Of a DNA stretch of 64,000 bases, positions 1 through 64,000 are shown one piece after another (the first letter of the stretch is position 1; every line of letters begins with the position of its first letter). The notes under the pieces are model-generated. The model worked only from the letters and a program-made list of their open reading frames with translations, had not been told where the DNA came from and did not search any database. This DNA is from Emiliania huxleyi CCMP1516. Taxonomy: Eukaryota > Haptophyta > Isochrysidales > Noelaerhabdaceae. The translations under genes and the position numbers were made by a program. Location: positions 45,036 through 109,035 of the forward strand of contig NW_005199735.1 of the NCBI RefSeq assembly GCF_000372725.1, in the 5' to 3' direction.

Positions 1-77
1 CTCTCTCTCTCTCTCTCTCTCCCTCTCTCTCTCTCTCTCGCTCCCTCCCTCCCTCCCTCATCCCCCCCCCCCCCCTT
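1..77. repeat. CT-rich microsatellite and poly-C, intronic to MLH1
   Basis: The first 60 bases are almost pure CT dinucleotides with a few CCCT units, followed by a C run. On the minus strand this is a GA/G tract directly after the second MLH1 exon, so it is probably the start of MLH1 intron 2. Confidence 0.8.
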
Positions 78-97
78 CCCCTGCTCTGTCTCTCTCT

Positions 98-799
98 GCA
101 CCACCTGGAGCAGCCTTGAGTACTCTTCGCCGGCCCCCTTCATCGCGGCGCGCCGCATCGGCACGTTGTAAAACATGTCCTCCACCGCGATCGTGGTGCC
201 GCGCGTGCCGGCGCAGGGACGCGGCTCGGCGGGCTCGCCTGGAGGGGTGAGGTGGGCAGTGGAGGGGTGAGCAGTGGTGAGCAGTGGGTGGGTGAGCAGT
301 GGCGAGCAGTGGAGGGGTGAGCAGTGGCGAGCAGTGGGTGGGTGGGCAGTGGAGGGGTGAGGTGAGAGGGAGCAGTGAGCTCGCCGGGCTTCGGCGGCAC
401 GAGGAGCCCGTCCGAGAAGGAGGCGCGGTGCGCACACGCCGCGTCGGCTGTCATGGAGGTGACGGAGACGTGCGCGACGTGCGAGATCGAGGCGAGCGCC
501 TCGCCGCGGAAGCCGAAGGTCTCGATCTGCGACAGGTCCTCGTACTCGCGCAGCTTTGAGGTGGCAAAGCGCTCGCATACGCGCGGGAAGTCGGCGCGGT
601 GGATGCCGTGCCCGTTGTCGCTGATCTGCAGCAGCTTGAGCCCGCCCGCCTTGGAGGTGACCGAAATCGAGGTGGAGCCGGCGTCGAGGGAGTTCTCGAG
701 CAGCTCCTTGAGCGCGCTGGAGGGCCGGTGGATCACCTCGCCCGCGGCGATGCGGTTCACGACCTCCTGCGAGAGCGCTTGTATCGAAGGAGAGGACAT
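98..799 (-). CDS. MLH1: DNA mismatch repair protein MLH1, N-terminal part (two exons, gene runs off the window)
   Basis: MutL-family ATPase that acts with MutS homologues in nuclear mismatch repair. The ATG is at 799. Exon 1 (799-385) encodes the GHKL ATPase N-terminus: [10 protein letters not shown], the catalytic/Mg-binding [11 protein letters not shown], the DNGHGI turn, the FATSKL lid and [13 protein letters not shown]. Exon 2 (238 to about 98) reads [22 protein letters not shown], which matches the MLH1 order after the lid. The intron (384-239) is GC-AG: CCCG|GCGAGC at the donor and CCAG|GCGAGC at the acceptor, so the first seven bases after the donor G repeat the exon start. Its interior is built from repeated GTGAGCAGTGGCGAGCAGTGG units. 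The exon 2 end is uncertain by a few bases. The C-terminal dimerisation part lies left of position 1. MLH1 rather than PMS1/PMS2 is chosen from the closeness of the ATPase block. Confidence 0.93.
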
Positions 800-1074
800 G
801 GGACGCCGCGGCAGCCAAAGTGCCAGCAGCCTGGCGGGGCAAGGCAGAGCGACCCTTCAGCGCGCGAGTGATGGCAATAACGACAGGCGCTGACACGCCC
901 GCCGCTGAAATGATGACGAGATGGTGCCGCGATGGGACGGTGGGAGGGAGCACGCGCGAGTCGGTGGCGCGAGACGTGGATCGCGCTGATGCATCGTGCG
1001 CAGGGGAAGAGGAGGGGGCGCGAGCAGGGAGGCATGCTGATGTACCGCCGGCCATTCGCGCTCGAACTCGAAAA

Positions 1075-1230
1075 GAATTTAACAATTTTGCTCGCACAAC
1101 ACTGGGCACGAAATCCCTGTGTGGTGGCGGCGTGCCGTCCTCCCATCCCTCCCTTGGGTTGTCCGTTTTCTTTCTTTCTTTACAATGGGCACGAAAGAAT
1201 TTTACAAACTCGAAAAGAATCTGCGGCCTG
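1075..1230 (+). repeat. Mosaic dispersed repeat, family A, copy 1
   Basis: The segment carries blocks seen at several other places: CACAACACTGGGCACG, a CCCATCCCTCCCTTGGG block, TTTTCTTTCTTTCTTT and GAAAGAATTTTACAA. The block order CCCTGTGTGGTGGCGG-CGTGCCGTCC-TTTTCTTTC is the reverse complement of the copy at 4545-4660. The rest of 800-1404 holds no supported gene. Confidence 0.7.
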
Positions 1231-1404
1231 AAATAAAAGAAACCGGCCGGCCACAGGCACCCCCCTCAGGCCGCACGCCGCACCTCTAGCGAGGCCCGCA
1301 TGGTATGTGGAGACTCATGCCGCCGCCCCTGCCACCCTGTGTCAGTGTGCCTGTGGTAGTGAGAGACTGCCAGCGAGAAGCTGGAGGCAGGTCGCTAGAC
1401 TGAG

Positions 1405-1600
1405 ATGAGACCGCCAGTGGAGTTGGGATCCCACCGTGCACCGCGCTGCGAGCCTGTCGTGTCCCTTGTCAGGAGCAGGAGAGCCCCACCTGTCCCCCTG
1501 ATCGTCCTTCCAAAATCCTGCTCGTGCAGGTGGGGACCCTGTCCTCCTCCCCTATCCCTCGTTTGGGCTGTCTGTTTTCTTTCTTTCTTTGGCCGGCCCC
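1405..1600 (+). repeat. Mosaic dispersed repeat, family A, copy 2
   Basis: About 190 bp nearly identical, in reverse complement, to 25290-25495, from GAGACCGCCAGTGGAGTTGG to the TTTTCTTTCTTTCTTT tract. It includes the block TCCAAAATCCTGCTC that also occurs, diverged, at 23935-24075. High identity over this length implies recent movement or conversion. No protein-coding capacity is evident. Confidence 0.8.
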
Positions 1601-1739
1601 CACACAGCCGCGGGAAAAAACGCAGCGCCTAGCGCAGCGCCGCGAGTACATGCTGGGAGAAGGAAGGCGCAGGATGAGAGCACAACTTGAGATTCGTGCT
1701 TCTTGGGAGCGAGTGCGAGTATGAGGACGCATGCCCGGC

Positions 1740-1995
1740 GGCCGCCGCCCTCATTCAGCCGCCACGCCTTGATCAACTTGTCGTCGCTCCCCGAGTAGAG
1801 TTTGTGCCGGTGTCCGACGACAGCGCGAGCGCGAGCACGTCGCCGCCATGGCCCTGCAGCGTCGCGACGCACGCCCCGCCAGCCGAATCCCGTAGGATCC
1901 GGGTCACCAGCAGAGAGCCAGCCGTAGGTGATGGCGCCGGCTGCGCTGCGCCCGCTGCGCACAAGCTCCACAGCCTCCTCATTGCTCAATATGGG
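1740..1995 (-). pseudogene. WD40-repeat gene fragment
   Basis: On the minus strand one frame gives ...CVATLQGHGGDVLALALSSD (typical end of one WD40 blade, GH dipeptide included) and a second frame continues HKLYSGSDDKLIKAWRL (next blade, SGSDD..IKAW). The two frames overlap around 1810, so the reading frame is interrupted by a single-step shift. No further blades are seen on either side; the fragment is bracketed by repeats at 1405-1600 and about 2130. Either a stranded gene fragment or one exon of a gene with a sequencing error. Confidence 0.45.
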
Positions 1996-2127
1996 GCCAC
2001 ACCGTCCGTTATCTATAGGCAGGGATACCAGGGAAGTGGGGGGGGTGGGCAACAGGGCAAGCAACTGTTGTGAGGGCTCTAGCTTTCTCCATGCACAGAC
2101 ATGAGCTCTATCTCGTGGTTGGGTTCA

Positions 2128-2258
2128 CCCGGTAGGTAGGTAGGAAGGTGAAGAACAGCCAGGCTCGGACTGGACACCAACGCGGTATGGGTGGATGCGG
2201 GACAGGAGAGGACGGCACGCTCGAGCGACACACACTCACAATCACTCGAAGGACTGCC
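2128..2258 (+). repeat. Dispersed repeat, family B, copy 1 (short)
   Basis: Begins with a GGTAGGTAGG tract, then AAGGTGAAGAACAGCCAGGC and CTCGGACTGGACACCAACGC. The same string occurs at 18485-18745 in the same orientation and, diverged, at 23650-23925 in reverse. The copy here is shorter on its right side. Confidence 0.75.
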
Positions 2259-2504
2259 AAGGATTGTTCTGCGGTCTCGCGTCTGGCGATTTTGCTACCC
2301 TGTGCCGTGTTCGAACGGTCAAGAGGGCAATAAAAAAACCGCTGGCAGCGCCTGTGACCGACCCCTGAACCTCGAGCGCCAAGACACAGGAAGGTGCGCC
2401 TCCTTTGCTCGCCGCCGCCGACGAGCGCTAGCACCATCGTCGCCCCGGCCGTGCACCCCGCCCACAGCCGCCGCACCTCACCAACTTTCCCTTTGCCGCA
2501 GACG

Positions 2505-3647
2505 ATGACACCGATGAGCTGTCCTGTCGTTCCGAAAGAGCCCAAGCCCTCGACTGCGTACATGAAGAAGCTCAAGGACGAATACAAGGCCAAGAAGGCC
2601 CTAGAGAAGGCCGCGGAGGAGCCCGAGCCCGAGCCCGAGCCCGAGGTCAAGCCACCCGAGCAGAAGAAATCCTGGGGCGGCTGCTGCAAGTGCTTTTTGA
2701 AGCCCGCCGAGGCCTCCAGGATGGTCGTGCACACTATGCAGACCATCGCGGACGGCAAGACGAAGGAGGACGTCGAAGCGGCTCACGAGCAGATGGCGTC
2801 CAAGGCAGCGGCCGCCGGCTTCACCAGCTGGCGCCGCCGCCGCCTCTCCGCCGCCGCCCTCGCCGCCGCCGCCCTCGCGCCACTGCGCCACCCCTCGCGT
2901 GCCTCGCTTGCCCCTTGCCCAGCCCGCCCCCCCACCCTTCCTCCCAGGAGCGCGGCGTGGGACGCGGACGGCACCACCGCCGTCGTGACCGAGGTCTTCG
3001 ACTCGCCCGACATGTACTTTGCCTTCATGGACGAGCTCGACTTCGAGACGGTCTCTGCCAGCATCAAGTTCGAGGCGCCAAAGCTGCTCTGCACCGAGGA
3101 GCAGGCCGCGGAGATGAGCGACCTGGTCAAGAACTTTGCGATGGAGACCTTCACCGTGGCAACGGCGGTCAGCGTCCCGTCCGACTGGGACGAGGCCCCA
3201 AAGATGATCGTGTGCGCCCTCCAATCCATCGCGGACGGCAAGACGAAGGCGGACGTCGACGCGGCACACGAGCACGTCGCGTCCAAGGCAAAGGCCGCCG
3301 GCTTCACCAAGTGAGCCCGCCGCTCCGCACGCCTCTCGCCCCACGTCCTGCCCGGCGCGTCTCGCCCCTCGGACTCCCTCACGCGCCTCTCTCGCCTCCC
3401 GCCTCGCAGCTGGAGCGCCGCGTGGGACGCGGACGGCACGACCGCCCTCGTGATCGAAATCTTCGAAGAGCCCGAGATGTACACGCAGTTCGTCGGCGGC
3501 CTCGACATGGCGATGGTCACCGGGAGCATCAAGTCCGACGACGCGAAGCTGGTCTCCACGGCGGAGGAGGCCGCGGAGATGGGCGAACTGATCGCGTCCT
3601 TTGGGATGAAGCCCTACACGTTGACCTGCTACGGCTTTGCTGCCTAG
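2505..3647 (+). CDS. Two-module cytosolic protein of unknown family, three exons
   Basis: Exons 2505-2830, 2948-3310 and 3410-3647. After a charged N-terminus with an EPEPEPEPE stretch and a CCKC motif, the product contains two copies of a module of about 115 residues: MVVHTMQTIADGKTKEDV / MIVCALQSIADGKTKADV, then SAAWDADGTT, then a D/E-rich block (VFDSPDMYFAFM / IFEEPEMYTQFV) and CTEEQAAEMSDL / STAEEAAEMGEL. Both introns fall at the same codon of the module (FTS/N-WSAAWDADG), so the module was duplicated with its intron. Intron 1 is GC-AG (CTG|GCGCC), intron 2 is GT-AG (AA|GTGAGC). The module size and pattern could fit a small alpha+beta-barrel domain, but I do not recognise the family. Confidence 0.8.
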
Positions 3648-3702
3648 ACTGCCCCTCCGCGTTGACCTGCTCGGCTTTGCTGCCTAAGCTGCCCCTCCGC
3701 AC
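3619..3702 (+). repeat. Tandem duplication of the stop-codon region
   Basis: The last codons, stop and first 3'-UTR bases (TTGACCTGCT...TGCCTAGACTGCCCCTCCGC) are immediately followed by a near-identical 40-bp copy (TTGACCTGCTCGGC...TGCCTAAGCTGCCCC). The CDS ends in the first copy. The stretch from 3705 to 4085 is G-rich low-complexity DNA with no supported gene. Confidence 0.8.
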
Positions 3703-4085
3703 CGGGGTGTGCTTTTGGAGTACGTGGTAGTCTAGGGTGACGCGTCACGCTGGGTGGGGGGGGGGTGGGGGTTCGAGAGTAACCATTTTTGAACGCTGTT
3801 AAAAAGGCCACTTGTGCACGCACTGTGCATGTGCATGTGCTGCGGCTCGTTAAATTCTTCTCGCCAGTCTGCTGTGAGATGCAGTCGCATCCCAGAATTC
3901 TTCCTACCGCGCGGAGGGAGAGGGAGGCGAGGGCGGGAGGGGGAGGGGGATGGAGGGGAGTGTGAGGGGTATGGGGGGGTGGGGGCGAGGGAATGGAGGG
4001 AGAGAAGAAGAGCAAGGGCGAGAGGGGGCAGGGGACTGGTCGATGGCATACTAGGGGGGGCAGGGTAGTGGGCGGCGATCGCCGC

Positions 4086-4525
4086 ATGCCGTCCTATGGC
4101 GGCGAGTATCGCTACGCCAGGGAAGACAAGGGCGTCGAAGTGCAAAACCCAGGCCCCAAATTACGTGTGAGTGTTAGAGTTGTTTGGTATTGTAACCCAC
4201 CTGTAACATCACATTAAGGTATTGCTAAAAATCTCTCTCTCGAAGTGCAGCTGTGCTGCTGTTCGAAGCGTTCGGTGGGTTTGGGAAGGGGGTCGGCGAG
4301 ATCCTCTGGGGGGCGGCGAACGTGCTGCAGAACAAGCTGACGCGGGCCCAGTACCTCGATGAGGTGACTTGGACCACCAAGAGCTGGCTGGGGCTGCAGA
4401 AGCAGCGCATCTCAGTCGTTCTTCACACGGCCATCGCAGAGCAGATTGTGAATGAGCTTGCCAGCGGCGAGGGCGGTCGAGTGCACGGAGCTAAGTGCCT
4501 CGCCGTCCTCGCGGGAGTCGCTTAG
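4086..4525 (+). CDS. Small hypothetical protein, two exons
   Basis: Exon 1 4086-4164, exon 2 4251-4525; a GT-AG intron (TTAC|GTGTGAG ... GTGCAG|CTGTG) joins the frame to read MPSYGGEYRYAREDKG... then LLFEAFGGFGKGVGEILWGA. About 117 residues. The second exon has an amphipathic Gly/Phe-rich helix followed by a basic helix (LTRAQYLDEVTWTTKSWLGL). I do not recognise the family. A family-A repeat begins about 20 bp after the stop, so the 3' end may have been cut short by that insertion. The start is the only in-frame ATG close to the exon. Confidence 0.5.
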
Positions 4526-4544
4526 GCGGCTCCAGTGGTGTACC

Positions 4545-4660
4545 TGTGTTAGTGCCAGTGCGCGCCAGTCCCGTGCCCAAAGAAAAGAAAGAAAACAGAC
4601 AACAAGGGAGGGATGGGAGGACGGCACGCCGCCACCACACAGGGATTTTAAGGAGAGGTG
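4545..4660 (-). repeat. Mosaic dispersed repeat, family A, copy 3
   Basis: Contains TGTTAGTGCCAGTGCGCGCC + AGTCCCGTGCCC (shared with 37537-37572), AAAGAAAGAAAACAGACAAC and GGGAGGGATGGGAGGACGGC, the last two being the reverse complement of 1110-1190. Confidence 0.75.
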
Positions 4661-4685
4661 TGTGGTGCGCTAGCCGTCGCCCACC

Positions 4686-5516
4686 CTAGGGAGTCTGCCT
4701 CTTCCTATCTCTCTTCGCAGTCTCTCGCTGCTTCTCGCTGCAACCTTCATGCCACCTCGCGGTCGTCCCACTCTCGTCGTTCTCTCCCTTGTCATTTCCT
4801 CCTCTGTCGCGTCGTTCTCTTCTGCCTCGTCCTGTGACGCCGCCGCCTGCCGGTCCCTTGTTCTCGCGGTTTCTTTTGCCTTTCGGCGCAACTCCGTCCT
4901 CCTCGCGGCGTATCAGCTCCCCTCGCGCAAGGACCACATTTCTGACTCCCACTCCGATCATTTGCCTCCAGGTCATGTTGTTGCTCAGGTCCACTCTCTC
5001 TTCGAACACTCGTGCCTCTACGGATGATGCCGGCGCTGGGGTCCCCTTCGGATGCATCGTGACATCTGACAACTGGATTTCCACTGGTTCGTCCTCCTCG
5101 GAGTCATCTTCCCCGTCCTCCTTCCGCTCGGCTCTTCGCTCGGTACGTTCGGTGTGGCTCACCCTCCATGCCGTGAACAGGCGCTTTATCCACCCTATAT
5201 TCTTCTCTCGTTCCTCTGCCCGTGCCTTGGTCTTGTCGTTGTTTCGCACCCATGTCTGTATGGCCATCGAGGCTGCCTTCCCCACTACCTGTAGTTCACT
5301 CGTCACCTCTCCCGCGAGCTCCCTTCTCTTTCTTTCGGGTATGGAGTCCGTGAGTGCGGGTCGCGTGCAGGCAATCCCGTGCCCAGTGTTGTGCGAGCGT
5401 TGTAAAATTCTTTCTCGCACCGGCCGAGAGATCTCGCCGCCGTCCCAGGCGGCGAAGAGCTCGTCCACCTCCACTGTCGTCACCACGCGGCGCTTCACTC
5501 GCTTCGACTTTGACAT
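4686..5516 (-). CDS. Charged hypothetical protein carrying a piece of family-A repeat
   Basis: Open for about 276 codons from the ATG at 5516. The product is Lys/Arg/Glu-rich (SKSKRVKRRVVTTVEVDELF at the N-terminus, an EDGEDDSEEDEP acidic run in the middle, Arg/Gly-rich tail), suggesting a nuclear or RNA-associated role, but no domain is recognised. Positions 5375-5425 are a block of the family-A repeat (GTGCGAGAAAGAATTTTACA on this strand); it begins with a good GTGCGAG donor and could be an intron. Its ATG lies in the same CATG palindrome as the ATG of the divergent membrane-protein gene at 5515, so both starts cannot easily be right. Confidence 0.35.
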   Translation of the reverse strand: MSKSKRVKRRVVTTVEVDELFAAWDGGEISRPVRERILQRSHNTGHGIACTRPALTDSIPERKRRELAGEVTSELQVVGKAASMAIQTWVRNNDKTKARAEEREKNIGWIKRLFTAWRVSHTERTERRAERKEDGEDDSEEDEPVEIQLSDVTMHPKGTPAPASSVEARVFEERVDLSNNMTWRQMIGVGVRNVVLARGELIRREEDGVAPKGKRNRENKGPAGGGVTGRGRRERRDRGGNDKGENDESGTTARWHEGCSEKQRETAKRDRKRQTP

Positions 5517-8500
5517 GGACACGAGCAGCGGCGGCCGCGCTGAAGAGCGGGCGCCGGACTACTCGTACTCCATCAGCGACGGCCTCCTCACCTTCCTCTC
5601 GGTCATGGCGCCGACGCTCGTGCTCAACCTCGCCTTCTCAGTGGCCGGCTTCGGCGATGTGACCTACCTCTTCCTCGAAGACCTCAAATACCCATGGTAC
5701 GCTGCAGCCGACGCCTGCCTGCTCCTCTGCCTCCTCCTCTGGATGCTAGACGCTCATCGATGGACGAAATCGTATATGGTGGTGGTCCGGCGGCTGTGCA
5801 TCGCGCTGGCGGTGCTGCTCGCCGCCGTCGCCTGCTCGCTGGCGACGCGCGTCTACCCATTCGCACCGCTGCAGCTCGGCGTCTCCACGCCACGGCGTCT
5901 ACTGCAGCAGGGCCGGCTGACTCCAGTCACGGTCGTTGAGTCTCTGGCCCTCAGGCTTTTACGCGATCCCCGCCTCCGCCTTTGCCGTCCGGCGCGGCCT
6001 CGTCACCCGCCCGCCCGCTCCAGCGTACATGCGCGGCCTGAGCAGGCGCGTCGCCGCCGCCGCTCGGACCTGAGACGCCCGATGCAGATGAGTTGCTGCT
6101 CTCTCCCCCTTTCCTCCCTGCCCCTCTCGCTGTCTGGTGTTAATGGACCCCCTTCCTCTCCCTCGCCACCGTCACCGTCACCATCCCCGTCGCTACCCCG
6201 GCTAGTCGCCGACCACACCCACAAAGAACCCTGCACATACGAAGATCTAGAGATGCGTCTGCAGGAGTGTCGCCGTCGCCGCCGCGCTGAGCCTGACCTA
6301 CTTTGCGCTGTGGGTGGCGGTGCTTCCCCCACCGGCGTCGCGGCTGCGCACCGGGTGGGACGAGGACTGGCTTGCGCCTTCGCGTCTTCTTTTTTTGCCG
6401 AGGGGGTTCTTTTTGTTGTAGGTGGGACGAGGACTGGTTTGCGCCTTCGCCGTCTTCTTTTTTTGGGAAGGGTTTCTTTTTGTCGTAGGTGGGACGAGGA
6501 GTGGCTCAACTTGTGGGGTGGGCCGGTCAAGGCGTACTGGGAGGGCAGGCGGGGACGAGGGCCTTATGAACATGACTCTAATCATCATCGTGTTTGTGGT
6601 CAGTTCCTCTTGCTCTTGAATATGCAGGCCGGGTTGGCGAGCCCTTACCTTACCGCCTCATGAACAACGGATGAATGAGTAAGTGATCATTGAGCAGGCT
6701 GGGCTGCGAGCCGTTCAACGCGACCGCCTCGTACAACGACATCGACTGCTACGACGCCGCCTTCTGCTGGTTCTTCTTCCCGCTGCTGGTCGGGATCTCG
6801 CTCGTCGTCTTTGCCGTGGTGTGCCGCGAGACCCACAACACGCACACGAGTCGAGACCCACAACAGCACACGCACACGGATGAGACTCCTCCTGTGCGCA
6901 TGACCAGGTGTGCCGCTTCCTCGCGCGCGTGCTCGCCTCCGAGACCAACGCAGAGGCCGACGCCGCCGCCGTCAAGCTGTTTGTCGGCGCCATCTCCGTC
7001 GCCGGGCTCGGCATGTGCTCACTGGTACAGCTCGTTCGGACTGTGATTGGTGTGGCTGTGCAGGCGCCATCTCCGTCGCCGGGCTCGGCATGTACGTCGC
7101 CGCCTCCATCGCCGGCGCGGGGGAGACGGAGTGCGCTTGAGTACTACACCAGCTCCATCTTATGGCTGTGGCTTCTCCTCACAGGCGCGGGGATGGGCCT
7201 CTCGCACATCGTCTCGGTGGCGATGCTCAACCTGGTCGCCGCCGCGCTCCTCCTCGTCGGAGGCACGCTGGGCTGGGAGACGTTCGCAAGAGCGATGGCG
7301 GAGGCGGCGTGGGTGCAGCGCGGTCTGCGGTACATCGAGAGCGGGTACGAGTGGCGCGTCGCTCTCGCCAGTCCTTCGCTTGCTCTCCACACCTCCGGCT
7401 GTGAACAGGTACGAGTGGTGCGTCGCCCTCGTCATCTGTGTCGGAGTGCTGCCGCTGCTTGCGTACGCGCTGCTGCTCGCTGGCAAGCAGGCGACTCGGT
7501 GGCTGCGCGGCTCGAGCAAGGCGTCCCGCGGCGGCATCGTCACCGCAGAGACGCATGAGCGGTTGACGAAGCTGTCAGTGCACTGGGGCTCCGTCTGCAG
7601 CAAGGTCGCCCTCCTCTGCCAGGGCTACCTCTGCATGTCGGTCGTGGTCGCCAAGTTTGTGGTCGTGTTTCTCTGCTGGCTGAGCGCGGTGCTCGCCGGG
7701 CTCCCCCTCGGCCTCGTGGTCCTCCTCTTCCTGCTGCAGGCGAGGCACTTCCTAGACCCTTCCTAGACACTCCCGAGACACTCCCGAGACACTCCCGAGA
7801 CACTCCCTGGAAGGGCTCCTCTCTCTGCCGCAGGGCATCGTCCTGTTCCTCGTCCCGGTCATCCCCGGCATCCCCGTCTATGTGTGCTCCGGCGTGCTGC
7901 TCACTGGCGCGGTGATGAGCGAGGAGGAGCTTGCAGACCCCACCCCGCACGCGCCGCCCTCGTACTGGCTCGGCGTCGCCCTCGCCGTGTCGGTCGCACG
8001 CCCCCGCTCAAGACAGTGCCATCACGCGGACCGCCATCCTCACTCGCGTTGTTCTGGCTCCCCCAAACTAGGTCGCCTCCGCCCTCGCCGCCTCCCCCCC
8101 CCCTCGCCGCCTGCACCTCCTTTGCCGGATCCCCCTTCCCCCGCCTCCTCCTCCTCCCTTGCCGACCTCTCCCTCGCCGCCCCAACCAGGTCGCTTGCCT
8201 GCTCAAGTTTTGCGCCATCGTGCTGCAGCAGCAGGCCATCGGCCGGTGGACGGGACCTCGGCTATCTCTCGGCTGTCTCTCGGCTGTCTCTCGGCTGTCT
8301 CTCGGCTATCTCTCGGCTGTCTCTCGGCTGTCTCTCGGCTATCTCTCGGCTGTCTCTCGGCTATCTCTCGGCTGTCTCTCGGCTGTCTCTCGGCTATCTC
8401 TCGGCTATCTCTCGGCTATCTCTTGGCTATCTCTCGGCTATCTCTCGGCTATCTCTTGGCTATCTCTCGGCTATCTCTCGGCCATCTCTTGGCTATCTCT

Positions 8501-10384
8501 CGGCTATCTCTCGGCTATCTCTTGGCAGGTCATCGGCCGGTGGATGGGGTCTCGCATCGAGATCCGCGCCGCATGCCAGACAAACTCGTCCTTCATCCGC
8601 GCGGCGAGGCATAGCCGAGACATCGCCGAGGCATCGCCGAGGCATCGCCGAGGCATCGCCGAGATACAGCCGAGACACAGCCGCGCATGACAAGCTCGGC
8701 CCTCTCCGTGCGGGCGCGTCCCGTCCGTCTCATATCATTGTTGGCATCCTCTCTATGATTCATGACTCTTCTGATTCCCCCACGCTGCCAGGCGCGGTTC
8801 GTGCTCACGCAGCGCGGCTGCACCTTTGGCAAGACAGTCGTGCTCTGTGGAGGACCGGACTGGCCGACCTCCGTCCTGACAGGCACCTCCGACAATCTCG
8901 GTCCTATCTCGGCCACTCTCGGCGGTATCCGGCCGATCCCGGCCACTCGCGGCCAATTGATCAAATACCTCACCACACGCGCCCGTCTCGCTCCCTCTCT
9001 CTGCCTGCCCGTCTCCGGCCTCTCCCGCCCCAAGACGCGAGCCGCGTCTCTTCACAGCCGTCTCTTCACAGCCGTGGCCGTGAGCAGGCATCCTCGGCCT
9101 CTCCTGCCCCAAGATGCTCTTCGGCTCCATCCCGGTCGTCCTTCTCATCCTCCCCTCCACCGCCATGGGCAGCGCGCTCATCATGGCCAACCAGCCTCTC
9201 GTTACCGGGACATGTCCGCGACATGTCCAGGACGCGTCGGCGACATGTCCCGTAGGCCAACCGGCCTGGCTGGGACCTGGCCGCTTCGGCGATGGACGAT
9301 GGCGTGTGATCGCAACCTGACGTGCTGATGACTGACATCACCATAACTAATGACTAGGCGATGACGATGGCGATGCTCGCGACCCAGATGGGCGCGTCGG
9401 TCGGGTTCGTCGCCGTCATCGAACACGCAGCAACCGCCTACGAGGCGCAGAGTATCCAAGAGTAGCCGAGGCAAGGAGAGGCTAGCCGAGGCTAGCCGAG
9501 CGCGCCGAGGCGGAGATACGCCGCGCTGTCCCATCGAGGACGTGTGCAGGTTCAGGTCGCCCGATGTGACGCGCGATGGTCCGAGGTCAGGCGGAGATCG
9601 CCGCGCTGCCCATCGACGAGGAGGTCGCCGCGCTGGACGAGGCGCGCGCGCTCTACGCGACCTGTCAGTCAGTCTGTCTGTCAGTGTGACACACCTCCTA
9701 GCACGGAGGACGGGCCCACACACACACACACGCTGCACACGATTGGCTTGGGAGCCGACACGAGGCACACTGTCACCGGCCGTATCACGGGGTCCGGGCT
9801 GGGTCCGGGCTGCTGGGAGAGCGACCGCGCCCTAGGAGTCCCTCCCCTCGCACCGGAAGGAGATCACATCTGCTGCCGCTCTCGCCAGGCACGCGCGCTC
9901 TACGCGACCGCTTGGCGCAACGCCTCCGACTGGCGCGACGCCTCTTACCCGGCTGCTGCACGCGTGCTCGCCGTGACCGCCGCCGCTGCGGGCCTCGTCG
10001 GCTGCCGTCTCTCCGCCCTGCCCGGCGCCTCCCGCGAGCCGTCTCGGCGTCCTCCCCGTAGGCCTCGTCGGCTGCCACCTCTCCGTCCTCGCGGCCTGCT
10101 TCGCGCGCGTGACCGTGGCGGACCGCTTCGACGCCCCTCCGATCAGCGGCAACCCGCTCAACGTCGTGCGCGGCGGCGCGGGCTACGCGCTGCTCGCGTC
10201 GTTTCTGGGCGGCCTGCTGCTGCTGCTGCTGCATCGCGCGTGGCTCGGCCGGCGGACGCGCGCGCGGCTCGTCGTCGAGGAGGCGGCGGTGGCGCGCAGA
10301 GGGCCCGACAAGGCGATGGCGCCGAAGGGAGCGGCGGAGGCGCCGGTGCTGGAGCAAGGGAAGGTGTGGGGCGTCCACTACTGA
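5515..10384 (+). CDS. Large polytopic membrane protein, many exons, possible VTT/TVP38-like core
   Basis: Spliced gene whose exons together give at least a dozen hydrophobic segments. Landmarks: first exon from MDTSSGGRAEE at 5515 with DGLLTFLSVMAPTLVLNLAF; ALWVAVLPPPASRLRTG then WDEEWLNLWGG (6300-6545); FCWFFFPLLVGISLVVFAVV (about 6760); LFVGAISVAGLGM (6976); MGLSHIVSVAMLNLVAAALL (about 7192); VALVICVGVLPLLAYALLLA (about 7424); IVLFLVPVIPGIPVYVCSGV (about 7838); QQ|VIGRWMGSR (8234/8530); CGGPDWPTSVLTG|ILGLSC (8850/9092); LVGCHLSVLAACFARV (10067); stop at 10382-10384. The PVIPGIPVY loop and the GPDWPTS motif followed by PKMLFGSIPVVLLILP recall SNARE-associated Golgi/VTT (TVP38/TMEM64, DedA-like) proteins, but the whole is much longer, so this is tentative. 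Introns are mostly GC-AG and often begin with a copy of the next exon's start. Exon joins were checked by frame, not by transcript. Confidence 0.7.
6354..6504 (+). repeat. 67-bp tandem unit: exon start plus intron, three exon-start copies
   Basis: GGTGGGACGAGGACTGG occurs at 6354, 6421 and 6488 (third copy GAG for GAC), exactly 67 bp apart; between them lie two related pyrimidine-rich spacers ending GTTGTAG and GTCGTAG. The protein frame needs only one copy (RTG|WDEEWLN), so splicing probably joins 6354 directly to 6489. Confidence 0.85.
7744..7806 (+). repeat. Short intronic tandem repeat
   Basis: Units CCTTCCTAGAC and CACTCCCGAGA repeated about five times, inside an intron of the membrane-protein gene. 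The same kind of unit, reverse-complemented (AGGAAGTGTCT), forms an array at 40360-40402 in CBP80; because CBP80 is on the minus strand the sense orientation is the same. Confidence 0.7.
8255..8527 (+). repeat. Intronic minisatellite, CTATCTCTCGG/CTGTCTCTCGG units
   Basis: About 25 units of a 10-bp motif (CTCTCGGCTR) fill an intron of the membrane-protein gene between the two copies of CATCGGCCGGTGGAYGGG. A related array with the same sense orientation fills a CBP80 intron (41838-41938, minus strand). Confidence 0.95.
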
Positions 10385-10848
10385 AGACATTCTCATTGCA
10401 TCGCTTCCATACTTGCGAATTTTAGAGGACGTATGGTTCTTGCGCAGCAAGATTGGTTGGGCGTCTTCTATTGCAGTCCCTTTTTTCCAGAGCCCTTTTG
10501 ATGGGCCCAAGGGCGGCTCTTCTGGGTGGTGGGTGGGGCCTCTTCTCTCGAGAACGGATGAGAGAGCGTATTGAATAATTCACAATAAGGGTATTGTGCG
10601 ACGGAGAGTCTCTTTGCACATTGCAGGCACATGTGGTGCTCTCGTGATGAGCCCCAGTGAGCCTTGTGTGAGGGGGGGCGCGCGCAGAGCCCCCGCGGCA
10701 TTAAAGATAAAGTGCCCCCCCCCCCCCCCCCCTTGTGGCATTTCCTACATGGCATTTTCCGCGCTACGCGCCCTGAGCCTGACCCCTGTAGCTGTACTAC
10801 TGATCTCTACGAAAGCGTTGATCTTGAACGCGAATTACATCTCAACAG
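10385..10848. other. Convergent intergenic spacer
   Basis: Lies between the stop of the membrane-protein gene and the stop of the minus-strand SGNH-like gene. It holds a poly-C run of 18 (about 10715) and no supported gene; both 3' UTRs must end here. Confidence 0.5.
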
Positions 10849-12929
10849 TCAACACGACTGAACCGAATACAGCGTGAAGGGCACATCATTCCCCTCGATG
10901 AGCGTGAATCGGATGAGCACCGCGGCCGGTGCCCCCGAAGTCACCCCCGAAGCGGGTAGGCGCAACCGCAGCACGCTCGAGCTGTGGACAGACACGTTGT
11001 GTGCCCACTTGCGGTGGAAGGTGGCGCCCGAATCACTACCCTCTGAGGCCTGGTGAGAGGCGGGAAGGGGGAGGTATGTGCCGTCGCCCACACGTCGCAC
11101 CACCTCGACCTTCACCGAGGCGGCGCCGCTGTAGCTGCGCAAGTACCCAACGGTGAGCGAGCCCGTCTCCACCGTCACGTTGGCGACGAAGTTGGCGCCG
11201 CCCCTGCGCGCGACGTACCCGAGCTTGTGCCCGCCTATTCGCGGCTAATCGCGGCTAATCCTGACAGACCCCGCTCACCGCTGGAGCTGCAAACTTGTGC
11301 GCGCCCGTGCTGTATATTGACGCGCCTCGCTTCACCTTGTCGAAGATGTACGCCCCATCCCCGCGCTTGTGCTGGGCCAGCCACTCCCACCCCTCGGCGT
11401 GCACGACGGCCTCCATGCCCGCGCCTCGCGAGTTTGTAAAGTCGATCAGCGCGAGGGGAGTCGTCATGCGCTCGAGCACCAGCCTATATGGCGACGAACG
11501 CGCGGTTAATATGGCGTGCACAGTGTCACGCTCACGGGAGCCTAGCCACGAGGGGTGCGTGCACTGCTACAAGTATGCCATCTTTGGGCTACCAGCCCCT
11601 CAATGGACGGGTCGAGCGGAGGCAGCGCGAGGCTGGCCCGCCAGCGCGCCTCTCTCTGCGCGGCACTGTGTCGCCAGAGCGCCTCTCCCTCCGCGTGCAG
11701 CACGGCAACGCAGAAGAAGGCGGTGAGCAGGTGGCCCCACCGCGAGAGGTGCACCACGTCGACGAGCACCTGCGGCCTCGCGAGTGGGTGGCTTCGGTTC
11801 CTCTCGTCGAGCGCCGCGAGCGGCAGCGTCGAGTGGCAAGCTGGGACGCCGAGGCGCTCGAGCACGGGCCGATGCTCGTTCCACGCACCGAGCACCTGCG
11901 GTGTTTCGTCCGTATCAGTAATGTCTCTGTGATCGAGCGGCGCAATTGGTAAAAACCTGCGACGACGTGAGCTTGTTGAACCACGCGTCCTCCACGTACA
12001 GCAGCGCCTGGTCAAAGCTAGACATATGAAGAGACAGAGGCGTGAGCAGCATCTTCCACTCACAGGTGCGCCGTGGTGGGGCGGAGCTGTAGGATGCGCC
12101 GCGCCAGCGCCTCCGTCTCGACTTCGATTTCTCGAAGTCGGGCCTGCGACCGCCGGTCGAGGACGTGTCCGTGCTGAAGCTCGGCCTTCGTTGGGCGGCC
12201 CTTGAGCTCGTCCTCGACGAAGCTGTTGAAATCGTTGGCGCCTGAGAATACGGGAATAGACAACCGTTCACCCACTTCCCTCCATGAGCAGCATCTCTCA
12301 CAGGCGCCTGTGTCGACGACTACCAGGTTCGGAGGAGACGCCTTGTGCTTGGCACCGAGCAGCCCGGCAAACTGCGCGTTGAAGCCCGAGGTGCCCATCC
12401 CATTAATGCACTGGTTGTCCAGCGTGTGACCCGTCGCGCAGCAGCGCTGGCTCCGCGCATTGAGATAGCGGATCAGCGCCGCGCTCCAAGTGCCATTGAT
12501 ACCGGCGGGTTTCCCAAGGTTCGAGTGCCGTCGTCCAAAGACTCCGCCGACGTTTCCAGCGCCACATGCATTGCTCCCACCAATGACAAGCACACGCACG
12601 CAGCAGTTGCGCTCATCACCGAGGCGCTCAAACAGCCTTAGCAGTCGAGCGCCCGCTTGCCCGCCTCTCACCGCGTGGACGGCGTGGAGCATCTGCCTCG
12701 TGACGGCGCGCATTCCCTCGGCCGGCTGGGAGTCGTGCGCATCGTAAGGCGCATGGCTAAAGAAGGACCTGGCGTCGGCCAGTGTCCCAAGCACAGAAGA
12801 TGGAGAGCGCTTGTGCGCCTGTGCATGACCACCGGTGCCGGTGCCGGTGGTGCGGCCTGTGACTGCTGCCACAGCGTCGTCAGCGGCCGTTGACCCGCTT
12901 TTCAACAGCAACGCGAGGAGGAGCCGCAT
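10849..12929 (-). CDS. SGNH/GDSL-hydrolase-like protein, secretory
   Basis: Five or six exons. ATG at 12929 with a hydrophobic start (MRLLLALLLKSGSTA), probably a signal peptide. Exon 1 ends at 12308; its VLVIGGSNACGAGNVGG is the SGNH block I (GxSN in place of GDS) and NLVVVDTG|ANDFNSF, created by splicing 12308 to 12241, is the GxND block III. Later joins: TTAHL|FDQALLYVEDAW, TSSQ|VLGAWNEHRPVLERLG, PSIEG|LVLERMTTPLALIDF, IYSTG|GHKLGYVARRGGANF, ending ...FTLYSVQSC with the stop at 10849. Three of the introns are GC-AG with a 6-8 nt repeat of the exon start (CAGGCGCC, GGCTGGT, GGCG.GCACAAG). Likely an ER or extracellular esterase/acyltransferase-like enzyme; the block V His was not identified with certainty. 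Confidence 0.75.
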
Positions 12930-13219
12930 ACTGGCGCGACGCGTTGCGCTGCCGCAAAAGTGTGTGGTGTCCTGCTTCAAGCGGCGGCGATGGCGTGCGC
13001 TTGCGATGCGGCGGAGGAGCGCGACAGGCCACGACGCAGTCGAGCAGAGCGCGCTGCAGCGGGTGTGCGGAGCGGGCGGTGAGCGGGGTTTTTTTCTTTT
13101 TGCCGATACTTTTTCTTCTGGGAAGGATAGAGAGACGGAGTGTCGGAGCCGGCAGCAAGAGAACTCGAGTGGGAGAGAAAATAAGATAAAAAGAAACAAC
13201 CAAACGACAAAAGAAGAAA

Positions 13220-14529
13220 CTAAGCGAGCGGAGACAAGGGTCGATGGTCTTGGCGTCGAGGAATGCGAATGGGCAAAGCCCCCCGTACACGCCTGCAGCT
13301 ACTGCTCGAGGTGCATCTCCTCGAGTGCGCGGACGCGCTCGGCGATGCCGCGCGCTGCCGGGCGGGCATGTCGCGCGCAAACTGCTGCGCGTTGGTGCGC
13401 ACGCGTGCTTGCAGGCAGAGCACGTCTTGCGCGAGCTCGTCGAGCCGCATCTCCACCGCTGCGAGGGCGCCGCATGCCCTCCCGCTGCGAACGGGAGGCC
13501 CGCGTGCGCGCTTGGCCGCGCCGCAGGTTGACGCGCTCGCGCAGTCGGCGCTGCAGCCGCATCCGTTGGCTCTGCCCGCAGCGCCGACGCAGCGCCGGCC
13601 GCTGGACGCCGAGGAAGAGCCACTCGATGAGCCAGCTGCTGCCGAGGTGCCCGGCGGCATTGCCGATGGCGGCGCAGCCGGGTAGTGCTGCATCACCCAC
13701 AGCGCCTGTACCGTCGCCTGGGTGTCGCTGCGGTCCCAGCGCGTCCCGTAGCAGTTCGTGCTGGGCGGCTTCTGCAGGAAGGCCTGCCACATGCGCACGC
13801 CGTTGGCCAGGTCGCTGATCGTCCTTGCACTTGGCTGGCCACCAGCATCCACCATCAGCTTGAACGCGCTGAGACAGAACTTGCATCGCGCGCCATTCAT
13901 CGTGCCTCGGCTGCCTCTCTCAGCATTTGGGGCACACTTTGGCAATCATGCTGAATGAAGTGCTCGCCCTTGAGGGCGCTCCTAGCAATCCTCGGATCTT
14001 GGGTACGATTGTGAGCGCCGCCGCTCATAGTCCTACAAGATGTAGGATTGCGAGCGCTACTGCTCGCAATCGGAGGCATGTTGCTAGGATTGCGAGCAAG
14101 CAGTGCTGCTCGCAATCCTAGACTTTGCTCGGATTGCGAGCGCGCTGGTACAACTGTAGTAGTCGTAGGCGTCACCAGTCACCTTGGGAGCGGAGCTGCT
14201 CTTAGTCCTAGAAGATGTAGGATTGCGAGCGTGGGTGCTAGCAATCGCACAGAGATGCTACGATTGCGAGGTGGTACGAAAGGTAACCTCACCTCAATCA
14301 GATCCCGTGTGAGACCCTCATACCTGGTCTCGTACTCTGTCCAGAGCATACGTCTCATACGCAGCCATGTAGATTTGTCGCTGTAATTCCTCTTCCATAA
14401 ACCGCCCATTTCTTCTTCTGTCAGATCGCAAAGTTCTTTACTGACGTCCGCGAAGAAGTCCTGCGCCGACGCGTCCTCAGCTCTCACATGCCAAGCGCTG
14501 CTCGCGAGCAGGAAAGCTGCGCTGCTCAC
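13220..14529 (-). CDS. Hypothetical protein with hairpin-repeat-filled intron (tentative join)
   Basis: Two open segments can be joined in frame. The upstream one (14529-14292) has a hydrophobic leader (SSAAFLLASSAWHVRAEDAS) and ...MLWTEYETRYEGLTRDLIE, followed by a good GAG|GTGAGG donor. The downstream one (from about 13918, acceptor GCTGAG) reads MNGARCKFCLSAFKLMVDAG, then a low-complexity Ser/Gly stretch and a short coiled coil (VEMRLDELAQDVLCLQARV), stop at 13220. Between them is the hairpin repeat at 13960-14280. No in-frame ATG is present at the upstream end, so the first exon or start is unresolved. No family recognised. Confidence 0.45.
13960..14280. repeat. Hairpin-rich dispersed repeat, family C, copy 1
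   Basis: Built of short inverted units such as GGATTGCGAGC / GCTCGCAATCC and AGTCCTAGAAGATGTAGGAT, each able to fold into small hairpins. The stretch GACTTTGCTCGGATTGCGAG to GATGCTACGATTGCGAGG is closely shared with 22870-23060, and the right part with 24090-24200 in reverse. Here it appears to lie inside an intron of a minus-strand gene. Confidence 0.85.
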
Positions 14530-14614
14530 ACGCTCCGGTTCAGCAAGCAGTTTCCCGGGAAACTAGAGAGGAAACGACTGGTTGGAGGAGAGCGCGCAAA
14601 AGCAACACCCACAA

Positions 14615-15643
14615 ATGCACGTCGCATTTTCCATCACCACTGCAACTCACAACGCGTCGAGCGGTCGGCGCACATCACTGCGCTGTGGCTCCACGCTTGC
14701 CGCCGTCGATGCGGTTCACCGTTTTTTTGAGAATCGAACCGATGCGCTAGCAGAACTCCGGGCAATCAGCGTGCTGCGCACAACATCAATCTGTGAAACG
14801 CAGGGTGACAACGGCATGGGAGGATCCGAATTGGAGTCGGCGGCCCGACGATCGGCGACGCGACACGCCGGCCTCGACGCATCGCTCGTCTCGACACTGT
14901 TGCGCGAGCACAGGGTGCAGCCGGCGAAACCGCGAGAAGCGAGGCCTGCTGGCCAATGCGGTACCCCACGACCCAAGGATCTGAGGCGTGGATGGAAGTG
15001 TCAGACTACTACTGGCCGATACGTGGAGATGCCGTCGGCGTGCAGCCAACAGGTGAGAGTCGGGCGCGGTGGCGAGCAATACAAGATGCTCTGCTTGGAG
15101 CGGGGTGACACGACACTCAAGTCGACGACGGAGGCGACACCCTGCCGCGTTTTGAGCGTCGGAAGCAACGGCGACGCCGCCTTTGAGATCGACATGCGGC
15201 GGCGGTACCCCGGCTGCCTCTTCGAGACGTGGGACGGCACCTTAGGGGGCGCTCGCGAGCACCTTCGTCACCAGCTGCCCTCGTGGCTGCGCTTTGTGGA
15301 TCGCAACTTCGATTATTCGTCGTCGGGCGTGTGGCTCCAGCGGCAGCATACCACGCGGTCCTCCGCCGATGCCAGCAAGCCCTCTCTTTCGGTCCTGAAA
15401 ATTGATTGCGAAGGATGCGAGTTCAAAGCGCTGATGCCGTGGCTCTCGAGCGTCTGCACCGAGCAGGTGCTCCTCGAGCTGCACTTTTTGAAGCGAGACG
15501 CCCCGAAGCTGGCAAAACTGCTTGCCGCACTCAGCAGCGAGTACCACCTCTTTTACGGCGAGAACAATCCGGTGTGCGGCGGCCCCTACAGCGGACATCG
15601 CTGCCTCGAGACGGCGTGGCACAGGCGTAGGCCTTGCTTGTAG
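14615..15643 (+). CDS. METTL24/FkbM-like methyltransferase family protein
   Basis: Single open frame from the ATG at 14615 (about 342 residues). The core carries CRVLSVGSNGDAAFE (SAM-binding loop), PGCLFETWDGTL (acidic residue of strand 2), SVLKIDCEGCEFKALMPWL (the KIDCEGCE motif typical of Methyltransf_21/22 and METTL24-like proteins) and VLLELHFL. The C-terminus YHLFYGENNPVCGGPYSGHRC with its Cys pattern suggests a lumenal or extracellular domain. The N-terminal 90 residues are of low complexity and include a moderately hydrophobic segment, so a signal anchor is possible. Divergent from the preceding gene, with a very short shared upstream region. Substrate unknown. Confidence 0.78.
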   Translation: MHVAFSITTATHNASSGRRTSLRCGSTLAAVDAVHRFFENRTDALAELRAISVLRTTSICETQGDNGMGGSELESAARRSATRHAGLDASLVSTLLREHRVQPAKPREARPAGQCGTPRPKDLRRGWKCQTTTGRYVEMPSACSQQVRVGRGGEQYKMLCLERGDTTLKSTTEATPCRVLSVGSNGDAAFEIDMRRRYPGCLFETWDGTLGGAREHLRHQLPSWLRFVDRNFDYSSSGVWLQRQHTTRSSADASKPSLSVLKIDCEGCEFKALMPWLSSVCTEQVLLELHFLKRDAPKLAKLLAALSSEYHLFYGENNPVCGGPYSGHRCLETAWHRRRPCL

Positions 15644-16158
15644 TGTTTGTCGTTTCTCACGAATCAATGAGACAGTCAAACTCTGAGTCGAGATGGGATT
15701 TAGGGACATGCGCGTGAGGGATCTTGGTAAAATTTCTCTCTCTCGCATCTCCAGTTCTCCACACGTCACCCCAGTCCACACCGTCGCGTCCCGGAGTGCG
15801 GAGAGGGCCGTCAGGGGCGGGGAACCCGCAATTTGAGATGATGAGGCATCTGAAATTGCCCGATACGATCTCCATTCTAATTTCAATTGCCTTAGCATCC
15901 CAAGATGCATGAAGCAATTCAGCTCCGGCGCTCGGTGCTTGGAAAGAATTCAACAAGATAAGTCTCTCCCTGGCGAGGTACTTTCCAGCCTGCTGTGGGA
16001 ACAGCTGACGCAGTCTCGCCGAGGCTCGCCTCGGCATATCGCGCGTTGACTCGGCCAGAAAAAAAACAGAAAAGCGTGCGAGTACCTCCCCAGGTCTCTC
16101 CGCGATTTGGATTCGAAAAAGAGCCGGTGCGCAGCGCGCGGACAACACGCCCACTCGG
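15644..16158. other. Intergenic, convergent 3' regions
   Basis: Separates the stop of the methyltransferase-like gene from the stop of the 2OG-Fe(II) oxygenase. A minus-strand frame stays open for 165 codons but shows no recognisable protein features and I do not call it a gene. Confidence 0.4.
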
Positions 16159-18110
16159 TCAGTCGAACAGGAAGGGTACGGTCACGCTGCTGTTGCCGCC
16201 GCTCGGTGCGAAGCGCGCGCCGCCGAGGTGCGTCTCCACCGCGTTGAGCACGGCCGGCCGCGCGTCGTCCGCCTCCGCCCCGCGCTGCAGCTGGCTCGGG
16301 TCGACGACGAGCGTGTCCGCGAGGTGGCGGAGGGCGGCGACGGTGCCTGTTCACACCCGCGCGCCGCCGTGAAGATCTTAGCTCCCGTCGGCGAGGGGCG
16401 GGGGGGGGGGGGGGGGGACGCGCCGTCGGCGCCAACCTCGAGCCGCACAGCGAGCAGCCCCGTGACGGCGGGCGGGGAGATCTCGGCGTAGAGGGCCTAG
16501 TCTCGTGAGGGAGAGGAGCAGTCTCAACGCGAGGGCGGGCGGACCTCGGCGGATCTCGGCGGATCTCGGCGGATCTCCGTGCCGGGCGCCTCTAGCGGTG
16601 CGGCGAGCCCCTCCCCCACCTCTTCCTCTGTGAGAGCGCCTAAACGTGCCTCGTCGACTCCTCAGTGGCCAGTCCAGCCAGTCTCCCTGGCTCCTCCTCC
16701 TCAACGCGAGATCCCTCGGAGAACGGGGCCGGCTCCGTGAACCAGCCGTGCAGAACCAGCCGGCCCCCCCTCGGGTCCCGCTCCCCCTCGACCCTCGACA
16801 CGCCTACCTCTCGGCTCAGCTCGGCTCAGCTCGGCCGATCTGGGGTCTCGCCCTCCCTCGGCCCTTTCCACACCGTGCGGCAACCGCGCGTCGAAGACGG
16901 TCAGCCGGTCGAACAGCGGCTGAACCTGTGCATACACCCGCGCGCGCCGCTGTGAAGAGACGCCGTCCACACCGCCGAACGGCTGGCTCAACCAGCGGCT
17001 CCGCCTCCGCCACGAGGTCACCTCGCTAATCTCGGCTAATCTCGTGTAATCTCGGGTAATCTCCGCCTCCGCCACGAGGTCACCTCGCTCGAGCCCGACC
17101 GACGAGTCGAAGCCGCGCCTGCTCACCGCCACAGGCGCGTGAAGAGGCGCTCCGCTCACCGCTGGAGAGAGGGAAGGAGAGAGGCGAGCGTCCAAGCCGC
17201 GCGCGCCAGTAGTCGAGCGTCTCCGGCCGCAGCAGCGAGGTCTCGCCGCCTGGAAATGGCTCCCGGCGACTCACGTGTTGGTCGAGACGGCCGCAGCAGC
17301 GAGGTCTCGCACGCCGCTGAAGCGGCGCTCTTCCCACCGCGTGAGCGAGAGCACGAAGGCGAAGGGTCCCTGGGGGGGTGTTGGAGGGGATAGTCACGGG
17401 GGATAGGGGATAGTCACGGGGGATAGTCACGGGACACACACACCGGGGGAGAGAGGCCGCTTCAGAGAGGCGGCTTCAGAGACGGTGGAGGCGAGGACGC
17501 GTGGTGTCGAGGACGTGCTGAGGGCCGCAGTGCCCGTGTCTGGCAATCTTGTGTCGAGGCAGTCTCGAGGACGTGTCGAGGCAGTCTCGAGGACGTGTCG
17601 AGGCGGCGTCTTGGCTGGGCGCAGTGTGTTCTGGCTTCTGGCAGTGCGTCTGGCAGTGTCTGGCAGCGTGGTCCACGCTGTGGCCTGCGGCACGTCTGCG
17701 TGCAGCCGCTGCTCGCATCCGTCCACATAGAAGGAGAGCCACGGCGGGGAGATGGCGCGGCAGCCCAGCTCGCGCTGACCGAACGCCGTCAGCGCGTCGG
17801 TCAGCGCCGCAAAGGCGTCCTCATCAAAGTAGGAGGCAGCCTGCGTCCGATGCAGCGTGTACTGCGACGGCACGTGCCAGTAGTCCCAGCAGAAGCGCAT
17901 CGGGTGGGCCTGCCGTGGCTCTTCGAACCGCTCATCAAAGACAGTGCGGAGTGTCTCGGCCGTTTCTCCCAGAAAGCCATCGACCGTCCGCAGGTGCTCC
18001 GGGCCAGGATCCTCGTACTGGGCGAGTGGTTTCGGTGATCGCAAGCGGGCGACACACGAGACGGCGCCGCCGCGTGGCGAGGACAGGCCGGGCGAGGCCA
18101 GCACGAGCAT
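16159..18110 (-). CDS. 2-oxoglutarate-Fe(II) oxygenase (prolyl 4-hydroxylase-like)
   Basis: About eight exons. ATG at 18110 (MLVLASPGLSSPR). Exon 1 ends at 17685 in SFYVDGCEQRLHADVPQ, giving the HxD iron ligands; splicing to 17369 gives GPFAFVLSLTRWEERRFSG, then GETSLLRPETLDYWRARGFD (17250), LERGDLVAEAEPL, VQPLFDRLTVFDARLPHGV with the distal His of the facial triad, then GERDPRGGRLVLHGWFTEP, LLAVRLEVGADG and TVAALRHLADTLVVDP, ending VTVPFLFD, stop 16159. Nearly every intron is GC-AG or begins with a copy of the following exon start; two such copies are 27 and 29 nt long. The fold and ligands support a hydroxylase; the substrate is not predictable. Final exon boundaries between 16480 and 16700 are not fully resolved. 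Confidence 0.8.
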
Positions 18111-18119
18111 TTCTTTCAA

Positions 18120-19388
18120 AAAAAGAAAGGAGCCTCATCCCCTCTCTTTGTTGTCTCGACCCGATCCCCTCTCGGCCCGATCTCGGCCCGATCGGCTAGA
18201 TCTCAGCCTTAGGCGACACGCCGATGTCGACGTCGCCATTCTTTTTTTGCTTGGGCGGACAGCATGCCGGGGTAGGTAGGGTAGGTCTGGGCCCTCCCGT
18301 CGGGTTTTTCCCTCTCTCCACGCTGGAACTTTCACAGCAGAAAAAGAAATTTTCCGCGGAAATCACGATGTCAACCCTCCCCAAGTGGGTGATCTGGTGC
18401 TTGTAGGGCTTGAGAGTGGCCTGCCATGTCATAGGAAGGACTGTGGTTGCAGGAGAGTACCACCCCGGGACCACCCATCACTTTAGTTGGTATGTATGTA
18501 TGTAGGAAGGTGAAGAACAGCCAGGCTCGGACTGGACACCAACGCGGTATGGGTGGACGCTGGACAGATGATGACGACACGCACGAGCGACACACAGACA
18601 CAAACAGGCTCACAAGACACACAGCCAGCTGGCTGCCACACACCCTGAGTTGGCGCACACATAACTCAGGGCCACATTCTCCCTGTCGCCCCCCCAGCAC
18701 TCCAAAAGGTGCCAAAGTACACAAACAAGGGCACAACAAGACAACAGACGTCATGTGGGATGTCGTAAAATCTTTCTCACGAGGCCATCACTCTCCCACG
18801 CCTCGCGGCCGAGGAGCTCGTCACCATGGGGGACTGGGGGACCTCGCCCCAGGAGACGGGGGCCAAGCAGTCCCCACTCCTCTCGGCGGGGCGGCGCCGC
18901 CCAAGCCGGACCTGTGAACTGCGAGGAGCCGCCTTTTTTGAAAGATGAGGTGGCGGAACCGGTAGAATAGCTCGTTTGTTGATTAAGGTCCCTCGGGCCA
19001 GTTGGGGGGGGCAAACCCAGCCCGCCCCCTAGAACCCCGGGTAAGGCCCAGGTCGCAGGTGTGGCCTAGGGCATCAGAAGGGACCAAGAGGAGTCCAGTC
19101 TGAGCCATAGAGCCCATGTCTTTGCCCCCGAAGGTCGCGTTCAAATGCCCGGAACGGACGTTACAGTGGTGTCCGGCCGGCGCGATCACCGAGCTGTGAC
19201 GCTCAGGGAAGCCGGTTTCAGGTGCTGGTTTCTTTGGCCAGGGCTGGCCTTCCCCCCAGGCTGGATCAGCTGAGCAAGGTTTGGGGAGAATCCCCCGGTC
19301 AGATCTTCAGATATTTTGACGGATGACCGAAAATTACCCCTTAGTCGGGGTGTCGTGAGAAAAAGAAAAATCCGCACGGTAAGGGCTC
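18120..19388. other. Intergenic region upstream of the KH/WW gene
   Basis: Contains the family-B repeat at 18485-18745 and no supported gene. It must hold the promoters of the divergent 2OG oxygenase and KH/WW genes; no TATA-like or other conserved element stands out. Confidence 0.5.
18485..18745 (+). repeat. Dispersed repeat, family B, copy 2 (longest)
   Basis: Starts with TATGTATGTATGTAGG, then AAGGTGAAGAACAGCCAGGC and the shared CTCGGACTGGACACCAACGC core; continues through CACACAGACACAAACAGG, CCAGCTGGCTGCCACACACC and CTCAGGGCCACATTCTCCC to CAGCACTCCAAAAGGTGCC. The inverted counterpart is 23650-23925. Confidence 0.85.
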
Positions 19389-22283
19389 ATGAGCGGGGCC
19401 GCGCCGAGGCTCAACCCTCTCGCCACGGGGGACACGCAGCTGGCCCACACCCTTGTCCCCGGGCAGATGGTGGACATTGCGGGCGGGCGGGTCATGGAGG
19501 TGGTGGATGTGCCGGATCGGCTGCTCGCGCCGCTGCTCGGCGAGGGCGGAGCCACGCTAGAGGAGATTCGGCGCGTCTCGGGCGCGAGCATCGAGATGAT
19601 CGAGATGGTTAAGCTCAAGCTGGGCGACGCGGAGCGGCGCGCAATCGTCACGGGAGTCCGCACCATTGTCGCGCACGCCGTCAAGATGATTGCGGACGTC
19701 CTCGCCAACCCGACGGTGATGGTTGCGCAGCCGGTGCAGGCGACTGTCGAGACGCGCGTGATCGAGATCCCCTTCAACAAGGCGGGGCTCATCATCGGCC
19801 GCGCGGGCGAGACGATCCGCGACATTATGAGCAAGTCGGGCGCACACGTGCAAGTGTCGCGCGAAGCGACGGGCGAGGACGAGGAGACGCGGACAGTGAC
19901 AATCCAGGGGACCGCCGAGCAGATAGAGTCGGCAGCGGCGCACGTCAACTCGAAGCTGAACCCGGACGACTGGCAGCTCGCCGTCAAGGCGCAAAACGCG
20001 ATGGTGCGCTTGCGCCCTGCACCCTTGCACCCCCTCGCCCCTCCCCCCCGCGCAGCCTCGCCAGCCCCTCGCTCTCTTTCGCGGCGCATTCGTCCGACCG
20101 TCTCAGCCCTGCTGTGCACGCAGCGCGCCGGCTTCTCCGGCCCGCTTCCGGCGCCGGCGTCGCTCCCGATGCATTCCGTCGGCGCGGCGCCCCCGCCCCC
20201 GCCAGGCAGGGCCCCTGCTCCGTCGGCGGCGGCGGCGGCGGCGGACCCGAAGGCACGCGAGGACCTAGATGCGGGCCTGGATGCGGGCCTGGATGCGGGC
20301 CTGGATGCGGGCCTGGATGCGGGCTTGGATGCAGAGTTGGGGCCGTGCACCCCCACCTTGCACACGAGGCGGCACGAGCTCGGCTGTTCAGCCGCGTCGC
20401 AGTCCTGCTCCCTGTAGCCCCGGCCCTTGCAATCACGCGATGCGCCCGAGCAGCACGGCACGAGACAGAGCTGCGGCCCGTCCCGCCCTCAGCTGCCCGC
20501 GCTCACACAGAGGCACAACCGCGGGCCCACGATCACGCACACGAGAGTCGAGAGCAGACAGACAGCGACGACAGCCGGACGTCGCACTGGGTCCCTGGGC
20601 GAACGTGATAGCGGGCTATATGCTCACACACCCCTCTCCTACCCCAGGTCCGCGAGACGGCGCTTCGGTCTCTCGCTGCGATGGCGAGGGCCATTCTTGG
20701 AGATGACGGGCGGGAGACCCGCAAGGCCGACGCCAAGGCCGACGCCAAGGCCCACGGCACGAATGCCGGGGCCGGCGGCGCAGACGGCAAGAGCGAGGAG
20801 GGAGCGGGCGAGGCGGGCGAGGAGGGCGAGGGCGAGGGCGAGGGCGAAAGCGAGGCCGTCTTGGCTGAGCTGCAGCTGTCGATGTCGGTCGGTGGCGTCA
20901 TGTCGCTCCTCGACGACGGTCCGGTGGCGCAGCTGCAGGCGACCCTCCCCCCTGGCTTCCCCGTGGCTACCCCCAGGCTTCCCCGAGGCTACCCCGAGGC
21001 TAACCCCAGATTCCCCGGGCACCCTAAGGGTGGTCGGCGGAGCGCAGAACTGCTTCCCTGAGCCTCCTCTGGGCCTCCCTTGGGCCTTCTCAGACCTCCT
21101 CTGACCCTCCCCTGGACTCTCTCTCGACCCTCTCCGAACCTTCCACGAACCTTCCACGAACCTTCCGCAGGCGAGTGGCGTCGAGCTGCACCTCGCAAAG
21201 CTTCCCTCCCGCGGCCAGCGCGCCGTCAAGCTGAGCGGCGAGGTGTGGGCACCGCCACTGCCCTCGCTGCACCCGCTTCCAGATAGCCCTGGCCGCTCTC
21301 TTGCTGGCATGCCTCCGACGCTGGCCAGCCCCCTCCCCTGGCCTCCCTCTGCCTGGCGCCCCCCCCCTTCCCCCCCCCTCCCAACCCCCCCCCCCACCCC
21401 GACCCCGCCCCCCCGACCCCGCCCGACACCCGACCCGCCCAGGCGACTGCCGTCGAGACGGTCGCGGCGTTCCTGCGCGCTTGCGACGCGCGTGCGGCGC
21501 GGCGGCAGAAGCGGCGGCGGCCGCTCGCCCCGCAAGACGCCGCGCGGCGCTACTACGACCGGTACTACGAGGAGGGCGGGATCGTGCTCCTAGATGCGGA
21601 GGACATATCTCCCCATATTTCCCCAGATCTCCCCCAGATATCGAGGCCTAGAAGCGGAACACTGTGCATTCTTGTACTCCAACTCGCGCTCGAGAGGACA
21701 ACCAATCCGCGGGAGTCCGCCGGAGTCCGCCGTATTCACTGTATCCCGTGTGTACGCGCGATGCTCCGAATACACGGCACTGAGGGACCGTCCTCCCGCC
21801 CTGACTTCGGTGTGTCTCATGACGCAGGATCGCGTACCGGCCGCCGCAGCGGCTCTGGCACGAGCCGGACGCCGAGGCTGAGCGCTTCAAGTCGTGGGCG
21901 GCATACTACCGCGAGCAGGCTAGCGGAGGGGGGCGGGGCTCTGGTGGCGGCAACTGCAGACGCACCTCACCTCGGCCTCTGTCCGCACCCCCTCTCAGGC
22001 CGCCGCCGCCGAGGAGCAGCAGCGCGAGGCGGAGGAGGTGCCGGCTGTGCGGCGCACCAAGAAGAAGAGCTGCGGCAACAGCGGCCCGAGTGGCGGGGCC
22101 TCGGCGCCGCCCGCAGAGGCGGGGCCGGCGCCGATGCCGCAGGCCAAGCCGGAGCAGGGAGGGGGCGAGGCGGAGCACGCACTGCCGGAGGGCTGGCAGA
22201 AGGGGGTGACGCCCGACGGGCGCGACTACTTTTACAACGTGGGCACCGGCGCGACGCAGTGGATCCGGCCCAACGACTACTAG
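19389..22283 (+). CDS. KH- and WW-domain RNA-binding protein
   Basis: Exons: 19389-20003, 20648-20938, 21171-21242, 21443 to about 21604, 21828-21918 and 21999-22283. The first exon has a degenerate KH domain (VDVPDRLLAPLLGEGGATL) and a canonical one (ETRVIEIPFNKAGLIIGRAG with the GxxG loop, then TIRDIMSKSGAHVQVSRE). The middle is charged and Glu/Gly-rich. The last exon ends in a WW domain: LPEGWQKGVTPDGRDYFYNV then TQWIRPNDY (two W, YF, P). KH plus WW suggests pre-mRNA processing, with the WW binding Pro-rich splicing partners. Donors at 20938 (CAG|GCGACC) and 21918 (CAG|GCTAGC) are GC; the exon 4/5 junction was not settled. Intron 1 contains a 12-bp tandem array. Confidence 0.85.
20266..20336 (+). 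repeat. 12-bp tandem array GATGCGGGCCTG
   Basis: Six near-perfect units inside intron 1 of the KH/WW gene. The array keeps the reading frame open but a good acceptor (CCCAG|GTCCGC at 20647) gives a clear continuation of the protein, so it is treated as intronic. Confidence 0.8.
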
Positions 22284-22435
22284 CGCAGGCCGTCTGGGGG
22301 CATCGGGGCGAGGTGCTGCGAGGCGCGGCGAGGCGAGACGCTATCTTTTGAGGGGTGGGTGGGTGGGGGGTTACAAAAAACACGGAGCACACCTTTTTGG
22401 TGCTTTTTAAAGTCAGACACATACACACACGTCAT

Positions 22436-22505
22436 GGACATGGACATGGACATGGACATGGACATGGACATGGACATGGACATGGACATGGACATGGACA
22501 TGGAG
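22436..22505 (+). repeat. Hexanucleotide microsatellite (ATGGAC)n
   Basis: About eleven perfect ATGGAC units just downstream of the KH/WW gene. Confidence 0.95.
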
Positions 22506-22594
22506 TCCTGGATGGAGGTAAAAGTACACATACGCGCGCGCTCTACGACCTCTTGGCGCCTATATGTCAAACAAAGAAAACACCCACGCGCCGC

Positions 22595-22692
22595 CTCATT
22601 TGGAGAGCGCGGACCGCCTCGTTTGGAGAGCACGGAGCTTGCATTAATGGGACGCTGCTGAATCAAGAGGGGAATCCGCCTCGTTCTGCGAC
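22595..22692 (+). repeat. Direct repeat, family D, copy 1
   Basis: TTTGGAGAGCACGGAGCTTG, AATGGGACGCTGCTGAATCA and AGAGGGGAATCCGCCTC recur with few changes at 24828-24902 in the same orientation, bracketing the repeat cluster between them. Confidence 0.8.
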
Positions 22693-22824
22693 GTGAACAG
22701 GGCTGGAAAATAGACACGCTGCCAACCCGAGCACTTCGGCCTTCGCACAGAGGGCACTCCCAATCGCTCCAGCCGCGAGCGCTTGTGAGTGAGCGCGCCG
22801 GGAGGGTCTCCTCACAATCCAAAC

Positions 22825-23150
22825 AGTGATCGCACCGATTGCGAGGGACCCGCTCGCAATCCTAGAAGTCGTAGGACTAGACTTTGCTCGGATTGCGAGC
22901 GCGCTGGTAGTAGTCGTAGGCGTCACCAGTCACCTTGGGAGCTGCTCTTAGTCCTAGAAGATGTAGGACCTTGGGAGCGGAGCTGCTCTTAGTCCTAGAA
23001 GATGTAGGATTGCGAGCGTAGGTGCTAGCAATCGTACAGAGATGCTACGATTGCGAGGAGTGCTGCTCACAATCCTTCGACTTCTAGGATTGAGAGCGAG
23101 GCTGCTCTCAATCATAGCGGTCTACAAAAGAAGGTTCACCCACACTGACA
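22825..23150 (+). repeat. Hairpin-rich repeat, family C, copy 2 (left arm of an inverted pair)
   Basis: Shares most of its length with 13990-14290, with an internal duplication of the CCTTGGGAGCGGAGCTGCTC block. Its right part, GATGCTACGATTGCGAGGAG through GCGGTCTACAAAAGAAGG and TTCACC, is the reverse complement of 24075-24195. Confidence 0.88.
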
Positions 23151-23649
23151 GGGATCGTCAAGGCACACTGACAGGGGTGGCCGTGTCAGCAAGGCCTCGA
23201 AAAATCACGCCGAGACGGCGTTTCAGAAAACTGACAGAGGTGGCAAGTGGCCACTCCACCGCGACGCGCATGCGAGGCTTGTCCGACACGCCAGCGACGG
23301 CTGCGATCATGCTGCTGACTGCTCAAAGCGGTGCCGCCGGCGTGCGCGGCGCCGTCTCAGACAAAGTGCGGAAATCCCTGCGGCGACACCGTCGCGAATC
23401 GCACCCGCGATGCCATGCTCCGGTACTAGTAGCGTAGTAGCAATCTAGATTCAGCACGCACGCGCCTCTGCTCGCAACCACTCGTCCAATGAACTGTCGT
23501 CACCCATGAGTGCGAGTTAGGGCTAGCGGCTGGCCAATAGCCTGTGAGCAGGGCGTCCATAGACACCTCACAAGACCCCACACACGGTCTCGTCCATGCC
23601 TTGCGGCTGGCGACGAGATTGCTAGAGGCGGAGCAAGCCTGCTCTAGTC

Positions 23650-23925
23650 TCACACGTTCGCCCCTGTCGCCTGTCTGTGTTGTTGTTCTTGTGGCACCTT
23701 GGAGTGCTGGGGGGGGCGACAGGGGGGACGTGGCCCTGAGTGATGTGTACGCCCACTCAGGATGTGTGGCAGCCCGCTGGCTGTGTGTCTTGTGAGCTTG
23801 TTTGTGTCTGTGTGTCGCTCGTGCGTGTCGTGATCATCTGTCTAGCGTCCACCCATACCGCGTCGGTGTCCAGTCCGAGCCTGACTGTTCTTCTCCTTCC
23901 TACTTACATTTACATAGAGTAGCAA
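23650..23925 (-). repeat. Dispersed repeat, family B, copy 3
   Basis: Reverse complement of 18485-18745: GGCACCTTGGAGTGCTGGGG through GTCCAGTCCGAGCCTGACTG and TTCTTCTCCTTCCTAC. Several substitutions show it is an independent older copy. Confidence 0.8.
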
Positions 23926-23934
23926 TATGCGACA

Positions 23935-24075
23935 ACGCCGTCGTAAAGTTCGCGCCAGTCCCATGCCAGAAAGGAAGAAAACAGACAAACCAAACGAGGG
24001 ATGGGAGGAGGACAAGGTCCCCACCTGAGCAGGATTTTGGAAGGACGATCAGGGACACAGGCACACTGACGGTGA
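23935..24075 (-). repeat. Mosaic dispersed repeat, family A, copy 5
   Basis: Contains CGCGCCAGTCCCATGCC, GAAAACAGACAAACC, CGAGGGATGGGAGGAGGAC and GCAGGATTTTGGAAGGACG in the order of the copy at 25265-25495. Confidence 0.75.
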
Positions 24076-24200
24076 ACCTTCTTTTGTAGACCGCTAGGAT
24101 TGAGAGCAGCCTCGCTCTCAATCCTAGAAGTCGAAGGATTGTGAGCAGCACTCCTCGCAATCGTAGCATCTCTGTACGATTGCTAGAAGCACCTACGCTC
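24075..24200 (-). repeat. Hairpin-rich repeat, family C, copy 3 (right arm of the inverted pair)
   Basis: GGTGAACCTTCTTTTGTAGA through CTCTGTACGATTGC, the inverted partner of 23035-23150 about 1 kb away. Confidence 0.88.
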
Positions 24201-25264
24201 GAGCGGCCACTCGTCATCGGCCTCCGCTCTGGCAGCGCTCAGGCCCGCGCGGCGTTGCAGCAGCGGACGATGAACGTGCGGCTGTGCGAAGCCGGCAGCA
24301 AACGCTGGCAGCCAGAGATATACGAGCACGAGCGTCATTTGGCGGCGGCGCACACGCGATTGTGGGGCACCAGGCTCGTTTGATCGACTCGTCGTCGTCG
24401 TCCGGGCACGAACGCCGGCGGCACCCGCTCGATGGCAAGCTCGATCTTGGAGGAAGTCTCACGCGCGGCGTTTTTCGCATGGTCGTGGCGCGTCTAGTCG
24501 AGGGTATTTACTAGCTCCGAGTGTGTTCTTTATTTGGCCCCCTCCCTGCGAACGCGCACGCACCCCAGGGTCAGGGCTCTCTTGCCCGCAGCCCATGCCG
24601 ACGGGTCATCCGGCCCGCTCGGTGCGCTTCATAGCTCCCCGGCGGCCCGCTCGCCGGCCCGCTGTGGGATGTGAGATTGATCGTCTTGATGAGACCGCGC
24701 TCCGCAAGTCGCTCTCGCGAATTTCCTTGCATTTGCATGCGCCGCCTCACTTTCGTTCGTTCGGCTGCGGTCTCATTTTTCTTTTTCTTTCTTTGAGTAA
24801 GGGTGTCAAAAACTCAAAAAAAGGGCCGCCTCGTTTGGAGAGCACGTAGCTTGCATAAATGGGACGCTGCTGAATCAAGAGGGGAATCCGCCTCTTTCTG
24901 TGCCTATCAAACAAGGCCGAGCGCTTCGCGCGAGCCGCCTGCGACCAACTTGCCTACCTCCTCGTCGCGGCGACGACCCGGGTACGCTCGTCCGCACTAC
25001 CCACTGGCCTCGCCCTGCCCTATCCACTCCTCGTGCGCAAGCAGATGACCCAACATCATTTGAGAGTCACACGATGGCCGCCTCGCCGACTGCGTCGCTC
25101 GCCCACTCACACATCCAAAGTGCAGTCCCCGTACATTCCCGCCAGCTCGTTGGCCTTTCTAGCTACGGCAGCCTGACGTCCTCCTGCGACTTTGGAACTG
25201 ACTGCTCCGACTGCGGGCCGCGCGACATGCATGTGTGTGTGCATTGGACCGGGGTGGTGTGGCG

Positions 25265-25495
25265 CGTGTCGGCCGGGATTCATCTTCGGTGCGGGTGGCA
25301 GAAAGAAAGAAAGAAAACAGACAACCCAAACGAGGGATAGGGGAGGAGGACAGGGCCCACACCTGCACGAGCAGGATTTTGGAAGGACGATCAGGGGGAC
25401 AGGTGGGGCTCTCCTGCTCCTGACAAGGGACACGACAGGCTCGCAGCGCGATGCACGGTGGAATCCCAACTCCACTGGCGGTCTCATCTCAGTCT
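25265..25495 (-). repeat. Mosaic dispersed repeat, family A, copy 6
   Basis: Reverse complement of 1405-1600 with near identity over about 200 bp; ends only about 100 bp upstream of the PRP4 kinase start, so it may lie in that gene's promoter or 5' UTR. Confidence 0.85.
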
Positions 25496-25599
25496 AGCGG
25501 CCTTTCCTTCAGCTTGTCCCGCGTGTTTTTCTTGCGCCGTCTCAGCTTGCTGCCTGCTTGCGCCTTGTACTAAGGGGGCCCCCCGGGGAAGGCCCGCCG

Positions 25600-28108
25600 A
25601 TGGACAGGGATTACAAGCGGCCGCGCTACGACGACCGACGCGACGGCGCGCCGCGCGACCGCCGCGACTATTACCGCGACGAGGAGCGGCGCGGGGGCGA
25701 CCGCGAGCGCGACCGCGAGCGCGACCGCGACAGGGAGCGCGACAGGGAACGGGGGGGGCGCGACTACGACCGGCGGGACGGCGAGCGCCACCGCGAGCGC
25801 GGAGACCGGCCGCGCGAGCGGCCGCGCGAGGCCTCCGACGGCGGCGCCAACGCCCGGGCGCTTCAAGCGCAGGGCGCGTCCTCTGCGCAAGGCGGCGCGC
25901 CCGGCGGAAGCGGGGCGGCGGAAGCGGAGCTCCTCGAGGCGAAGAAGCGCCGCGAGGAGGAGGAGTACCGCCAGCGCGTGGAGAGGCAGGCCGAGATGAT
26001 GGAGGAGGACGACGAGGCGCGGGAGAATCGGCTGATAGAGGAGAGGCGCGCGCGGCGTGCAGCGTTGCTCGAGAAGCACAAGGCGGCGGCGGCAGCGGCG
26101 GGGCCGTCGTCGGCGGCAGAGCCTGCGATAGGAGCGCCGGCTGCGGGACAGCCCCCGGCCGAGGAGAAGGCCACAGCAAAGGTGGAGGCTGCGCCCACTG
26201 CTGAGAACGGCCTTGCGGCTGCCAAGGGGGCGGCAGCCGCAGGGCCCACCAGTGCGCCGAGCGGGCCTGCTGCCGCTCCGCCTGCAGGTGAGGAGCCGCC
26301 GAGGAGCGCCGCGTCGGACAAGGCGGCTGGCAGCGACTCGGAGTCAGACGAGCCGACGGCCAAGCCGCAGGGGTCCGTGCCGGGCGCCGCTGTGAGCGAT
26401 GAGGCGCGCGCGCGCGAGTCGGAGCTCAAGGCTTTCATGCTTGCCCGCCTGAAGTCGACGGAGAAGGGGTCGAAGCCGCGGGAGCCGCCGCCGAAGAAGG
26501 CGGATCAGGCGGAGGCGGACGACCCCGACGGCGGCGGCGGCGGGTTTGACATGTTCAACGACGACGTGGAAGATGTCGACCGCGAGGCGGAGCTAGACGA
26601 GGCCGCCGCCATGGACCGGGGCGACAACTACGACGACAAGGAGGGGTACTACGCGCACCGGGTGGGCGACGTGCTCGCCGAGCGGTACAAGGTGCTCGGC
26701 TCCTTCGGCAAGGGCGTCTTCTCCACTGTCGTGCGCTGCGCCGTGCTAGGCGCCGCAGAGGGCGAGCCTGCCGAGGTGGCGGTCAAGGTGCAGCGCAACA
26801 ACGAGATGATGCGCCGCGCGGGCGAGAAGGAGATTGCGATCCTGGAGCGGCTGCGCAACGCGGACCCGGAGAACCGCAAGCACTGCATCCGCCTCGTCGG
26901 CCGCTTTGACCACGAGGCGCCCCCCGCCCCTGCGGTTCTNNNNNNNNNNNNNNNNNNNNNNNNNNNNNNNNNNNNNNNNNNNNNNNNNNNNNNNNNNNNN
27001 NNNNNNNNNNNNNNNNNNNNNNNNNNNNNNNNNNNNNNNACCGGCCCCGCCCCGCCCCGCAGGACCACCTCTGCATGGTCTTCGAGGCGCTGCACCAGAA
27101 CCTGCGCTCCGCTGTGAAGCAGTTTGGGCACAAGCGCGGCATCCAGATAGACGCGGTGCGCGCCTACTCGCGCCAGCTGTTCACCGCGCTGCGGCACATG
27201 GAGAAGCTGGGCATCGTGCACGCCGACCTCAAGCCGGACAACATCGTCGTCAACGAAAAGTACAACCTGCTCAAGGTGTGCGACTTCGGCTCCGCGGTGG
27301 AGGCCGACGACCAGGAGCTCACCCCGTACATGGTCTCGCGCTTTTACCGCGCCCCCGAGATCATGATGGGCCTGCACTTTTCGTGCCCGATCGACGCTTG
27401 GGCCGCCGCCGTGTCGCTGTTTGAGCTCTACACCGGCCGCATCATGTTCATGGGCAACTCGAACAACTCGATGCTCAAGCTCATCCAGGAGGTGAAGGGC
27501 AAGATGCCGCACAAGCTCATCCGCAAGGGCATCTTTGCAGAGCTGCACTTTGACCCCGACTACGACTTCCTCTACAAGGAGCGCGACCGCGTCACCGGCC
27601 GCGAGGTGCAACACCCCCCCCCCCCCCCCCCGGGGGGGGGGGGCCTTCCACCCACACAGGGCTCTCACCCTCGCCCTTGCTGGCCGTAAGTGCTCGGGGC
27701 CCCACACCTCGCCGCATCGCTGCCGCGACCTCCTCCTGACTCCAGTACACACGAGATGCAGCCCCCGAGATGTCGCGCCAGAGAGGGACCCGCGCCCGCG
27801 CGCGCGCCGCGCCGTGCGAGCCTTCCCGCGCGCCGCCCGCCTCCCCCCTCGCCCCGCCCGCCTCCCGCGCCCCACGCCCCTCCCCTCCCCTCAAGGTGAT
27901 CCGCCTCGTCAAGTTCGAGCAGCGCGCCATCCCGGGGCACGACCTGCGCTCGCTCCTCTCGCAAGGCGCAAAGCTCAGCGAGGCCGAGGCGCGCAAGGTT
28001 GTGATGCTGGCCGACTTTCTCGACAAGGCGCTCACCCTCGACCCGGCCAAGCGGCTGAAGCCGGCCGAGGCGCTCAAGCACCCCTTTTGCGACCTCAACC
28101 GCAAGTGA
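25600..28108 (+). CDS. PRPF4B: PRP4-type splicing kinase (PRPF4B family)
   Basis: Three exons, 25600-26916, 27063-27605 and 27896-28108, about 690 residues. The N-terminus is an RD/RE/RS-like region (DRERDRERDRDRERDRER) with an Ala-rich middle; the kinase domain starts at YKVLGSFGKGVFSTVVRCAV (Gly loop), EVAVKVQRNN (ATP Lys), KEIAIL (aC Glu), then after the intron DHLCMVFEALHQNLRSAVKQ, the catalytic loop GIVHADLKPDNIVVNE, CDFGSA, MVSRFYRAPEIMMG and ELYTGRIMFMGNSNN with LKGKMP-like VKGKMPHKLIRKGIF, both hallmarks of PRP4. HAD instead of HRD in the catalytic loop is normal for this family. Nuclear kinase of the spliceosomal tri-snRNP. Intron 1 has a GC donor (GAG|GCGCCC), and the run of N lies wholly inside it, so the coding sequence is complete. 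Confidence 0.93.
26940..27039. other. Assembly gap, 100 N
   Basis: Exactly 100 N in intron 1 of the PRP4 kinase, between a C-rich tract on each side. The round number indicates a gap of unknown true size. Confidence 0.99.
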
Positions 28109-28225
28109 CACCTCCGCCGAGCCCTCGGCGTGCACGCCTGTCGATGACGCGCGCGCGCCGCCGCCGCGCCGCCACGCTGCATGCCCCACGTGCCCCCCGC
28201 GATACTCAAACGGACGTGAGGGTAA

Positions 28226-28229
28226 TACG

Positions 28230-28287
<58 letters not shown>
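28226..28287 (+). repeat. (GA)n microsatellite
   Basis: About thirty GA units about 120 bp upstream of the SABATH-MTHFR start codon, in its presumed promoter or 5' UTR. Confidence 0.97.
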
Positions 28288-28288
<1 letters not shown>

Positions 28289-28407
28289 GCCGGACCCCGA
28301 GCAGTGGGGTGGTGGTGTCATTGTTTGTGAGAGCGAGCGGGTTCTGGGGGCGTACGGGCAGTCATTCTGATTTCTTTTGTTTGAGCGCGGGCGGGGGCCT
28401 CTTGACG

Positions 28408-30917
28408 ATGAGCACGATGCTGGGCACGCTGTACAACGAGACGTCCTCGGGACAAGTCAGCGCTCACGAGATCGCGCGACCTGCGCTGCTGGCCGCGATC
28501 GAGCGGCTCGCCGCGCTGCAGCAGCGCGGCGAGCCGTTCGTAGTGGCCGATCTCGGCGTTGCGGCAGGTGCGAACGCGGTGAGCGTCGCCCGGCTTGTGA
28601 TCTCCGAGTTCATGGGGCGACGACCCGGCGAGGCAATCTCGTATGCGTTCGAGGACCTTCCGCTCAACGACTGGACCGTTCTGGCGCAAACCGTCTCGGC
28701 GGCCGAGCTGCCCTGCTTCACTTCATTTGTGCCGCGCTCCTTCTACGAGCCCCTGTTCCCGCCCGCCAGCCTCAGCCTCAGCCTATCGTTCATAACGCTG
28801 CACTGGCTCTCGGAGGCGCCTCGGCTCTCCGCCGACGCTGTCCTTGCCATGGAGCGCCACACGGCGGCCGACGTGGCTGCAGAGTGGCGCGACCAAGCGC
28901 ACGTCGACCTCGTCAGCTTCCTTCGCCTCCGCGCGACCGAGCTGAAGGACGGCGGCGAGGGCGTCTACCTGATGGTGGGCGGCGGCGCCGCGCTTCCGGT
29001 GCATGAGTGGGCGCGGCCGCCAAGCGGCGGTCCCTCCATCTTTTCGGTTGCTCTCTCGCGTGCGGTAGCGGCGGGCGACATCGACGAGGCGGCGGCGATG
29101 GCGGCCTCAGTGGCCTACCACCTGCGGACGGACGACGAGGTGCGCCGCGCCGCTGGCGAGGTAGGCGCGTCTCTCGAGCTGCTCGACGTAACGTCGGCAG
29201 AGGTTCGTGTCGCGGAGGGCAGGAGCGCGGAGGAGCATGCCGACCTCGCCTGGGCGATTCACTCCAACTCGATCCTCTCTTCGTCTGGGATCGGCGACGA
29301 GGCGGGCGAGCGCGTGCGCCTGCACCTGCGAGACGTGGTCGCCACCGAGTTTGGAGACTCGGGCGCCACCATTTCCTACGTCTCCCTCGCTGTGCGACGC
29401 CGCCCTCGGGAGGCCAACGCCGCTAGCGAGGAGGGAGCTGTCGCGCCCGCTTCGGAGGCGGTGGCCACGGCGGCGCTTGAGAGCCGCCGGCTTCCGCGCG
29501 CGGCGCCCGCCGGGTGCTCGTACTCGCAGCGTGGGTGGGACCCGATGTGGCTCGCTAGGGCGCTGGCCGACCCGGCACGGCCGACCTTCTTGTTCGGCTC
29601 CACCCCTCCACGCGACGGCACGACCGCTGCTGAGGCGGCGCAGATTTGCGCCAAGTTCGTCGCCCGCTCGCGCGCGCACGCCTCGGACGGGTTCATCGTC
29701 TACGACATCCAAGACGAGTCGTCCCGCAACGCCGAGTCGCGCCCCTTCCCCTTTCGGCGCACGATCGACCCGAGCGAGTACGCGCAGCACTTCCCGCCAG
29801 CGTCGGGCAAGAGCACCGTGCTGTACAAGGCGCCCGCCGCCCCTCCCCGCACACCGGCTGCCGCCCCGAACACTCGCACCCGCCTCCATACGCGTCCGCA
29901 CCACCCCGCACGCAGCCACCCCCGCCCGCGCAACCCCCGGGCCGCCACCATGCCAATTGCCTCCCCCGCAAGGCGTGCTCCGAGGCGGACGAGGCCGCCT
30001 TTGCCTCGTGGCTCGACGGCGCCCAGCGGCGCAACCACCACACGCTCAACCTCGTCGGCCCCTCCTCCTCGGGAGACACGCCGCGCATCTCGATGGAGCG
30101 CGCGGCCGCGCTGGTCAACGAGCGGCCCGGGATGGCTTTCGGCTGCGTCACCATCGCCGAGCGGCACCTCACCAAGGGGACGGAGCACCTCAACCTGCTC
30201 CGCAAGGCGGGGTACGGCGCAAAGTGGTTCATCTCGCAGGCCGTCTACGACGCTGAGGCGACCATCAAGCTGCTGCACGACTACGCGGGCGAGTGCCGCA
30301 GGCGCGGCTGCAGGCCCGTCAAGATCCTCCTGACGTTTGCACCCGTGGGGCGGCCAAAGACGCTCCAGTTCGTCAAGTGGCTCGGAGTCCACGTGCCGTC
30401 TGCGGTCGAGGAGCGGATCCTCGCAAAGGTGCGCAGCACCGTCGGGGACGCCACACGCCCTGCGGCCACTCCCTCCCTCGTTGTCGAACAGGCAAACGCC
30501 ACCGAGTCCAAGACAAAGGAGGCTGCGGTGCTCGAGTCGATCGACGTCTGCTGCGAGGCTCCGCAAACCTCGTCACAGCCCCACCCGCGGGACCCGTCAC
30601 GAACAGCCGAAAGTCGTGTGTCCGTGTAGGCATTGCAGCGGATCCTCCAGATGGCGGGCGGCTGCGGCGTGCCACTAGGCCTCTCCGTGGAGTCGCTCTC
30701 CGGCTTCCGCGAGGAGATTGATGGCTGTTTCGAGCTGTTTCGCCGGCTGCAGGCCACGATGCTCGACTCTGTCTGCTCTCCGTGGGCAGTCCGCTGGTAC
30801 CGCGTGCCCGTCCACTCGATGGCCCGGTCGCATTCGGAGGAGCAGCTCGCGGCGGACGCTGGCCCCGAGATGGCGGAGGAGGAACAAGCGGGCAGCCGCG
30901 CGGCCGGCTCGATCTAG
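28408..30917 (+). CDS. SABATH-type methyltransferase fused to an MTHFR-like domain
   Basis: Exons 28408-29829, 29973-30422, 30492-30557 and 30639-30917, about 738 residues. Residues 1-340 resemble SABATH/carboxyl methyltransferases: an N-terminal Tyr/Asn-Gln segment (LYNETSSGQVSAHEI), the SAM loop VVADLGVAAGANAVSVARLV, FEDLPLNDW, and LSFITLHWLSEAP. Residues about 385-735 match the methylenetetrahydrofolate-reductase-like family: FLFGSTPPRDGT, GFIVYDIQDESSRN, RPFPFRRTIDPSEY, FGCVTIAERHLTKGTEHLNL, WFISQAVYDAEATIKLL, ILLTFAPVGRPKTLQFVKWL and VPLGLSVESLS. All three introns read as GC-AG (AAG|GCGCCC, CTC|GCAAAG, GAG|GCTCCG); the second also offers an in-frame GT donor. The fusion puts a methyl-transfer domain beside a folate-dependent one-carbon domain. 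Substrate unknown; the SABATH call is by motif order only. Confidence 0.82.
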
Positions 30918-31461
30918 ATTCGGGCATCGTTCGGTGTCTCGGACGTCGCGCAGAAGGTCGCTACGAGGTGGCAGGTGCATAGCGGGTGGGCGACATCTCT
31001 CCCCGCGGGCGAGTCCCCGCGCCCGCAGTCATTTCTTTTGCTATAATATGCATGATGCTTTCAAAGGATCAAAGCTAGTGCGGCGAAAAAGCGCTAAGCG
31101 GCGGGCGGAGCCCCCCGCCGGCCGCCCCGCGGGGCCGCGTACATTTCGAGCGTACAGTAAAATAAAAGCGAAAAACAGGCGCGGTGAAACAGAAACGAGA
31201 AAGCGGGGGACGTTCCAGCGGGGAGACCGCGTTCAGGCCCAGCTAAAACACCTAATCCCTCACACCAAGATCGTGCAGGGCGGGGACACGTGTCACCACA
31301 TGGTCGGATGTGGTGCGTCCCACCATCCATCTCTCGTCTGAGTTTGACTGTTGAGAGAACACTGTTGTAGTATGTAGCTGTGGCACTTTACGCTCACGTA
31401 CTGCACGTGCACCAAGCAGCAGCAGCGCGCAACGGGCCTCGCGTCCAGCATGAAGCGTGCG
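30918..31461. other. Intergenic, convergent 3' regions
   Basis: Contains a GC palindrome-rich segment (CCCCGCCGGCCGCCCCGCGG near 31110) and no supported gene. Confidence 0.5.
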
Positions 31462-32031
31462 TTATGACAGCCTTTCATACTCTGCTCTGCCTCGGAGGCA
31501 GGGACAGCAGACGCTAAAGAAGCTCGTTTGGGAGCTGACCTTTGGCACTGGCACTGGCACCGGCTCAGCAGCATCCGGTCTGTCCTCAACGCCCACGGTG
31601 CTCATGAACTCCGGCTTTTGCGCCGGCGCTGTATAGGCAGGGTGATCATTGGTGATGAAGTGGCCGAGGCGCTGCATCTGTCTCCCCACGCCCTTCTTCT
31701 TAGCACGAGAAGGTGTCGCGGTGCCGTGATTAGGAATTTCCTCACGCGGCGTCCCGAAAACCTTGAAGGTCGTCGCCGATCCCGAGCGCTCCAAGGACAG
31801 GCACGCCGCGTCGCTGTCTTCCATGAGCTGCTGCATGAAGCTAACGGCTTCTTGTTGCTTGGGAGAGAGCTTTGAAAGTTGCAAAGGCGCTTTTCTCAGC
31901 GCCTCCAGCTCGGCCACAGTGAAAGTGGGAGCCTCGCTGCCGCTGCCGACGCCCGTCTCGCTGCCCGCACTACGATTGGCGCCAGAGGTACTGCCGTTGC
32001 TGCGCTGTTTCGAGGAGCGGCGAATGGGCAT
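31462..32031 (-). CDS. Hypothetical protein with Cys-rich C-terminal tail
   Basis: ATG at 32031, about 190 residues, single exon. Basic Ser-rich N-terminus (MPIRRSSKQRSNGS), then a predicted helical segment (TFTVAELEALRKAPLQLSKL, KQQEAVSFMQQLMEDSD), a Thr/Pro-rich middle, and a tail with SFFSVCCPCLRG and a YERL endocytosis-like motif. The CCPC cluster could be palmitoylated, which would tether the protein to membranes. Family not recognised. Confidence 0.6.
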   Translation of the reverse strand: MPIRRSSKQRSNGSTSGANRSAGSETGVGSGSEAPTFTVAELEALRKAPLQLSKLSPKQQEAVSFMQQLMEDSDAACLSLERSGSATTFKVFGTPREEIPNHGTATPSRAKKKGVGRQMQRLGHFITNDHPAYTAPAQKPEFMSTVGVEDRPDAAEPVPVPVPKVSSQTSFFSVCCPCLRGRAEYERLS

Positions 32032-32579
32032 GGTGTTTTTCGTCTTTGTGTCAAAGCGAAGGTCAACCCGTCGGCGAAGCGGCCCCCTTTTACGCGAGGA
32101 AACAAGCAATAAAAGAATTTTACGAATAAAACGCGCGCCTGGCGCCCAGCACAATGTCCTTGATGCATTGCTCCATGCTATGCCGTGACTGGTTTGTTCG
32201 AGCGGCGGGCCCTGTCTGTCTGTCGGCAGCTACTTAGAGCCTACTTAATTTCCGGCGGCCAGGAACCCCCCCAAATGCCCAAAATCCTACCTCCATGGTC
32301 CCCGGACCCCGCAAAAAAATACTCGCGCACCAGGCGCCGTCGGTGAACGTCGGTCAATCAACCCCCCCAACCGAACACCCCCTTCCCGGCAGCCATGCAT
32401 GTACCGTACCTCGCTTGCAGCTACGGCAGGCAACGAGCAGGACGCGGGGCTCCTTTGCCTCTCACAGGTTGCGCTGGCACGCGAATTGTCGGTCGACCAG
32501 ACCACGCCGGACGCGGCCTCGGGCGTGATAGTGGGCTCAGGCGCAGGTCCGTTCGAGCACTCGGAACCTTTCCTTTGCC

Positions 32580-32622
32580 ACCGCCACCGCCACCGCCACC
32601 GCCACCGCCACCGCCACCGCCA
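32580..32622 (+). repeat. (CCACCG)n microsatellite
   Basis: Seven CCACCG units upstream of the YABBY/HMG-like segment. Confidence 0.95.
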
Positions 32623-32630
32623 TCGCTCCA

Positions 32631-32972
32631 ATGCCGAATCCCTTCCCCCATGCCGACACCACCCCGCTGCTATCGCCGATGCTGTCGCCGATGCCGGCGC
32701 ATGCGCTGCCGTTGACGATGGCGGTGCCGGTGGCGATGGCGATGCCGATGACGCCGTCGCTGCTCTACTTAGGGGTAGGTGTCTCGCCTGCACCCCCCAT
32801 TTCCCGAAGGACGGCAGCAGATTGGGCCCCTCCTCGACTCGACCTCCATGCCGCTCGACCGAGCTTGTACAACTTCTTCATGAAGGACGAGATGGCGCGG
32901 CTCAAGGCGGCCAACTCGGAGATGTCGCACAAGGATCAGACAAGGATTCGTTCAAGCAGGCCGCGCGCAACC
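32631..32972 (+). pseudogene. YABBY/HMG-box-like transcription factor fragment cut by an inserted element
   Basis: The frame from 32631 (MPNPFPHADTTP, Met/Pro-rich) leads through a possible intron to PSLYNFFMKDEMARLKAANS then EMSHKD, and in a shifted frame DSFKQAARN. This is the pattern of the helical YABBY domain (YNxFxKDExxRxKxxNPxxxHxxAFxxAAxNW), itself HMG-like. The frame shift coincides with an 11-bp repeat, AAGGAT-CAGAC-AAGGAT. Directly after AARN, where Trp is expected, an inverted-repeat element starts (32973). No continuation of the domain is seen to the right of that element. Confidence 0.5.
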
Positions 32973-33850
32973 TGAGGGAGGGTGTAGAGGATGTAGAGTG
33001 TAGAGCGCTGTAGAGCTGTAGAGCTGTAGAGCTGGAGAGCGCTGTAGAGCTGTAGAGCTCTACATCCGCCGCGTGACGAACTGCCTGTGTTGTAGAGCGA
33101 TGTAGAGGCGCTCTACAACGTGAAATCTCTACAACAACTCTACATCATAAGCGCGAACGAGGCACGGTCGCTCTCCGACATGAGGCGCGTTGCACTTGCC
33201 AGTGCTGCCCTGGCCTTCTGTCTGCCCGCCCAATGGGTGGCAGGTGCCTCTGCTGCTGTGGCATGCCTCACGGCTGCGACTGGCCGGCGCCTCGGCGCGT
33301 CAGCTCGGCTCGGCGTAGCGATCGTGGCCAGCGCAACTCGCCTGGACTCAACGCTCAGCCACGGAGCTCCCGCACGCGCTGGCGCTAGGCATGGCGCATG
33401 CAGCGCGTCTGAATGCTCGCCTCGCCTCGCGCAAATGCGACCGTCCTCGCAGCCGACAGTCCACCGCCTGCTAAAGAAGCACAGCGACGAATGCGGCACC
33501 GGCGACGTATGGCAGGCTGGTCATGACGCAGTTATAGGGTGTTGTGTGCCGTCAGAGTGACTATCTGTGTGTCAGGGATAGTCAGGGCCGTCCATCAGAG
33601 CTCCAGTAAGCTCGGAGACACCCCATTAGCGCGGCTCGACCTCTTTGAGTCACTGCCTTCCCGGCGGTTTGGCTGTAGCTGCCTCTACAACAAACTCTAC
33701 AGCAAAATCGCGCTCTACATCGCTCTACAACGCAGGCAGTTCGTCACGCGGCGGATGTAGAGCTCTACAGCGCTACAGCGCTCTCCAGCGCTCTACATCT
33801 CTACAGCTCTACAGTGCTCTACACTCTACATCCTCTACACCCTCCCTCAG
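32973..33850. mobile_element. Inverted-repeat DNA element, 878 bp (MITE-like)
   Basis: Starts CTGAGGGAGGGTGTAGAGGA and ends with its reverse complement (TCCTCTACACCCTCCCTCAG). The terminal inverted repeats are about 165 bp each, made of TGTAGAGC/GCTCTACA units (32973-33140 and 33685-33850). The 520-bp centre has one frame (33179-33559) with no transposase motif, so it looks non-autonomous. The flanks (left GCGCGCAAC, right CGCGAAGGG) show no clear perfect target-site duplication. Confidence 0.88.
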
Positions 33851-36800
33851 CGCGAAGGGGGGGCGGCGGAGGGGGGGGCGGCGGCGAGGGCGGTGGGGGA
33901 GACGGGTGCGGCGAGGAGGGGAGCGGCGGGGAGGGGGAGAGGAAGAGAAGAGGGAAAGAGGTTGACGGATGGGAGCGAACACCACCCGTGAGGGATATCC
34001 GTGCCAGCCATTACCACAGGTCGGACACCACCTCGCAAAAGAAAAAACGAACGAATGCCGATCGCGTAAACGGCGTCGAATGAAGCCCGCCGAGTTTGAT
34101 CGACAATCGCGAGATTTGACCGCCGTCGACCAGAGGATCGCCGCATGGCAGACGATGATGCGTCAGCTTGCGCGGCGCTCGCGCCGCGCCGGCTGGCCCA
34201 TCGAGCGCGCTCTCTCCCCTCATTGGGCGTCTCGGAGCTCGCATAGGTTGGCGGCGGAGTAGGACCGTTCCGCTTGCGGGGGGGACGAAAGCATGGAATG
34301 CAACCTTCCGCTAGCAGAGCGAGCCTCTCGACGCGCGTCGACGAGGATGGTAGCCATTCGAACCTGCCACTCTCCGTTCTGAAAAAGCAGTACGAGCGTC
34401 CGCACGCAATTTCAAGGTGGGCGCCAAAGCCCCGCCGGTACAATCGCAGCTCCTTCCTCCGCAGCGCCTTAAACCGCCTTCGGCGCTTTTTTGCCAATTC
34501 GCGCTTCGCTTGAACTGAATTGCGGTGTCGCACGAAGTCCAGGCAGTGGTCGAGGAGCAAGTTTGTAGCAAGCGGGGTCGCAACCACGAGCACGGAACCG
34601 TCTGTTGCAATCAAAGAAGCGACCTTGACACCTGAGTGGAATGCCGCGATGCCGTGCGTAACCAACAGCGGGTCGTTGTTGACGAGTGGCGTGAGTACCA
34701 TCAATGTTGGCACCATGGCAAAGGCGCAACTCTGAGGTGATTTCACGAGCATGCGCACCCATTTGACGCAGAGGTATCCGACAGCCGAGCCGGCTTCGTA
34801 GCCGCTGAGAAATGCAGAGTTGCCGCCGAGGGAGACCAAGCCCGGTGGCAATCCGAAGCATCGTGATCGAACGGTGCAGAGCCACTCAAAGTACTCTGTG
34901 CGCTCATCAAGAAGCAGGTATCTATGGCTAGCCCAAGACGAAGCTGAGTGGTAGTATCGGGTGGCGTTTGAAATCAGCTGAACTTGATTTCCTTCCAGCG
35001 CCCAATGCCGCACCGAAAGGTGCGTTCCGACAAGCCGCAATGGGGCAACATGACCTGGTTTGAGCTCCCAATTTCGCAGCGAAAGGTGTGCATCGAGATT
35101 CAGCAACGGGGCAAGTCCTTCAGGCCAACGCCAATCGCAATCGTTTCGCAGTTGGGGCGAAGTTCGGTCTTCCTCTTCGTCATCGATCGGCGGCGAGAGG
35201 CGGCGAGTGGTGACGCGAATTCAACCGAAATCGCGCCACCCTTTGTGCACTTTGAGCAAGAGTCACTCCTCGTCTCTCGCAATGGTGTTGTGACGGTTGA
35301 ATTTTTGCCGATTTCTGTAAGCGTCCATTTTTGAATAGGTTTGGAAACCACCGAGGGGTACGATTCCACATAATTCATCCGACGGAAACGTGGCGATGGC
35401 ACCTGATTCGAGGCGCAGTGGGGGGGTGTGTGTGTGAGGATTTGGTTCTGAAGAAGGTGGGGCGAACCGAGGGGGATGGGGGAGGGTCACCGTTTGGGCG
35501 AGCCAAGGCTGTGGCGCCGACGGCGGCACCCTTGTACGAGGCTGTGAGGGGAGCGGCGGCGAGAGGGGGGGCGGCAGCGACGCAGGCGAGCCGCACACGC
35601 GCGCGACTGAGGGAAGCGCGGGCGGCGGGAAAAGGAGAACGGCGGCGGCGGCGAGGCGCAAAACGGGGGCGGCGGAAGTGGGGGCGACGGCGGCGGCGGA
35701 GTGAACGGCGGCGCGCGCACGGACGGCGACGAAATCGACGGCGGGGAGGGGTGGGGCTGCATGGCGGCGGCGGACGCGCGCACATTTGTCGTGCTTGCGC
35801 ATTGGCACTCGACGTCCTCCTCGGCGACCTGCGTGCGCGCGGGAACGGCAGGGGTCATTTCGCGCGCACCGGGCGGCGCCGTGCTCGCAGCAGCCGGGAT
35901 CGCGGCAGAGTATGGTGGAGAGCTCTACCCGCGCACCTGCCCAGCGATGAGCTCGACGCCGCTCCTGGCAGGCGAGGCAGGGATCTCGGCGACGTTGGAG
36001 AGCGGGCGCACGATGTCGTGGGCGACGCCCGTCCGCAGCCACGTCGTGGTGACGACGATGGCGAGGAGCATCACGGTGGAGAGGAGCGTCCCGGCGCTGC
36101 TTGGGCTCGCTCGAGTTTCCGGTCTGGGCATGGGCACGGGTTTTTCATTTATCAGGGCTTTGAGGTGGACCTCCAAGAATTGTTTTCTCCTTCCTCGAGA
36201 CGATTGCGCTGGAGCGCTCGTCCCCGCGGGCAAGAGGCGATATACGGCGCTGCCTCCGCACCGCTACGCGATGACACAAGCGACGCAATCCCGGCGACAT
36301 GCAGGCACCCAATGCTGTGCCGGAGGCTGACTGGTCGAGGCGGTCGACCTCGTCGTGGCTCTTCCACGCGCCGCCGCTTCTCGTGTGGACAGCTGGTTCG
36401 GCTCGGACGCAGTGGACAAGAGGACCACCACATTCGCTGGCACACCGCGGCCGACGCTGTCTGCGCTCCCACGCAAGCGCCGGTATCCAAATCGAATGCA
36501 TGCGTTACTGCGCTTACTGCGCGCCGCCGCCTACCTCAGACTCTCAATACCAATGCGCACGCTCCGGCATCGACTACATTGGTCTGCGCGAATTCGAGGC
36601 GCCGTGCGACGTTTGAGGCGGACAGCCCTAGGCGACACGGCGTCTGTGCTCGTGTTTATTGTGCTCGTGTTCAAGCAAGAAGCATCAGTGCGGGTACATG
36701 CGGTCCTACCACTGCACACAGTGCTTCCCGGACCCGAGCCAGGTTGGCTACGCGATCTGCAGCCCGGTCGGGACAAAAGCTGGCGACCCTCACCGGCTTT

Positions 36801-37495
36801 GCCAAGCACCTGCTCGAAGAGGAGCCGTCGCATCGGGCACAGCAGCGCCCCCCCGCCGCGACGCGGCGATCGTCCATCGCCGTACCGGCGACCTGAGCCT
36901 GCGCCTGCGCCGGCAGCGGCGGCGCCGGCCGCCGCGGCGCCGGCAGCCGCAGTGCCCCGTGCGCGCCGCCGCATCATCTAGAGGTGAGACGGGGTGAGTG
37001 GCGAGTGTGCGGCGGCCGGAGGGCGCGTCAGACGACCGCGAGGGCGGCCCACATGCGGAGTGACTTTTAGAAGTCACCCCGTTTCGGGCGTCTCACCGGC
37101 GTACTTGAGGTGCTTCAGACGGACGCAGTGGGCTGTCGGCAAGGTAGGTGAGTGTCTAGGGGTCATCTCTAAGCTGGTTAGCTTCTACGGAGAGACACCG
37201 CCGGTCGGGTCGGGTCATCTCTAGGCTGGTTAGCTTCTACGAGAGACTCCGCCCCTCTCTCCACCCGGCCATTTTCCAACGGGTGACGGTAGACCAGTGT
37301 TGCAGTGACCACCACTGCAGACAGCCCTTCCCGACGGGGACGCCATCACCCTCGCCCAGGGATCTACAATGCTGATTGCTGTCTCAAGGTCCGACAGGTT
37401 CGGCACCGGGCACCGCCTCGGTATACAAAATGCGCCTGCGGGCGGACCCTCACAGATCACAGATCACATAAACTTCTTTTCACAGTCGCGTGAAT
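33851..37495. other. Region of lower coding confidence with long but unassigned frames
   Basis: A minus frame open from 35106 to 33847 has no ATG near its start; its middle reads LVSLGGNSAFLSGYEAGSAV and a very basic AKKRRRRFKALRRKE. Around 35925-36130 on the minus strand a hydrophobic anchor (LLSTVMLLAIVVTTTWL) may belong to a gene continuing into a Pro-rich region (PPPPSPPLPPPP). A plus frame 36355-36981 ends in an Ala/Pro-rich tail (APAPAAAAPAAAAPAAAVP). Around 37145-37250 a short tandem duplication (GTCATCTCTARGCTGGTTAG) is seen. None of these can be given a function, and exon structure is unclear. Confidence 0.4.
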
Positions 37496-37665
37496 CGTGT
37501 CGTGCGACCGCCTTTGCTTGTAAAATTCTTTTCACATATGTTAGTGCCAGTGCGCGCCAGTCCCGTGCCCAGTGTTGTGGCACGGCGTTTTGTTCTCCCA
37601 TTCTTTTCACTTGTGCGACGGAGTTTGCATGTAAAATTCTTTTCACATATCGGCTGGAGCCGCGA
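37495..37665 (+). repeat. Mosaic dispersed repeat, family A, copy 7
   Basis: Contains TTGTAAAATTCTTTTCACAT twice, TGTTAGTGCCAGTGCGCGCC and GTCCCGTGCCCAGTGTTGTG; it ends seven bases before the L27 start codon, so it forms the promoter or 5' UTR of that gene. Confidence 0.8.
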
Positions 37666-37671
37666 CAAGCG

Positions 37672-38295
37672 ATGTTGGCGAGAGCAGCGTCGTTCGCCGG
37701 TCGGGTCTCGTCGCTGCGGCTCGTCGCTGCGGCGCCGCTCGCGCCGGTGGGCCAGGTGCGGCATGCGGGCAAGAAGGCGGGCGGCACTGGCGGCGTGACG
37801 CGCTCCTCCAACCCCAAGTACCTCGGCGTCAAGGTGCTCGGTGACCAGGAGTGCAAGGCGGGGAGTGTCCTCGTGCGGCAGCGCGGCATGCGGTTTGTGC
37901 CGGGGGAGAACGTCGGGCGCGGGCGCGATGACACGCTATTCGCACTGACGGCCGGCTTCGTCGAGTTCCAAAAGGTCTGGTTCCCCAAGCGACGCCACTT
38001 TGTGCATGTCCGGCAGGTCCGCGCTCGACTTGCCCCAGCGATAAATACGCTCGGTTATCCCACGCGCGCCTCACAGCAGGGGGGAGGGTTGAGGCCCCAA
38101 GTTTGCCCGCGCCGCGGCGACTCTCCCACCGTCCGCGCCGCCTCAATGCCCTCACAGGGAGACCAAGCCGATGTGCTTGCGCGAATCGATGCTCGGAGGC
38201 AGCGACGCGAGAGAGAAAAGATGTCACGCCGGCAGGCGACATGGGACTTTGGCGGCCAGGAGGTCGCCGGGGGGGTGTCACGAGGGGGCGGCTAG
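37672..38295 (+). CDS. MRPL27: Mitochondrial ribosomal protein L27 (bL27m)
   Basis: Exons 37672-38016 and 38158-38295. An Ala/Arg-rich presequence ([20 protein letters not shown]) targets it to the mitochondrion; the mature protein begins near [13 protein letters not shown] and shows the bL27 signature [40 protein letters not shown] and [14 protein letters not shown]. It sits at the peptidyl-transferase region of the large subunit. The second exon adds a charged tail ([18 protein letters not shown]) not present in bacterial L27. The intron has no in-frame stop, but CAG|GTCCGC and CACAG|GGAGAC are good sites. The presequence favours the mitochondrion over the plastid. Confidence 0.9.
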
Positions 38296-39030
38296 GAGTG
38301 AGGCGAGATGTGCGAAGAAGACCGCCGGTCTCTGGGGGCCGGCCGCGCCGCACCAGGTCGCAGATCGGGACGATGTGGGGGTGGTCGGTTGTGTATTGGG
38401 GGGTCGCGGAGCTAAGCGACGCAAAATACCGGGCGCTACTCGTACTCTCTGTCTGCAAAACATATTTTCAGAGGAGACGCCTTGTGCGTGGTTGGACGAG
38501 CTTTGCCCGCGCCGACGCAAGGAAGGAAGCACACGGCCTCACCATGTGCATTGGCCGTTGCGCGCGCGCACGGACGCACACACGCCATCGCACACGGGGT
38601 GCGCGACTGTCTCGCCCGCCCCCCCATTTACCATTTTCGATTTTCCCCGCACACAGTGTGTCTCCCCTCTCCCGTCTGGCTCTGGGTGCGCGCGTGGGGT
38701 CCCGCGCCGGGGAGGCGTGTAGCGTGTGGCGCATGGAAGCGTGAGAGCGCGCCCGGGGGTGGGGTGGGGGGGGTGGGGTGGGGGGGTGAGGGGGTGCAGT
38801 CTCTCGCTGTCGCTCTCGCCTCTCCGCTCTCGGTCTCTTTTACGGCTTTGGTCTTACGCGGAGACTGCGCGCGCGCGTGTGCGCCCCCCCGCCTGTGCGG
38901 AGGTGGGAGGATGCCCCACACATCGGGCCAAACACCCTCTCACTTCTCTCCACCCCCCCCCAGGAGCCCCGCTCCTGTAGGCGAGCGAGATCGCCCACAT
39001 GTTGTCTTCGCAACAACCCATTGCGCGCCC
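38296..39030. other. Intergenic, convergent 3' regions
   Basis: Between the L27 stop and the CBP80 stop; contains G-rich tracts (GGGGTGGGGTGGGGGGGGTG type near 38760). No supported gene. Confidence 0.5.
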
Positions 39031-42000
39031 TCACAGCTGCCAAGCCGAAACCTCGCGGAGCCGCTCAAAGACGCTGCGTTGCACGGCCGCGGCCAACTCA
39101 TCCACCTCCACCACCGCCTCGACGCTCGAAAGCGAGTACTCAGCGATGTGGCGCCGGCAGAGGCCGACAGCGTGGCCGATCGCCGCGCTCCACCACGCGG
39201 TCTCCACCGGCGCGCCGGCCGCCGCCGCCGCCTTTGCGTGCTCGTCGAACGCGCCGCAGACGCCGGCGAAGAAGTTTGCAAAGAGCTCCTTCTTCTCGCG
39301 CCGCGCGCGCTCCGAGATGGCCCTCTTGGTTTCGAGGCGCTGCCTACTCGCGCGCGCGCAAGCGTCAAGGAGCGCTGCTGTCGCGCAAGTCGCGCGTGCG
39401 ACAGAGGGGTGTGTGCGCCCCGCCGCGCTGGTGCTGCCCTCCTCCTCGCCGCCGATCATCTCGACATACTCGGCGTACTTGTCCTCCTCGGCCTTGAGCT
39501 CGCCCTCGACGCTCTTGAAGTGCGAGAGCGACCGCTCGAAGAGCAAGTGCAACCCCTCCCACGTCGACGGCCACGCGAGTCGCCTCCGCTCAGGCGCGGA
39601 GCAGAGCCAGCCAACCAGCGCCTGCGGGTCGACGAGCTCGCGCCTGTGTCGGCGACGGGACGCGGCTCGGCGTGGCGGGGGAGGAGGGCACGCCCGCGGC
39701 GGGCGAATCGGCGCGCCGGACGAGCTTGGAGAGGACGAGCCACGTCATGTGCGGCGAGGCTCGCCTGTGTCCGCAAGAGGGGCGGGCGCGTCTCTCGAGC
39801 AAACCAGCTGCGAAGGGGGGCATGGCGCGTGTGTGGCACGGCGCGCGCCAGTAGGCTGCCACCGCGCCGACGACTCGCGCGCGCGCAGGCCCGTCCTGCG
39901 CGGCGGCGGCGACGAGCCAGTTGAACTTGTCGAGGAGGCGCTCGAGGTGGGACACGCTCTTGGCGCCCGCGTCGAGCAGCGAGTGCACGACCTACGGGGA
40001 GATGCGGGGAGATGCGCGGAGAGAGGGGGAGAGATGTCGCGTCGAGCAGCGAGTGCGCGACCAGAGTCTGCAGCTCGGCCGGCGGCACCTCCCGCTGCAG
40101 CCAATCGAGCACGTCCGCCTGCGGGCGCGCCGTCGCGTCATCTCCCCGTATCTCCCCGCATCTCCCCGCATCTCCCCGTCTCTGCCCAGAGGCGCGTCGT
40201 GGCGGCATATGGAGGCGACCCCCCCCACACACACACAAGCTTGGCGCGTCCGCCTGCTCTGCCCGCGACCGGAGCCTGCCCATATCTCCCCATATCTCCC
40301 CATATCTCCCCACATCTCCCCGCCTGCTCCGCGCGTGACCGGAGCCGGTTGAGGCTAGGACGTGTCTAGGAAGTGTCTAGGAAGTGTCTAGGAAGTGTCT
40401 AGCCTGCTCTTCCCGTGACCGGAGCCTGCTCTCCCCATATCTCCCCATATCTCCCCGCCTGCTCTGCCCGTGACCGGAGCCGGTTGAGGAGCGAGACGGA
40501 CTTGGCCTGCATCGAGCCGGGCTCCGCCACCGCCGACGGGTCGACGGCGCCCCAAGCGGCGGCGCCTGCGCCCCCACGCGGCTGCAAATGAGTCGCGGCG
40601 GCGGAGGCTGGCCAGAGGGCTGAGCGGGCGAAGGCGACCGGCGGGCTGCGGCGGCAGGTGGGAGACGAAGGGCGCGGGCAGCCCCTTTTGGAGGCGCTCG
40701 AGGTAGGCGAGCCTCAGGCACTTGTCCAGAATGTGGCGCACAAACGCGTCGTGCGGCAGCTCTGCGCGGGGCGAGCCGGCCGCCGCCGCATCGTCCGCCG
40801 CGTCCGCCGCGTCGGCCGCGCCGGCCGCGCCGCCGGCGGACAAGCGCGGCGCCCAGGAGGCCTCGAACGGCTCGAGGTTGAAACCAAAGTGCGAGATGTG
40901 GAACGAAAGCCAGTCGGCGAGCCTGTTCGCGCGGGTGACGCGCTGGCGGCAGCCCGGGCGCGCCTCCAGCGGGGATCGCGAGCTCGGCCAATCTCGGCCA
41001 ATCTCGGCTAATCTCGGCTAATCTCGAGCCGGATCGCGAGCTCGGCGTCGAGGCGGTCGAGCGAGGCGTAGAGCGTGTTGACCGCCCGAACGAGCATGCG
41101 CGGCGCGGGAGTGAGCAGCCGCGAGATGTCGAGCAGCAGACACGCGTAGTACGTCTGGCGGTGCCGCGGCGCCGGCAGCAGCAGCAGCATCGAAAGCAGC
41201 GTCTCCACCTGCGCCAGGCGCGCGTTGCGGACGTGGGGCTGTGCGCCCCCCCCCCCCAAAAAAAAACCAACACACACACACACACACACAACCTCCACCC
41301 CAAGGCAGGCTGTTGTCGCGCCAGCGCCCCCCCCTCCTCTCCCCCCCAAGGGCAGGCTGTTGTCGCACACCAGCGGCTCGCACGCATCGATCGCCAGATT
41401 CTCTGCGAGCCCGTGCAGCAGCTTAGCCGCGTCCTTGTGCGACTCCTCAAACTGCGACACGAGCAGCCACGCGTACTCCTCCATCAGCGTCCGATCCACC
41501 AGGCCAAGCCTGCCGCCGCCGCCGCCGCCGCCGCCGCCGTCGTCGCCCATGGCTGCGTCGCCGTCCCCGTCGGCTGCGGGCTCGGAACAGAGGCGCAGCC
41601 GCCGCAAGCAAGGGTAGGTGCAGCCGCGGGTGTGTGCGGGCACGCTCACAGTTGGCAGAGGCAGCGGCTCGAGCGCCGCCAGCTCCGACGCGAAGGAGCG
41701 CGACGGGGCGAGCAGGAGGGAGGAGCGCCAGTGGTACGAGTCCGAAGAGAGGGCCTACGGGCGTGTGCTCGTCTGTGGTGTTGCGGTGGACGTGCCGGCC
41801 CGCCAGTGGCGGCAGCGCCGCTTCTCGCTCCTAGAGCCGAGAGACACAGCCGAGAGACAGCCGAGACACAGCCAAGAGACAGCCGAGACACAGCCGAGAG
41901 ACAGCCGAGAGACAGCCGAGAGACAGCCGAGAGACAGCCCCGCCCCCGCTGCATGCCCCGGGCTTTCCCGGGCGGCTCGCCTCGACGAGGGCGAAGAGGG

Positions 42001-42756
42001 CGTCAAAGTGCTCCGTCACCTGCGGTCGGGATCGGGGACAGATCTGGAGCTGGAGCGAGGGAGATGCTTTCAAGGCGCCGTGTGAGTCACCTCCCCCGGC
42101 CGCGTGGCGCCGCCGTAGGGCAGCAGCAGGGCCGGAGCGGAGAGCGCGTCGGCCCCCCGCGTGGCGGCGTAGGCGCGCACGGCGCCGAGCAGTGCAGCGG
42201 ACCGCTCCGGCGCGTCGCGCGTGAAGACTTCCCCGCCAAGGGCGAGGCTGTCCAACACGACGCAAGCAAACCACTCGGCCCGGGCGGGAAGCACGCCGGG
42301 CTCGGCGGTCACCGCGAGCAGCGTCTCGAGCAGCGCGAGCGCAGAGTCCACCGAGGCGACGCGCGCATTGGCGAGCTCGATGGCGAAGCGGCAGAAGGCA
42401 CGGATCGAGAAGGTCGCGTGCACGTCGAGCGCCTCCTGCAGCTCGCGACCGAGCTGCGCGACAATGTCGGCCGCGACCACTCCGTCCGGCTCGCCCTGCG
42501 GGTTGGCAGCGAGCAGGCCGCACAGCGCGCCGTAGATGGGCGCCTTGGGCTGCAGGCCGCGCACGCAGTCGAGGATGGTGTCATAGATGAGCGTGCGCGA
42601 CGTCGGCAGCTCGGCGGTGAGCGCCGCGGCGAGGCCCCGGAGGTGCGAATTGAGGTCGGCTATCGAGCGGTCGCCGATGCGGACGATGAGGTTGACCAGC
42701 CGCTTCTCGATGCTCTCCTCCTCGGGCTCCTCGCGTGCGCGTTTGTTGACCGGCAT
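39031..42756 (-). CDS. NCBP1: Nuclear cap-binding protein subunit 1 (CBP80)
   Basis: Multi-exon minus-strand gene with the ATG at 42756 (MPVNKRAREEPEEES, a basic nuclear-type N-terminus). Exon 1 (to 42091) encodes the MIF4G-like first domain: RLVNLIVRIGDRSIADLNSH, RTLIYDTILDCVRGLQPKAP, ALCGLLAANPQGE. Later exons give VTEHFDALFALVEAS, LLLPAPRHRQTYYACLLLDI with LVRAVNTLYASLDRLD, RLADWLSFHISHFGFNLEPF, FVRHILDKCLRLAYLERLQK, LQTLVVHSLLDAGAKSVSHL, and the last exon from about 39600 to the stop at 39031 (HLLFERSLSHFKSVEGELKA). The order and spacing match CBP80, which with CBP20 binds the m7G cap of nuclear RNA. Several introns start with copies of the next exon (39968-40062 and 40973-41046) and are filled with short satellites. 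Not every exon edge is resolved. Confidence 0.88.
40268..40460. repeat. Intronic short satellites in CBP80 (CATATCTCCC and AGGAAGTGTCT units)
   Basis: Two blocks of CATATCTCCC units (40276-40322, 40433-40456) enclose an AGGAAGTGTCT array (40360-40402) and two copies of CCTGCTCTSCCCGTGACCGG-type sequence. Similar CATATYTCCCC units occur in a KH/WW intron near 21604. Confidence 0.8.
41838..41938 (-). repeat. Intronic minisatellite in CBP80, GGCTGTCTCTC units
   Basis: On the sense (minus) strand about ten units of CTGTCTCTCGG, the same unit that forms the array at 8255-8527 in the sense strand of the membrane-protein gene. Confidence 0.9.
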
Positions 42757-44168
42757 GTGCTGGAGGCGTGTGCGAGAGGCGTGGAGCTAAAGTGTTTTTC
42801 TTTTTCTCTTCGGGAAGTTATTTCCCAGGGAGCGAGAGAGTTTCCCTGAGCACTTGGAGCGCCGAAATTCTCTTCTCTCGAGGGACTTCGACGAAACGTA
42901 CTTCCCAGCCAAACCTACCCAGGATTAGCGTTCTCGGCTCACCTACGCTTCCACGTGAAAACAGCCTAAGCCCCTCCTGCTCGCCACCGTGATGCCGCGG
43001 CCTCGGTCCGGCTCGCCAGCGCCGTCGTCCGGGCCCACGGCCGGCACGCCGTCATATTTTCTCGTCGATTCCGCGCGCTCGGCGACCACCGCGGCGCCTC
43101 CGAAAGCGCCGTTTCGACACGCTGCAGCCGCGGGCCGCGGCACCTCAACTCAGCGCTTCTCGCGCCGCGTCAGAGGTGCTCCGATCGTGCACGCGGGTCG
43201 GTTCGGCACGTTGCGTGCGGGTTATTCCTGTATTCGCACTCGCTGCGCCTCGTATCTGCCTTCGACGGCCCGATTCCTCGTAGCCTGCGGTAAGCCTGCG
43301 GCCCCACCTGCGCCGCTGCGTGACTCTCTCGCGGCCCACCGCCCACCCGCACGCCGTTCGCCCCCCGCACAGTCGCTTGCTGGAGCCTCGCCGCACGGGC
43401 GGTCCTGCGTCTCGGCCACCTCGACTCACCGCGAGCCCGCTCCGCACCTCCCGCGCGCGTGTCTGCCGGCACGGCGTGGCGGGCAAGGCTGCGCTGCGAC
43501 CGGTGATTTGTCGCGTCCTTGGCACACGCACCCCGGCCCTCCGCAGCCCGCGCTCGCACGCCGGACGCTTGGTTCTCTCCCGTCTTCCCGGCGCCGACGA
43601 CCGTCTGCTCGCGAAAGATCCAGGCACACGCGTCGATCGCCCGACTCTGCTCGCTCACGTGTCTGACGCCCGCTCTGCCGCCTGCTCACTCCGGAGAGGC
43701 GAGCGCCGCCCTCTCCGCTCTCCGCAGGGCGGTGCCGCCCCCATCAACCAAGCTCCGCCGACCTAGCAGACACGCGTGTGAGCTTGCCTGTGTGTCCACT
43801 GGTGCAGCAGTGCTGACGAGCAGCCTGCAGGTCTCGGGTGAGTCTCAGTTGCAGAACATTGAATCGTGTGGCAGCCGAGTTGGCTGAGTGAAGAGTGTCT
43901 AGTCTGAGAGAGATTTATGAGAGTCGTGATTTCTTTCACTAGTCTGTGTCACTCCAATATGACCATCTCTCTCTCTCTCCGTCTACGAGTATCGAGCTTT
44001 GTTGTGTTAATGTGTTTTGGGAATGTCTCGGACAACCGGTAAAAAGAAAAGACAAAGCCGGCGCCGCGACAAGTCGAGACAAGCTCGCATAGAGAGCCCG
44101 CCTGCTTGTGCTTCGCCGTCGCCTCCTCCGTGATCGGCGTCAATCGTCGCCTTTGTGCCGCACTAGAG
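42757..44168. other. Divergent intergenic region between CBP80 and the next plus-strand gene
   Basis: A plus frame 42992-43666 stays open for about 225 codons but its product is a low-complexity Ser/Pro/Arg/Ala mixture and overlapping minus frames are equally open, as expected of GC-rich DNA. No domain is seen; not called as a gene. Confidence 0.45.
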
Positions 44169-46450
44169 ATGAGCGAGGCTGCAGAGCGATCGTCGGCGGA
44201 CGACGAAAACACTGACCTCTCCGCTCCGCCGCCGGTGCTGAGGCTGGATATCGGAGGCGGCACCGTGGAGCTCCGTGTGCACAATGTGGGCGTGCAGTCG
44301 CCGCCTTTCGAGATCATCCCTGACGGCTCTTCCTTCCGCATGAACGGCACGCAGTATGTGCGCGCACAGGAAGGCAGTGTTCAGCACTTGGCGGCTCGGG
44401 AGGTAATCTCGCTGAGCGCGGTTGCGTCTCTGGTGTTCAATGCACCAAAGGGGAGCTTCTCCACTACCACTGAGCTCCTCTTGCCAAACATCGGGCGCAA
44501 GGCCTTCAACAATGGCTGCAGTGGGCAGATGCAGTACTTTGCCTTGGTCGAGTACCCTGTGGGCCACGTGCAGCTGCAGCCGGTCGTGACTCTCGAGCAG
44601 CTCACCCTCGTCCTGCTGCACCCGCCGAGCAAGAGCAAGTTCGCAGGCAAAGCCGGGGGCGGCCTCAGCGCTTCGGGTGTGTCGCTGCTGGAGTCGCTGT
44701 TCACGAGCGGCAGCCTGAAGCTCTCTCTGGGCGGCGCAGCCGGCGGGGCGGCCGACGATGGCGGCTTGGCGGGGCTCGAGGCCGGCGAGGCATGGGACTG
44801 CATTGAGGCGTATGTCGACTCGCTGACCGGCGACACGCGCGGTACGATGCTCGCCAAGATGCGCGACTTCCTCGCGAGCGGCGCGGGCGGCTTCTCCGGC
44901 CGCTGCCGGAGCGCAAGCGGCGGCTCGCTGCCGTCTGGGATGCGATCCGGTCCGCTTGTGCGCCGGGGCAGACGCAGGAGCTCGAGTCGCTGTCGGACTC
45001 GCTCGGCCAGGTTAACTCGTCGTACGCCGACGCCGCCGACCCGTCCGCGCACCTCGTCAGCGACGACGTCATCGAGGGCTGCGTCGGATTGCTCGTCTAC
45101 CACTCGCAGGTGGCGGCGGCCGTCCTGCGGCACCCCACCATGGCGTCGAAGCTCCGCGAGTCGCGCGCCGAGGCCCTCGCCCCGCTGCTGGCAGCGGCGC
45201 GCCGACAGGTGCGGCGTGCCCTCGCACCTCCCTCCCGCGCCCCGCCACTCTCTCTCGGGTCGGCCTCTCCTCTCGCTACGGTCACTCTGCAGCGACTACT
45301 CTCGACTCTCCCCTGGCCCTCGGCGTCCCCGCCCTCCCGGCGCCTCGACGCTCCGCGCTCACCTCCGCCCACCCCACCCCCTCACGCGCAGCCCACCCTG
45401 ATCCTCAAGCTCCTCTTCAACCTCTCTGACCGGTCCATTCAGTCCCTCATCCCCGTCATCCTCGCGCCGATTGTGGACGCGCTCGACCTGCGCGGTGAGC
45501 GGCTCCTCTCCACGCCGGAGGAGGTCCGCGAGGCGATGAGAGAGGCGAAGAAGGAGCTGGGAGTGCACGAGCCCGTCTACGGCGAGGGCGGCGCGGTGTG
45601 CGTGTGCGTCGACGGCCGCAAGGCGTTCGAGCGCCTGATGGGCACCGACGACGAGCCGTCCCAGTACCGCAGGCTCTGCACGCCGTCCCTAGCCAAGTGC
45701 CAGCAGTACCCGAACGGCGTCAGCACGTGGGCGACCACCTTTGACGGCGTCAAGGTGGCGAGGCGGACGCACACGTCGCCGCTGGTGGCGCGCAACGCCG
45801 CGTGCCGGCTTCTCACGAACTCCACACGTCCCCTGCTCGTGCTCGCGTTGCCCAACGTCAACGACAAGAAGACGTCGGAGCTCAAGTGGCTCTACTCGCC
45901 CACCGTCTCCTTCCTCGAGTGGCTCGGCTCGACGCCGACGTTCGACGTGCACACAAAGCAGGAGCTGCCGAACGAGGTCCTCCTCGCTGTCGACGGCGCG
46001 GCAATCCCCGTCGCCCTCAACGCGATGGGGTGGACGAGCAACTTCAACTCCGGAGGATACACCGACCAGGACGCGGAGGCCATCCGCAACGTCTACGACT
46101 TTGGCGCCATCAACAGGACGCTCGCCGTGGCCCGCGAGGCTGCCGAGGCGCCGGCAGCTGCGCTTCCGCTGGCCGCTCTGCCTCTTGCGGACGCGCCGCT
46201 GCCCGCCGCGGCAGCACCACAGGTGTGGCGCTGTACGTATGAAGGCTGCAAATACAAGTCGACGAAGCTCATCAAAACCGGGCTGATGTTTGCGCACGGC
46301 CCAACGTCCCAGCGGTGCCCTGGCTCGAACAACCCGCAGTACCGCCCCAGCGCCTTGGCGGTGGTCTCGGCGGTCGTTGTTGGCGACGCCGCCGCTGGTG
46401 GCGGCCAGGTCACGCGCGGGGAAGTGGTGGTGGCCGCCACCGGTTCGTAG
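44169..46450 (+). CDS. Unknown conserved-looking protein, about 700 residues, frame change in exon 1
   Basis: ATG at 44169. The N-terminal part has a beta-rich segment (LRLDIGGGTVELRVHNVGVQ, FRMNGTQYVRAQEGS) and helical parts with LLHPPSKSKFAGK. Near 44905 the reading frame changes: upstream frame ends GAGGFSG, downstream frame continues LPERKRRLAAVWDAIRSACA with good coding character, so an indel, a sequencing error or an unseen very short intron lies here. An intron from 45210 to 45390 (CAG|GTGCGG ... GCAG|CCCACC) joins AAARRQ to PTLILKLLFNLSDRSI. The C-terminal half contains LVLALPNVNDKKTSELKWLY, NAMGWTSNFNSGGYTDQDAE and a zinc-finger-like CTYEGCKYKSTKLIKTGLMF. I do not recognise the family. 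Confidence 0.65.
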
Positions 46451-48233
46451 CGGTGACATGCGTGTGTTTCTTGCCTGTGCCATGGTGTGCGTGCGTGCGC
46501 GCGCGTGTGTGTGTGTGTTCGTGTGCGTGTGTGCGGCGTGTGTGTGTGTGGTGTGTGTGCAGACACTGTCTCGGAGACACCGCCTACGGCGCCTTAGAGC
46601 TTACTTTAGAGTGTGCTGTTGTTGTGCTGGCTGCTTGTTCGTCAGTAGTGACTTTCCTCTCTTTGTGGCCACCTTTGTTTCGGGTGTGCGCTGGAGCTTT
46701 CGATGTAGTCGGCCGCGCACATACGACGCACGCGCGTGACATCATCCGTCGCCTGTCGCGACGAGTTGGCGACGGTCGCCGTCTCGCGATCTCTATACCT
46801 TCCTGTCTACCTCGCCCGCAGCGAGTACGACCTCGCGTGCGGGCAGGTTTGAGGACGCATGCGAGTAGAGATAGGCTCAGGCGCATGACGTACGCAGCGG
46901 GTACACCGCGCGCGTGTATGTGTATGTGTGTGTGTCCCTGTCTCTTATTTGTCTAAGGTCTGTCTCTGTTTGAGGTGGTCTCTCAGTGAGAGTCTATCTG
47001 AGGTGTCGCTCGGTTTGTTCGCCTTAACTAGATAACATTCCCATATTCTTTAATAGCGGCTAGTTTGTCACAACACGTGCCGCAAGACACGGCGCTTCCA
47101 ATCGAGCAAGTCATTATCTTGGACGCATCCCTCGACGCGAAGAGCCATGCAGTCACTCGAATTACTTGGACCTCTCCTGCAAGTAGAACGAAACATTCTT
47201 GGAGCTTCCCCCTACATGCAGGAACGCATCTCATCCGTGGCGACGCGCTGAGCCACCGAGCCGTACTCGGCCGCGCCGCCGCGTCGAGGCACGGGTCCCC
47301 CGCCAAGCAGCGACGCCGAAGCGTCGACCGATAGAGCGCCACGCCCAGCAGTATGGGCGTCGACCGCTCTCTCGAGCGGCCGCGTGGCAGTGCGTGGCGC
47401 GGGCGCCACGGGCGGCAAGCGTGGAGCCGCTGGAAGAGCCGGTGCGAGCCGTGGACGGCAGCCGCTCCCCACGTCGCCGAGAGAGGCTGCGGGAGAGGGC
47501 TCAGGAGGCCACCGGAGGCGCCGGGAGGCTCGGGAGGCGCTAAAAAGTGGCCCGGGCACCTCGCGCCACCCGTCTGGTGGGGCCGGGTGGGCTCAGGAAT
47601 TAATCCAGGATTTTAAGGTGATCCACTACACCTGACCGAGAATTGGATGTGTCGCTATATACGGGGTGTGGACCCTGAGTTGACCAGGGGTTGTGCGCTG
47701 GGCCCTCCTGCTCGGCTCCAGCCAGTAGACAAGTCTTGTCATCAACAGAGTAGAAGGATCTGACCTCGGGGCCGATGTGACCAAGCGCTGGTAGCGTGGT
47801 TTAACCTCAAACCCATGGTCTCACAGTGTGCCGGCAGTCGCCGAGCAGTGTCGCTCACACAAGCCGCAGCACAAGTGACTGAGGGCCAGTGAGGGCGAGC
47901 CCATCGCTGTCACAGCTGTGGCAGCCGCACAATAGGCTGTGTCAACTGTGCAGAGTGTGTGAGCAGCAGAGGAGCTGCTCTCCAGGCTTCTGTCGCAAAG
48001 AGCTGCATGCCACCGAAAGCGCTGTCGAGGTTCGCCGAGCGCGGCGCAGGTTGAGGGAAGCCGCCACCGACGAGCGCGTTGGACTTTTCACTCCGGACAA
48101 AAACGGGTACACGCACACGAGCCGCGGTCGTGTACCCGTCTTAGGGGCGAGGCGCGGGACCGTCTGTGGCGAAGTGGGTCGCGTCCCTCGATTTCCTCAA
48201 CTATAGAATTGAACGCCTACAAAGGGACGGACG
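46451..48233. other. Intergenic region with GT-rich tracts
   Basis: GT-rich microsatellite (46500-46562), a second GT tract near 46915, then 47030-48230 without a supported gene. Opposite-strand frames at 47028-47342 are mutually overlapping and featureless. Confidence 0.45.
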
Positions 48234-48346
48234 NNNNNNNNNNNNNNNNNNNNNNNNNNNNNNNNNNNNNNNNNNNNNNNNNNNNNNNNNNNNNNNNNNN
48301 NNNNNNNNNNNNNNNNNNNNNNNNNNNNNNNNNNNNNNNNNNNNNN
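48234..48346. other. Assembly gap, 113 N
   Basis: Run of 113 N that cuts the 3' part of the minus-strand frame ending at 48354. Confidence 0.99.
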
Positions 48347-48923
48347 TGACATCTCAGATGATGCAGTCGTCTTCAGACGCACAATGGGACAAGCGTGCAG
48401 AGATGATTCCATTATGTGGGATAGTCCAGGCGGGCTGGGGCGTGGCGCGCACAATGCTCGCATCGATTCCCATCATGTTGGGCGCCGTCAAGTGGCGGTA
48501 GTCGATCGTGCAGTTGCAGGCGGTGGGGCCGCACGGTCGTGCCTTGACTGGCCGCAGCGGCAAGTTCTTGTGGTCGACGCCGGTAGCCCGTCGTCGAGCG
48601 CAAATCTCCAGACGCTTTCGCGAGCTCTCGTAGAGAGTGTAGGCAAGCTTCAGAGTGCGCTCTTGGAAGCCGTCGAGGTCGAGGGCGAAGTTGAGATCGA
48701 CGCGCGGATCGCCCCGCCTCGCTCGCGGGGCGAACTTGTGCTGGCGCGCACCGCCGCTCCGGAGCGGCGGGTCGGGCCGGCGAGTCGGCCGCAGAGGCGG
48801 CTCCCCGCCGATCGGATCGGCCGGCCGAGGGCGGACAGGAGCCTCGTTCAGGGTGGACGGGCCACGAGCCAACGGTGCGCCCCATCGCCGCGCCGCGGGG
48901 AGAGCGGCAGCGGCCGCGACCAT
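48347..48923 (-). CDS. Hypothetical protein, C-terminus possibly in the gap
   Basis: ATG at 48923 begins an Ala/Arg/Pro-rich leader (MVAAAAALPAARRWGAPLAR) of organellar-targeting type, followed by a better-composed region: DPRVDLNFALDLDGFQERTL, KLAYTLYESSRKRLEICARR, LTAPNMMGIDASIVRATPQP. The frame stops close to the run of N, so the true end may be an intron or lie in the gap. Divergent from the TauE/SafE gene, 93 bp between starts. Family not recognised. Confidence 0.45.
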
Positions 48924-49016
48924 CGCCCGACCGTCCAAACCCTGCTAATCCACGCCGGAGGTTGGCTGGGTAAACGGGAGCGATCATCAGTCCAAGGCAG
49001 CAAAACTGCGCCACCG

Positions 49017-50099
49017 ATGCACTCGCCAGTCTCATCCCTCAAGTCGTCCCCGCTGAGCTCCTTTGCCGCCGCCGTCATCGCGGCGCTCCTCGCCCTCACG
49101 ATCCTCTTGCCGGTTGTTCGCACGAGCGTGACAGCGACGGCCTCGCTCGTGGTTGAGGTCGCTCGAGAGCACCAGGCCTCTCTCTTGGCTGCAGACGTGT
49201 GGACGCTCACCTGCGTCGGACTCGCCGGCTTCGCTGCTCAGCTGGTCGACGGTTCTCTCGGCATGGGCTACGGCCTGACCTCCTCTTCCGTCCTCGTCGC
49301 CGCGGGGCTCAAGCCAGCGACCGCCTCGGCCTCGGTGCACCTGGCACAGGTTGGCACGACGCTCGCCTCCGGCCTTGCGCACCGCCGCGCCGGAAACGTG
49401 GACGAGGCGAGCCTCAAAAAAGTTGCGCCGCCGGGAGCGATGGGCGCGCTGGCTGGTGCGGCGCTTCTCTCGTACACGCCGGCGGCGACGGCGCGGCTCC
49501 TCTCGGCGACTCTTCTATTCGGGCTCGGCGCGATTGTCGCGCTGCGCTTTTACCGCATCGCGCCGCGCCGGGCGGAAGCAGCGGGCGCCCCGTCGGCCAC
49601 CGTCCTCCGGCTAATCGGACTTCTCGGCGGCTTCGTTGACTCGACCGGCGGTGGAGGGTGGGGTCCCATCGCCACGTCTGGCCTCCTTGCGGGGAGCTCG
49701 CTGCCCCCCTGCCGCGTGGTCGGCACCACCAGCGCGTCCGAGTTCTTCGTCACCGTGGCGGCGGTCGCCGGCTTCTGCGCGACTCACGCCGGAGGCGGCG
49801 GCGGGCACGGCGCCCGCCTCGACCTGCTCGCCGTCCTTCTCCTCGGTGGCGTCTCGGCAGCACCGCTCGCACCCCGTCTCGTGACTTGCGCGCGACCTCG
49901 CATGCTCGGCGTGTTGATTGGAGGCTTTATCATGCTGACCAACAGCAAGACTCTCCTCCACGCGGCCGGCGCGGGCGAATCGGTCCGAAGCTGTTGCCAG
50001 GCCGCGCTGCTGGCCGCCTGGCTCGCCGCCCTGGCCTCGGTCCGCCGCCACGCCGATGACGAGGAGGCTCCGGCCGGCAAGGCAGGCCCGCAAGACTAG
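49017..50099 (+). CDS. TauE/SafE (DUF81) family membrane transporter
   Basis: Single exon, 360 residues. ATG at 49017, followed by an N-terminal hydrophobic helix (FAAAVIAALLALTILLPVV). The TauE/SafE signature is duplicated, as usual in the family: FAAQLVDGSLGMGYGLTSSS in the first half and LIGLLGGFVDSTGGGGWGPI in the second, each a Gly-rich loop following a helix. Further helices: AGLKPATASASVHLAQVGTT, MGALAGAALLSYTPAAT, FFVTVAAVAGFCATHAG, LLAVLLLGGVSAAPLAP and MLGVLIGGFIMLTNSKTLL. Family members export sulfite or other small organic anions; the substrate here is unknown. The intronless structure with a bacterial-like domain raises the possibility of gene transfer, not tested. Confidence 0.88.
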   Translation: MHSPVSSLKSSPLSSFAAAVIAALLALTILLPVVRTSVTATASLVVEVAREHQASLLAADVWTLTCVGLAGFAAQLVDGSLGMGYGLTSSSVLVAAGLKPATASASVHLAQVGTTLASGLAHRRAGNVDEASLKKVAPPGAMGALAGAALLSYTPAATARLLSATLLFGLGAIVALRFYRIAPRRAEAAGAPSATVLRLIGLLGGFVDSTGGGGWGPIATSGLLAGSSLPPCRVVGTTSASEFFVTVAAVAGFCATHAGGGGGHGARLDLLAVLLLGGVSAAPLAPRLVTCARPRMLGVLIGGFIMLTNSKTLLHAAGAGESVRSCCQAALLAAWLAALASVRRHADDEEAPAGKAGPQD

Positions 50100-50382
50100 C
50101 GAGCAAACGTCGAACCCTCTCCTCCCCTCGCGCCTCGGTGCGGACGCGCGTGAAGGATTCGTGTCGGGGGTTACTCAGTGGACTGTGATGGAGAGGGGGG
50201 ACGACACTTCTTCAGCGTTGACTGTGAAAGTGAAAGAAAGAAAGCAAACACCCAAGGGAGTCGAAGTGAGGGAGAAGTCGACATGTTCATTATCAAATTT
50301 AGGATTTTCCGTCATTTGTCATTGCTTTCCCTTCCGTCGGCCCACGCAGGGTCTCGCTCGGGCGACGGGGGGGGGACTTCAA

Positions 50383-51492
50383 ATGGCGCTGCAGAATCTG
50401 CTCGCGCTGCTGATCGTTCTAGCCTTGCCTGGCGCGGTGCGTGCGGAGTCGGATGGCACAGCCGCAGCGGCAGAGGCCACCACGGCAATCGCTGAGGCCG
50501 ATTCGGCGGCAGCGCAGGAGGCCAACTCAAAGGTATGGGAGGACTTGATGGCGGCCGATTTCAAAGCAGCAGCCTCCCAAGCGTACGTTGCTGCCAACAA
50601 GAACTCGATCTCGGCCTCCTCCTCGTTCGCGTCAGCGTTTGCGTTCCTCGCCGACACGCTGTCGGAAATGACTCAGGAGTACAGCCCGGAGGTGCTTACT
50701 GGCGGCGCCAGCACTCTGCCAGGTGAGATCGGAGCCGGCGTCACCACGCCAGGTGGGATCGGAGCCGACGCCACGACGCTCCCGGGCGAGATAGGGGCCG
50801 TTGGCGTCACGACGTTGCCTGCCGGCGCCTCCAGGGCAGCAGAAGCCATTGCGCCGGACGAGGTCGCTTCTGCGACGAAAGAGTCGGCGATTGAGGCGAA
50901 GGCAGCCGCCAATTCAGACGTGAAGGCTGCGCTGGGCGAGGCGAAGGTGGGAATGGGGTATCTCGCTGACGCCACCAAAACGGCGGGCGTGGAGATTATG
51001 ACTGCATACAATGAGGCGGGCGATTGGAAGAGCGGCCTGCAGGCGGCTGCCGGGCAGCTCCAGGGCCTTGCGATGGGCATTGGGTCGTACGGCTTGGACG
51101 CCATGCTCTCCGGCGAGGTCAAGTCGTCCAGTGAAGTCGCCGCAAGCGCAAAGGCGGCCTCCACGGGAACGGAGAAGGCCCAAGTGGCGATCGATCAGAC
51201 CACGGTCGCGTCTATGGCCTCGCTCAAGGCGGTTGGCGCCACCAGCGTCGCGACCTTCGCCGGTGGCGCCAGTTCGATGACGAGCGCGATCAACGCGTGG
51301 AGGATGGACGCTGCTCGTCTGGCGAGCGAGGCGCTGGCGGTAGCTTCGCCCACTGCGCGACCTCCATCGACCGCGCTCGCGGTCGCGGCGTTCGGACTGC
51401 TGACTGCGCTGGCGTTGGGGGGCCTTCATGCCGCCGGCCGCATTGGGCTTGGGCAAGCGCACGCCACTGGCACGTCCTCCAACCTCGTTTGA
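50383..51492 (+). CDS. Ala-rich secreted, C-terminally anchored protein
   Basis: Single exon, 369 residues. Signal peptide MALQNLLALLIVLALPGAVR-AES is clear and fixes the start at 50383. The mature part is Ala-rich and helical (TAAAAEATTAIAEADSAAAQ), with three short Thr/Pro/Gly repeats (TLPGEIGAGVTTPGGIGA, ATTLPGEIGAVGVTTLPAG) and a second helical half (KVGMGYLADATKTAGVEIMT). A hydrophobic helix near the C-terminus (ALAVAAFGLLTALALGGLHA) is a membrane anchor or GPI-type signal. Lies 284 bp after the TauE/SafE stop on the same strand. Likely a cell-surface protein; no family assigned. Confidence 0.75.
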   Translation: MALQNLLALLIVLALPGAVRAESDGTAAAAEATTAIAEADSAAAQEANSKVWEDLMAADFKAAASQAYVAANKNSISASSSFASAFAFLADTLSEMTQEYSPEVLTGGASTLPGEIGAGVTTPGGIGADATTLPGEIGAVGVTTLPAGASRAAEAIAPDEVASATKESAIEAKAAANSDVKAALGEAKVGMGYLADATKTAGVEIMTAYNEAGDWKSGLQAAAGQLQGLAMGIGSYGLDAMLSGEVKSSSEVAASAKAASTGTEKAQVAIDQTTVASMASLKAVGATSVATFAGGASSMTSAINAWRMDAARLASEALAVASPTARPPSTALAVAAFGLLTALALGGLHAAGRIGLGQAHATGTSSNLV

Positions 51493-52836
51493 TGGGACAG
51501 AGCTTGCTTGGCTGGGAGTGATGGAGATGGCGCTCCCCATGGAGATTTCACAAAGATCAAAGTCAAAGTTGCGCATGTGTCCACACCGTTTTCGCATTCT
51601 TCACTTCGTTACTCTCGTGTTTTTACACACACACGAAAACTTCAAACTACGACACCACCATCTCTCAGTTCATGCGGAGATCATGAACCGTGAACCGTGA
51701 CGAACCAACTAGTCGACCAACTAGCCCCCGCCCTGACAGCGCCCCTGACCGCCCGCCCGGTCCCCCGCGGCCCCGCCCCCGGCCCGACACCGCGCCCGAG
51801 ACCCCGAGTCCGTGATCCCGCGCGAACCGTGAACGAACCGCGAAGGAGTTGGTCCATGAACCGGGTCACGGGTCACCCTCCTGCGAACTGACAGGTTGGA
51901 CCACGCCACAGACAGTTCCATCTCTCTCTCCCACAGACAGTAAAGGTCATACCCGAGCCGTATCACACACGCCCCACAGTCCAACAACTACATTCGCTCT
52001 CAACGGGCGACCCTGTCTGCAGCGCGGAATTCCTCTTTTCTTCTCTCTCGTCCTCCTGACAAAAATGTAAAAAGCAAACGTGTGAGTGTTAGAGTTGTTG
52101 AGCACTTGAGCACTGGATAGGGTCGATTCCGCATGGTACGGGACCCCTCGATCGTCTCGCCCTCCCTCACTGGTGTGTTCATTGGGGGGGGGTCATAACA
52201 AACACGGTACAGGATCGAGGTGCACGCTGCCGAAGCAGTGTCGTCCCCCCTCTCCCCGACGGCGATGGCGGTGTGACCGATCGAGCTACAAGAGGAACTT
52301 GTTCAGCAGGATCCGGGCCGTCGGATGCACTACCTCACTGGGTCTGAGACCACCGCACGGCCAGCCCTTCACCACTCCGGGTTTGCGTGGAGTCGAACCA
52401 CTCCGGTATGGGCGAGCCCATTGATTTGAGTTGAGTCCCTTCTCGCCTGCGGGAAGCAGTGGGGGGCGCGTATTCTGCTCCTAGCGGGATTGGGGCGGAC
52501 GGGGGGCGGGGCGGGGCGGGGCGGGGCGGGGGGGGGGGGGGGTCTTATCCGAGCGAGAGCTCAGACATAGTAACTTGTAGACGTACTACACACACACAAA
52601 GTCCGAATTCCAGTCATTAGAGTTGTTTGGTATTGAAAATCTCTCTCTCGAAATGTAAAAGAAATGCCGGACGCGCCGCCGCCGGGCCTTTATTCCTCCC
52701 CATCCCAAACTGTCACTCCCCTTTCTCCCGGCCGGGGCGGGGCGCGCGCGGGGGCGGCGAGTGTGCGGGATGTCTGTGGGCCCGAGAGCATGTCATGCGA
52801 TGCGTGTGTGCTGTGTGCCGCGCGGCCTTTTTTCTA
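51493..52836. other. Intergenic region with a G-rich tract
   Basis: Contains GGGGCGGGGCGGGGCGGGGC plus a 14-G run (52500-52545), able to form G-quadruplexes; two short copies of TTAGAGTTGTTTGGTATTG-type sequence (52088, 52617) also present at 4174; and GGTTCGACTCC on the minus strand near 52398, which resembles a Pol III B box but without a convincing tRNA fold around it. No supported gene. Confidence 0.5.
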
Positions 52837-53729
52837 TCAAAAAAAAAATCGGGTGAAGATGGATATATGCTTATATGCTTTTGATGCGAGGCTTTGGTAC
52901 CGCTCGTGCCAAAAAACGCAGTGCCTTCTTTCCCTTTTTTTTCGGGAGATGCGGGCGATCTTCTCGCGCGCTTCCTCTCTTCCCCTATAACCATTCGTGA
53001 GCATGCACCCATACTCAGCGGAAGCCCCACGGCAACTCGAGCATTGCCTGCGTGTGGGCCGGGAAGCGAGTGTTAGGGCGTGGGAGAGCTCGCTGTGCGG
53101 CGCCGTCTCGCCGCGCGCCTTTTCAAGCTGCTCGTCCTCCTCGAGGACGGACTCGATCTCTGTGCGGCAAATAGGGCAGCGGTGCTGCACGTCCGTGCGG
53201 TAGCGCAGCGCGCCTGCGCAGCGGCTGCAGAGAACCCTGCGAGGCAGGCAGGGCGTGGCGTCTGCAAGGAGCGGCTGCTCGCGGGCGTGGAGGCAGGCTC
53301 GCACATGTGGCGGCACGGCATCACGGTGGCGTCGCGCGGCTGGTCCATGCACACGATGCAGTTCTCGTCCAGGTCCTCGTCATTGCCCAGCTCGCCCTCC
53401 GACTCGGCCTCCTCCTCGCCCTCCTCGTCCTCCTCGAACACCTCCTCGTCGGGCGCCTCGGACGCCTCGCGCGCCCTCCGCCGAAGGAGCCGCTTGCTGA
53501 TCAAGCGGCTGACACCACGGCTGAGGCTCCTCCGCCTTGAGAGACCCGAGAGAGAGAGCCTAGGCGGCTCGGAGGCTGCGGCATCGCTGTAGATGGTGCC
53601 CGAAAGCGCTCGCTGAGGAGGCGAGAGCTCTGTCTCCGAGCTCGAGCGCCGCGGTGCAGGCGGCGAGCCGTCCGTGGGAGCCACCACGTCTGACGCATGG
53701 GTGGGCGGGGCGGAATGCCGTGCCCCCAT
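52837..53729 (-). CDS. RING-finger E3 ubiquitin ligase (MGRN1/RNF157-like RING)
   Basis: Exons 53729-53305 and 53236-52837. N-terminal Ser/Arg-rich and acidic region (EEVFEEDEEGEEEAESEGEL) precedes a C-terminal-type C3HC4 RING: CIVCMDQPRDATVMPCRH, then across the intron MVLCSRCAGALRYRTDVQHR + CPICRTEIESVL. Splicing at CACAT|GTGCGAG and CGCAG|GGTTCTC is needed to give the correct H-x3-C-x2-C spacing. The RDATVMPCRH...CxxCAxxLRY..CPICR pattern matches mahogunin-type RINGs, which bind E2 enzymes. No upstream MGRN substrate-binding domain is seen, so the class is by RING only. The tail after the RING is Arg/Lys-rich and the precise stop is less certain. Confidence 0.82.
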
Positions 53730-53855
53730 TGCGAGCGCTAGAAACGAGGCGGCGTCTGCGCGTCACTTTCGCCGTTCCCCTTATTTATTTTTTGTCTCTC
53801 TCTTGGAAAACCACGATTCGTGTACGACCTACTTAGCTTCCGCGCAGTACTGAGG

Positions 53856-55731
53856 TCAAGGGTTTCGTCCCAATTCTGCCGCCGGTGCGTCACGCTGCGC
53901 CATCAAAAGGACTCGTTCTGCGAACCGAGAGAGAATCTCGGGCGCTTCACGCAGCCACTCTTGCAGCCGCGGGAGCCCCGTCTCGACCAGCCGGCCGAGC
54001 TCCTTCTGGTAGCGCCGAGGATTCCCATAGTAGTACGGAACAGCCACACTGCCGGCCGGCTCCTCTGCTTCCAGCAGACGCTGCACTCGCGTGACGTCGG
54101 TGGTTCCGTTCCGCGCGCAGACAAAGACAACCAGGGTGAGGCAGGCCACCTGCAGTCCCGGGAGAGGAGGGTGGCGAGACGGCACACGGCGAGAGGGAGG
54201 CGCGTGCGAATGCCCACCATTTTGAGGTTTGCCTGACGCGTCGGCGTGAGTGCCTTAGCCAGCGCGTTCTCCCGCGGCCGCAGCAGCAGCTCCTCGCACA
54301 GCACGCGCACAATGAGCAGCTGCAGTGGGCGGGACCAATCACACATCAGTTTTAGGGCGGCTGAGGCGGTACCCGGGTAGACTCTGGGCCCACCTGCATC
54401 GTGATGGCAAGCGGCGATGTGGCCGTGGGCGAAGAGGACCCATCGTGGTGCGGCTCGAGCGTCCCAGCAACGGACGGCATCAGGGCGTCGTTGGGCCAGT
54501 GTAGCCGCCGCGAGGTGAGATAGCGTAGGTGGCCGAGCATTGGCGCAGGAGCATCGGACAGCGCTTCGAGCACCACTTCTAGAAGCGCCTTAGTTCGCAC
54601 GCGCAGTTTTGAGCACTGCTTGTCAATCTCGGCCGTTGGCTTTGTGGACGGGCGCAGCGTGAAGCGTCGGCCGCGGGCGAGCCCCGCAGCTTCGCCTGCG
54701 CATGAGGGTGAGTGATCACGTTGAGGTGAGTGATTGCGGCCGCACGGACCGACAATCTGGCACTGCGCTCTACAGCAGTGTGAGAAGATGTGCTGTCGTC
54801 GGTAGCGTGGGGAGGCTCGGCGCTGGGGCCGCTCACCGACCATGTCGAGCTGCAGCGACGCGTCACGCAACATGGAGGAGACCACGGGTCGCACCGCTCG
54901 CTTTAGCCAAGGAATCGCGCATTGGACGAAAGAGAGAAGCACCTCCGATACCTCGGCCTCAGGTGGGGGGGCGTCCTCCTCCTCCTCCTCGGGGTCGAAG
55001 GTACTCAAAGAGGCCTCGGAGCCTGCCCGCCGTGGCGGCACACGCGGCAATGGTGAGCCACCAGGCGGCTCGTCAGTGATTCCTGCTGGTGTCGCGTCTT
55101 GCTTTCGAGGCGACCCTGCCTCGTCCAAGTCGGCTTCTGAGTCGGAAGAGAGGTCGACGTCTTGAAGCGCCGCGTCAATCTCTCCCAGCAGCTTCTCCGC
55201 TGCCTCCTCGCCAGCGCCCTGGCCGCCCTCGCCGTGCAGTGGTTGCGGTTGCGAGGGTGGCGGCGGTGGTGGTACATATCGGTCTCGGCCAGCTTCGTCA
55301 ATATCGTCTGACATTTTGCTGTTCTCCGCCGTCTCGAGTTCTTCCCGCCAGAGGCGCTCCTCCTCCGCTGCCTCTCGCCGCCGCCGCTCCTCTTCAGCAG
55401 CACCAGCACGCAAGTTCTCCATGAGCTCATTGTGCAGGCCAACAGACTTTTCGAGCATCGCTTTGAGCTCGGTGTCTAGTGGTGGCTGCGGCGGCGGCGC
55501 TGGCGGCGGCCGCGCGCGCGGGCCCTGCGTAACGGCGCGATCCAACTCCTGGGCCATCCTCGCATTCTGCCGGTCGAGTTCGTCAAGCCGCTTCTGCCTC
55601 GCCGCAAGCTCCTGATGCCAGACGTCGCCTGCACCATCCGTGGCACGGCGACGGCCGAGCTGCTCCTCCACAATGCGAAGCTGCAACGACAGGAGCGTGT
55701 CGAGTGCGTCTGGTTCGACGCTAAGCGCCAT
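53856..55731 (-). CDS. Coiled-coil protein of unknown family, four exons
   Basis: ATG at 55731. Exons 55731-54837, 54695-54394, 54319-54218 and 54149-53856, joined by frame and GT-AG sites (GTCG|GTGAGC, ATGCAG|GTGGGC, AAAATG|GTGGGC). N-terminal coiled coil (QELAARQKRLDELDRQNARM), a Pro-rich linker, a second coil (EEERRRREAAEEERLWREEL), a PPPPPPSQP stretch and an acidic segment. The C-terminal third looks globular and helical: LLSFVQCAIPWLKRAVRPVV, KALLEVVLEALSDAPAPMLG, LQLLIVRVLCEELLLRPREN, VACLTLVVFVCARNGTTDVT. The layout suggests a cytoskeletal or trafficking adaptor, but no known domain is recognised. Confidence 0.65.
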
Positions 55732-56061
55732 ACACACATGCGCCCGGCAACGGGGGTGTTTCCCTCGCAGCCGAGAATCGTTTCACGTGCGTCCAAGTGC
55801 TCCAAGTGCGTTTGTGATCTGTGATCTGTGCGTTTGTTGTGAAAAGAAGGGAAGAGGAAGTGTGTTAGGTATATAACTGTGATCTTGATATGACATATGG
55901 GTTCGTACTATGCAAAGCATCACATCAATGTCTGTGTGACGCACGAAGACGCTCTTCTCCCGCCCGCGCTGCCGCGCAACCAACAGAGAGACTCCGTCTC
56001 CGAAGTGCGTAAAGAGCGGCTAGCCTAAGACGGCTGCCTGAAGAGATCCTCCGCGAGGAAC

Positions 56062-58275
56062 TCACGCCCTGTCCCACTCGTCCTCGGCAGCTGCGGCGGG
56101 CTCAGCGGCCGCAGCCTCGCCCCACCCGTCGTTCTGGCCGGCTGCTGCGGGTGCTGCCTGGCTGCTCTGCGCAACGTCGCTCGGGTGCACGGCGGCCGGG
56201 GGCGGGGGGACCTGCACGCCCGCCGTGTCCGCCACCGTCTGGATGCCGCCCGTGAGCGCGCCGGTGAGCCCGCCGAGGATGGCGTTGGGCAGGGCCACCG
56301 AGAGGCGGCCAACCGCCTTGCCCAGCTCGCTCTTGGGCACGTAGGGCTTCTTCTCGGCGGCGGCGCCGGCCGAGGCGGCGGCCTGCGCTTGCTGCGGCTG
56401 CCCCCAGCCCTGCGCGCCAGCCTGGTAGCCCCCCTGCTGCTGGTACTGCGGGTAGCCCTGCTGGTAGGGCTGCCCGTAGGCCGCGCCGCCGTAGTTGTAC
56501 GTGCCGCTCGGCGACCACTCCGCCTGCTTCTCCGCGGGCGGTGCTGCATCCTCCGCCGCCGCGCCGCCCTTGTGGTTCAGCGCGTCGAAGTGGTCGGCGG
56601 TCTGCGCCGAGAGGGCGCCAAAGTCGGTGGACGGGTCGGTGGTGCCGGAGGCGACGCCGGCGCCCGCGCTGGCAAACTCGATGCCGGTCTGGATGCCCTG
56701 CATCATGTAGTCCTGCCAGCTCGCGCCGTGCGGCGGCTCGGAGGCGGACGCGTCGGCAGAGGCGGGAGAGGCGGCGGCGGGCGAGGCGGAGGTGGCGGAG
56801 GAGGCGCCCGAGCCGAGCGCAGAGGCGAACTGGTTGGCGGCCGCGAGGATGCCGCCGCTGAGCGCGTCGGAGGCTCCGACGGCCGGCGTGGCGGCATCCG
56901 GGGAGGCCTCGGCCTCGGCCTCGGCCACCTCGATCGCCTCGCCCTTGCGGTTCAGCGCGTCAAACTGATCGGCGGTCTCGGCGTTGATGCCGTTGAAGCC
57001 GGTCGACGGGTCAGTAGTGCCGGCGGCAACGCCGGCGCCCGCGCCCGCGTACTGGACGCCGGTGGCGATGCCTTGGTTCATGTAGCTCTGCCACCCGGCG
57101 GTGAGCTTGCGCCGCTGCCCGCCCGCCTCCTTCGCCGGCGCCGCCGCCGCGCCGCCCTTGTGGTTCAGCGCGTCGAAGTGGTCGGCGGTCTGCGCCGAGA
57201 GGGCGCCAAAGTCGGTGGACGGGTCGGTGGTGCCGGAGGCGACGCCGGCGCCCGAGTTGGCAAACTCGATGCCGGTCTGGATGCCCTGCATCATGTAGTC
57301 CTGCCAGCTCGCGCCGTGCGGCGGCTCGGAGGCGGACGCGCCGGCAGAGGCGGGAGAGGCGGCGGCGGGCGAGGCGGAGGTGGCGGAGGAGGCGCCCGAG
57401 CCGAGCGCAGAGGCGAACTGGTTGGCGGCCGCGAGGATGCCGCCGCTGAGCGCGTCGGAGGCTCCGACGGCCGGCGTGGCGGCATCCGGGGAGGCCTCGG
57501 CCTCGGCCTCGGCCACCTCGATCGCCTCGCCCTTGCGGTTCAGCGCGTCAAACTGATCGGCGGTCTCGGCGTTGATGCCGTTGAAGCCGGTCGATGGGTC
57601 AGTAGTGCCGGCGGCAACGCCGGCGCCCGCGCCCGCGTACTGGACGCCGGTGGCGATGCCTTGGTTCATGTAGCTCTGCCACCCGGCGGTGAGCTTGCGC
57701 CGCTGCCCGCCCGCCTCCTTCGCCGGCGCCGCCGCCGCACCGCCCTTGTGGTTCAGCGCGTCGAAGTGGTCGGCGGTCTGCGCCGAGAGGGCGCCAAAGT
57801 CGGTGGACGGGTCGGTGGTGCCGGAGGCGACGCCGGCGCCCGAGTTGGCAAACTCGATGCCGGTCTGGATGCCCTGCATCATGTAGTCCTGCCAGCTCGC
57901 GCCGTGCGGCGGCTCGGAGGCCTTCTCGTCCACGGCGGCGGCGGCTGAGGATGGCGAGGAGGCCGGGGAGCCGAGCGCCGACGTGAGCTGGTTGACTGCC
58001 GTGAGGATGCCGTCGCTGAGCTGGCCGTCGGCGATGATAGCGGGCGACCCGGCCGTCGTCTTGCCGCTGTTCAGGCCATCAAACTTGTCGGCCGTCTCTG
58101 CGTTGAGGTCTTGGAGTAAGACGTCGTCGCCGGAGGCACCGGCGTTGGCGTAGGCGGCGCCCGTCTCGATGCCTTGGTTCATGTACGCCTGCCATCCGGC
58201 GAGAGCGCGAGCGTTGGAGCGCGTGCTGGCCGCCGGGACGGGGGCGCCGTTGACGATGGAGATGAGAGAGAGCAT
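56062..58275 (-). CDS. Secreted repeat protein with 196-residue tandem modules
   Basis: Single open frame, ATG at 58275 with a short hydrophobic leader (MLSLISIVNGAPVPAA). The body alternates two related motifs: GWQAYMNQGIETGAAYANAG / SWQDYMMQGIQTGIEFANSG and ETADQFDALNRKG / QTADHFDALNHKG, separated by TTDPSTDFG/TTDPSTGFNG. A unit of 588 bp (196 codons) is repeated almost perfectly for about 2.3 copies between 56560 and 57921. The C-terminal part is Tyr/Gln/Gly-rich (YGQPYQQGYPQYQQQGGYQA) with a final acidic tail (AAAEDEWDRA). The near-identity of units at third codon positions shows recent duplication or gene conversion. Function unknown; probably extracellular or vesicular. Confidence 0.75.
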   Translation of the reverse strand: MLSLISIVNGAPVPAASTRSNARALAGWQAYMNQGIETGAAYANAGASGDDVLLQDLNAETADKFDGLNSGKTTAGSPAIIADGQLSDGILTAVNQLTSALGSPASSPSSAAAAVDEKASEPPHGASWQDYMMQGIQTGIEFANSGAGVASGTTDPSTDFGALSAQTADHFDALNHKGGAAAAPAKEAGGQRRKLTAGWQSYMNQGIATGVQYAGAGAGVAAGTTDPSTGFNGINAETADQFDALNRKGEAIEVAEAEAEASPDAATPAVGASDALSGGILAAANQFASALGSGASSATSASPAAASPASAGASASEPPHGASWQDYMMQGIQTGIEFANSGAGVASGTTDPSTDFGALSAQTADHFDALNHKGGAAAAPAKEAGGQRRKLTAGWQSYMNQGIATGVQYAGAGAGVAAGTTDPSTGFNGINAETADQFDALNRKGEAIEVAEAEAEASPDAATPAVGASDALSGGILAAANQFASALGSGASSATSASPAAASPASADASASEPPHGASWQDYMMQGIQTGIEFASAGAGVASGTTDPSTDFGALSAQTADHFDALNHKGGAAAEDAAPPAEKQAEWSPSGTYNYGGAAYGQPYQQGYPQYQQQGGYQAGAQGWGQPQQAQAAASAGAAAEKKPYVPKSELGKAVGRLSVALPNAILGGLTGALTGGIQTVADTAGVQVPPPPAAVHPSDVAQSSQAAPAAAGQNDGWGEAAAAEPAAAAEDEWDRA
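56560..57921 (-). repeat. 588-bp coding tandem repeat, about 2.3 copies
   Basis: Units 57148-57735 and 56560-57147, plus a partial unit to 57921. Blocks at 57101 and 57689, and at 56703 and 57291, are identical or nearly so with exact 588-bp spacing. Confidence 0.95.
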
Positions 58276-58463
58276 GGCTGCGGACGGAGTGCTGGACGCG
58301 GCAGGAGACTCTCGGCTGGGATGGCAAGGAGCGCTTGAAAGGGAGGGCAAGGGAGTGGCTTCGGAGATACTCCGAGATGCAGCGTGTCAGAGTGAGCGAG
58401 CGGGCGAGATTGTCTTCTTTGATCGACCTCCTTACGACTGATAAACAAAAACCTTTCCTTGTT

Positions 58464-59472
58464 TTACTCATCCCGTTTCCCGGCGTCCCCGACCTCTGCC
58501 TGCTGCAAAGCGTAGCCGTCGAGCGCGACGCCCGCCCCGAGGGCAGGCAGCCATGGTGCGGCGGGGGCGCTCGCCGGCTGGTCCGCGGCCGCCTCGGCCA
58601 TCGCCACCACCGCTCTGATCGCCTCGCGGCTCACCTCGCCGCCATCAGTCCCGACGGGCGCGCCGCTGCTCGCGGCGAGCGCCTCGTCCGCCAGCCCCCT
58701 CGCGGTCTGCGCGTCGCCGAGCGAGGCGGCGGCGGCGATGGCGCCAACGCGCGCCGCGAGCGACCACATTGGCGGGGCGTGCGCGGCAATCGCGGGCGGC
58801 GACGTGAGCTGCGCGAGCGCCTGCCGGTGCGCCCAGGGAGGTGGGTGAGGCGGTGCCGCCCTCGCTCTCCTCCAACCACCGGCCCCACTGCTAGAACCCC
58901 GCCTGCTGGTGGCTGCGCAGCGCGGCGGCGTGGTCGCCAATCGCGCTCTGCGACAGGCCGAGCGTGACACGCAGCGCGCCTATGGTGGCACGCAGGGCCG
59001 AGGCTCAGACTGCGCCGCCCGCGAGCGATCCCGGCCGAATCGCCACGCCACCTTGCGCCGCGTGGCTCGGCCGGTAGGCGCGGTTGAGCATGTACTCGGC
59101 GCGCTTGCTGCACGCGAGCGCCTTGCCGGCGTCGCCGAGCGCCAGCGCGTTTGAGCCCAAGTCGCCGAGCGCCCCGGCGCAGCACACAAACTGGTCGTGT
59201 GCGAGGCCGTGCCTCGCCGCCGCCTCGGCGAGCGCGAGCGCCTCGTCGAGAAACTCCTCCGCCTCGTCATAGTCGCCGGCGAGGTGGAGCAGAGCCCCGT
59301 GCAGGTTGGCCGCCAGCCGCGCCTCGCGCCTCGGCATCGCAGAGGCGGGCAGCGTCGCGCAAACGGCCCGCGCCTCACGCGACGCGGCGATGCCGGCCGC
59401 GGCCTCGCCGCGCCACAGGCACACCTCCGCCTTGCGCAGGAGGGCGGGCAGGCTGCGCAGCGCTCTCGACAT
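58464..59472 (-). CDS. TPR-repeat protein
   Basis: Exons 59472-59052, 58979-58903 and 58820-58464. Helical-hairpin repeats: LLRKAEVCLWRGEAAAGIAA, RLAANLHGALLHLAGDYDEA + EEFLDEALALAEAA, LGDLGSNALALGDAGKALAC, and after splicing HAAQ|GALRVTLGLSQSAIGDHAA. Consensus small-residue and Tyr/Ala positions (GDYDEAEEFLDEALAL) fit tetratricopeptide repeats, i.e. a protein-interaction scaffold. Intron 2 is GC-AG (CAG|GCGGGG ... GCAG|GCGCTC) giving HQQ|ALAQLTSPP. The tail is Ala-rich. About 285 residues; partner unknown. Confidence 0.75.
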
Positions 59473-59673
59473 TGATCACCGCGACGACCGAGGACGGCGC
59501 TTGGTGTCTTTCTTTTGAGGGTATGAAGCTCTTAGTTCGTACCCGAAGGTGAACTGCTGACAGGGTTTGCGAGGAGGAGCGTAGATCTGTGTTGGGCATA
59601 GCTGCTTACGCTAAAAGAAGAAAAATCCCTGATTTGCCAGCCCCAAACAGCAAGGTGTTCGAAGCTGGCTGGA

Positions 59674-60387
59674 ATGGCCATGCTGGTGATCTCGCTGTCG
59701 CTGTTGGCGACCACTCCCTCCGTCGACTGCGGCAGCGGTATGACCGTAGAGGCGGCCGGCTGCGGGATGGACGCGCAGGTGATGGGTGTTCCCGATGGCA
59801 CGTCCTGGGAGGACGGGTGCAGACGCTGCAATGAGGCCCTCGCCTTGAAAGGAGTATTCGATCCGTGCGGTGGCTCTGGCTGGTGCGCCCTGCCGACTGA
59901 TCGGTTCGGCCGCACCACGTATGGCGTCTGGCTTAAGGCGCACTCCGCTCCCTCGCCGCCGCCATCGCCGCCGCCTCTGGCGCCAGAAGAGCCGCTCTCG
60001 CGCGACGCTCTCTACCTCGCCGCCGCCGCACTCGCCGCCACCGCCGCCACCGCCGCTGCCCTCACCGCCTCAAGCGCACGCAAGAGCGCGGTGGGCTCCA
60101 CAGCCAGCGCTCGCGACTTCTCAGACAGCACTCAGCTCAGCAAGGAACGTCTGGAATCGGTCCGCTACGCGCAGGCGAGTGTGGACTATGAAAAGCGCAA
60201 AGCCTATACGAAACTTCCCAAGTGCAAGGTGACGCCACCACCACAGTCCGATCTTGCTGTGGCCAAGGCTTGCGCGGCGAGGAAGCAGCAGAAGCGGGAT
60301 TGCGAGAAGGTGGAAAATATGAGCAACACGGACACCAACGCCTCTTCCGATGCCGCGAGCGAGATGCCCGGACCCTCGTCCGCGTGA
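59674..60387 (+). CDS. Small secreted/single-pass membrane protein with Cys-rich ectodomain
   Basis: Single exon, 237 residues. Start at 59674 chosen because MAMLVISLSLLATTPS forms a signal peptide. Ectodomain has regularly spaced cysteines (VDCGSGMTVEAAGCGMDAQV, GCRRCNEALALKG, DPCGGSGWCALP). A PSPPPSPPPLAP linker, typical of algal surface proteins, leads to a hydrophobic helix (LYLAAAALAATAATAAALTA) and a basic cytosolic tail (EKRKAYTKLPKCK). Divergent from the TPR gene, 201 bp apart. Family not recognised. Confidence 0.65.
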   Translation: MAMLVISLSLLATTPSVDCGSGMTVEAAGCGMDAQVMGVPDGTSWEDGCRRCNEALALKGVFDPCGGSGWCALPTDRFGRTTYGVWLKAHSAPSPPPSPPPLAPEEPLSRDALYLAAAALAATAATAAALTASSARKSAVGSTASARDFSDSTQLSKERLESVRYAQASVDYEKRKAYTKLPKCKVTPPPQSDLAVAKACAARKQQKRDCEKVENMSNTDTNASSDAASEMPGPSSA

Positions 60388-61119
60388 CGGGAATGGAGGG
60401 AAAGAAGGTGCATGCCATGTCCATGAGAGTGCCGACTCTACATACTGTCGCATGCCATGCTAACGTTCGGGCGTCGCAGAGCGGTCCGGCGCCACACGCG
60501 TGCTGCAACAACATGCACATACATGCACATGCACATGCACATGCACAACATGTCACATGCACATGTCCATGTGCATGCAGAGCGTCGAGACGAGAGAGAG
60601 AGAGCCGTGTTGCGGTTGTGCTCACCATGTGTTCGTGTGCAGGTGTTGTGCTCACACATAGCCCAGTCTAGGCTCAAATAGAGATACACGTAATCGCGGT
60701 GGAGTCAATGACTGTCAGTCTCCGATATGTCCGTTACATATGTTTTTTATAAGGCGGTTCAAGCATAATTAACGAATCTCCGCAATAAATCACACGCGCA
60801 GAACGCGTGCCCGTGCGGCGTGGCGGCGCGAGAGAGGACGGTGCCACAGAGGAGTCGCTCGAGAGAGGCTCATGAGAGAGGGCAGACGGCACCAGAGGGG
60901 CCGCAGCCCCATGAGATGCGCTGCACGGGGCGGGAGCGCGCGTGTGATACGCACACACACGCGACTGAACTGTAATCTGTATCGACCGCGAGCAGCAGGG
61001 AGCGGTTCCCTCGCTGCTGGCCGCAAGTTGTAGTGGGGGCTTCGTTGATGGCTGCGGGCGAACCACGAGAAGGGAAGGGGGGAGCCCCAGGGGAGGGCGG
61101 GCTGGGCTACGCGTCAGGA
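60388..61119. other. Convergent intergenic region
   Basis: Holds an ACATGC/CATGCA microsatellite (60510-60575) and no supported gene. Confidence 0.5.
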
Positions 61120-63063
61120 TCAAAAGTCGGCGTCGAGCGTGAACTCGCGGCCGCCACCCTGCTGGCCGCCGCCCATGACGCCCGCCTTTTGGTACTCGCC
61201 GACGCGCCGCTCGAAGAAGTTTGTCTTGCCCTGCATCGAGATGAGCTCCATCCAGTCGAACGGGTTGGCCACGCCCCAGTGCGCGCCGACGCCGAGCTCG
61301 CCAAGGAGGCGGTCGGCGACAAACTCGATGTACTGCGTCATCAGCCGCGCGTTCATGCCGATGAGCGAGACGGGGAGCGCGTCGGTGACGAAGACGCGCT
61401 CGATCTCGACCGCCTCGCGGATGATGTCGAGCACCCGCTCGCGCGGCGGCGGACGCTCCAGCTTGGAGAAGAGCAGGCAGGCGAAGTCGCAGTGCAGCCC
61501 CTGCAGCGGTGGGGGCGGCGGGGGGCGTGGTTGGAGACCTCTGAGAGCCGGCCTGGAGCGGCCCGTGAGGGGTGCATACACGTGTGGTGGTGGTGAGGGG
61601 GGGGGTGGGGGGGTGAGAGGGGGAGGGGGGGGGGGGGGGACGACAACGGGGGGCTCGGCGGCACGAGGAGAAGTGCGAGGAGAGGCCCCAGGAGAGGGTC
61701 AGAGCCGAGCGTGCGGGTGCGTGCGTGCGACAACGACGAGCACAACCTCGGCTGATTCGTCGGAGTAGTGGGGGGGGCGTTCCGGCTGGTGGCTGGCTGG
61801 CTCATGACTGGCTCATGACAGAATGTGTGTGCGCGTGCACTGTAGGAGGGGTGAGGGGGGAGAGGAATCTCCACCTTGCGTGCGACGCAGGGCACGGCGC
61901 TGATTGCGCCAAAGAGGCGGTCTCGCTCCGACGGGTCCTTGACCTGTGCGTGGGGGGGGAGGGGGACACGGGCCGGGCGGTGAGGAGCGACTCTCGTCCT
62001 CAGGTCCTCAGGTTGACCGATCTCTCGACTGTCCAGTGCGTGCGACCGGGACCCGAAGGCTGTGTGGCTGTGTGAAGAGCGTGCGACATCACGCCGGCAG
62101 CCTCGACCCAGCCACGCCTCTTCTTCTGAGGACGGCATGGCGCCGCCGTTGGGGTGCAGGGGGTGGGGGCGACTTCCGCGAGATGGGCCCATCTGAGATG
62201 GGCCCATCTACCCATCTCGAGATGGGCACATCTAGGGCCCTCGCGAGAGTGTCGATGAGGAGAGAGTATGTCTCCGAGTGGATGTTCTCCATCGCGAGCT
62301 GGAAGCCGTAGAAGCAGCGCGCCTCGGGCAGCTGCAAGCGCGCGGGGCGCGGGGGGGGGGGGGGGGGAACTGCTGCTTGGGGCTGCCGGGGTGGAAGGTT
62401 TGGCTGCTTGCAGCCAGGTGGTGCCAGGAGGTGTGGGGCGGCGCGAGGCGGCGGCGAGGGGCGCCGGACGCGGCGGCGGCGCGGGGAGAGAGGCTGGGCG
62501 AGGGGGCAGCGCACCTTGATGTCGCGGCAGAAGCGCTCCGCGAGGTTCTCGACCACAATGCCGTCGGACGAGGCGAAGAAGGCGAGGACATGCGTGATGA
62601 AGTGCCGCTCGTCCGCAGTCAGCCGCTCCCAGTCCTTGCGGTCCGGGCCGAGGTCGATCTCCTCCGCCGTCCAGAACGACGCCTCGTGCTGCTTGTACAT
62701 CTGCCAGATGTCGGCGTGCTGGATCGGAAACAGCACAAAGCGCGAGTCCGTCTCACGGCACATTGGCTCGACAAAGTCGTCGCCCACCGGAACCCCCTGC
62801 GGCGGCGGCGATGCGTCGCACGCCGCCGCGCCAGCGTCGCCTGCCGCGCCAGCCTGAGACGCCGCCTCATCGCAAGCCGACGCCGCCGCCACACTGCTGC
62901 CCTCTGGCGACGACCAGCCTTCGCCGCTCGACCATCTCACGTCGGCGCGCGGCGCAGCACGGCGAGGATAACGGGGCGGCTCCGGGTGCATCGGGGCCCC
63001 ACCTGGCAGCGTGGAGGCACCTGCCGCCGCGACGGTCGCCGCGGTCACGAGCTTTCTGTACAT
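61120..63063 (-). CDS. RRM2: Ribonucleotide reductase small subunit (class I R2), lacking a central segment
   Basis: Exons 63063-62515, 62331-62245, 61943-61875 and 61500-61120. R2 supplies the di-iron/tyrosyl-radical cofactor for dNTP synthesis. An Ala/Pro/Ser-rich N-terminus ([18 protein letters not shown]) could be a targeting sequence. Conserved parts: [37 protein letters not shown] (Asp ligand), [20 protein letters not shown] (Glu and His ligands, radical Tyr), [37 protein letters not shown] (His ligand), [20 protein letters not shown] and the R1-binding C-terminus EFTLDADF. Splicing 61875 to 61500 joins VARK to GLHCDF, skipping about 58 residues found in other R2 proteins, including two Glu ligands. 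Intron 2 is GC-AG (CTC|GCGAGG). Confidence 0.87.
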
Positions 63064-63153
63064 AATCACGGCTATCAGGGAGGTGGCGCGAGTCGCGCTT
63101 GGAGAGGCGATCTGCCTGGAAGTTTCGCGTTTCTTTTCTTGAGAATGAAGCAT

Positions 63154-63189
<36 letters not shown>

Positions 63190-63809
63190 CATTGGAGAGT
63201 GTGGTGGCGGTTCACGATGCAATCTATGATGCTCGCGATGGACTGAGAACGATGCAATCTATGACGGGCAAAGAACGATGGACTGAGAGACAGGGACGGA
63301 TTCACGTGTCAGTTCACGTGAGACTGAGACGACTCAACGTGACGCCCAGACGAACGCCTGCCTGATTTTCTTTTCCGCCTCCAGCCCACATGGATCATGG
63401 TACTCTCCTAAGCTGTGAATCAGACGCACTTACCTCGCTCGTTGCTCTTCTTTCCTCTTTCTATGTGTGTGTGTGTGTGTGTGTACTCACTCCGCTCTTT
63501 CTATCTCTCTCCTCTCTGTTAGGTGCCTATAAGGGCTTCCAGTATCGGACCTTCAGAGAGAGAGAGACTGGGGCCGATCGAACTTGACTTGTTCGGAGGA
63601 GGAATCCGGCCAGCACGGGTACAAAGAGGGGTACCCGGAGAATCCCCAGCTGCGGAAACGTAGTGTCGCTCAAGAGGTGCGATGGGAGTGTAAGGTGCCT
63701 ACATGGGCTTCCAGTATCGGACCTTCAAGACATGCCTTTTGGCCGGTGGCCTCTCCCTTCTGCCTCCTTTCTCCCAGTAAGCTAAAATCCGAGCGAAAAA
63801 CACGCCGAA
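63064..63809. other. Divergent intergenic region
   Basis: Contains a (GA)n tract (63157-63187), a (GT)n tract (63463-63484) and two copies of GGGCTTCCAGTATCGGACCT + TCA (63531 and 63708) about 177 bp apart. No supported gene. Confidence 0.55.
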
Positions 63810-64000
63810 ATGCTGCCGACTGCAGTCACGAGCGTGCTGGGCTTGGACGTGTACGTGCGCGGCTGCCCGGGAATGGGCACGAGGTGGTTTGAGCGCGTGC
63901 TGCCGTGCCTATTTGAATCTCCGGTGCAGGTCTTCGCGCGCGAGAAGCACAGCGGATGCACCATCCGATCTGCATCCGACCCGAACATTTCGTCCAAGCT
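63810..64000 (+). CDS. Partial gene running off the window
   Basis: From the ATG at 63810 the frame is open to the last base: MLPTAVTSVLGLDVYVRGCP, GMGTRWFERVLPCLFESPVQ, VFAREKHSGCTIRSASDPN. The composition is protein-like and the frame has no stop in 63 codons, but no family can be named from this fragment; an intron could begin at any of several GT/GC sites. Confidence 0.45.
   Translation, partial: MLPTAVTSVLGLDVYVRGCPGMGTRWFERVLPCLFESPVQVFAREKHSGCTIRSASDPNISSK

Follow-up and report, generated by a model that had tools for sequence, protein, structure and literature searches.

Copies of the downstream exon at intron starts in a 64-kb Emiliania huxleyi window suggest intron gain by DNA insertion with long target duplication

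In the 64-kb stretch of Emiliania huxleyi DNA analysed here (the window), introns of several genes open with a direct copy of the first bases of the exon that follows. They have GY...AG ends and their removal restores the reading frame, as expected of spliceosomal introns, and we propose that they were probably gained by insertion of DNA at exonic G|GY sites with duplication of about 18–31 bp of the target. The clearest case is a block at 6986–7016 on the plus strand that recurs at 7063–7093, where direct comparison found 31 of 31 nucleotides identical, just as the original prediction had reported. The first base of copy 1 is the last base of the upstream exon and the rest forms the 5′ end of the intron, with its GC donor; the insert between the copies (7017–7062) ends in CA, contributing the A of the acceptor AG; and copy 2 begins with the G of that AG, the last intron base, and continues as the start of the next exon. 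The resulting GC-AG intron (6987–7063, junction G|GC...AG|GC) is 77 nt long, not a multiple of three, and its excision leaves one copy. Within it, identity spans 30 nucleotides (plus one shared base) and then stops abruptly, the remaining 47 nt resemble neither flanking exon, and the insert has no convincing relative elsewhere in the 64-kb window.

The gene that carries this block (5515–10384, plus strand) has 17 inferred introns, and removal of these GC/GT-AG introns leaves a single continuous ORF of 807 codons ending in a stop, whose 807-aa product is multi-TM-like, resembling a membrane protein, with no Pfam match. The continuous one-copy ORF, from which we infer splicing itself, bears out the prediction that one copy is intronic and is removed with a GC-AG intron, while the registration of the repeat with the junction agrees with its claim that the duplicated block carries the 5′ splice site. 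A coding tandem repeat was rejected: none of the spacings (77, 134, 64, 247 and 70 nt) is divisible by three, which rules out coding by all copies, and the one-copy ORFs are continuous.

Five further pairs had been listed in this gene and all of them exist. Those at 7344/7408 (24 nt, 2 mismatches), 8232/8526 (29 nt, 4 mismatches), 9640/9887 (23 nt, 1 mismatch) and 9991/10061 (29 nt, 3 mismatches) are as described; the pair 6354/6488, for which no mismatch had been given, holds one within 17 nt, with an exact run of 13, and belongs to a 67-nt tandem that includes a third copy, at 6421. Anchored at the junctions, all on the plus strand, these pairs correspond to a GT-AG intron of two 67-nt units (6355–6488, copies at 6354, 6421 and 6488), a GT-AG intron with a 23-nt repeat of 21 matches (7345–7408), a GC-AG intron with the repeat at its start and an 11-nt minisatellite filling 8257–8526 (8235–8528), and two GC-AG introns with repeats of 21 nt (20 matches; 9642–9888) and 28 nt (25 matches; 9992–10061). 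The repeat at 8235 reaches 4 nt beyond the junction. The earlier list was incomplete, as the introns at 6046, 6819 and 7115 likewise open with shorter or imperfect copies, and further copies lie within introns at 9009 and 9510. The latter belongs to the plus-strand intron 9445–9590, which has a weak copy at 9445 and a closer one at 9510, preceded by GAG; this arrangement suggests stacked events. As would be expected without coding constraint, nonsynonymous changes and a 1-nt indel are found in the intronic copies.

Beyond this gene, the feature was found in a CBP80 gene, a PMS/MutL-type gene, a GDSL-lipase-like gene and one unassigned gene. The CBP80/NCBP1 gene (42756–39031, minus strand) was assigned by homology of its spliced protein: with introns removed, the C-terminal half matches human CBP80 (1h6k, E 8e-19), and the E-value of Pfam MIF4G_like_2 improves from 8.4e-7 with one unspliced ORF as query to 1.2e-24 with the spliced protein. 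A GT-AG intron of this gene (39992–40061, minus strand) has a 24-nt repeat with 23 matches and one mismatch, and the alignment with human CBP80 has a single copy at the site, which confirms, on the strength of protein homology, that one copy is coding. The GC-AG intron at 40276–40480 (minus strand) holds copies at 40480, 40425 and 40345 in addition to the exon start at 40275, with minisatellites inside. Here and in the first gene, the extra intronic copies (6421; 9009; 9510; 40425 and 40345) suggest repeated events or unequal exchange. Another type of local duplication is seen at 41319–41366 (minus strand), where CGACAACAGCCTGCC, located in the 5′ portion of a CBP80 intron, recurs 47 nt further in.

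A third gene, at 16.1–18.1 kb, came to light through a gene finder that was blind to the repeats; it has a GC-AG intron (17250–17314, minus strand) with a repeat of about 27 nt, whose intronic copy has a 1-nt indel. The pair 17089/17027 is an exact 29-nt repeat with an internal GAG|GTGACC. Less extensive matches were obtained for GC-AG introns on the minus strand of the GDSL-lipase-like gene (11235–11304, 12 of 14 starting positions) and the PMS/MutL-type gene (239–384, a 6-nt exact run, with a tandem array inside). The feature was seen in none of the three introns of the ribonucleotide reductase (RNR) small-subunit gene, and the predicted introns of a KH-domain gene were near background. An intron of the RNR gene contains clustered GATGGGCCCATC-type palindromes at 62180–62243.

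We then compared intron starts with next exons over a curated set of 36 frame-checked introns from six genes (37 at first; 39437–39344 was dropped as out of frame). In-register identity between each intron start and its own next exon was 0.78 at position 2, compared with 0.48 expected from permuted pairs, 0.69 against 0.33 at positions 3–5, 0.51 against 0.27 at positions 6–8, 0.52 against 0.28 at positions 9–11 and 0.45 against 0.28 at positions 18–20, and it was at background past about position 28. Upstream of the junction identity was at background, except that positions −8 to −3 weakly exceeded it (0.39 against 0.32, p 0.01). An exact run of at least 5 nt was present in 18 of the 36 introns, where 1.7 would be expected, and one of at least 8 nt in 7, where 0.03 would be expected; in some cases the donor had been picked with the repeat in view, which is allowed for in this test by a null free to choose the best in-frame donor within 30 nt. 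In a test anchored on 32 acceptors, including a few CBP80 ones of less certain annotation, the mean match score of exon starts was 9.83 with their own upstream introns and 4.77 with the regions of other introns (simulated s.d. 0.24), a value reached by 0 of 20,000 draws, and nine introns lay at the extreme end of the null distribution of 934 pairs. Neighbouring introns have sequence in common. The excess over permuted intron/exon pairs, for which a genome-wide scan had been called for, is strong within this 64-kb window, and a chance origin of the copies was rejected.

The repeat-blind gene finder arrived at almost all of the curated acceptors of the gene at 5515–10384, and the signal was kept over the 69 introns that it predicted, with the strong matches again in that gene and CBP80. 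A scan for local direct repeats gave 42 hits in the window, some of them unrelated gene or tandem duplications, compared with none in 10 block-shuffled windows. A test on repeat edges without anchoring showed a modest bias, with an AG bordering copy 2 on its left in 18 of 58 cases and copy 1 in 8 of 58. The duplication was one-sided: a copy of the downstream exon exceeded the null maximum in 10 introns, a copy of the upstream exon in none. In eight clear introns the copy extended 18–30 nt into the intron and only 1–4 nt of exact identity ran leftward past the junction; the duplications in the clear cases measure about 18–31 bp. Four compact introns with a single unit (64–77 nt) have inserts of 41–47 nt.

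The donor dinucleotides followed the same pattern. Pairing donor with next-exon start gave GC/GC in 19 introns, GC/GT in 2, GT/GC in 1 and GT/GT in 7 (p=1.7e-4); among weak-repeat introns alone the association was not significant (p 0.08). GC donors account for 24 of the 36 curated introns in a window of 65% GC, and both this GC-AG majority and the GC content are shared with E. huxleyi at large, where GC donors make up 56–65% in curated and RNA-seq sets and the genome is 65% GC (PMC4028052). That study ascribed the GC donors to genome GC content, whereas here the donor usually equals the first bases of the next exon.

These observations can be joined in a model in which an exonic G|GC or G|GT would open with long staggered ends, or be copied by an equivalent template switch, and would receive a segment of about 40–50 nt in compact cases or a longer one with a 10–11-nt minisatellite. 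About 18–31 bp of the downstream exon would then flank the insert on both sides; the upstream copy would become the 5′ splice site and the intron start, the insert end A(G) would provide the 3′ splice site, and the downstream copy would remain coding, leaving the protein unchanged. Afterwards the intronic copy would decay, and repeat events or unequal exchange may add copies in some introns. The break and insertion step and the direction in time are what we infer here, and the enzyme behind that step may be a break-repair polymerase, a replication template switch or a mobile element; the gradation of copies, whose exact runs range from 30 nt to 5–8 nt, would fit gain followed by decay. In favour of insertion are the decay of identity from position 2 to about position 28, the asymmetry towards the downstream exon and the stacked copies at 9445/9510/9590 and 40480/40425/40345. 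Against it, repeats of 18–31 bp are longer than the 4–12 bp of Daphnia and the 3–9 bp of introners, and the excess at −8 to −3, together with a copy of the upstream exon end within the CBP80 intron 41029–40923, indicates that other local duplications occur. A further difficulty is that the model needs an assumed selection to account for how often the duplication edge falls on the splice junction and for the near absence of the mirror layout.

The minisatellites bear on whether the inserts belong to a mobile family. Arrays of 10–11-nt units are concentrated in introns, which hold 1553 of 2044 array bases while making up about 25% of the window, a count that rests on partly predicted introns. 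The CTCGGCTATCT array at 8257–8526 and the array at 41835–41939, in different genes, are 93–95% alike over 92 nt, and the array at 7741–7807 is near-identical to 40362–40402, again in a different gene; within the window, minisatellite families are the only sequence seen in common between introns, and the acceptor AG is the end point of several arrays. An introner-type element family, with a target duplication made by transposase and its own 3′ splice site, would be a known mechanism with an identical splice-site layout (PMC9860276), and the recurrence of repeat families across genes (8257–8526 and 41835–41939) points to an insert pool that is shared in part. However, the length of the duplication varies, the short inserts share no common sequence and show no likeness to the rest of the window, and terminal inverted repeats are lacking, the intron ends being no more complementary than permuted ones; we consider this origin unlikely.

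Similarly unlikely is the AGGT model, in which exon segments are duplicated in tandem, or copied through replication template switching, and then diverge. Tandem duplication explains 6355–6488, a true 67-nt tandem, and it could explain 17089/17027, whose internal GAG|GTGACC would suit it, but not 6987–7063. There, the expectation of an intron derived over its full length from the flanking exon fails, as 30 identical nucleotides adjoin 47 nt that match neither exon, and the abrupt loss of identity argues against a decayed full-length duplication; moreover, the end of the upstream exon is almost never copied. Aborted cDNA-mediated intron loss, in which a spliced cDNA would convert the junction together with some 30 nt of the exon that follows and rejoin in the old intron, would place copy 1 immediately behind exon 1, its edge coinciding with the junction, as observed, but we regard it as very improbable, as at 9445–9590 the more exon-like copy (9510) lies inside the intron and not beside exon 1, and the 8235 repeat runs 4 nt past the junction. 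Old introns with copies kept alike through gene conversion are just as hard to credit, since the origin of the copies is left unexplained and, in the clear cases, the copies differ by substitutions and indels as decaying ones would.

Other repeats were recorded alongside. The arrays of 10–11-nt units lie at 8257–8526, 41835–41939, 7741–7807, 40355–40402, 40279–40321, 21604–21634 and 17025–17063, and near-identical units in introns of different genes, in both orientations, look like a dispersed minisatellite superfamily; viral contigs held no relatives by protein or minisatellite pattern, and prokaryote genome contigs and phages held none either. A 781-nt stretch recurs with 99% identity 588 nt downstream in a long minus-strand coding gene (56553–57921), and an 84-nt coding segment is present twice (2743–2826 and 3226–3309, 90%) in one plus-strand gene, probably a domain duplication. 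Direct and inverted copies of a CTCGCAATCC-type motif lie upstream of a minus-strand gene (13997–14231). By eye, an intergenic dispersed repeat with TTTTCTTTCTTTCTTT was seen in three copies and both orientations (about 1125–1200, 1535–1590 and 4575–4650), some of them with a GGGATGGGAGGACGGCACGCC-like block. RNA-family (Rfam) and tRNA scans of the window returned nothing.

Extending insertion with target duplication to the lineage, we tentatively suggest that a large share of its introns may stem from one such process, which duplicates about 20–30 bp of exon and often installs a 10–11-nt minisatellite, and that GC-AG prevalence may be a by-product of intron gain because the 5′ splice site copies the first bases of the next exon. 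This link between donor and exon would account for GC-AG introns in a simple way that can be tested. How spliceosomal introns arise is contested, since in most cases their source has been lost; here, young-looking copies of up to 31 nt keep the footprint, alongside a graded series of older ones, which makes the mechanism of gain, its tempo and the donor origin testable with public haptophyte genomes and RNA-seq. Through recombination, such repeats may also allow an intron to be lost exactly, and they are a trap for splice-aware read mapping.

Our literature search, outside which the main E. huxleyi genome paper lay, returned no report of such repeats in haptophytes. New introns of Daphnia pulex carry repeats of 4–12 bp, attributed to the repair of staggered double-strand breaks (PMC4202315), and share with the present introns a direct repeat in which the end of the adjacent exon reappears at the far side of the intron, internal repeats left by recurrent events, and inserts of mostly unidentifiable source; unlike those of Daphnia, the repeats here reach 31 nt and the inserts often contain 10–11-nt minisatellites. 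Introners whose 5′ splice site is drawn from the target site duplication (TSD), for example in Symbiodinium, have TSDs of 3–9 bp (PMC9860276). They likewise take the 3′ splice site from the insert and the 5′ splice site from the duplicated target, leaving the mRNA unchanged, whereas their families share sequence and the introns here have variable duplications of 18–31 bp, no common insert and no inverted ends. An introner family of the haptophyte Chrysochromulina has 4-bp TSDs and the reverse layout (PMC9860276). AGGT tandem genomic duplication (PMC3443670) also draws splice sites from duplicated exonic sequence; here, unlike in that system, the duplicate is one-sided and parted by an unrelated insert. 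The introns here depart from the known layouts in the length of the repeat, its prevalence, the absence of a common insert and the minisatellite content.
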